Source: Candidatus Magasanikbacteria bacterium RIFCSPHIGHO2_01_FULL_41_23 (lineage in GTDB: Bacteria; Patescibacteriota; Patescibacteriia; Magasanikbacterales; UBA922). Taken from it: DNA of 39,089 bases. The notes beneath the pieces were generated by a model. The model was not told where the DNA came from and did no database searches. It worked only from the letters and a program-made list of their open reading frames with translations. Shown piece by piece: positions 1 to 39,089 of this stretch (its first letter is position 1; every line of letters starts with the position of its first letter). Both the position numbers and the translations under genes were made by a program. The stretch spans positions 1-39,089 of the forward strand of contig MFPT01000004.1 of NCBI GenBank assembly GCA_001782805.1, given 5' to 3'.

Positions 1-57
1 CTTTGACATATATTGTGTCCATGGGTTAATTGAATAAGAGTTATTCTATTATTCCAT

Positions 58-363
58 TTACACAAAGTATTTTACAGACTCCTCGAACATGATGTCCGAG
101 TTGACCCAGTCGTAGTGGCCCGCTTCAATCATCTCCGCGAGCGTGCGATCCGAAACCGTCACGGAGTAACTGGCCGTTTCGACTGCGCCCGGCCGGGCGG
201 CAATGAGCAACTTAGCGATGTCTGTCGCCAGTTGCTTGTTTTTGAGAATCGCACGGACATCTTCGTCCGTGCCGCCCTGGGTGAGAACCGCATTCGCGAT
301 TGCTTTCGCAATCTCGTGCCAACTCCCCTCCCAACTGAGAAGATCACTCTTTGGACGAGCCAT
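58..363 (-). CDS. Hypothetical small protein (MARPKSDLLSWEGS...), GC-rich relative to surroundings
   Basis: ORF track; AAGGAG SD about 8 nt upstream of ATG at 363; sigma70-like promoter on minus strand (TTGACA 487-482, 18-nt spacer, TATAAA 463-458). Confidence 0.7.
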   Translation of the reverse strand: MARPKSDLLSWEGSWHEIAKAIANAVLTQGGTDEDVRAILKNKQLATDIAKLLIAARPGAVETASYSVTVSDRTLAEMIEAGHYDWVNSDIMFEESVKYFV

Positions 364-521
364 TGAGTTTTCTCCTTTCACACTAGTAGCTTACCGCTTG
401 TTCAGACACCATGCCCAAACCTACGGCTTACCAGTTAAAGGAACACATTGGCCGATCTTTATACCATGAAATAACCTTAAATGTCAAATAGGCTTGACAA
501 CCCGCTCCTTAAAATTTGCCT

Positions 522-550
522 TTGACAACTGACTTTTTTCTCGATATTCT
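522..550 (+). promoter_or_regulatory. Predicted sigma70 promoter (TTGACA-17-TATTCT) for the NYN-domain gene
   Basis: TTGACA 522-527, 17-nt spacer, TATTCT 545-550. Confidence 0.5.
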
Positions 551-649
551 TATACATAAGGAAGGGCACAATTGAGAAAATTATATTTTATTTTCAGTCC
601 CCTGAGCTAAGTCGAAGGGGATTTTTATTTTTTAATATTTTGTTACGCT

Positions 650-1147
650 ATGATACAAGGAGGAAATAATTTTGCGTTTATTGACAGTCAAAATTTAAAT
701 AAGACCATAGAAAATCAAGGTTGGATCTTGGACTATGAACGGTTTTTTGTATATTTGAAAGAAAAATATCAAGTAAAGAAAGCTTTTCTCTTTTTTGGAT
801 ATATTCCAAAATATGAAAGTTTGTATAATTATCTCAGACAATGTGGGTATATTTTAATTTTTAAACCAGTTTTACCGTACTCCCACACACCCATTAAAGG
901 AAACATTGATGCGGAATTAGTGTTGCACACAATGATTGTTTATGACAAATTTGATCAGGCTGTTATTGTAACTGGAGATGGTGACTTTTATTGTTTGGTA
1001 GATTATTTGCAACACAAAAATAAATTATTACGCTTGTTGATCCCAGACGCACATCGTTATTCTGGATTATTAAAAATATTCTCTGAAAAAATTGATTTTA
1101 TGAATAGAATGAGACAAGCACTCGAATACAAAAAAGCCCACAAATAG
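650..1147 (+). CDS. NYN domain (LabA/DUF88-like) protein, putative RNase
   Basis: Translation FAFIDSQNLN...GNIDAELVLHTM...AVIVTGDGDFYCLVDYL matches the acidic NYN/PIN-like motifs. Confidence 0.85.
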   Translation: MIQGGNNFAFIDSQNLNKTIENQGWILDYERFFVYLKEKYQVKKAFLFFGYIPKYESLYNYLRQCGYILIFKPVLPYSHTPIKGNIDAELVLHTMIVYDKFDQAVIVTGDGDFYCLVDYLQHKNKLLRLLIPDAHRYSGLLKIFSEKIDFMNRMRQALEYKKAHK

Positions 1148-1158
1148 TGGGCTTTTTT
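1130..1158. terminator. Rho-independent (bidirectional) terminator
   Basis: AAAAAAGCCCAC AAATA GTGGGCTTTTTT overlapping the NYN stop codon. Confidence 0.85.
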
Positions 1159-1275
1159 GTAAGAGTCAATTACATATAGACGGAACCATATGAACCTACT
1201 CTCGTAGTAAATGTAACTAAGTTCAGTTTATCACAGCCAAAAACAGCTGTCAATAAAAAATGTGAAATTAAAAAT

Positions 1276-2646
1276 TTAACTGGCTAATATCTTAACAATA
1301 GTCTGGCGAATTTTATTTTGATCAACAATTTCCTGAATACCTGATTCCATATTGCGCACCAACACTGTCCCATCCTGGACTTCCTTTTGACCAAGAATTA
1401 ACGTGTGAGTCGCATTATATTTATTGGCCAATTCCAATTGCGCTTTGAGCGATGACTTGGCCAAATTATGGCGAACGACAATGCCATTTTGCCGTAATTC
1501 TTCAATTGTTTTCAATACTCGTCGTCGCGCCTGTTCACCCAAATGAGCAAAAAATATTATTGGCTTGCTGGATATTTTTTGCGGTTCAAGGTTAGGCAAA
1601 GCCTGCACTGCGTGCATCACTCGCTCCATACCAATCGCAAAACCGGAGGCTGGTGTTGGTTGTCCGCCCAATTGTTCAATCAATAAATCATATCGTCCAC
1701 CACCACCAAGCGCGCTCTGGGCGGTTTCATTGTGTTTATCTTCAAATAATTCAAATACCGTATGCGTATAATAATCCAATCCGCGCACCAAAGTTGGCGT
1801 CAGAACATAGGGAATGGCCAGCTCATCCAAATATTCCAGCACACTCATAAAAAATGTTTTGGAAGTTTCCGATAACCAATCAACGATTTGCGGTGCTTCG
1901 GCCACAACTGCCGAGCATCCATCCACTTTACAATCCAAAACGCGCAACGGATTTTTTAATAAACGTTTTTTGCAATCATCGCACAAATAACCGCGTTTGC
2001 CACGCAAAAATCCGGTTAACTCAACCAAATAATTGGCACGATCGGTTGGAGTTCCCAGAGAATTGATACGCACCGTAACAGTCAAACCCAAATCACGCAA
2101 ATAATTATAGGCGACCGCGATTAATTCAGCGTCAATAACCGGAGCGGATTCACCAATGGTTTCACAATCAAACTGATGAAATTCGCGATAACGACCGGCT
2201 TGCGGACGATCGTAGCGAAACAGTGGTCCAATATTCCACAACTTAACCGGCTGAGACAAAGTTTGCATGCCTTGCATAATATAACTGCGCGCCACACTCG
2301 CAGTCATTTCCGGACGAAGACAAATTTTACCGCCATCACGATCTTCAAAAGCGTACATTTCTTTGTCAATCACATCAGTTCCTCGTCCAAGCGAACGAAC
2401 AAATAATGAAGTTGCTTCAACGACAGGTGTTTCAAAATAATGAAAATCATACGCCGTGGCAATATCAATCGCAGTTTGCGTCATGCGCAACCACAAATCA
2501 CCTTGTGGCGGTATAATATCCTTCATACCTCGCACCAAATTCAACGCCACAGCCGGCTTGACCGGCAAAACAGGTTTGCTCACTGATTTGGTTTTAGCCA
2601 GCGTAACTTTGACCGATTTCTTTTTTGCTTCTTTTTTGATTAACAT
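1276..2646 (-). CDS. hisS: Histidyl-tRNA synthetase
   Basis: Class II motifs: RGMKDIIPPQGDLW, RPEMTASVAR, FRYDRPQAGRYREFHQFDCE, GLDYYTHTVFE, GGGGRYDLL. Confidence 0.95.
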   Translation of the reverse strand: MLIKKEAKKKSVKVTLAKTKSVSKPVLPVKPAVALNLVRGMKDIIPPQGDLWLRMTQTAIDIATAYDFHYFETPVVEATSLFVRSLGRGTDVIDKEMYAFEDRDGGKICLRPEMTASVARSYIMQGMQTLSQPVKLWNIGPLFRYDRPQAGRYREFHQFDCETIGESAPVIDAELIAVAYNYLRDLGLTVTVRINSLGTPTDRANYLVELTGFLRGKRGYLCDDCKKRLLKNPLRVLDCKVDGCSAVVAEAPQIVDWLSETSKTFFMSVLEYLDELAIPYVLTPTLVRGLDYYTHTVFELFEDKHNETAQSALGGGGRYDLLIEQLGGQPTPASGFAIGMERVMHAVQALPNLEPQKISSKPIIFFAHLGEQARRRVLKTIEELRQNGIVVRHNLAKSSLKAQLELANKYNATHTLILGQKEVQDGTVLVRNMESGIQEIVDQNKIRQTIVKILAS

Positions 2647-2662
2647 AGTGAACAACAATTAA

Positions 2663-3277
2663 TTACAAATTATAACTGGGTCGAGAAAAAGTACTGACAC
2701 GAGAAAATGGCCAGCCACGCACCCATACTCGGCCAACAACATCATCACGATCAATTGCCCCAAATCGCCGTGAATCAAAACTGGCATCACGATTATCTCC
2801 CATCACAAAAAATTGATCATTGCCCAATGTGATAGTCACTGATCCGGGCGTGGCTTCGGTCAAATATCCTTCGGGCAAAACCATTCCTTGCGGATGAGCT
2901 TCATTATATATCACAACTTTATTTCCATCGACCTTAATTCGTTCGCCGGGCAAACCAATTATGCGTTTTAAATAATAATCATCGGATGGGCGATAATGAA
3001 GCACAATCACATCCCCACGACTAGGCTCGTGAAAACGATACGAAAGTTCATCAATAATCAAATAATCACGTTCTTCAAAAGTCGGTTCCATTGACTGTCC
3101 TTTGACATAGAACGGCTTAAACAAAAAATAACGAACAAAACCAATCGTAATGCCGGCCAAAACCGCGATTTTTATAAATTCCAAAAGCAAAATTCCCAAT
3201 TTTCCAATAAATCCGGGTTCATGGATTTGAGGCGGCTCTTCATTGATCGTATCCAAAATTGGTGATTGGTCTATCAT
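2663..3277 (-). CDS. lepB: Signal peptidase I
   Basis: KGQSMEPTF catalytic Ser motif, RGDVIVLHYRP, YLKRIIGLPGE, FVMGDNRDASFDSRRFG. Confidence 0.95.
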   Translation of the reverse strand: MIDQSPILDTINEEPPQIHEPGFIGKLGILLLEFIKIAVLAGITIGFVRYFLFKPFYVKGQSMEPTFEERDYLIIDELSYRFHEPSRGDVIVLHYRPSDDYYLKRIIGLPGERIKVDGNKVVIYNEAHPQGMVLPEGYLTEATPGSVTITLGNDQFFVMGDNRDASFDSRRFGAIDRDDVVGRVWVRGWPFSRVSTFSRPSYNL

Positions 3278-3363
3278 AAAATAAGAAAAAATAGTACCAG
3301 CTCACTATACTGGTCTTTGCAGGAAAAAGCAAGAGCTGTGATACAATACAATCATTATAATTT

Positions 3364-4482
3364 ATGGATATCACCAAGCTATACCAAACTCAGGTTTCCC
3401 TCACTGAATGGCTGGAAAAAATTGGCCATCCCGATACCGCCGCGATGAGAATTGAAGACAATAACAAGCGCGAACGACTCAAAATAATTAAACAGATAAT
3501 TGATCTGCCATTTGATGAGCCCACGCAATTTTCCGCGCGCGAAGTGGCGGATCAGAGTCCCGGATTTCAAGAATTTTTAAAAATGCGCGGACATGAACTC
3601 TGTGCTCTGCGCTTGATTCCGCTTAAATCTGATTTGCCGAAATTGCGCATGCGCGGCCAATCTGTTCGTGATGTTTTGGTTTGGTTTGCCGAGCAAAAAA
3701 TTGATCCGAATAATTACAAAGCGGATTTTGTGCCGCATACGGATGAAAATAAATGGTCAACAATTTTTGTGGTTAATGAGAATGGTATTTTTGGGGAAAT
3801 TATTCGAGGCGGACATCATCAGCTGACTCAAGGATTTTATACTGACCATCAACCAGTCGCGTTTTCATTTGATTGGAATGAATGGCACTGTGATACTGAT
3901 GACTCTGATAACAGGGAAGCACTTGAACATCTGCGCGCGATTACTGATTATTTAAAAGTGACTGAAAAAGCCAAGCAAAAATTATTGGACGAAAAATTAA
4001 ACGCTGAATTTGCCCATGATTATTTGCTCGGTTATTTTGAAACGGTTACGACTGATGAATTCGGCATTTGGTTTATTGATTACAATCGTATTTTGGGAAA
4101 AATGTATGATGATTTTTCTGTGGCGCAGTCTACACAAACCACAACCAAGATCATATCCCAGCAAACCATTTCCGGCCAAATTGGTAATCCCGGAATAGTG
4201 CGAGGAAAAGTACGAATTGTGGAATTGGAAAACATTGCGACTACTGATTTTAAGGAAAATGAAATTTTGGTTTGCGACATGACTACGCCGGAATACATTT
4301 CTTTAATGCAAAAATCCGCCGGAGTAATCACTAACCGTGGCGGAATTTTGTCGCACGCGGCGATTGTTTGCCGCGAACTGAAAAAACCATGTTTGGTCGG
4401 GACGAAAAATGCTACTGCAATTTTGAAAACCGGGGATGAAATTGAATTGGATGCGAATAAAAATATAATCAAAAACTCATAA
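3364..4482 (+). CDS. Protein with C-terminal PEP-utilising-enzyme mobile (phosphohistidine) domain
   Basis: GNPGIVRGKVRIV...ILVCDMTTPEYISLMQKSAGVITNRGGILSHAAIVCRELKKPCLVGT; N-terminal two thirds not recognised. Confidence 0.8.
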   Translation: MDITKLYQTQVSLTEWLEKIGHPDTAAMRIEDNNKRERLKIIKQIIDLPFDEPTQFSAREVADQSPGFQEFLKMRGHELCALRLIPLKSDLPKLRMRGQSVRDVLVWFAEQKIDPNNYKADFVPHTDENKWSTIFVVNENGIFGEIIRGGHHQLTQGFYTDHQPVAFSFDWNEWHCDTDDSDNREALEHLRAITDYLKVTEKAKQKLLDEKLNAEFAHDYLLGYFETVTTDEFGIWFIDYNRILGKMYDDFSVAQSTQTTTKIISQQTISGQIGNPGIVRGKVRIVELENIATTDFKENEILVCDMTTPEYISLMQKSAGVITNRGGILSHAAIVCRELKKPCLVGTKNATAILKTGDEIELDANKNIIKNS

Positions 4483-4504
4483 AACCAACTGTACTGCCCT
4501 GATT

Positions 4505-4762
4505 CTATCCTACATGATCTCGGAATTCTTCTTCAGTACAGATGTTTGAAACAACCAATTTATCCATAAATGCTTTCACAATATATTTATTGACAGTATT
4601 GTGTTTGAAAGGAATTGGAAACGGTCGATCCCAAAAATTATACTTAACTATAATCTGGTGCTTACCACCGGCTTTGATCGTCATATGAGGTTTCTGACTC
4701 AACCAATTAAGTAACTTCAGCAACTTTCTTCGTTTCACATCAGTAAATTCTCCCATACACAA
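4505..4762 (-). CDS. HicA-like mRNA interferase toxin (start TTG 4762 or ATG 4756)
   Basis: KLLKLLNWLSQKP...KAGGKHQIIV...IPFKHNTVNKYIVKAFMDKL resembles the HicA dsRBD-like fold; abuts the HicB-like ORF. Confidence 0.65.
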   Translation of the reverse strand: MCMGEFTDVKRRKLLKLLNWLSQKPHMTIKAGGKHQIIVKYNFWDRPFPIPFKHNTVNKYIVKAFMDKLVVSNICTEEEFRDHVG

Positions 4763-5146
4763 TTATGCAGTTGCCAACTCATTCTGCCAACTCATTTGAG
4801 ATTTTTTATACACCACGTTACCAAGTTGTTCAAATTGTTTTTGGGTAGGTTTAAACTTCCTTGATTCAAGAAGACTAAAATAAGATATAGGGATATTATA
4901 GACTGAAAATAACGCATCGTTCACCATATCAACAAACTCTTCGGCAGATTCTCCTTGAGTCATGAATTCATTACCATCGGCCATTATTTTTCCAACAATG
5001 AATTTGCCGTCTCGTGTCCATTCAACTTGAATCTCTTTCGGTAATTTATTAAAATAAGCAATAAAAGCTTCTTGGGAAAGGTGGCAATGTTTTTGTGCCT
5101 GAAAAAAATTGATAATTTTTTCCTTAGCAAGTTTTAATTGAAGCAT
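4763..5146 (-). CDS. HicB-like antitoxin
   Basis: VEWTRDGKFIVGKIMADGNEFMTQGESAEEFVDMVNDAL is HicB-like; stop codon immediately precedes the HicA-like ORF. Confidence 0.6.
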   Translation of the reverse strand: MLQLKLAKEKIINFFQAQKHCHLSQEAFIAYFNKLPKEIQVEWTRDGKFIVGKIMADGNEFMTQGESAEEFVDMVNDALFSVYNIPISYFSLLESRKFKPTQKQFEQLGNVVYKKSQMSWQNELATA

Positions 5147-5267
5147 AGATATAAATAACTACATAATTATATAAATGAAGTATACTAGAAATTCTAAATT
5201 TCTGCAAGAACTAAAAAAATCCTCCGACAATGGGAATTTTTTATTTTCCTTAATCTTTCCATCTGGG

Positions 5268-5341
5268 TGGGCGTGGATGGAGTCGAACCATCGACCTTTA
5301 CATTATCAGTGTAACGCTCTAACCAACTGAGCTACACGCCC
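5268..5341 (-). tRNA. tRNA-Ile(GAT)
   Basis: Cloverleaf: GGGCGTG/CACGCCC acceptor, anticodon arm TTACA-CTGATAA-TGTAA, T arm GATGG-TTCGACT-CCATC. Confidence 0.95.
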
Positions 5342-5355
5342 ATTAAAATATCCAC

Positions 5356-5432
5356 TGGTGGGTCTGGGCCGATTTGAACGGCCGGCCTTCGCGATGTCGA
5401 CGCGACGCTCTAACCAACTGAGCTACAAACCC
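5356..5432 (-). tRNA. tRNA-Val(GAC), CCA encoded; loop TCGACAT carries C at position 33
   Basis: Acceptor GGGTTTG/CAGACCC, anticodon arm TCGCG-TCGACAT-CGCGA, T arm GGCCG-TTCAAAT-CGGCC, 3' CCA. Confidence 0.9.
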
Positions 5433-5490
5433 CTAACCCGCCCTGATTTTTTTTCAGAGCGGGTCTTAAACTAAAATTCAGTGATAATAT

Positions 5491-5868
5491 TTATAAAACC
5501 AAATCATCAATCCCATCAATCGCACTCGTGTCAACATCGCCTGATGGAACTGATGAAGCAGGACTGGCAACCGAAGCATTATTTTCTGGACGCATAGAGC
5601 GCGGACCGCGACTGCCAATGGGCTCATTAATTTTCAAATTAACACTGGCGTTATTTTTGGCGCCAACAACGCGGAGTAACATGCGGATGGAACGAACGGT
5701 TTGACCTTGACGACCGATGACATAACCAATATCAGTCGGGGCAACATCAAGCGTAATAAGTACGCCGCGTTCGTCCACAGTTCTGGTTGATTTGACCGCG
5801 TCCGGATTGTTAACAATCGCTTTGACGACGAACTCTAAAAACTGTTGATCCTGGTGCATATCTGACAT
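5491..5868 (-). CDS. khpA: KhpA-like KH-domain RNA-binding protein
   Basis: FVVKAIVNNPDAV...DIGYVIGRQGQTVRSIRMLL (KH GxxG-type loop), downstream of rpsP. Confidence 0.85.
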   Translation of the reverse strand: MSDMHQDQQFLEFVVKAIVNNPDAVKSTRTVDERGVLITLDVAPTDIGYVIGRQGQTVRSIRMLLRVVGAKNNASVNLKINEPIGSRGPRSMRPENNASVASPASSVPSGDVDTSAIDGIDDLVL

Positions 5869-5946
5869 ATCGTTCTACTTAACTAAATGAGTAAAATGAA
5901 GCAAACGCATTCCAAAAGAATTGCTTTTGTTCACGGATTAGAATAC

Positions 5947-5982
5947 CAAAAAAAAATCCTCTCGTCAAGAAAGGATTTTTTA
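5947..5982 (-). terminator. Rho-independent terminator after rpsP
   Basis: Minus strand AAAATCCTTTCTTGACGAGAGGATTTTTTTTT. Confidence 0.75.
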
Positions 5983-5996
5983 CATATACGACTCAA

Positions 5997-6425
5997 TTAA
6001 GCTTGGACAATTTCTTTAACTTCAGAAATAACTTCGGCCACTGATTCAACTTCAACCGGTTCTGCTGATTTTGGTTCGGCTGTTTTTGTGGCAGTTGCTT
6101 CGGCTTTGGCTTTTTTATCGGCTTTGGCTTTGTTTAATTTTGCCGTCCGTTTTTTGGAAAAGAAAACTGAACGCTTTTTATCGCCCTTGACAATTCCCGC
6201 ATTAATCAACAAATTGTTTACGGTTGGTGACATTTGCGCGCCGACTGACAACCAATATTCAATGCGTTCTTTTTTTAAATTAATGACTTTGGTTTTTTGA
6301 ATCGGATCATACTGACCCAAAATTTCAATCTGGCCGGACTGGGTATCTTTATGTTTGGGAGAGACAATCAAACGATATGACGGTCGTTTGGTTTTTCCCA
6401 TTCTTTGCAAGCGTAGAACCAACAT
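5997..6425 (-). CDS. rpsP: 30S ribosomal protein S16
   Basis: MLVLRLQRMGKTKRPSYRLIVSPKHKDTQSGQIEILGQYDP. Confidence 0.97.
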   Translation of the reverse strand: MLVLRLQRMGKTKRPSYRLIVSPKHKDTQSGQIEILGQYDPIQKTKVINLKKERIEYWLSVGAQMSPTVNNLLINAGIVKGDKKRSVFFSKKRTAKLNKAKADKKAKAEATATKTAEPKSAEPVEVESVAEVISEVKEIVQA

Positions 6426-6510
6426 AGCACAAATGACTAAAATTCAATTAAAAGTTAACGAGAGTTTGTGACGGATAACGGGGGCAGTGTACCGAAGTAA
6501 TCTAGATATG

Positions 6511-9500
6511 TCAAGAGGTAGCCTGTAGTTTAACACTCAACAACTTGCTCACTCCATCCGCACCCATAGTAACGCCATATAGCACATCTGCCGCGTGCAT
6601 AGTGGCGCGATTGTGAGTAATGAGGATAAATTGGGATTGGGTGGCCAGTTCATGCAAAATAGTATTGAAACGAATCGTGTTCGCTTCGTCGAGCGCGGCT
6701 TCCACTTCATCCAAAAATACAAAGGGCGGCGGATTGGTGTGCAAAATTGCGGACACGAGCGCGATTGAAGTGAGTGTCCGCTCTCCTCCCGACAACGCGG
6801 CAATGTTTTTTATTTTTTTGCCAGGAGGAATTGCCACCACATCAATGCCCATGAGAATTTTAGTTTTTTTCTTAAACGGATTTTCTGATTCTATTTCTTC
6901 ATTTTTTGCGCCATCTGCATTTTCCATTTCCGAATTTTCCGCTTCTTCACCATATACTTCCACCAAATCCGCTTTGCCGCCATCAAATAAAAGCGCAAAA
7001 TACCGCGCGAATTCTTGGCGAATTTTACTGAACGCGGCGGAATGCTTCTTCTTCATCACTGAATCCAATTCCGTAATTAAAGTTTCAATGTCAGTCGTCG
7101 CTTTATTTAAATCAGACAATTGGCCGGATAAATTATCATAGCGTGTTTGGGTTTCTTCATATTCTTTTAACACTTCTTCATCAATGCCGCCAATCAAACT
7201 TAAACGATATTTTAATTTGGCAATTTCATTTTTTATTATTTCCCATTGTTCCGCTTCGTATATTTGACTCTGATTGGTTTGCCACAAAGCCGGCGACTGT
7301 TTTAATTCCGAGTAACCATCGCTCGCCAGATCTTCGCGCCGTGTTTCCAATTTAACCAATTCCATTTGTTCGGCATTTTTCTGAGCAGTCGTGTCATTCA
7401 AGCGCGATTGCGATTTTTGCATAATATCTTGCAACGCGAAGATGCGTTGCCGTTTTTCTTCTTCCACGCGATTGAGAGCACCCATTTGTTCCCGCACAGT
7501 CGTAATTTTTTTCTCCAAAGAAATTATTTTTTGCACAATCTGTTCACGTTCTTCGGTTAATTCAGCAGTAAAAACCGTATATTCTTTTTCATTCATAGTT
7601 GAAAGTGAACGTTCTGATTCCAAATTTGCCAATTCAACGGACAAAGCAGTTTGCGTGTCTTGCGCGAAGCGAAATTTTTCCACTAAAGTTCGCTCTAATA
7701 CTTGCGCTTCGCTCACACTTTTGTGCGTTTCGCGTTCATTCCTTTCCAACTCAGTTAATCTAGCTCGCGTTTCGGTTAACTCATGTTCAATATTATCCAT
7801 TGAAGCCGCGACGGTTGGCCGACCCAGAGTAAAGTGCAAACCGGAATTGGTCAAACGACGATATCCGCCTTTCATGGAACCATTCATTTCCAAAACATCG
7901 CCGGACAAAGTTACCATGCGTAAACGACCAATGCCCAAGTCGCGCGCCACGACAATGGAATCCACAATCAGAGTGGCCCCAAAAACAAAAGAAAAAATAT
8001 CCGCTAATTCCGATCCAAAATGAACCAAATTGACTGCCAAGCCATGAACTCCTTTGCGTTGCAGGTAATCGGACAAATCATGGGGAATCGGACGCGATCT
8101 AATTTTATTTAATGGTAAAAATGTGGCCACGCCCAGTTGGCGTTCTTTTAAAAAATTAATACAAGCTTCGGCCACGCCATCGTGCTCTACAACAATGGAG
8201 GATAATTGACTGCCGGCCGCCACTTCCAAAGCTAAACGAAATTTTTCTTCCACACTCGCCAGCTGAGCGACCAAGCCATGGACAACACCATTGAATTGAT
8301 GGCGCGCGCGCAAAATTTCTTCGGCCGAACGCAAACCGGAAAAAGAAACTTCATGATCAGCTTGACGCGCGTCAAACCAATGTTTTTCCAAACGACTGAC
8401 TTGAGCCAAAACTTCCGCTCGATCATGCATTATTTTTTCCACCAATAATTCCGTTCGTTGACGATCATCTCGCGCCACGACCAATGTATGCTCCAACCGA
8501 TTTGATTCGAGCGACAACTCGCTCGCTCGCGTTGTGAGCGTGGCAATTTTTTCTTCCAGCCAAGCCACGTTTTGTTTGCCGACTTTGGAATATTCCGTAT
8601 GTAAACGTCCGGTAATAATTGATTCTTGCCGCTCGATTTCAATTTTTTCTTTGGTTAAATTTTGGTATTCACGTTCCAACTCATTAAATTGTTCTTGGCG
8701 CGACGCGCTTTTGGCCAATATTGCCAATTCCGTTTGAATTCCCAGCAAATTTTTTTCCTGCGTCTGATATTCATTGTCCAAGGCGGTCATGGCCACCCGT
8801 CGCGTTTCAATATCCGCACTCAAATGTTCATACACGCTAGCATAATAATCAGTTAGCAGACGGACTAATTCAGCCTCAACTTCTTGCCGTTCGGTTAATT
8901 TTTTAGCCTGCCGCTTCAACGTTTTTAAATGCGGTTCAATTTCCGCGAGCAGTAGTTCCGCTTGCGTAATATTTTCTTTGGTGCGACACAATTTTAAATA
9001 ACTTTGATGTCGCTTAATTTGAAATTCTTTAATCCCAACTGCTTCGTCAAAAAAACTTTTTCGTTCGCTCGCGCTCTGCAATAAAAGTCGATCAATCATG
9101 CCCTGACCGATAACACCGTATGAACCATGTCCAAATTGCGCTTGCGCCAACAACAATTGCAGATCCAGCAAGCGCACTTGATTGCCATTAATGAGATATT
9201 CACTTTCACCACTCCGATATACGCGGCGAGTAATTATTAATTCTTCATATTCAATCGCGGCACGCTGATCATGATTATCCAGCACCATGGAAACACTGGC
9301 CACGCTCAAATGGCCACGATGTTCAGACCCGCTAAAAATAATATCTTCGCTGGTTTTGCCGCGCAATTGTTTTATGCTTTGTTCGCCCAAAACCCAGCGG
9401 ACGGCATCAGCGACATTGCTTTTGCCACTCCCATTTGGCCCCACAATCGCGGTAATGCTAAAATGACCGCTGGCAGGCGGATTAAATTCCAAAACCGTGG

Positions 9501-9549
9501 AATTCGCGAATGATTTAAAACCGGAGATTTCCAGCTTTTTCAAATACAT
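6511..9549 (-). CDS. smc: Chromosome segregation ATPase SMC
   Basis: MYLKKLEISGFKSFA, Walker A VGPNGSGKSNVADAVRWVLGEQ, hinge region, ALSGGERTLTSIAL, FVFLDEVEAALDEAN. Confidence 0.97.
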   Translation of the reverse strand: MYLKKLEISGFKSFANSTVLEFNPPASGHFSITAIVGPNGSGKSNVADAVRWVLGEQSIKQLRGKTSEDIIFSGSEHRGHLSVASVSMVLDNHDQRAAIEYEELIITRRVYRSGESEYLINGNQVRLLDLQLLLAQAQFGHGSYGVIGQGMIDRLLLQSASERKSFFDEAVGIKEFQIKRHQSYLKLCRTKENITQAELLLAEIEPHLKTLKRQAKKLTERQEVEAELVRLLTDYYASVYEHLSADIETRRVAMTALDNEYQTQEKNLLGIQTELAILAKSASRQEQFNELEREYQNLTKEKIEIERQESIITGRLHTEYSKVGKQNVAWLEEKIATLTTRASELSLESNRLEHTLVVARDDRQRTELLVEKIMHDRAEVLAQVSRLEKHWFDARQADHEVSFSGLRSAEEILRARHQFNGVVHGLVAQLASVEEKFRLALEVAAGSQLSSIVVEHDGVAEACINFLKERQLGVATFLPLNKIRSRPIPHDLSDYLQRKGVHGLAVNLVHFGSELADIFSFVFGATLIVDSIVVARDLGIGRLRMVTLSGDVLEMNGSMKGGYRRLTNSGLHFTLGRPTVAASMDNIEHELTETRARLTELERNERETHKSVSEAQVLERTLVEKFRFAQDTQTALSVELANLESERSLSTMNEKEYTVFTAELTEEREQIVQKIISLEKKITTVREQMGALNRVEEEKRQRIFALQDIMQKSQSRLNDTTAQKNAEQMELVKLETRREDLASDGYSELKQSPALWQTNQSQIYEAEQWEIIKNEIAKLKYRLSLIGGIDEEVLKEYEETQTRYDNLSGQLSDLNKATTDIETLITELDSVMKKKHSAAFSKIRQEFARYFALLFDGGKADLVEVYGEEAENSEMENADGAKNEEIESENPFKKKTKILMGIDVVAIPPGKKIKNIAALSGGERTLTSIALVSAILHTNPPPFVFLDEVEAALDEANTIRFNTILHELATQSQFILITHNRATMHAADVLYGVTMGADGVSKLLSVKLQATS

Positions 9550-9634
9550 ATTTTGAAAAAAGTATAACACTGTTGACAAAGGCGAGCAATGGCGATATGA
9601 TGTGGAGCTTTGTCCTCCAAGTTCTAAACGCTAT

Positions 9635-10630
9635 ATGAAAGAACGAATTGCTCACGAAATTTATCGCCGACTTTTGGCCAGCACGAACGTGCTTATTTTG
9701 CCGCATCAGCGTCCGGACGGCGATGCCATGGGAGCGGCCACGGCGCTCGCGACTTTTTTGGATAATCATAAAATTGGCTGGCAAATTTGGTGCAAAACTC
9801 CGCCTCCATCTGGACTGTTATTTTTGCCGCACGCGAAAAAAGTGCAAACCGATCCGGAATTATGGCAACACGAAAAATTTGACACGATTGTGGCGGTTGA
9901 TTCCGGCGACTTGGTTTATAATGGTTCAGCCGAATATCTTGCCCGACTTCCTTACCATCCCACAATTATTAATATTGATCATCATCCGACCAATAAAAAT
10001 TATGGTGACATGAATTTGGTGATCCCGACCGCTTCTTCCACCAATGAAATTTTGTATACTTTTTTCTTGGTCAATCGCGAACCGATTACCATGCCCATGG
10101 CCACATCACTGATGACTGGTCTTTTAACCGATACGGGAATATTTACTAATTCTGCGACCAGTAAACGCGCGTTATCGGTTGGCAGTGAATTGATTGGTCG
10201 CGGCGCGGACTTTCGCCTCATTAAACAAGAAGTGATCACGGATAAATCAGTCGCGGGTTTGCGTTTGTGGGGATTGGTGATGAGCCGATTGGCTTTGCAT
10301 GAACCCACTGGCATTGTTCATACCTATGTTACGCATCAAGATTTGAAAAATTTTGCGGCGACCGAAGAAGATGCGGATGGCATTGCCAATTTTTTGAATT
10401 TTTTAGAAGAAGGACAAGCCTCCATGGTACTAAAAGCACACGCTGATGGCACAATCAAAGGCAGTTTTCGCACCACTAAAAATAACGTGGATGTTTCGGC
10501 GTGGGCGCAATTATTCGGCGGCGGCGGACACATCAAAGCCGCGGGATTTTCCGTGGAGGGACCGATTGAACGCGCGATTGAACATATTTTGGAGACGATT
10601 GCAAAACATAAAAATTCGACTACCATATAA
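9635..10630 (+). CDS. DHH/DHHA1 phosphoesterase, NrnA-like oligoribonuclease/pAp phosphatase
   Basis: HQRPDGDAMGAATAL, VDSGD, NIDHHPTNKNYGD, GLLTDTGIF, GGGGHIKAAG. Confidence 0.9.
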   Translation: MKERIAHEIYRRLLASTNVLILPHQRPDGDAMGAATALATFLDNHKIGWQIWCKTPPPSGLLFLPHAKKVQTDPELWQHEKFDTIVAVDSGDLVYNGSAEYLARLPYHPTIINIDHHPTNKNYGDMNLVIPTASSTNEILYTFFLVNREPITMPMATSLMTGLLTDTGIFTNSATSKRALSVGSELIGRGADFRLIKQEVITDKSVAGLRLWGLVMSRLALHEPTGIVHTYVTHQDLKNFAATEEDADGIANFLNFLEEGQASMVLKAHADGTIKGSFRTTKNNVDVSAWAQLFGGGGHIKAAGFSVEGPIERAIEHILETIAKHKNSTTI

Positions 10631-10720
10631 TAAATAATTCGTGCTCATCCCATTCTATTTCCGGTTGTCAATTCTTCCTAAAAATGGTACGCTAAAAATG
10701 ATTTGGACTAATGGAAAAAT

Positions 10721-12211
10721 ATGGAAATTACCAAAAATCCCACGATTAAAGGACTGTTGGAAAAAATAAAAAAATACGCGCCCAACGCTGACTTGGACGT
10801 AATTCGTTTGGCCTATGATTTCGCGGCCGAGGCGCACCAAGGTCAAACGCGTAAATCCGGCGAGCCATATATTATTCATCCGTTATCTGCGGCGCACTAT
10901 TTGGCTGATTCCAAAATTGATCCCACCATTATCGCGGCTACGCTTCTGCATGATGTACCCGAAGACACCACAGTAACATTGGAAGATATTCAAAAAAATT
11001 TTGGCAGTGAAATCGCCGGTCTGGTGCGCGGCATTACCAAACTGGGAAAATTAAAATATCGCGGCGTGGAACGCTACATTGAAAATTTGCGCAAAATGTT
11101 CATTGCCATGGCCGAGGATGTGCGCGTCATGATTATGAAATTCGCGGATAGAATTCATAATCTAAATACACTGGAACATCTGCCTCCGCAAAAACGCTAT
11201 CGCATCGCGCTGGAAAGTTTGGAAATTTACGCGCCGATCGCCAATCGTTTGGGAATGGATGATATGAAAGGCGAGCTGGAAGATTTGTCATTTCAATATG
11301 TCTATCCCAAAGAATATCAGCGCGTCAAAGCCATCCGCGATGAAAAATTAGCCGGGAAAGAAAGTTACTTTGAAAAAATCATTGGGAAAACTAAAAATCA
11401 ATTACAGCAAGCCGGAGTCAAAACAGTCAATGTCTACGGACGCAGTAAACGCTTGTACAGTTTGTATCAAAAATTAATCCGCAAAGACAATGAAATCACT
11501 AATGTGTATGACACGTTCGCGATTCGCATTATCGTGCCAACTGTGGCTGACTGCTACGCTTCTTTGGGGATTTTGCACACACTTTGGAAGCCATTAAAGG
11601 GACGAATCAAAGACTATATTTCGCAACCAAAACCAAATGGCTATCAATCTTTGCACACCACTGTTTTCAGTGAAGGCGGAGAAATCGTGGAATTTCAAAT
11701 CCGCACGCAAAAAATGCACGACGAAGCGGAATATGGCGTGGCCGCGCATTGGCATTACGATGAATTTGGCTCGCGCTTGCCCAAACGAGAAATCAAATGG
11801 GCCAAAGAATTGGCGGAAATTCAAAAAGATATATTAAACAAATTGTCTGATTTGGAAGAAATGAAAGTGGATTTTTTGCAAACCAGAATTTTTGTTTTTA
11901 CGCCCAAAGGCGATGTGATTGATTTGCCCGAAGGCGCCACTGCCGTTGATTTTGCCTATCACATTCACAGTGATGTGGGCGACAAATGCACGGGAGTTAT
12001 GATTAATGACAAAATGGGAAAACTGGACAGTGAATTAAAAAATGGTGATGTGGTGGAAGTTATTACGGATAAAAATCGCAAAGGGCCGAGTCAAGATTGG
12101 CTACAATTTGTCAAAACTCACACGGCGAAAACGCAAATAAAAAGTAATATAAAGGAACAAAATAATTCCACGATCAGCAAACTTTTGAAAGCCATGTTGC
12201 CCAGAAAATAA
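10721..12211 (+). CDS. RelA/SpoT-family (p)ppGpp synthetase/hydrolase (HD + synthetase + TGS, no evident ACT domain)
   Basis: AAEAHQGQTRKSGEPYIIHPL, LLHDVPEDT, FADRIHNL, YGRSKRLYSLYQK, GYQSLHTTV, TGS VFTPKGDVIDLPEGATAVDFAYHIHSDVG. Confidence 0.95.
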   Translation: MEITKNPTIKGLLEKIKKYAPNADLDVIRLAYDFAAEAHQGQTRKSGEPYIIHPLSAAHYLADSKIDPTIIAATLLHDVPEDTTVTLEDIQKNFGSEIAGLVRGITKLGKLKYRGVERYIENLRKMFIAMAEDVRVMIMKFADRIHNLNTLEHLPPQKRYRIALESLEIYAPIANRLGMDDMKGELEDLSFQYVYPKEYQRVKAIRDEKLAGKESYFEKIIGKTKNQLQQAGVKTVNVYGRSKRLYSLYQKLIRKDNEITNVYDTFAIRIIVPTVADCYASLGILHTLWKPLKGRIKDYISQPKPNGYQSLHTTVFSEGGEIVEFQIRTQKMHDEAEYGVAAHWHYDEFGSRLPKREIKWAKELAEIQKDILNKLSDLEEMKVDFLQTRIFVFTPKGDVIDLPEGATAVDFAYHIHSDVGDKCTGVMINDKMGKLDSELKNGDVVEVITDKNRKGPSQDWLQFVKTHTAKTQIKSNIKEQNNSTISKLLKAMLPRK

Positions 12212-12234
12212 TGAGCTTTATTTATCGCTTATTA

Positions 12235-13095
12235 TTATGTTCCCATCTCATCAACCAATCGGCGCAATTCTTCGCGACTGGTAAATTGAATTTCAATCGT
12301 GCCATGATCGCCGCGCGGACGAATAATCACTTTGGCTCCGAGACGTTTGCTAATCATATCTTCAAACATATTAACATTGGGATCGCGACGCACCGAACCT
12401 TTGCGCGAAGCCGGACCATGCGCTGCGACCGCATGTTCCACGTCACGAACCGTTGTGCCTTGAGTCAAAAGACTATGAAAAACATTCAGTTGTTCTTTGG
12501 TACTTTTTAAACTTAATAATGCACGCGCTTTGCCCGTGGATAATTGGCCATCCATAAGCGCGCGTTGAATTTCTTCGGGCAATTCCAGTAAACGAATCGT
12601 ATTCGCGATTACTGGCCGACTTTTGCCCACTTGGTCAGCCACTTCTTGTTGCGTCAAATTAAATTCATCAATCAAACGCTTAAACGCAAAAGCTTCTTCA
12701 ATCGGATTCAAATCTTGCCGTTGAATATTTTCAATTAAAGCCAGCTCCAATTTTTCCTGATCAGTGGCAGTCCGCACAATCGCGGGCACTGTTGCCAAGC
12801 CGGCAATTTGCGAAGCGCGAAACCGACGTTCGCCGGCAATCAGTTCATATCCGCCATCAGCGCGTTCGGTCACAGTAATCGGCTGCAAAACTCCATGCTT
12901 TTTAATTGATCCCACCAAATCTTCCAAATCCGCATGCGAAAAAATTCGCCGCGGCTGTTCGGGATTCGGAACAATTTCCGTGAGTGGAATTTGCCAGATA
13001 CGATCCGTATTATTATGCGCGGAAGAATCGCGCATAGTTTGCCGCGCGTTTGGGATGAGTGAATCAAGACCTTTTCCTAGTGCCATATTTCGCAT
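12235..13095 (-). CDS. parB: ParB/Spo0J-family partition protein
   Basis: IPLTEIVPNPEQPRRIF, ELIAGERRFRASQIAGL, IENIQRQDLNPIEEAFAF, LTQQEVADQVGKSRPVIANTIRLL. Confidence 0.95.
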   Translation of the reverse strand: MRNMALGKGLDSLIPNARQTMRDSSAHNNTDRIWQIPLTEIVPNPEQPRRIFSHADLEDLVGSIKKHGVLQPITVTERADGGYELIAGERRFRASQIAGLATVPAIVRTATDQEKLELALIENIQRQDLNPIEEAFAFKRLIDEFNLTQQEVADQVGKSRPVIANTIRLLELPEEIQRALMDGQLSTGKARALLSLKSTKEQLNVFHSLLTQGTTVRDVEHAVAAHGPASRKGSVRRDPNVNMFEDMISKRLGAKVIIRPRGDHGTIEIQFTSREELRRLVDEMGT

Positions 13096-13114
13096 TCAGT
13101 ATAAATAAAAAAAA

Positions 13115-13885
13115 TTAGTCAATCCCATGTTTATCCGCGATTTCTCTGACCAAACGTTCATAGGCATGAGCGCCTTTGCCACTTGGTTCATAATGAAAAA
13201 TTGATTTTCCAAAACTGGGCGCTTCGGCCAAACGCACTGTCCGCGGAATCACCGAACGAAAAATCGTATTGGGAAAATATTTATACAATTCGCGCATAAC
13301 TTCTTCGGACAAGCGCGTGCGTTTATCAAACATCGTAATGACCGCGCCCAAAATTTCCAATTCAGGTTTAATGTGATTTTGCACCAAACCAATCGTTTCC
13401 AACAATTGCCCCAAACCTTCAAGCGCATAATATTCGGCCTGAACCGGAATCAACAATTCATTGGCCGCGGCCAAACTATTAATGGTCAAAAGTCCCAATG
13501 ATGGCGGACAATCGATGATAATATAATCATAAGCATGATGAACTTCGGACAACAAATCACTCAGTCGATGTTCACGCCGCTCAACGGTTACCAATTCAAC
13601 ATTTGCTCCGGCCAAATGCGGTGTGGCCGGCGCCACGCGCAAACCAGGATGTGAGGTGTGGAGTACAATATCGTGTAGTCGTTTTTGTTGGGAAAGCGCT
13701 TCGTAAATTCCATATTGAACACGATCTTTGGTCAAACCAAGTCCACTCGAAGCATTAGCTTGCGGATCCATATCCACCAACAAAACATTTTTTCCCATGT
13801 CTGCCAAGCCAGCCGCAACATTAATAGCCGTAGTGGTTTTGCCCACTCCGCCTTTTTGATTTACCACAGAAATAATTTTTGTCAT
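13115..13885 (-). CDS. parA: ParA/Soj-family ATPase
   Basis: MTKIISVVNQKGGVGKTTTAINVAAGLADMGKNVLLVDMDPQANASSGLG; upstream ORF extension rejected (overlaps tRNA-Leu). Confidence 0.95.
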   Translation of the reverse strand: MTKIISVVNQKGGVGKTTTAINVAAGLADMGKNVLLVDMDPQANASSGLGLTKDRVQYGIYEALSQQKRLHDIVLHTSHPGLRVAPATPHLAGANVELVTVERREHRLSDLLSEVHHAYDYIIIDCPPSLGLLTINSLAAANELLIPVQAEYYALEGLGQLLETIGLVQNHIKPELEILGAVITMFDKRTRLSEEVMRELYKYFPNTIFRSVIPRTVRLAEAPSFGKSIFHYEPSGKGAHAYERLVREIADKHGID

Positions 13886-14025
13886 AGTTCGGCAATTCGA
13901 CAAGCTCATTGTAAACAAGCTCACTATAAATATCTCGATAAAAACTCGGTATAAATACTGAAAATAGTATAACAAATAATTGACAGGAGCACCACGGTTT
14001 GCTACAGTACGGAAGTTAAAAATAT

Positions 14026-14109
14026 GCCGCGATGGCGGAATTGGTAGACGCAACGGACTCAAAATCCGTCGATCGCAAGGTCATGAGAGTTCGATTCTCT
14101 CTCGCGGCA
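14026..14109 (+). tRNA. tRNA-Leu(CAA)
   Basis: GCCGCGA/TCGCGGC acceptor, anticodon arm ACGGA-CTCAAAA-TCCGT, long variable arm. Confidence 0.95.
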
Positions 14110-14126
14110 CACATAAAACTAAAAAC

Positions 14127-15173
14127 CTACTTTTGTTTTTGTAACATCCTTAAAGCGTCTTCTTTGTATTTAAGAATATTTTCCAGATAATGAGGATTAT
14201 TATTCCTCCATCTTCTTCCATTATAAAAAGAAGCAGTGTCTTCATTAAAATCAAGCAATTGAGTCAGCTCATTAACAAGCTGACTGGTCATTTTGTTAGT
14301 CATTTCTGACAAATCAAAATTTGAATAACGCGACATTTCACCAAGTTTTTCAATCATAAACGCCAAACATAATTCCGCGCCATTTTGCGGATGATACAAC
14401 TGACCTTCTGTTCTTTTCAAACCACGACGCGCGCGCAAACCTGGCCCAACCATAAGAACATGGAAAAGTGAAAATGAAAAAGCAGAATGTCCTGGTTCAT
14501 ACCGATGCATTTCAAATTGACCAATCGGCGCGCCGCCTGATTCTTGTTTGGCAAAAGCAATCATGGCCGCCACAATATCTATATCAGTCTGTCCCGCACG
14601 AAGTTGTTGAATGAATTTTCCATATTTAGGATGTTCGGAAAGATGGCGCAAAGCACGCAGTGCGTGCTCGGCAAACACTTCATCGGAAATTTCTCTATCT
14701 TTATTTTCCATTGGGATAGGGATATACATGTTTGTTCTAAGTGATCTTTCCGGAATATTGAAAGATTTAATTTTTGCAGTTTGGTTTTCCAAATATTCAA
14801 ATCCTCTAATTGCCAAAAGTTTTAAACGTATATAATCAATTGTATCCCCTTGTTGAACTATATAAAATTTCAGCCCAATGTCGTCAAATATTCTGACTCC
14901 GGGCGCAATCGTCTTTGTTCGTTCCGCTTTATCAGTCGTTTCAAAATTACCATCAGGAAAATCAATAAAATATTCAGGCGAACTTGTATCTATCAGCTCC
15001 ATACCACCTTCTTCTTCTGAAGAACCAAATCTTTCTACCAAAAATTTTCCTAAAGTAGCTGCGCCGAGCACAGCGCCACCTATACCAAAAATTTCACGTC
15101 GAGTAAATTTTGGTCTTTGACCCGGAGGAGTTTCACTAAATGATGGATCGTTTCCTGGATTTTCCGAATTCAT
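14127..15173 (-). CDS. Exported protein with LysM-like segment and lytic-transglycosylase-like domain, possible twin-arginine signal
   Basis: KFTRREIFGIGGAVLGAATLGKFL; FYIVQQGDTIDYIRLKLLAI; MIAFAKQESGGAPIGQFEM...FSLFHVLMVGPG; C-terminal FYNGRRWRNNNPHYLENILKY. Confidence 0.6.
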   Translation of the reverse strand: MNSENPGNDPSFSETPPGQRPKFTRREIFGIGGAVLGAATLGKFLVERFGSSEEEGGMELIDTSSPEYFIDFPDGNFETTDKAERTKTIAPGVRIFDDIGLKFYIVQQGDTIDYIRLKLLAIRGFEYLENQTAKIKSFNIPERSLRTNMYIPIPMENKDREISDEVFAEHALRALRHLSEHPKYGKFIQQLRAGQTDIDIVAAMIAFAKQESGGAPIGQFEMHRYEPGHSAFSFSLFHVLMVGPGLRARRGLKRTEGQLYHPQNGAELCLAFMIEKLGEMSRYSNFDLSEMTNKMTSQLVNELTQLLDFNEDTASFYNGRRWRNNNPHYLENILKYKEDALRMLQKQK

Positions 15174-15217
15174 AAAATTTTTGGATGCTTAAGGTTAATG
15201 TTTATAATTATACCATA

Positions 15218-16246
15218 TTATTTCCACTCATAACTCCGATAAACCCACTTGGCCAATTCTCGCGCTTCCACAAAACGTGCATCATTAGTGACCGCGCCCA
15301 GGACAACAATATCAACAACATGGCTAGTTGATGAAGTCACTTGGAAAGCAAAATTATAATCAGATTCGGGAATGGAGCCGGTTTTGCCGCCACGAATATT
15401 CAAACCATGTTTGGGAATAATGCCACTGACCAACCAATCTGTGGTTTTTAATGTTTTAGCGAATCTATTATCAACGGTTGAGATTCTATATTCCGGTAAA
15501 ATAACAAAATCGCGAATCATTGGTTTTTTAAACGCTTCGAAAATTAAAAGCGCAATGTCTGCGGCCGTGCTGGTATTTTTGGGATCAAGTCCGGTTGGTT
15601 CTGCAATATGAGTGTTAGTCAGCCCCAATTGAGTGGCTTTTTGATTAAGCCGCTCCACAAATTCAGTGCGCGAAAATCCTGATGCGTCAACCAATGACAA
15701 AATTGCGCGATTCGATGAAGCGACGAGTGATGCTCCCCACAAATCTTTAATTAAGTATGTTTGATTGGCAACAATGTCATTATCATAAACAGCATCAATT
15801 GCCGCCGTGGTAGTGGCGGAAAAATCAAGTGGTGTTTCCAAAAGTACCAATGCCGACAATAATTTGGTAATGCTCGCGATTGGCCATGGCTCATACGCGG
15901 CTTTGCCAAACAGCATTTCTCCCGTGGTATTATCGCGTACCACAATATGGCGGCCGGTAAACGCGGTCGGATCAAGTGGCTGCGCGTCAACTCGACGAAT
16001 TGGCCGAAGTGGTGTTGGTAAAAGAACAACAGGCAATGATGGTCTGATTCGCCACCAATTATTAACAGAAATCTTACCGGCTAATCGTTCGGCAAAATTC
16101 AACCACTGACTAGTAATATATTGTTCCACGCTTACACTGAAACCGAATATAATTATCAGAAAAAAAATCACTAATAAAAAAAATCCCCTGACACGAGTGC
16201 GTTCGGAATTATTTCTATGTTCAAAATTTTGCAAAAAATTAATCAT
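15218..16246 (-). CDS. Serine-type D-Ala-D-Ala carboxypeptidase (PBP5-like, peptidase S11)
   Basis: SITKLLSAL (SxxK), SSNRA (SxN), GGKTGSI (KTG) and one N-terminal TM. Confidence 0.92.
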   Translation of the reverse strand: MINFLQNFEHRNNSERTRVRGFFLLVIFFLIIIFGFSVSVEQYITSQWLNFAERLAGKISVNNWWRIRPSLPVVLLPTPLRPIRRVDAQPLDPTAFTGRHIVVRDNTTGEMLFGKAAYEPWPIASITKLLSALVLLETPLDFSATTTAAIDAVYDNDIVANQTYLIKDLWGASLVASSNRAILSLVDASGFSRTEFVERLNQKATQLGLTNTHIAEPTGLDPKNTSTAADIALLIFEAFKKPMIRDFVILPEYRISTVDNRFAKTLKTTDWLVSGIIPKHGLNIRGGKTGSIPESDYNFAFQVTSSTSHVVDIVVLGAVTNDARFVEARELAKWVYRSYEWK

Positions 16247-16793
16247 GAATTGTGACAGAAGAATTATTCGGTTCAACGCTGGCGACAATGTGCGCATGAT
16301 TATGCAGTTCAGAATAATTGGACAAATCTTCCGGAGAATGTAAACCCAACTGACGCAAAGCCGTGGCTGAAACGCGATAAACAGCCATTAACGCGTCAAT
16401 TGATTCCTCTTCTTCCACCAAACCGCGTAGAGAAAGATTGCGTAAAATAATCGCGCAATTGACACCACGAATCGCTTCAATTTCCGGACGCGTGATTGGA
16501 CCTTGATACGCCACTACGGTCAAAGTTTCCAATTGAGCGCGCGTTAACTCTCCCATCAATTCCTGCGTGGTGAATTTGGCCACGATCTCGACATTTTCCG
16601 GATTAGTTACCATTTGAATATCAGCGCCAGTATCAATAATGTGAATGCCGGAATTCGGAGAATTGAACCGTTCTTTTAAATCAATGATCGCAGTTTCCAA
16701 AGTTTCATTGTCCACTCCGAGCGCTTTTTTTAATTCCAAACGTGATAATGGTTTGGAAGCGATGTATAAAATTGATTCGAGTTGTGATGTCAT
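16239..16793 (-). CDS. scpB: Segregation and condensation protein B
   Basis: LESILYIASKPLSRLELKKAL...TRAQLETLTVVAYQGPITRPEIEAIRGVN. Confidence 0.93.
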   Translation of the reverse strand: MTSQLESILYIASKPLSRLELKKALGVDNETLETAIIDLKERFNSPNSGIHIIDTGADIQMVTNPENVEIVAKFTTQELMGELTRAQLETLTVVAYQGPITRPEIEAIRGVNCAIILRNLSLRGLVEEEESIDALMAVYRVSATALRQLGLHSPEDLSNYSELHNHAHIVASVEPNNSSVTIHD

Positions 16794-16796
16794 AAA

Positions 16797-17495
16797 TTAT
16801 CCGTTACTCACTAAAATATCTCCAAATTGTTCTTGCTGGTCAATTTTCACAACCCGAATTTTTACTAACTCGAGGAGCGCCAAAAAACTAACGATCAATT
16901 CCGTGCGATTCTCGCGCGACGACAAACTATCCAATAAAGAAAACGCGCCACGACTCAACAATTGTCGCAAATGCTGAATTTTTTCCTTAATCGAAACAGC
17001 TCGGTCAATCGTCGCAAAAGGCAAAGGTTTGGGCGGACGCAATTTTTTTAGCAAACGCTCAAAACTTTCTTTTAAAGCATCAATTGTAACATTGCTCGGC
17101 AAACCTTCGGGAATAATAACACGAACCGATTGAACCCGAAAGGCGCTGAAATTATGTGCCAACCAACGTCGATTCATCTCGCGACTGGCAATCACAAATC
17201 GCTGATATAAACGCAACTGATCCGCCAAACTCTGACCCGAATCTTTTTCGTCTTCAAGTGGCAAAAACGCGGGCAAAATCGCGCGTGATTTTAAATATAA
17301 CAAACGCGCAGCCACAACGAGAAAATCCGCCAATTCTTGCCCATCATGATTGTCCATCGTTTCTAAATACTGCAAAAAACCATCAGTCACTTCCGCAATC
17401 GCGATTTCGGAAATATCGGTTTTTTTTTCTTCTATTAATGACAACAACAGGTCAAGCGGTCCGGTAAAATTAGCAAGTTGAAAAGTCACGGGCAT
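16797..17495 (-). CDS. scpA: Segregation and condensation protein A
   Basis: FTGPLDLLLSLIEEKKTDISEIAIAEVTDGFLQYL; adjacent to scpB. Confidence 0.93.
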   Translation of the reverse strand: MPVTFQLANFTGPLDLLLSLIEEKKTDISEIAIAEVTDGFLQYLETMDNHDGQELADFLVVAARLLYLKSRAILPAFLPLEDEKDSGQSLADQLRLYQRFVIASREMNRRWLAHNFSAFRVQSVRVIIPEGLPSNVTIDALKESFERLLKKLRPPKPLPFATIDRAVSIKEKIQHLRQLLSRGAFSLLDSLSSRENRTELIVSFLALLELVKIRVVKIDQQEQFGDILVSNG

Positions 17496-17500
17496 AAACG

Positions 17501-19279
17501 TTAATCAGTAGAGCGAATATGCAAATCCCGCAGTTGACGATCATCAACCGTACTTGGACTGCCCATCATCGGCTCTTCGGCATGTTGATTTTTGGGAAAT
17601 GGAATCACCGCGCGGATATTTGGTTCACCCAAAAATAACATCAACAAACGATCAATTCCCGGAGCAAAACCACAATGCGGCGGCGCGCCATATTCAAACG
17701 CGTCAATCATGTGGCCGAATTTTTTGTTCACTGCGTCGCGCGTGTAGCCGGCTATTTCAAACGCGCGATACATAATTTCCGGATCTTTGTTGCGCACTGC
17801 GCCGGATGACAATTCCAAACCATTGGCAATAATATCATATTGATCAGCCAAAATAGTCAGCGGATCCTTGGAGTTAAGCGTATCAAGTCCGCCTTGAGGC
17901 AGAGAAAATGGATTATGCCCGAAATCAATAGCGCCGGCCTCACCGGAGATCCCTACTTTGTCGGGACTCCATTCATACATCGGAAAATCCACAATCCATG
18001 CCCACGCAATTACATTCGGATCAGCCAAATGTAATTTTTCCGCTGCCAATGTTCGCACCGCGCCCAAAACTTTGGAAGCAAGAAGCGGTTCATCGGCCAC
18101 AAAAAATAAAATATCATTGGTTTTTATTTTTAATTTATCACGCAATTCATTTAACTCTTCCGGTTTAAAAAATTTCACGATTGTTCCTTCAAAATCAGTC
18201 GTATATTTTAACCAAGCCAAACCTTTGGCTTTATTCCTTTTGGCAAGTTCAGTAAATTCTTCATCAATTTCTTTGCGCGTAAACTGCGCGCCGCTTGGCA
18301 CCACAATCACTCGCACAGCTTTCGCTTCTACAAAAACTTTAAAATCTGTATTTTTTGCCCAATCAGTCACGTCAACTATTTTCAAATCATAGCGTAAATC
18401 CGGACGATCGGTTCCATACGTATCCAGCACATACTGATACGGCAAACGCGGAAAGGGATTTTGTTGCACAATTTTGCCTGCCACTTTTTCCGTCAGTTCG
18501 ATAAACAGCGGTTCCATTAAATCAAAAAATTCATCGCGTTCCAGAAAACTGGTTTCCACATCAAGCTGGTAAAATTCTCCCGGACTGCGATCCGCACGCG
18601 GATCTTCGTCGCGCATGCACGGCGCGATTTGGTAATAGCGATCCATTCCCGCGACCATGAGTAATTGTTTGTATTGTTGCGGCGCTTGCGGCAGCGCGTA
18701 AAATTTCCCTGGATGAATCCGACTCGGCACCAAAAAATCGCGCGCGCCTTCGGGCGATGACACGGTTAAAATCGGCGTGGAAATTTCCAAAAAATCCCGC
18801 GCATCCATATACGCGCGGATATATTGAATCATTTTCGCGCGAAAAATTATATTATTTTTCAAGTGTTCGCGACGCAATTCCAAATAACGGTATTTCAAAC
18901 GCAATTCTTCATCTTCCTCTTCTTTGTGCGCGTCAAAAATTTCAAACGGCAAAGTTTTGGCTTGACTTAAAATTTCCAATTTCTGCGCTTTTAATTCAAT
19001 GGCTCCGGTCAGCAAATCTTTATTGACGGCTTCGGGAACGCGTGCCACGATTGTGCCTGTAACTTTAATAACATATTCGTATTTCAAAGTATCGGCCAAC
19101 GCAAAATTAGCCGTGATATCCGGATTAAACACAATTTGCGTAATTCCATATCGATCACGCAAATCTACAAAAATTAAGCCGCCGAGATTGCGGCGCTTAT
19201 GTACCCAGCCGGCAAGCGTGACTATTTTATCTACCTGTTCTGAACGAAGTTCGCCGCAAGTATTTGTACGATATGACAT
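17501..19279 (-). CDS. aspS: Aspartyl-tRNA synthetase
   Basis: VTLAGWVHKRRNLGGLIFVDLRDRYGITQIVFNP, SPEGARDFLVPSR, ALPQAPQQYKQLLMVAG, FAPGIDRLLMLFLGEPNIRAVIPFPKNQ. Confidence 0.96.
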   Translation of the reverse strand: MSYRTNTCGELRSEQVDKIVTLAGWVHKRRNLGGLIFVDLRDRYGITQIVFNPDITANFALADTLKYEYVIKVTGTIVARVPEAVNKDLLTGAIELKAQKLEILSQAKTLPFEIFDAHKEEEDEELRLKYRYLELRREHLKNNIIFRAKMIQYIRAYMDARDFLEISTPILTVSSPEGARDFLVPSRIHPGKFYALPQAPQQYKQLLMVAGMDRYYQIAPCMRDEDPRADRSPGEFYQLDVETSFLERDEFFDLMEPLFIELTEKVAGKIVQQNPFPRLPYQYVLDTYGTDRPDLRYDLKIVDVTDWAKNTDFKVFVEAKAVRVIVVPSGAQFTRKEIDEEFTELAKRNKAKGLAWLKYTTDFEGTIVKFFKPEELNELRDKLKIKTNDILFFVADEPLLASKVLGAVRTLAAEKLHLADPNVIAWAWIVDFPMYEWSPDKVGISGEAGAIDFGHNPFSLPQGGLDTLNSKDPLTILADQYDIIANGLELSSGAVRNKDPEIMYRAFEIAGYTRDAVNKKFGHMIDAFEYGAPPHCGFAPGIDRLLMLFLGEPNIRAVIPFPKNQHAEEPMMGSPSTVDDRQLRDLHIRSTD

Positions 19280-19410
19280 ATAAAAAAAGAGAGCTGATAA
19301 AAGCCTCTTCATTTTAGCGGTTTATGACAAATTTGGCAAATTCACGATTATTAAAAAACCTCTAAAATAAAAACCACCCATTTATAGGTGAAGTATATGT
19401 TTTGTCCGCG

Positions 19411-19446
19411 CCGTGTTTCGTCAACGCTGGAGCGAACAAAACACGG
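19411..19446 (-). terminator. Hairpin downstream of the small ORF at 19460-19750
   Basis: CCGTGTTT (19411-19418) / AAACACGG (19439-19446). Confidence 0.45.
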
Positions 19447-19459
19447 ACACGGCACAGGA

Positions 19460-19750
19460 CTAGACCGGATCTGGAATCTGCACGAAACTTGGAAGAAGCT
19501 TCGACCAATCCGACCTGTTGAACGGCAACTTCTTGTAGATGGCCGGCTCAACTCGCACGTAAACTACGAAAAACTTGAGCTTCCCGATCACGTGCTGAAC
19601 CTTGGTGACGAGACCGATGTGAACAGGGTCGTCATCTTCGGTCCAAAACGTGATATTTTCCCCTTCACGGGGCTGGTGTTCAAGACCACCGATATCACGG
19701 CAGAAGAACTGCCGACTATCGATGTACACCACAAGAGTAAGCGTCGTCAT
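19460..19750 (-). CDS. Hypothetical protein (MTTLTLVVYIDSRQFFCRDIGG...), GC-rich
   Basis: GGAGG SD 4 nt upstream of ATG at 19750; preferred over the overlapping + strand ORF 19388-19795. Confidence 0.6.
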   Translation of the reverse strand: MTTLTLVVYIDSRQFFCRDIGGLEHQPREGENITFWTEDDDPVHIGLVTKVQHVIGKLKFFVVYVRVEPAIYKKLPFNRSDWSKLLPSFVQIPDPV

Positions 19751-19865
19751 ACATCCTCCAGGTTTTGTGGCTATCACCACAAACGAAAAACATAGCGGTC
19801 AATTGTAAGCTAACAAGAGATTATCTAAATTGTCAAGCGGAGATATATTAAAACTCAAATAAATA

Positions 19866-19894
19866 TTTACAATCAGCCACGATTCTGGTATAGA
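19866..19894 (+). promoter_or_regulatory. Predicted sigma70 promoter (TTTACA-17-TATAGA)
   Basis: TTTACA 19866-19871, TATAGA 19889-19894 upstream of ORF 19940-20284. Confidence 0.55.
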
Positions 19895-19939
19895 TACATA
19901 TGCTCGTACAAATACGAGCAATCACAAGGAGAATGGTTC

Positions 19940-20284
19940 ATGACCACTTTGCACAAGGAAATGAGAATCGAGTTGCCACTTCCGGGTCGCAACTACGCCG
20001 CTTTCGGCTTCCTGGACGAGGGCGAGGAATCGGTCGATGCGAGCACCATGTTCGCCCGCACCGGAGGCAAGAACCGCGTGATCGCGGGTGACAAGGATTG
20101 GGAGTTGATCAAGGCTCATCTGCGATGGATCAACCCTACTCTCAAAGATTTCCACCTCGTCACGAAGCGAGATGCGGACGGCAGCCCTCGTTCCAACTGG
20201 GGTGGCGGTCACTCGTGGGACGAGTGGTATGGCATCGGCGATAAGTGGAACGCCGATGGTCTCGTTATCTGCTGTGTCGAATGA
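19940..20284 (+). CDS. Hypothetical protein (MTTLHKEMRIELPLPGRNYAAFGFLDEGEES...), GC-rich
   Basis: AAGGAG SD, upstream promoter, TGA stop, downstream hairpins. Confidence 0.65.
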   Translation: MTTLHKEMRIELPLPGRNYAAFGFLDEGEESVDASTMFARTGGKNRVIAGDKDWELIKAHLRWINPTLKDFHLVTKRDADGSPRSNWGGGHSWDEWYGIGDKWNADGLVICCVE

Positions 20285-20356
20285 GCTATCGGCACTTGGA
20301 GCCGAGAGGTCTTGGGTCTTTTGGGCTCTTGATCTCTCGGTTCCTCAATCAAAAAA

Positions 20357-20402
20357 TTTTAAAATTCCTGCTAAGATATAAATCTAACGGGAATTTTTTT
20401 AT
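20357..20402 (+). terminator. Rho-independent terminator-like hairpin after ORF 19940-20284
   Basis: AAAATTCC...GGGAATTTTTTT. Confidence 0.55.
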
Positions 20403-20405
20403 TTA

Positions 20406-20447
20406 ATCCATCTTAAAATCATAAAAATTTATGAACTTAAGATGGAT
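20406..20447. repeat. Long near-perfect palindrome between convergent genes
   Basis: ATCCATCTTAA-AA-TCATAAA-AA-TTTATGA-AC-TTAAGATGGAT. Confidence 0.8.
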
Positions 20448-20515
20448 CTGTAAATTGCGGTTTACAGACCCCCCTTGTCCGAAACTCCGTCCGCAAACGG
20501 AATGCTTGACCCAAG

Positions 20516-21787
20516 CTAAAGCACTTTGTGTTCAGGCTTGAATTCTCGACCAATGGCGTAGGCCGAGATGTCCAACTGAACACCGTCGAGATCCATGGTG
20601 TTGCCACCGACTTCCAGCTTGTGCCGGACAATGCGAGCCGTAAACGGCGAGTGCATTGCTCCGTGGCCGGAAAAGCCGACAGCGTGAACCAAGTTCTTGA
20701 CGTGCTTGTCGTTGTCGATGAACGGGTTGTGGTCCGGAGCGTTGTCGTAAACCCCGCTCGTATGTTGAACCATTCCCAAATCACCGAGTACCGGAAGCCA
20801 CCCGGCGAGCTCGCGCCACATCTCGACAGCATAGCCGTCCAGATCATGTGCGCTAAAGCCCACGGGGACCTCGTCTTGGCACCTGTCCGGTGCCTCTGCT
20901 CGGTACGGATCTGTCCTCCTGATCCAGCCCAGGATCATCTTGTCACCACTCAGCTCAGGCCGACAGTAGGCTCCACAGTCAGTAGCCACGAATGGCCACT
21001 CTGAAAAGTCTACTGTAAGACCGTTTTTGCTGAGGTAGTAGACAAACACCTTTTTAGGCTCTATCTCCGGTTGGGGATAAAGACCTGGCGTGGACCAAAG
21101 TGCTTGGGTCTTCATTGTCCAAAGTCCTGTGGCATTGACTACGAAGTCGCAGGCCACATCAACTTTGTCGCCGTATCCCACGACATCTAGGTCGGTATTC
21201 CGAAGAACCTTCCTGGCATGCAGTCGTGTGATACGATCTCCACTCAAGTCCACTCCAAGGACTTCAGTGTTACGGTAGTGCACGACACCGAGTCTTTCCG
21301 CGACCTCGCATGCCGTGCTGTAGATGACTTCTGGTCTCATGAAGCCATCCGTCGGACACCAAGTGCCACCGAGAATATCGCGGCTCACATACGGAAATCG
21401 CGCGGCGACCTCCGTTTGAGTGAGAACCACGGCCTCGGTCAGACCACACTGGCGTTGTAGAGCATTTTCTGTCTGCGCAACCGTGAACTGTTCCGGATCA
21501 CGGTAGACAAACAGATAACCGCGGGGGAAATACGCTTGGTCGGTTTCGTAACGCGATGCGAAATCGCGTAGTTGCCGTACAGCGTACATCATTCCACGGA
21601 TAGTGCTCTCGGTGCTGAACTGTTGTCGACAAGCGGCAACAGAACGGCCAGAAGCACCATTGCCCGGAGACCCTTTCTCAATGAGAGTGACTTGGTAGCC
21701 CTGTTCGGCCAAATCCAAAGCCATGTACGAGCCGGTAATCCCTGCGCCCAGAACAGCGACATGGGGTTTACCGGCAATGTTAGGCAT
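20516..21787 (-). CDS. FAD-dependent oxidoreductase, DAO (DadA/sarcosine oxidase-like) family
   Basis: HVAVLGAGITGSYMALDLAEQGYQVTLIEKGSPGNGASGRS dinucleotide-binding motif; C-terminal GFSGHGAMHSPFTARIV. Confidence 0.88.
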   Translation of the reverse strand: MPNIAGKPHVAVLGAGITGSYMALDLAEQGYQVTLIEKGSPGNGASGRSVAACRQQFSTESTIRGMMYAVRQLRDFASRYETDQAYFPRGYLFVYRDPEQFTVAQTENALQRQCGLTEAVVLTQTEVAARFPYVSRDILGGTWCPTDGFMRPEVIYSTACEVAERLGVVHYRNTEVLGVDLSGDRITRLHARKVLRNTDLDVVGYGDKVDVACDFVVNATGLWTMKTQALWSTPGLYPQPEIEPKKVFVYYLSKNGLTVDFSEWPFVATDCGAYCRPELSGDKMILGWIRRTDPYRAEAPDRCQDEVPVGFSAHDLDGYAVEMWRELAGWLPVLGDLGMVQHTSGVYDNAPDHNPFIDNDKHVKNLVHAVGFSGHGAMHSPFTARIVRHKLEVGGNTMDLDGVQLDISAYAIGREFKPEHKVL

Positions 21788-21833
21788 AACATTCACCTTC
21801 TTTGCCTTTTCTCGCACTGTTTTTGACACTCGC

Positions 21834-23534
21834 TTAGCGCTGACTGAACTGAACGATGGCCTCCTCGAAGGTCATCTCTCGGCGTTCATCAGTGCGGCGA
21901 TTCTTGACTTCCACGATCCCTTCGTTAGCCCGACGGCCAACGATGATCTGGAAGGGGTAACCAATGAGATCAGCATCAGCGAACTTCGCGCCAATGCGGA
22001 TATCACGGTCGTCCAAGACCACCTCGCCAGTCCTGAGAAGCGACTGGTAAAGGGTCTCGGCGGCGGCGACCTGAGCAGAAGTAGCGGAAATGATCGCCAC
22101 TTTGTAGGGAGCCAGAGCCTCTGGCCAGATCATCCCTTTGTTGTCGTAGTTCTGTCGCTGTTCGATGGCCGCGGCCATGATGCGCGAAACACCAATGCCG
22201 TAGCATCCCATCCAGATGGTCTGGACAGTGCCGTTGACATCAGTGTACGTGGCGTTCATGGCTTCGGAGTACTTGCGGCCGAGCTGGAAGATGTGCCCGA
22301 CCTCAATCCCCTTTTGGATGCCGAGTTTTCCCTGTCCACACGCGGCACAGGTGTCTCCCACTTGTGCGTTACGCAAGTTGTAGAAACGCTCGGGCATGGC
22401 CAGATCACCACGACCAACGTTGACGTCAAGCCAGTGCTTATCCGTCTCGTTGCCACCGCAAAGGAAGTTATGGAGTCCCTTGACGGTTTCGTCGAAGTAG
22501 ATCGAACACTTGAGCCCGATGGGGCCGGCGAATCCGACTTGCGCACCAGTGGTTTCGATCACGATCTGGTCCGAGGCCAGCTCCAGCTCGGTTGCGCCGA
22601 GCAAGTTCTTGAGCTTGGTCTCGTTGATCACTTGATCACCACGAATGCAGACAGCGACGGCCTTGGTGTTGTCCACCCAATAGATGATCGTCTTGACCAT
22701 CTGCGCTCCGGAGATGCTGAACATCTGGGAGAGTTCCTCCACGGTTCTCGCGTTGGGAGTATCTTCCAGATGCGCGTCCTTCATGGTGACGGACTCGTCG
22801 TTCGCGGTGCAGAGTCCCACGGCCTTCTCTTGGTTGGCACCGTAGGAACACTGGTCGCACGAAACAACAAAATCCTCGCCTGTCTGAGCGAGTACCATGA
22901 ACTCTGCACTGCCAGTGCCGCCGATCGCGCCACTGTCAGCTTCCACCATGACGAAGTTGAAACCGCACCTCGTGAAGACACGGTTGTAGGCGTCGCGCAT
23001 GTCCGCGTAGGACTTGCGCATGCCCGCCTCGTCGAGATCGAAGCTGTAGGCATCCTTCATCAGGAACTCACGGCCGCGAATGATGCCCCCATGCGGGCGG
23101 ACTTCATCGCGGAACTTCGCGCCGATCTGGTAGAGGTTAACCGGGAGCTGACGCCACGAAGTCACGTTATCCCTTACGAGAGCCGTGACTGCCTCTTCGG
23201 CCGTCGGTGCCAGAGCCAGGTCTTGCCCCTTTCGATCCCGGGAAGTGAAGAAGGTACGAGACGCCGAGTAGACATCCCAACGCTTCGTCTCATCCCAGAT
23301 CTCGCGCGGTTGCAGGATGGGGAGACTGATCTCCACCGCTCCTGCCTGATCCATCTCTTCGCGCACGATGCGCGAAGCTTTTTGGATCACCCGCCAACCC
23401 AGATGGGCGTAAGTGTAGAGTCCTGCGGCCAATTGTCGGATGAACCCGGCGCGGACGAGGAGCTGATGGCTCGGAATCGTCGCGTCGCGTGGGTTCTCCC
23501 GCAATGTGCCGGGAACCAATTTTGAGACACGCAT
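21834..23534 (-). CDS. proS: Prolyl-tRNA synthetase, bacterial type with editing insertion
   Basis: RAGFIRQLAAGLYTYAHLGWRV, APTAEEAVTALVRD, KFRDEVRPHGGIIRGREFLMKDAYSFD, YGIGVSRIMAA; GAGGTG SD. Confidence 0.96.
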   Translation of the reverse strand: MRVSKLVPGTLRENPRDATIPSHQLLVRAGFIRQLAAGLYTYAHLGWRVIQKASRIVREEMDQAGAVEISLPILQPREIWDETKRWDVYSASRTFFTSRDRKGQDLALAPTAEEAVTALVRDNVTSWRQLPVNLYQIGAKFRDEVRPHGGIIRGREFLMKDAYSFDLDEAGMRKSYADMRDAYNRVFTRCGFNFVMVEADSGAIGGTGSAEFMVLAQTGEDFVVSCDQCSYGANQEKAVGLCTANDESVTMKDAHLEDTPNARTVEELSQMFSISGAQMVKTIIYWVDNTKAVAVCIRGDQVINETKLKNLLGATELELASDQIVIETTGAQVGFAGPIGLKCSIYFDETVKGLHNFLCGGNETDKHWLDVNVGRGDLAMPERFYNLRNAQVGDTCAACGQGKLGIQKGIEVGHIFQLGRKYSEAMNATYTDVNGTVQTIWMGCYGIGVSRIMAAAIEQRQNYDNKGMIWPEALAPYKVAIISATSAQVAAAETLYQSLLRTGEVVLDDRDIRIGAKFADADLIGYPFQIIVGRRANEGIVEVKNRRTDERREMTFEEAIVQFSQR

Positions 23535-23624
23535 ATTTCACCTCTGAAGTGAATGACAACACACCACCGTGGTGCTTGCCTTATTATTCAGACTAGCATG
23601 ACACGATTATCCAGTCAATAAATC

Positions 23625-24434
23625 TTATTTAATCTGCTTTTTCAAAAAAATTGCTCTCTTATACGCCATCTTTGTCGCCTTTTTATATATTTTTGCTAAA
23701 TTACTGGGATCAATAATTTTAAAAGCGGCTTCAGTTGTTCCGCCTTTGGAAGTAACCTTATTTCTTAAAACACGAGCGTCTTCTTGGCTTCCTTTAAAAA
23801 GAAATCCGGCACCAATTATTGTTTGGACAACTAATTTTTTGGCCTGGATTTTATTGAAACCTAAAGCTCTGGCTGATTCAATCAAATGACTCGCAAAATC
23901 AAACACATATGCCGGCCCGCTCCCACTTATGGCCGTGGATGCATCAATACTTTTCTCAATCTTAACTTCCATTTCCTCACCTAATTGGGAAAATAATTGC
24001 TGTACGATTTTTTTTTGCTCCGGACTTATTATATCTGCTTTCCACACCGTCATCCCAAATCCAATTTGCGCCGGAGTATTGGGCATACATCGCACAATTT
24101 TTTTAGTGCCCAGTATTTTTTCAATCGTCTGAATGGAAACCCCGGCCATAATTGATACAAATACTTGATTCACAACAAAAGGTTTAATACTCTCCAACAT
24201 TTCTTTGGCTTGTTGCGGTTTAACTGATAACAAAACCACATCTTTATCAACCAATCCGTCTTTGTTATTTTCTGAAACACCAATTTTATATCTGTTTTTT
24301 AATTCTTCCAAACGCGGAATTATAGGAGAACAGGCCGTAATATCTTTGGGATCAACTTGTAAATTCTCAATAAATTGTTTAATGAAAACTTCTCCCATCA
24401 CTCCGGCGCCAACAATCCCGATTTTTTTAAACAT
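23625..24434 (-). CDS. proC: Pyrroline-5-carboxylate reductase
   Basis: IGIVGAGVMGEVFIKQFI, VRCMPNTPAQIGFGMTVW, SGSGPAYVFDFASHLIESARALG. Confidence 0.94.
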   Translation of the reverse strand: MFKKIGIVGAGVMGEVFIKQFIENLQVDPKDITACSPIIPRLEELKNRYKIGVSENNKDGLVDKDVVLLSVKPQQAKEMLESIKPFVVNQVFVSIMAGVSIQTIEKILGTKKIVRCMPNTPAQIGFGMTVWKADIISPEQKKIVQQLFSQLGEEMEVKIEKSIDASTAISGSGPAYVFDFASHLIESARALGFNKIQAKKLVVQTIIGAGFLFKGSQEDARVLRNKVTSKGGTTEAAFKIIDPSNLAKIYKKATKMAYKRAIFLKKQIK

Positions 24435-24436
24435 AT

Positions 24437-25501
24437 TTAAATAATAATTAAATCATCAACGTGAATAACTTCTTGATTATATATTTTTTCTTTTTTCAAT
24501 AACAATCCATGTAAATCATGGTAATTAATTTTTACCATACCAATTGCCAGTTGGTCTCCTTCCTCATCAAGGACATCAATTACTTCTCCTTTATTAAAGG
24601 TTCCGTAAATTTTGGTAACTCCCACGGCCAACAAACTTTTTCTTTTTTTAAGTGCCTCAGCCGCACCCGCATCTATTTTAATGGATCCCGTGGAAATTTT
24701 AGTTGACACCAGCCACCGATCACGATTTTTTAACAAAACTTTTTGATTGGGCAAGAAAATCGTGCCTTCGCATTCTCCATTAATTATTTTTTCAATGATT
24801 CTTTCTTTTTGACCATTGGCAATAACCATCGTAATACCAAAACACGAGGCTAAACGCAGCGCACGCAGTTTGGCAATCATGCCGCCGCTGCCATGTTGGG
24901 AAACATCAGTGTCACATTGACGCATCAGTTCTTTGGTCACATTTTCCACTTTGGAAATTAATTTTGCATCAGAATATCTACTGGGATCTTTATCAAATAA
25001 GCCATCAACATGAGACAAATTAATCACCATATCCGCCTCAATCGCGAGCGCAATGACTACGGCCAAACTATCATTATCTTTGTAACTGGCAACTGTGCCA
25101 TTCGTTACCGCATCGTTTTCATTTATCAAAGGCACAATGCGGTGCTTAAGCAAATCTTTTATCATACCACCCATATTGTGGTATGACTGCATATCAGCCA
25201 TGTCATTTTTCCCCAAAAGAATTTGGGCAATCAAAAGCGACTCTTTGGAAAATTCATCAGCATAAATAGAAGTTAGATACGTTTGCCCAATGGCCGCGTA
25301 TGCTCTTTTATTCAAATCAGTTTTATTTTTATGTAAAAATCTTCCGGCCGCCACTGCGCCGGAGGTAACAATAATTATTTCACAATTTTTGGTTTGTAAT
25401 AATTTTATTTCTTTAACGAATTTGGCAATGATCGCGCGATCAATATCACCGCTTTTTTTTATAAGTGTGTGCGTGCCAATTTTTACCACAATTCTTTTCA
25501 T
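24437..25501 (-). CDS. proB: Glutamate 5-kinase with C-terminal PUA-like domain
   Basis: RIVVKIGTHTL, VTSGAVAAGRFL, AAIGQTYLTSIYADEF, NENDAVTN, DNDSLAVVIALAIEADMVINLSHVDGLFDKDP. Confidence 0.95.
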   Translation of the reverse strand: MKRIVVKIGTHTLIKKSGDIDRAIIAKFVKEIKLLQTKNCEIIIVTSGAVAAGRFLHKNKTDLNKRAYAAIGQTYLTSIYADEFSKESLLIAQILLGKNDMADMQSYHNMGGMIKDLLKHRIVPLINENDAVTNGTVASYKDNDSLAVVIALAIEADMVINLSHVDGLFDKDPSRYSDAKLISKVENVTKELMRQCDTDVSQHGSGGMIAKLRALRLASCFGITMVIANGQKERIIEKIINGECEGTIFLPNQKVLLKNRDRWLVSTKISTGSIKIDAGAAEALKKRKSLLAVGVTKIYGTFNKGEVIDVLDEEGDQLAIGMVKINYHDLHGLLLKKEKIYNQEVIHVDDLIII

Positions 25502-25510
25502 AAAATCATT

Positions 25511-26794
25511 CTAACGAATTTGGCCTTGACCAAATACAATGTATTTTGTCACGGTCAATTCTTCCAATCCCATCGGTCCCATACCATGAATTTTGGAAGT
25601 GTTGATTCCTATTTCCGCGCCCAAACCAAATTCATTGCCATCAGTAAATCTGGTGGAAGCATTTACATACGTGGCCGCGCTATCTACGGAATTAATAAAT
25701 TTCCACGACTCATTATAATCTTCGGTAATTATACCATCAGCCAAATGAGTGCCAAAAGTATTGATATGATCAATCGCTTCTGACAAATCGTTTACAACTT
25801 TGATGGTTATTTTTAAATCCAGATATTCAGTCACCCAATCAGTGTCAGTCGCCGGTATTACATCGGGAATTATGGCCTGGGTTTTTTCACAGCCTCGGAC
25901 TTCAACTCCGACATCCCGCAGTTCTTTTATTAAATCAGGCAAAATAATATGTGCAATTGATTCATCAACCAAAACTTTTTCCAAGGAATTACAAGTTGAG
26001 GGATTGGAAACTTTGGCGTTACAGACAATTTTTTTGGCCATGGTCAAATCAGCGTTTTTGGATACATAAATATGCGTAATGCCTTGACGATGACTCAAAA
26101 CCGGCATGCGAGCATGCGCGCAAACCGCGTCAATTAATTTTTCTCCGCCGCGCGGTATCATTAAATCAATATATTTATCAAGTTTGGCCAATTCTGCCAC
26201 GGCCACATGATCAGTAACAGAAACCATTTGTAAAAAATCAGGGGAAATGCCAGCCGATTGTACGGCTTCTTTGATAAGATTAGAAAGAACAATATTGGTG
26301 TGCAAAGATTCTTTGCCACCGCGCAAAATACACGCATTTCCGGATTTTAAAGCCAAAGCCGCAATGTCCACTGTAACATTAGGGCGTGATTCATAAATAC
26401 AACAAATGACACCAATCGGAATGCGAATTTTCCCAATCCGCAAACCATTCGGCCGCACTGTCATTTTTACTACTTCTCCAATGGGATCGGGCAAATTAAT
26501 TATATCCATCACGCCTTTAGCTATGGCATTTATTTTTTCCGGTGTTAGCAACAATCGATTTTTTATTACATTACTCACCGTTGGATTATCAATCATGAGA
26601 GCATCCATGTCCAACCTATTCGCGTCAATAATTTTATTACTGTTTTTAAAAAGCGAATCAGCAATTTCTTTTAACGCGTGATTTTTCTGTGTTGTAGAAA
26701 TTGATCGTTGTTTGAATGATGCCAATTTTGCTTTTTTGGCTTGATCAAGAATTATCTGAGTAATATGTGTATTGTCCATAGATAAACGTATCAT
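25511..26794 (-). CDS. proA: Gamma-glutamyl phosphate reductase (start 26794 or 26779)
   Basis: IRIPIGVICCIYESRPNVTVDIAALALKSGNACILRGGKES, SNPSTCNSLEKVLVD, ASTRFTDGNEFGLGAEIGINTSKIHGMGPMGLEELT. Confidence 0.96.
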   Translation of the reverse strand: MIRLSMDNTHITQIILDQAKKAKLASFKQRSISTTQKNHALKEIADSLFKNSNKIIDANRLDMDALMIDNPTVSNVIKNRLLLTPEKINAIAKGVMDIINLPDPIGEVVKMTVRPNGLRIGKIRIPIGVICCIYESRPNVTVDIAALALKSGNACILRGGKESLHTNIVLSNLIKEAVQSAGISPDFLQMVSVTDHVAVAELAKLDKYIDLMIPRGGEKLIDAVCAHARMPVLSHRQGITHIYVSKNADLTMAKKIVCNAKVSNPSTCNSLEKVLVDESIAHIILPDLIKELRDVGVEVRGCEKTQAIIPDVIPATDTDWVTEYLDLKITIKVVNDLSEAIDHINTFGTHLADGIITEDYNESWKFINSVDSAATYVNASTRFTDGNEFGLGAEIGINTSKIHGMGPMGLEELTVTKYIVFGQGQIR

Positions 26795-26800
26795 TTTTAT

Positions 26801-26867
26801 AAAAACTCCAGAGTTTACTGGAGCTATCTAATATATATGCAGAAACAACACTATACTAGATAGCGCA
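26801..26867 (-). promoter_or_regulatory. Structured 5' leader of proABC: upstream stem plus terminator-like hairpin
   Basis: GCTATCTA/TAGATAGC (26823-26830 / 26857-26864) next to CTCCAG-TAAACT-CTGGAG-TTTTT (26801-26823). Confidence 0.6.
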
Positions 26868-26917
26868 TTGGCGGAGGTACGATTTTATTTTTAAAAAATT
26901 TCATAAAGTTAATAAGA

Positions 26918-26946
26918 AATATACTATACAAGATTTTCTTTGTCAA
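26918..26946 (-). promoter_or_regulatory. Predicted sigma70 promoter of proABC (TTGACA-17-TATATT)
   Basis: TTGACA 26946-26941, TATATT 26923-26918. Confidence 0.65.
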
Positions 26947-27035
26947 TAAAGTTTAAACAAAAAATGCTTTTGTTGGAGGGGGGGTCAGAGCGTCGCAACA
27001 ATCGTGCTAAGCCCTGACCAGAGTCACCACAGTCA

Positions 27036-27503
27036 CTACTTTAGGAACACACGCTTGATTTCCCGGCGATTATCCTCAAACGCTGTCCGAGAATGAAGCA
27101 CACGCCAGTTGTCCCAGATCAGGAATGAGTTGCACTGGTAGAAGAACGCAACATGATGTTCATTGAACCAGTAGAAGCACTGCTTCATGATCGCAGTCAT
27201 AACGGGATCATGACTGTATTGCATGCAGTTGTAGCTGTAACGCAGGAGTTCCTCACCATCGAGGGTTTCCAAAAATGGATGAACAGCCACCATTCCCAGT
27301 CCACTCGACTGGATACCTGAACTCGAGACGAACTGGTAGGACTGGTTCCGACAATAGTCACGTTGCTCTTCGGTGAGTGTGGCCAAAGCAACGTGATCCA
27401 CTCCATCGTCGATCTTGGAGAGGAACAACCACCCTTGACGCGCGAGCTCGCGCTTCCACTCAACCAGTTGTTCTGTACACGGCAACCTGTGCAGTGTTCT
27501 CAT
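27036..27503 (-). CDS. Short TauD/TfdA-like (2OG-Fe(II) oxygenase C-terminal half) protein
   Basis: C-terminal NSFLIWDNWRVLHSRTAFEDNRREIKRVFLK resembles the distal His/Arg motif of TauD-type oxygenases; AAGGAG SD. Confidence 0.55.
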   Translation of the reverse strand: MRTLHRLPCTEQLVEWKRELARQGWLFLSKIDDGVDHVALATLTEEQRDYCRNQSYQFVSSSGIQSSGLGMVAVHPFLETLDGEELLRYSYNCMQYSHDPVMTAIMKQCFYWFNEHHVAFFYQCNSFLIWDNWRVLHSRTAFEDNRREIKRVFLK

Positions 27504-27586
27504 GACTTTTTCTCCTTATAAAAACAGATATAAAAATTGTATCATTATAATTATCGATAATCAAATTTTTTCCCAATATTATTTAG

Positions 27587-27757
27587 CTTGATAATAAGTC
27601 CGTCTCCCCAATTGATCATGACGCGTTTGGTTGGCATGTGGTTCATGGTGAGCGAAGTCGAACCATTATGATCGGCCCCGACATAAAGTCGGGGTAAACT
27701 CCGGCAAAGAAGTCGGCGACTGCGGTGAAACTGCCACGGCTTATGAGGGGATCGATG
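27587..27757 (-). pseudogene. Degenerate partial copy of the giant gene C-terminal region, with palindromic insertions
   Basis: AATAAGTCCGTCTCCCCAATTGATCATGACGCGTTTG and CAAAGAAGTCGGCGACTGC shared with 30022-30110; reading frame broken. Confidence 0.8.
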
Positions 27758-27943
27758 TCAACTTTGATTATACCGTTCAATTAATTTTCGCTGATCTTCA
27801 TTGGCACCATTGATTGCGCCCATTATTAATTTTCGTTTTTCTGCTTCTGATGCGGTACGAAAAAATTCCCCGGCACTGGCTTGCGTTGAACTTGTTGAGA
27901 TATCCTTGACCGGTGAAAATATTTTTTTGAAAAACCGGATCAT
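27758..27943 (-). CDS. Hypothetical 61-aa protein
   Basis: ORF track; C-terminal SEAEKRKLIMGAINGANEDQRKLIERY looks protein-like. Confidence 0.5.
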   Translation of the reverse strand: MIRFFKKIFSPVKDISTSSTQASAGEFFRTASEAEKRKLIMGAINGANEDQRKLIERYNQS

Positions 27944-27961
27944 ACTACATCAAACCAAAGT

Positions 27962-28321
27962 TTATTTATTATCTGAATCAATTTTCTTTTGAATTTTTTT
28001 AATTAAGCGTTCCAGCTTAGGTATCTCAACTTGACAAACATTCCAAGATAAAGCCAGATCAACATGATAATACTCGTGAATTAATATATCACGCATTCCA
28101 CTAATACTCTTCCAAGGAATTTCCGGATGCTCTGTGCGTAACATGGTGGGTAGTGATTTGACTATTTCTCCGATGATTTCTATACGACGATTTACGCAAT
28201 CCTGTGCTTTTATTGATCCTAAAAAATCCTTATAATCTAATCCATTAATGTAGTCATAGATCAGTTCACAAGATACTAATATATCCTGTAACAGAACAGA
28301 TACCATTCGTACTTTTTTCAT
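27962..28321 (-). CDS. HepT-like toxin (DUF86)
   Basis: RDILIHEYYHVDLALSW contains the RX4HXY motif; adjacent to MNT-type nucleotidyltransferase. Confidence 0.85.
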   Translation of the reverse strand: MKKVRMVSVLLQDILVSCELIYDYINGLDYKDFLGSIKAQDCVNRRIEIIGEIVKSLPTMLRTEHPEIPWKSISGMRDILIHEYYHVDLALSWNVCQVEIPKLERLIKKIQKKIDSDNK

Positions 28322-28629
28322 AGTAAAGCAACAAAATCTTTTTCAATATTTTTTTTCAAGGCTGGGTGTATGCTTCCCGGCGTACCGACATCCACCTTAC
28401 GTCCCAATTTTTCTTGTAACGAATCGCGGAGCCCAACAAGATCAAATAAACTTTTTTGTCCTTTAAATTCTATAATAATATCAATATCACTTTTACTCGT
28501 TGCCTCACCACGCGCGTATGAACCGAACAAATGAGCTTTTTTGACGTCAAAGTTCACAAAAACCGGTCTGGCTTTTGCTTGAATGTCAGATAGAGTTAAA
28601 ATTGATTTTTGTTTGACAATTTTTTTCAT
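28318..28629 (-). CDS. MntA-like minimal nucleotidyltransferase antitoxin
   Basis: HLFGSYARGEATSKSDIDIIIEF (GSX10DXD motif). Confidence 0.88.
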   Translation of the reverse strand: MKKIVKQKSILTLSDIQAKARPVFVNFDVKKAHLFGSYARGEATSKSDIDIIIEFKGQKSLFDLVGLRDSLQEKLGRKVDVGTPGSIHPALKKNIEKDFVALL

Positions 28630-28859
28630 ATATTTTTATTTTACTACACAAGTTCTAAATCGTCAAAATTCAGATATTCAAGGAAATGTTTATCCCCACA
28701 TTTCTTGACTTTCAGTATAAAACACTATCTAATACGTTTATGTTGTTCTTTCCTAATTTAGGTGAGGCCTAAGCAGACACAGAAAAATGGTGCGCCACTG
28801 TGTTGTGGAAAATGTCCCGATTTTTATCGGGATAATTTCCGCGACATAGGAGGTTTATC

Positions 28860-29336
28860 ATGACGCGGTTGTTCGTCGCCCTCCTGGTTTTGGGGGGTGG
28901 CAGTTTCGTCGGCTGTGATCAGTCGACTTCCAGCTCCACTGATGGAGCACTGGTTGCCGCCAACCATGACATCAACTCGAGTCCGGCGGCGGACTCCAAC
29001 CCCTCGACAAGCTCGGGGCAAGCGACCGCGGGTCAAGATGACCTGGCCACGTCCACTGACGTGGACAACACTGAAGACGGTGTGACTGACTCCCCTGCGG
29101 TTGAGGATTCTGCCTGCGATCCTCTCGCTACGATCTTCCGTGAGGGGATGATGCTGCTGTGTAAGCCATTCGAAGTGGCTTGCTTCCTACATCTGGATCT
29201 GGCATCCTGCCTGTGGTCCTGCGGGGAGTATCCGAATGGAGATCCCCCTCTCCAATCGAAAGACATCCCGCAGGATCCTCTCACCATCACCCCCGAGAAT
29301 CTCGCTAAGGATCAATGCGAAATTCTCAAGGAGTAG
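28860..29336 (+). CDS. Putative lipoprotein, GC-rich, Cys-rich C-terminus
   Basis: MTRLFVALLVLGGGSFVGC lipobox-like signal; GGAGG SD; Thr/Ser/Asp-rich linker. Confidence 0.65.
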   Translation: MTRLFVALLVLGGGSFVGCDQSTSSSTDGALVAANHDINSSPAADSNPSTSSGQATAGQDDLATSTDVDNTEDGVTDSPAVEDSACDPLATIFREGMMLLCKPFEVACFLHLDLASCLWSCGEYPNGDPPLQSKDIPQDPLTITPENLAKDQCEILKE

Positions 29337-29401
29337 CCGTGACTCTTTCAAAAACACGGCGCAATTCATTGAATTAAATTAATTTAGAATAGTGAATTAA
29401 T

Positions 29402-29430
29402 AAAAATCCCCAAGTACACGGGGATTTTTA
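29402..29430. terminator. Rho-independent terminator
   Basis: AAAAATCCCC AAGTACAC GGGGATTTTT. Confidence 0.85.
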
Positions 29431-29458
29431 TTTTAATAGTTAATGTGTAATATGAGGT

Positions 29459-32400
29459 TTATGGCACAACCACTATTGTACCTTTATACTTAATGAATGA
29501 ATCAGGGTTAGTTGAGTCACACAGGTCATTTACACCCCCCGTATTTTTTGGTACAGCCGTATAACACCCCGTATTCCCCGCCCCATTACAACTCCCCGTA
29601 CACCATCCCCAGTTATCCAGTATCTGAATTTTGGGTTTGAAGATACAGACAAAAGGATTGGCACTGGCCGTGTATCCTTGTTTTTTAAGGGCATCCCAGA
29701 TTTTTGATTCAATGTTAGTACCCTGACCATTATTCAATTCATTAAATTTATACACATAGTCGGCATCAATATCGGCGTCAGCTTGGGAACACGAATATCC
29801 ATGAACATATTCAAAGTAATTGGCTTCGCAGGCGCGAGTGGAATTACCAAAGTTGTGGCCATTGATGGTACAGGTTTCACTCGTGAGTGGACAATCTTCT
29901 TTAACTAGGCAGGTTACTTGTTTAGAAACGCTACATTCACCGACTTTTGGATTGGGATCAGTATCATCGGTGAGACAGAATGGTTTTTTATTTTTATATT
30001 CTCCGTATTGATTTTGATTGGTAATAAGTCCGTCTCCCCAATTGATCATGACGCGTTTGATGGGCATACGATTGTGGTCGGCAAAGGCAAAGAAGTCGGC
30101 GACTGCAGTTAAACTGCCACGGTTTATGAGGGGATCAGCTAGACCATCTTTATCTATGTCTTCGTTGATGGTGCCATTGTGACGATTGATAGTAAATGCG
30201 TTTGATTCGGCGGGAATACATTTTTGAGTATTGTCGCTGGAATAACAACGGTTTATATTTAATGAATAAATTTGTGGAGGCTGTGCCATTAAAACACTAA
30301 TGTTGTTCGTGCTTGAATCACCAATACCAAGAGCGTATGTTACATCAGACCAACTCACACTCCCAGATTTACTATTAAAATTAAATTCTTTAAAAATTTT
30401 GTTAAATAAATTACCTAGGTGAATTTTACCCTGATAATAGAAAGTCTCATTTTCTGGACCAATCTGACTATAAATTTTAGCATTGGGATTTTCTGGTTTG
30501 TTACACGAATAACTATCCCAAAAACTGTAATTTGATTTCACTACAAGTATTTGTTCAAAACTGACTGCGGTTCCTTTCAGTTTTTGATCTAATACATCAC
30601 CAGTACAACTAAAAAACGCTCCGTCAACAGCAGGATCATCAAAGATGTAATGCCTTAAAACATTCTCCCAACCAGAACTTGAAAGTGAAGTCAAAGAAAG
30701 ATTAAGTGAACCAAATGGAGGAAGATCAACATTGCGATTAATAGAAGGTATATTTGGATTATTACTACTGTAATCAGAATCAGAAAATACGTCTTTCCAT
30801 ACACGATTCGTCCAAGCCTTGTTTCTAGTTACAGCAGAATCAGTAGGATTTTCATCATAAACTTGAACAAATTCAGTACAGCGTGGTTTAAGTTCAACAA
30901 TCTCGGCAAAATACGGAGTCGCAAAAGATACGTCTGATTTCCAGCCAAAATATGTTTCCAGCCATTTATAATTATCAGCGTAGTCAATCTGATTACTACA
31001 ATATTTTTTCACACCATTTTTGTCAAAATTACAATAAATAAGCACAAATGAATGGGTGGGCACGAACGTCCACGAATTTTGATAATTCACTGTATTTTCA
31101 CCAGCCAATTCATCCATCCATCTCTTAAAAAAATCAAGGGGTTTCTTTGCTAAATCTAAATCCTCTTGTCCAAAATGCATTTTGTTTAATTGAGTGCCTT
31201 CATCAGACAAAGCAATTGCGCCGTATATAGTTTCATCTTTATGGTCACCATCCGAAATTTCCATAATCTTAAATACAAATAAACCACTTTGCTTGTTTTC
31301 AAAACCGTTAATGTAGTATGTATACTTATATTTAATATTTTTTAGTGTGGTTGGTCCGTATTCTCCACTAAAATTCGGATCAGTCGTATTTAGTTTATCG
31401 AAGTCGATAGTCATAACCTGAGCTGTATTGATATTTTTCATAATGTTTGGTGGAGCCAAAATCGGACCAAACTTTAGTTTGGCAATTTCATCTTTATACA
31501 TCGTAACATCGCTAGTTATATTGTAACTTTTTCCATATTGCGTAGTTGTCTTAAAAAAAGATATTTCCGATTCTGGAAAATCACTAGGTTTTTCATATTT
31601 TGAAATACTAAGCTTAGTGCATTGACCTTCGACTGTTGTCTGAGGACAAGAAGACCAAGATTGTTGATATTTATAAACAGTTGGACAATAATATTGCCCA
31701 GTTTCTGGATCTTGTTGTTCTGGTCCTTCGCAAAATTTTTGTCCCCCTTTTATATCAGGTTCACTTTTAACAGACACAGTCCTCTCTTTTAAAAAAGTAA
31801 AATACGTATTAAACGAAAGTCCTGATGTAAACAAAACAACAGCACTGGAATTGGTAACTGAAAAATTCTTGGTAGGAATTTTATTTTTTCCTTGTGTATC
31901 AAAATCCTGTGGAGACATAAAACCATTTTCACCAGGCTTAGGGAAACTTGTTTCGTTATACACGCCTGAAGTAAAGGAGCCATCCGTTCCAACAATTGTG
32001 TAAGCATTGTCCGTGATGTTTGGAAATGGTTTTAATTCTGCACCAGACCATGCCCACATTTGGGCTACAGCGTAAGAACGATTTTTAAAATCATCTGGAT
32101 TGGATATATTTTTATAAGCACCTGTATAGGAATTTAAATTGTTAAATGGATAATCATCCGCTGGATTAAAATTATTGGGAAAACTATTTGTATTCAACAC
32201 CCCCAATCCATTCCCACTCGCCTCAGTACAATACACTTTTCCAAATTCACCGATTTTTTCACCGGTAACACTCAATTTGACCGCATCTTCTGCGGGATAA
32301 TAGCCAGCTCCGGGAAATTTGTTATATTGATCAAAATTCGTCGCCGCCGTATCAGTGGGTAACCACGTAAGACAAGCATATTCATTGGTTGCGAGATTAA

Positions 32401-35400
32401 TCGGACGACTAAAATCGCGTTCCAAACAAAAACCGCGCAAACCAGTGTGCGTTTCCACATCACGCACTCGACTACAGACTCCGGGAATAGTAACTGCGCC
32501 AGCTGCGCCAGCACTACTGCATTCCGCGTCATTATTACAAGCTTGACCCGCTTTATCACCCACCAAATCCGAACAAATACCTTGGGGATACTCGGTGGTG
32601 TTCGCGGTGCGATAATCAGTTACGCCATTTTTGTAGGTTATTTTTTTGTACTCGCACGAACAATCACCATTTTGGCAATAATTGGCGCGCTCAAAACCGG
32701 AAAGATTTGCTTGAGACTCAAGACGAGTATACTTGGGATCTATTTGATTGATAGCAAAAGCCTGATATTTTTTCCCTTCATCCAAATTTTCTATAATACT
32801 ACTGGCAAACGGACTGGTTTTTTCGGGAAAGGCTTTGCATGATCCGATTTCCAAATATTTGGCGGCAGTGGTTGTGGAATTTACGGTATCGGGGAATGAG
32901 CCGTACAATGGATAAATACATTTTTTCTCATAACATCGTCCGCCAAAATCATTAAAACCACATTTTGCCCATTCATTTTTACTTTTACAACTATAGGTTT
33001 CAATATCGATCTGATTATTCCCCAAAACAGCCGGATTGAACAAAAATGCCAAATAAGCCACTGCGTCACCATCAAACACGACTGAAATGGTGTTACCAAT
33101 CCGATATTTATTAAATAATGAATAGCCGGAATAATCTTCACCATACCAAGAAACATCGCGGCCAACATAGGCCTCTTCGGTCAAACGATTAATGTCATCG
33201 GTGCTGAGTGGACTCCAATTAGTGCAACTGGAGCCAACTTCAGTGGCGCGACAGGCTTTATATTGAGCGCAAATGGTGCGTTGTTTTCCGGTTTGATCAG
33301 TCACGCGCACTTTGTCTTTGCATCCCAGCCATTCGCTACAGGATCGGTCACGATTAACTTTCAGTAAAACATTGGTGTCAGTCGCGCCGGTAGTAATAGG
33401 GTCAATCGGTCCATATTTATCAGTGCCTTGGGCATTGACGCCATCACTTATTTTATATGTTTCGGCCGCGTTGTATCTTAATGTGGGATTATTGGTCGCA
33501 TTAAAAAGCGCGCAACCTTGTTTGAGATTAACTTTGCCCTCACATTGTCCCGCGTCTTGGAGTAATTTTTGGTTAAAAATAACATAATACGATTTACCGG
33601 AGTCGAGGGGCTTGCCCTGAGCGTAGTCGAGGGGCTTGCCCTGAGCGTAGTCGAGGGGATCAATTAATTCCGTGCATTGATTATATTGTTCGGCGCAACG
33701 GCCAACCGCGCCATTATATTCGGCTGATTTATTTGACCAAATGCCATATTCGCCTCCAGCAATTAAATAATTACTGTAACAAGGCACAGCGCCAACGCCG
33801 GTACATGATTCACCGCTTTCACAATCACTGGTTTCTTTACATAAATTATTGCTACTGCTTTTGGCCGGATCAGTGGCGCTACATTTGCCCACTCCTTCTT
33901 GGAACCAGCCCGCATACTCAAATCCTTTGGTTTTTTCTTTGTATGAACAAATTGCCGATCCCGAAGCAGTGGGATCTTTAAAATAATCAATATTATTGTC
34001 TGATTTAAAAGCACTGCAACCAAGCTGTTCTTGCGCACACAAAATTTGCTCATAATTTTCCGGATTATTTTTTATATAACTTTCCGTAAATTTATACGCG
34101 CTTGTGGCTGTGCTGTTGGGAATTATATGATCTTCCAACGCGATTTTTTGACAGCCAACGTTACTCGTATCACAGGCATAACGTTGACGATAACTTAAAT
34201 AAATGGGTGAACTCGTGGGAGTATCGGCCGGTATAATTATGGTTGATTTAACAATGGTGCTTGGCACTTGAGTTAATAACGCCGTATAGACGGCTGATTC
34301 CAACGCGACTTTTGGGATAAAACAACCGGTTTCTCCGAACAGCACATCACAAGAACCAAGTTCATTGGAACCAACTTTTAAAGTACATTTGGTATTTTGC
34401 GTTCCTGTACACCACAAATTAAAAGCCGTGGTGTCGTGTTCATTAACAGTATTCTGCAAATCATAGAATGCGGTACAGCCCACAGCGTCTTCTCGGCACA
34501 GTCGATCAAAACCGGTAATGGCCAAGGGATTATTTAGACTGTCAGTATACGCGCGACAACCCAAAGCGCTCCCCGGCAAACCATCGGTGGGATTGGCATC
34601 ACAGGTTAACGGAACATCGGCCTGAACAGTTGTTCCATTATCCAAAGCAACCACTTGTTTCCAAGAATTTTTAATTAAATAGAGTTTTTCTTTTACTTTT
34701 GTCAGACGAAGATTATCCAAATAATACGCGCCGTTTACTCCGGACATTGCAGTACGAGTAATACGCAAAACTATTTTGCGAGTGCCATCGCCGGTAAATT
34801 GAACCGGACCAACCCGATATGATTGCCAAGTTTGACTAATCGGTACTTTGACGGTTTGAGCGGTTACGGGATCATAAGTAAAATTACCAACAATTTTATC
34901 CGTTGAGGGAGTAACTCCTTTTTCCACAAAAGAAATTTCCAAATTTTGTTGTACGCCGCGAGACCAAAATTCCAACTCATAAAATTTATCTGTTTCCAGC
35001 GTGCTCGTAACAAATGTATATTCAGCCTGATCAATATTTATTTCCAAAGAGTTTTGACCAACGGTCAATGATTCCGGTTTGACCAGTAAACCCGAACTCC
35101 ATCCGGCCAAAAGATCAGTCAACGCAGTCGGTGAATTATCTTCCGGCTCAAATTTTTGTTCCGATATGCTTTGAATGGTATTGGCGGCCGGACCAGTGTA
35201 CGCGCGACAATTGTTGGCTTCCGGCACGCAGGAATTATTTTTACCCGGCTGAGATGTTGTCCAATAAATACAAACGCCATTGTTATATATGCCGCCATTG
35301 TAACAGAGTTGGCATTTTTGTAGAGCAGGAGCTCCATCATCCCATTTGCCACCTTTGGCCTCACACATTAATTCATTCTGCTGACTTAAGGCCAAATCTA

Positions 35401-38326
35401 TGCGCAAAATACTTTCGGTCTTGCGCAATGGATGACAGGCCGGAGAAACAACAATGGTTTTACTAAGCAAACGATAGAACACTTTACCTGATTCATCATA
35501 AAGAGCGCGACAATCGGGTTTTGGCGCTCCTTGGACATAGGCATTTTTGAGCGCGGCTTCGTAACTGGTTTTATTACAATCAAGATAATTGGCAATAATA
35601 ACACTCTGACTATCGTCAACATAGGCGGGTGAGCCGGCACTAAATTCGGCTTTTATACCGGTATACGATGGAACAGTATCAATGCCGGTCAAATAAACCA
35701 AATAGTTGGTGTTGTAACGATCAGTCTTATCACTGCTTATCGGACGTAATTTATAATTTTGGATAACATAGCCGAGACTGGCTGAACCTTCCCATGAATA
35801 AAACGTTTTTTCATTGGTGCCGGTTGGCTTTTCGCAATATTCCAAATCAGAATAATACTCCAATTTTTCCCCACCGGCTCCGGCTTCATCTACATTGGTA
35901 AACTCAGCACATCCTTCATACTGTGACAGACAACTTTTTGCCTGACTGGGTATAAACTGCAAAGGGAAAACAGCCGGTTCAAACGCGCCTTTGTCCACGG
36001 GAATTTCTTGTTTAAACGTGTCATATCCAATACATTGAGCCGAACATTGATTGGCGCCCACAATACCGGTTATTGTGTCTGCATCATTGTCGGTAACCGG
36101 TTTATACGCTTCACATCCGGCTTCATCTTTGGTACAAGCCGGAGCAAATGGTTTACACAGACCAGTGTCTTTATTATTTATTGGACGCTTAAGCAGTTCG
36201 GCAATGTCACCATCATTATCCGGCCAAACTTTTTTATTGGAAATATGATTGGTTATTAAATAACAACTGTCAAATAAAGTGTTCGGAGCTTTTTTAAGAT
36301 AGGCTAGACGATCTTGGCCGCTAACTGGTACGGCTCGGGATAAAACACTGCAACCATCAGCCGAAGCCGGACACGTATAATTTTTTATTGAGTCATTAAA
36401 ATAAATCGCCGGATTCTTGCCTGTACTTATTTCATTGGTTTTATTCACTGACTGACCGGTATTGCGCCATGTTCCGTCGGATTTTGGTTCAGTGCTATAG
36501 ACTCTGCAACCAACTGATTGAGCATTGCATTGGCCAAACTCTACAGTCCGAGACAAATAAGACACGCGCGAATTATTTGCCGTGTTAGTATAAGTGGTGC
36601 AAGTGTTGTACTGTGCGGGACAGATTGATCCGCCAAAACGCCAAGTATTTTTTTCGCGCAAACAATAGCCGTAATCACCTAAACATTGGCCTTTTTCATC
36701 TTCTTTAAGACAAGTGGAAATTCCCACACATTCTTCCCGACGAGCCGGATTGCCACTGGCCAATAATTTGGGACCAAACACTTTGGCATCACAGCGCGGT
36801 TCGGGCAAACGAAGAATCCAGTCCGGATCAATCAAATGACAAAACGGATGCTCCAGACTTGGTTGACCGTTCGGATCACAATCATAAAATCCGGCCACTA
36901 CTTTGCCCAATGTCCAATTTTGCAATTGATCCGGATCAGCTTTGGCCGCGGCAATTTCAAAACCGAGCGGAACAATACGAGCACGCCGTAATTTTTGGAT
37001 ATTGGAATAACAATAATAATTATCATTGTAACATTTGCGCGGATTGGTATTATATTCATGACTCGGAGGAACTAAAGCCCAGTCAGGATGTAACAAAAAA
37101 TTATTTTTGGCATCCATGGCCTCGCGGATTGTCAAAGCCTTGCCGGTATTTGCCCGTTTAATCGCATCTCTAAACCCGGGATCAAGCACACAATTATTTA
37201 AACCGGGGTTATCCGGATTTAGACAATCACTCATTTCTTCCAGCAATGGATACGTGGTTAATTGTTGAGTGGGAATGGCAGTAAACAAAAAATTAAAGGC
37301 ATTCTGCGCCGCGGCTTTGTTATTATTAATCACGCCAGCATATTCACTAAAAGCCGAAGACACTGCGCTTTCTGTGGCCGCGCCACCACCGGACGAAGAA
37401 TCAGGCAATATACCTTCGGTCATAATGGTTTGCATGACTTGGGAAACTAGCGTATTCACAAATACTCCGGCGGCCGCGGGAATTACTTGCCACAGACCTG
37501 CTCCATAAATACCCGCGATTTGTTGTGAAGAAAGATCTGCTTGATTTTTACCGGTCAAAGCTTTGGTTTCTTCGCGAATCACATCGGCCGGAGTTTTGAT
37601 ATTGCCGGAAATCAAATCAGTGACTGCTTTGTATCCACCACCTTCTTCGCGCGAAGTTTTGGCTCCTGTTTTGGCATTTGCATTTATTCTGTCGACTTTG
37701 CTAATAAGGCCAAACGCCACACCAAAATCCGATTGATCTACTTTTAAAGATCGCACAAAAGCCTGTGACGCAAAATCACCGGCCTTTTCATCAAAATTTT
37801 CAAAACCTTTTTCCCAACTGGTTTTAAAATCGTTCCAACTGCATTTTGGAGTTGGACCGCCGCCCGCTCCCGGATCAGCATACAATTTTCTAATTCCTAC
37901 TTGCAAAAATATCTGAAACTTTAAATCCGGAGGTTTACACAAATCAAGACCAAGCGGTGAGCCAAATTGTTCAATGGCAGAAGCCGCGCTATCAAGCGCC
38001 ACTTCGGAAAAATAAGCCGCAGCGCCTTTATTAAAAGCGAGTGCTCCTTGACCTTTTCCTCCGGACGCAATATACGTGGCTGTATCATAAGCCAATTTGC
38101 GCATAAAATAAGAAAAGCCGTTTACCAATGCGCCGAGAGATGCCGACAAAAGACCTTCGGTAATTGAATCACTAATATCCTTTTGAACCAATTTGGCCAC
38201 AACATCAGGCGCCCCAACGGCCAAGACTGCTTGTGGAATAAACACACCCAAAACTTGAACTGACAAAAAAAATGATACTGCCAGACTGATGGTTATTTTT
38301 TTGGTTTGTTTCCCAAGTTTATACAT
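29459..38326 (-). CDS. Giant (2955 aa) cysteine-rich secreted protein with CBM-like and PKD-like segments
   Basis: N-terminal signal/TM (KKITISLAVSFFLSVQVLGVFIPQAVLA); repeated C-x(n)-GC-x-[AEV]-[FY] motifs; jelly-roll-like LEINIDQAEYTFVTSTLETDKFYELEFWSRG...; PKD-like RVMINWGDG. Confidence 0.85.
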   Translation of the reverse strand: MYKLGKQTKKITISLAVSFFLSVQVLGVFIPQAVLAVGAPDVVAKLVQKDISDSITEGLLSASLGALVNGFSYFMRKLAYDTATYIASGGKGQGALAFNKGAAAYFSEVALDSAASAIEQFGSPLGLDLCKPPDLKFQIFLQVGIRKLYADPGAGGGPTPKCSWNDFKTSWEKGFENFDEKAGDFASQAFVRSLKVDQSDFGVAFGLISKVDRINANAKTGAKTSREEGGGYKAVTDLISGNIKTPADVIREETKALTGKNQADLSSQQIAGIYGAGLWQVIPAAAGVFVNTLVSQVMQTIMTEGILPDSSSGGGAATESAVSSAFSEYAGVINNNKAAAQNAFNFLFTAIPTQQLTTYPLLEEMSDCLNPDNPGLNNCVLDPGFRDAIKRANTGKALTIREAMDAKNNFLLHPDWALVPPSHEYNTNPRKCYNDNYYCYSNIQKLRRARIVPLGFEIAAAKADPDQLQNWTLGKVVAGFYDCDPNGQPSLEHPFCHLIDPDWILRLPEPRCDAKVFGPKLLASGNPARREECVGISTCLKEDEKGQCLGDYGYCLREKNTWRFGGSICPAQYNTCTTYTNTANNSRVSYLSRTVEFGQCNAQSVGCRVYSTEPKSDGTWRNTGQSVNKTNEISTGKNPAIYFNDSIKNYTCPASADGCSVLSRAVPVSGQDRLAYLKKAPNTLFDSCYLITNHISNKKVWPDNDGDIAELLKRPINNKDTGLCKPFAPACTKDEAGCEAYKPVTDNDADTITGIVGANQCSAQCIGYDTFKQEIPVDKGAFEPAVFPLQFIPSQAKSCLSQYEGCAEFTNVDEAGAGGEKLEYYSDLEYCEKPTGTNEKTFYSWEGSASLGYVIQNYKLRPISSDKTDRYNTNYLVYLTGIDTVPSYTGIKAEFSAGSPAYVDDSQSVIIANYLDCNKTSYEAALKNAYVQGAPKPDCRALYDESGKVFYRLLSKTIVVSPACHPLRKTESILRIDLALSQQNELMCEAKGGKWDDGAPALQKCQLCYNGGIYNNGVCIYWTTSQPGKNNSCVPEANNCRAYTGPAANTIQSISEQKFEPEDNSPTALTDLLAGWSSGLLVKPESLTVGQNSLEINIDQAEYTFVTSTLETDKFYELEFWSRGVQQNLEISFVEKGVTPSTDKIVGNFTYDPVTAQTVKVPISQTWQSYRVGPVQFTGDGTRKIVLRITRTAMSGVNGAYYLDNLRLTKVKEKLYLIKNSWKQVVALDNGTTVQADVPLTCDANPTDGLPGSALGCRAYTDSLNNPLAITGFDRLCREDAVGCTAFYDLQNTVNEHDTTAFNLWCTGTQNTKCTLKVGSNELGSCDVLFGETGCFIPKVALESAVYTALLTQVPSTIVKSTIIIPADTPTSSPIYLSYRQRYACDTSNVGCQKIALEDHIIPNSTATSAYKFTESYIKNNPENYEQILCAQEQLGCSAFKSDNNIDYFKDPTASGSAICSYKEKTKGFEYAGWFQEGVGKCSATDPAKSSSNNLCKETSDCESGESCTGVGAVPCYSNYLIAGGEYGIWSNKSAEYNGAVGRCAEQYNQCTELIDPLDYAQGKPLDYAQGKPLDSGKSYYVIFNQKLLQDAGQCEGKVNLKQGCALFNATNNPTLRYNAAETYKISDGVNAQGTDKYGPIDPITTGATDTNVLLKVNRDRSCSEWLGCKDKVRVTDQTGKQRTICAQYKACRATEVGSSCTNWSPLSTDDINRLTEEAYVGRDVSWYGEDYSGYSLFNKYRIGNTISVVFDGDAVAYLAFLFNPAVLGNNQIDIETYSCKSKNEWAKCGFNDFGGRCYEKKCIYPLYGSFPDTVNSTTTAAKYLEIGSCKAFPEKTSPFASSIIENLDEGKKYQAFAINQIDPKYTRLESQANLSGFERANYCQNGDCSCEYKKITYKNGVTDYRTANTTEYPQGICSDLVGDKAGQACNNDAECSSAGAAGAVTIPGVCSRVRDVETHTGLRGFCLERDFSRPINLATNEYACLTWLPTDTAATNFDQYNKFPGAGYYPAEDAVKLSVTGEKIGEFGKVYCTEASGNGLGVLNTNSFPNNFNPADDYPFNNLNSYTGAYKNISNPDDFKNRSYAVAQMWAWSGAELKPFPNITDNAYTIVGTDGSFTSGVYNETSFPKPGENGFMSPQDFDTQGKNKIPTKNFSVTNSSAVVLFTSGLSFNTYFTFLKERTVSVKSEPDIKGGQKFCEGPEQQDPETGQYYCPTVYKYQQSWSSCPQTTVEGQCTKLSISKYEKPSDFPESEISFFKTTTQYGKSYNITSDVTMYKDEIAKLKFGPILAPPNIMKNINTAQVMTIDFDKLNTTDPNFSGEYGPTTLKNIKYKYTYYINGFENKQSGLFVFKIMEISDGDHKDETIYGAIALSDEGTQLNKMHFGQEDLDLAKKPLDFFKRWMDELAGENTVNYQNSWTFVPTHSFVLIYCNFDKNGVKKYCSNQIDYADNYKWLETYFGWKSDVSFATPYFAEIVELKPRCTEFVQVYDENPTDSAVTRNKAWTNRVWKDVFSDSDYSSNNPNIPSINRNVDLPPFGSLNLSLTSLSSSGWENVLRHYIFDDPAVDGAFFSCTGDVLDQKLKGTAVSFEQILVVKSNYSFWDSYSCNKPENPNAKIYSQIGPENETFYYQGKIHLGNLFNKIFKEFNFNSKSGSVSWSDVTYALGIGDSSTNNISVLMAQPPQIYSLNINRCYSSDNTQKCIPAESNAFTINRHNGTINEDIDKDGLADPLINRGSLTAVADFFAFADHNRMPIKRVMINWGDGLITNQNQYGEYKNKKPFCLTDDTDPNPKVGECSVSKQVTCLVKEDCPLTSETCTINGHNFGNSTRACEANYFEYVHGYSCSQADADIDADYVYKFNELNNGQGTNIESKIWDALKKQGYTASANPFVCIFKPKIQILDNWGWCTGSCNGAGNTGCYTAVPKNTGGVNDLCDSTNPDSFIKYKGTIVVVP
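33602..33658. repeat. In-frame tandem 24-bp repeat (2.4 copies) inside the giant gene
   Basis: GTCGAGGGGCTTGCCCTGAGCGTA x2 plus GTCGAGGGG, translating (minus) to PLDYAQGKPLDYAQGKPLDS. Confidence 0.95.
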
Positions 38327-38329
38327 AGT

Positions 38330-38971
38330 TTAAGGAGACACGACACTGCCGGGATTAAGAAAAAGTTTCTCTGCCATTTTTTGTAACGTGACGTCATCAA
38401 TCTTTCCCAATGTGGCCGCGTCAATTTTCCCCGTACTCAATAATACCGTGCGCAATTGCGCGGGATTGGAAATTAATTCTTCCAGTTCAACCTTGGACTG
38501 ACTCGTGTCTTGCACAGAAAGTTTTTCCGTTATGCCCAGAACATTACTTGGGGTCAACGATTCATTAATAAGTGGCGAAGCAATTGTTGATGACGGAGTG
38601 ATGGGCATGGCATCGGCTAAAGAACAAACGTCTCCTTCGGCACAGAGCGGATCAGTGCCTTTTTCAATTTCCATTTTGTCATTGATCTCATCGGAATCAG
38701 TATCCGGCAAATACGGACTGGTTTCATATTGATTCAATTCATCGTAATCGCTTAGACCATCATGATCCGTATCAATATTTTTTAAGCGAGTTTCTTCGTT
38801 GGTACTAACTCCGACCAATGAATTTTTGGTCGCTTTGATCACAAACGGTCCATAAATGGTATTGCGCAATTGTAGACCACCCAAACCTATGGTTAGTATA
38901 GCAAAAATGAGCATGAAGATAAATCCTACTTTTTGCTCACGCGTGAACGACGATGCGGGCGAATGTTCCAT
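38330..38971 (-). CDS. Membrane-anchored protein with thrombospondin type-3-like Ca-binding repeats
   Basis: N-terminal TM VGFIFMLIFAILTIGLGGL; DTDHDGLSDYDELNQYETSPYLPDTDSDEINDKMEIEKGTDP. Confidence 0.8.
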   Translation of the reverse strand: MEHSPASSFTREQKVGFIFMLIFAILTIGLGGLQLRNTIYGPFVIKATKNSLVGVSTNEETRLKNIDTDHDGLSDYDELNQYETSPYLPDTDSDEINDKMEIEKGTDPLCAEGDVCSLADAMPITPSSTIASPLINESLTPSNVLGITEKLSVQDTSQSKVELEELISNPAQLRTVLLSTGKIDAATLGKIDDVTLQKMAEKLFLNPGSVVSP

Positions 38972-39067
38972 GGTATTGTTAATTATACGTTTAAAGAATT
39001 CAAAATAAAAATTCCTCTTTGCTAACTCGTAAGCAAACTTCGTGAGACCGTTTTTCTCGACCCTCGA

Positions 39068-39086
39068 CCCTTCGACAAGCTCAGGG
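39068..39086. repeat. Copy of the dispersed palindromic repeat
   Basis: CCCTTCGACAAGCTCAGGG. Confidence 0.8.
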
Positions 39087-39089
39087 TAA

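What the first reader, a model, noticed from the sequence alone, without database searches (positions are those of the whole stretch)
27587..27757. Decayed partial copy of the giant gene with two palindromic insertions
This segment matches the giant gene's PKD-like region (around 30018-30137). It contains extra GGTTCATGGTGAGCGAAGTCGAACC (27640-27664) and CCCCGACATAAAGTCGGGG (27676-27694) that the intact copy lacks. It is a natural before/after pair showing small palindromic elements inserting into a relic of a 2955-aa gene, about 2 kb from the intact gene.
Basis: seen in the sequence. Interest (0 to 1): 0.62.

Follow-up and report, generated by a model that had tools for sequence, protein, structure and literature searches.

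The report
Tiny palindromic insertions in a gene fragment
A broken 170-base copy of part of a giant gene carries two small palindromic DNA insertions; the first belongs to a widespread 24-base repeat that inserts into other copies of itself and, without breaking the reading frame, into working genes such as the DNA polymerase gene.

Summary
Window 27581-27753 is the genome's only second copy of part of the 2955-aa gene (91% and 94% identical blocks around the insertions). Both palindromes are at the stated coordinates. Thirteen aligned giant proteins, the window's included, lack them at that site, so they were gained in the copy. Element 1 (27641-27664) belongs to a dispersed family: a 6-nt tag plus a conserved core, GAGCNNAGTCGA, between variable but complementary 3-4-nt arms, 24 nt in all. 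Two results fix the 24-nt unit: removing 24 nt restores the relic's codons, and elements nested in another element's core most often add exactly 24 nt (13 of 23 distinct cases in the phylum). Members sit in frame inside dnaE (exactly +8 aa), tsaD, iscS, uvrC, ruvA and the giant gene itself (two tandem units). Element 2 (27676-27702) is a different tagged hairpin, GGAGTTTA-CCCCGAC...GTCGGGG; a near relative sits inside the loop of another REP in a related genome. The kind is known (REP/CGTC/RPE repeats, some intragenic). The 24-nt arm-variable, self-nesting, frame-neutral form is a new variant as far as I could find. What moves it is unknown; Y1/RAYT transposases do not track it.

The parts
27581..27753 (-). 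Copy A: orphan partial copy of the 3' part of the giant gene, frame broken
27641..27664 (+). Element 1, 24-nt unit: tag GTTCAT + arm GGT + core GAGCGAAGTCGA (27650-27661) + arm ACC
   Evidence: unit length
27676..27702 (-). Element 2: tag GGAGTTTA (27695-27702) + hairpin CCCCGAC/GTCGGGG with 5-nt loop
   Evidence: relative L031
30011..30136 (-). Copy B: the matching segment inside the intact giant gene (state without insertions)
29459..38326 (-). Giant gene, 2955 aa, with orthologs in most relatives (70 of 95 genomes searched, window genome included, match the query segment)
33610..33657 (+). Two tandem 24-nt units of the element 1 family inside the giant gene (cores 33619-33630, 33643-33654), read as (LDYAQGKP)2; absent from 12 orthologs
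595..620 (+). Element 1 family copy (core 604-615), intergenic, arms CCCCT/AGGGG followed by T-rich DNA
27758..27943 (-). Small ORF (MIRFFKKIF...RYNQS) between hepT and copy A
19313..27961 (.). Segment holding copy A, present between hepT and aspS here but absent from the same-genus genome G001, where hepT and aspS are adjacent

Best explanation
Copy A is a dead duplicate of about 125 bp from the 3' part of the giant gene. It was later interrupted by two small tagged palindromic repeats of the REP kind. Element 1 is one copy of a 24-bp non-autonomous repeat (6-nt tag, 3-nt arm, 12-nt core GAGCNNAGTCGA, 3-nt complementary arm). I infer that a trans-acting enzyme recognises the tag, hairpin and core and places the unit at other sites without an evident target duplication; a favoured target is the core (loop) of an existing copy, between GAGC(G) and (A)GTCGA. 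Because the unit is 24 bp, insertion does not shift the reading frame, so copies persist in loops of essential proteins as 8-aa inserts. Shown: family membership, arm complementarity, the 24-nt unit, nested copies, in-frame copies in conserved genes, gain in copy A. Inferred: mobility by an enzyme, target preference as mechanism, order of events in copy A. Element 2 is a separate tagged hairpin (GGAGTTTA + CCCCGAC...GTCGGGG), about 26 nt.
For: Whole-genome search finds 37 GAGCNNNGTCGA sites against 2 for the reversed control. Arms pair at 69 of 80 positions in the window genome (shuffle mean 37.5, max 55), 77 of 88 in relatives and 253 of 356 in viral contigs. Removing 24 nt re-forms an intact outer core with paired arms in 8 nested composites against 0.15 expected. 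A phylum scan finds nested copies in 12 of 380 genomes with 1 reversed-control hit; 13 of 23 distinct ones are 36 nt long (12+24), and 12 of those 13 have outer arms paired at 3-4 of 4 positions. DnaE carries exactly 8 extra residues against three orthologs; IscS, TsaD, UvrC, RuvA and a glycosyltransferase also carry in-frame inserts. The giant gene has two tandem units absent from 12 orthologs. Copy A lacks a partner in relatives, and its palindromes are missing from all orthologs. Element 2's relative sits inside the loop of a GTCATTGCGAGC..GCGAAGCAAT repeat whose intact copies exist in the same genome.
Against: No enzyme was identified. No two strains differing only by one insertion were available. 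The before/after pair in copy A is diverged by about 10%, and its net gains (24 and 23 nt) rest on two short aligned blocks. As free hairpins the 24-nt units are weak (no more stable than shuffles), so DNA-hairpin recognition is not strongly supported by energy alone. Several in-gene inserts are not exact multiples of 8 aa, because the loops vary among orthologs.
Confidence: 0.75

Rival explanations
1. The two palindromes entered copy A as one composite piece (net 47 nt), not as two insertions.
For: MAFFT places a single 47-nt gap; the stretch between the elements is only 11-12 nt.
Against: The stretch between them reads GCC GAT CAT AAT against GCC GAC CAC AAT in the giant gene: same residues, only third-position differences. 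The 24-nt unit and element 2 occur separately elsewhere.
Confidence: 0.15
2. The palindromes are ancestral in the gene and were deleted from the giant gene.
For: None found.
Against: All 12 aligned orthologs and the window's own giant gene lack them.
Confidence: 0.02
3. Copy A is not a relic but a silent cassette or regulatory piece kept for recombination with the giant gene.
For: It lies near the gene and in the same orientation; 91-94% identity.
Against: The frame is broken. Residues that are I or L (MPIKR) and mostly R (HNRMP) across orthologs are changed to T and H in copy A. No sign of conversion and no second copy in relatives.
Confidence: 0.05
4. The repeats are ordinary REPs moved by a RAYT/IS200-type Y1 transposase encoded in the genome.
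For: The window genome encodes one Y1 transposase (150 aa). Tagged hairpins are what such enzymes bind.
Against: Element-rich relatives G028, G075, G076 and G090 have no Y1 hit, and G022 with 27 Y1 hits has 6 cores. G091 is below cut-off. The family's tag is not GTAG.
Confidence: 0.15
5. The repeats arise by local replication slippage or template switching at hairpins, not by transposition.
For: Nesting at the hairpin tip and tandem 24-nt arrays are what local copying could give.
Against: Inner and outer arms differ in many nested copies (for example TGGT/ACCA outside, ACT/AGT inside), and isolated copies share the core genome-wide and across phyla.
Confidence: 0.15

Closest known systems
CGTC-tagged REPs (Di Nocera et al. 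2013, PMC3733652), including RPE-4/RPE-6 of Rickettsia conorii and dRS3 of Neisseria
   Same: Small tagged palindromes in many phyla, no dedicated transposase, intragenic copies including replication and repair genes (dnaE, uvrA, uvrB in that paper; dnaE, uvrC, ruvA here). Relatives' copies read GTCAT + arm + GAGCGAAGTCGA + arm + ATC.
   Different: In the window genome the tag is mostly ACTTGT or GCTTGC, in element 1 GTTCAT; stems are 3-5 bp around a fixed 12-nt core, not 8-9 bp with a 4-5-nt loop; the unit is exactly 24 nt and nests in its own core.
Rickettsia palindromic elements (RPE) of about 150 bp inserted in frame in genes (reviewed in PMC10969869)
   Same: Palindromic repeats inserted in frame in unrelated functional genes.
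   Different: RPEs of that size are several times longer and encode a conserved peptide; here 24 bp, 8 residues, read in several frames and both orientations.
GTAG REPs and REPINs with RAYT transposases (PMC2817692, PMC3116915)
   Same: Tag plus imperfect palindrome, dispersed, non-autonomous.
   Different: No GTAG tag, no association with Y1 transposases in the genomes tested.

Membership tests
REP-like small palindromic repeats | 20-40 bp imperfect palindrome in multiple dispersed copies | tested here: met
   24 nt; 37 core sites against 2 in control; arms complementary
CGTC-tagged REPs | Unpaired CGTC, TGTC or CCTC tag at one end | tested here: not met
   Window genome copies carry ACTTGT, GCTTGC, GTTCAT; relatives G028, G047, G075, G076 carry CGTC/TGTC
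CGTC-tagged REPs | Stem of 8-9 bp with a 4-5-nt loop, A-T pairs first | tested here: not met
   Stem 3-5 bp and 12-nt core; element 1 itself does begin its stem with AT
CGTC-tagged REPs | No dedicated transposase; copies inside genes | tested here: met
GTAG REP / REPIN with RAYT | GTAG-type tag and a RAYT gene flanked by the repeat | tested here: not met
   Tags differ; Y1 presence does not follow copy number. Flanks of the window genome's Y1 gene were not read
RPE | In-frame insertion in functional ORFs | tested here: met
   DnaE +8 aa exactly; others in frame
RPE | Conserved encoded peptide, about 150 bp | tested here: not met
   24 bp, several frames used
MITE | Terminal inverted repeats with target duplication | tested here: not met
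   No duplication beyond 0-2 nt at copy A; 24-nt unit too small
Intrinsic terminator | GC-rich hairpin followed by a T run | tested here: not met
   No T run after either element in copy A; the copy at 604 does have one

The most novel reading that the evidence does not exclude
The 24-bp unit is the smallest known self-nesting mobile repeat: a frame-neutral element whose preferred target is the core of its own copies, moved by an enzyme that is neither RAYT nor any known REP transposase, and which adds 8-residue loops to essential proteins in reduced genomes.
Probability: 0.3. Interest if true: 0.8.

Novelty: new variant of a known kind. Interest (0 to 1): 0.5.

Why it matters
How tagged palindromes without a transposase spread has been open since CGTC REPs were described. 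Here the mobile unit (24 nt) and a favoured target (the core of another copy) can be read from sequence alone, so a mechanism can be tested. It also shows that small genomes accept such repeats inside dnaE, tsaD and iscS, which adds short new loops to essential proteins and can mislead annotation.

Tried and rejected
Y1 transposase association (not found). Rfam families (only tRNAs in the window). Exact text searches of papers for the core sequences (no relevant paper). A 'silent cassette' reading of copy A. All six frames of the unit free of stops as a special property: not supported, 4 of 20 units open in all six frames against 19% in shuffles. Unusual hairpin stability for element 1: not supported; element 2 is strongly stable (z -5). 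A record asked for by accession was not held. The first attempt to hand in this report lacked fields.

Full report
Observation. The segment 27581-27753 matches 30011-30136 of the giant gene in two blocks, 57 bp at 91% and 51 bp at 94% (genome-wide E-values 5e-17 and 3e-16, no third place in the genome). Both palindromes are present as described.

The giant gene. It is one open frame of 2955 aa. Seventy of 95 genomes, the window's own included, match a 120-aa query from its 3' part, nearly all with a single place per genome; many of the open frames are 2500-3300 aa. No Pfam or NCBIfam family was found. In the window genome copy A is the only second place.

Direction of change. In an alignment of 13 giant proteins the site of both palindromes is uninterrupted (FFAFADHNRMP in the window) in all. 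The palindromes were therefore gained in copy A. Copy A has changed residues that are conserved in the orthologs (MPIKR to MPTKR; HNRMP to HNHMP) and its frame is broken. From the aligned codons I count about 8 non-synonymous and 4 synonymous changes in 41 codons, hand-counted, which is too few for a firm rate. This fits a relic.

Place. In the same-genus genome G001 the order is giant gene, lipoprotein-like ORF, nucleotidyltransferase, hepT, aspS, with hepT directly next to aspS. In the window 8.6 kb lies between hepT and aspS (small ORF, copy A, a TauD-like ORF, proABC and others). Copy A sits near one edge of that segment. Its origin (duplication or transfer with the segment) is not resolved.

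Element 1. The core GAGCNNNGTCGA occurs 37 times in the genome against 2 for the reversed pattern. Flanks pair across the core over 3-4 nt while varying in sequence, so pairing is kept and letters are not. A 5' tag is shared (mostly ACTTGT or GCTTGC; GTTCAT in copy A). Related copies in G028, G047, G075 and G076 carry GTCAT.

The 24-nt unit. Some copies lie inside the core of another. Testing every removal length around each core, 24 nt restores an intact outer core with paired arms in 8 composites, against 0.15 in a control with exchanged right flanks. An independent scan of 380 genomes of the phylum gave 25 matches in 12 genomes with one reversed-control hit. Of 23 distinct composites 13 are 36 nt long, that is 12 + 24, and 12 of these 13 have outer arms paired at 3 or 4 of 4 positions. 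The viral-contig set is noisier (8 of 35 at 36 nt, 5 of them with fully paired arms). Taking 24 nt (27641-27664) out of copy A leaves GTG|ATTATGATC, which on the minus strand reads D-H-N-H-M-P, the state expected from the orthologs.

Copies in genes. Of 22 GAGCNNAGTCGA copies whose surroundings were read, 12 lie in frames open on both sides. DnaE has exactly 8 extra residues (SSTSLTAS) against three orthologs with no other gap in the segment; IscS, TsaD, a glycosyltransferase, UvrC and RuvA carry inserts at the same place as the element, of sizes that depend on variable loops. RuvA, TsaD and IscS align to solved structures with the insert unmatched. The giant gene carries two tandem units, (LDYAQGKP)2, where 12 orthologs have a short variable loop.

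Element 2. The hairpin CCCCGAC/GTCGGGG occurs 6 times in the genome against 0 in control and is very stable (z -5). In copy A and in four other copies it is preceded by GGAGTTTA. In relative G088 (L031) a close relative lies inside GTCATTGCGAGC...GCGAAGCAAT, of which intact copies are present in that genome. In both cases the net gain is about 23 nt, which would fit a 26-nt piece replacing 3 nt; two cases are too few to be sure.

Spread. GGTTCATGGTGAGCNNNGTCGAACC is present in a Planctomycetota and a Chitinophagaceae genome. CCCTGAGCNNAGTCGAAGGG is in more than 120 stretches of viral contigs. Copy numbers vary strongly among relatives (37 in G000, 44 in G075, 23 in G028, few in most).

What moves it. 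Y1 transposases (PF01797) do not follow copy number. The literature reports the same lack for CGTC REPs and reports copies in dnaE and uvr genes (PMC3733652), and also REP dimers lying inside other palindromes. So the kind is known; the exact 24-nt arm-variable unit nested in its own core was not found in the papers searched, a search limited to an open-licence library.

Verdict. The finding is real and its interpretation is mostly right. The more interesting matter is the family to which element 1 belongs.

Noticed in passing
28860-29336 (+): GC-rich 158-aa lipoprotein-like ORF on the opposite strand next to the giant gene, with a diverged ortholog in the same place in G001 (29% identity).
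   Followed up: partly
27962-28629 (-): HepT/MNT toxin-antitoxin-like pair conserved next to the giant gene in G001 (70-75% identity).
   Followed up: partly
595-640 (+): An element 1 family copy with arms CCCCT/AGGGG runs into T-rich DNA and may serve as a terminator; L014 shows the same.
   Followed up: no
13876-13914 and 39051-39089: Related shorter core GAGCTTGTCGA with paired arms (CAAT/ATTG; CCCT/AGGG).
   Followed up: partly
27036-27503 (-): 155-aa TauD-like ORF matching only the C-terminal part of the family; probably truncated.
   Followed up: no
28810-28835: Another perfect palindrome, ATCCCGATTTTTATCGGGAT type, upstream of the 28860 ORF.
   Followed up: no
L227 7969-8018: Viral contig with an element nested three deep (Russian-doll hairpin).
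   Followed up: partly
L098 1501-1720 (G028): Tandem array of a 68-bp repeat, each with one CGTCATCCTGAGCGAAGTCGAAGGAT unit.
   Followed up: no
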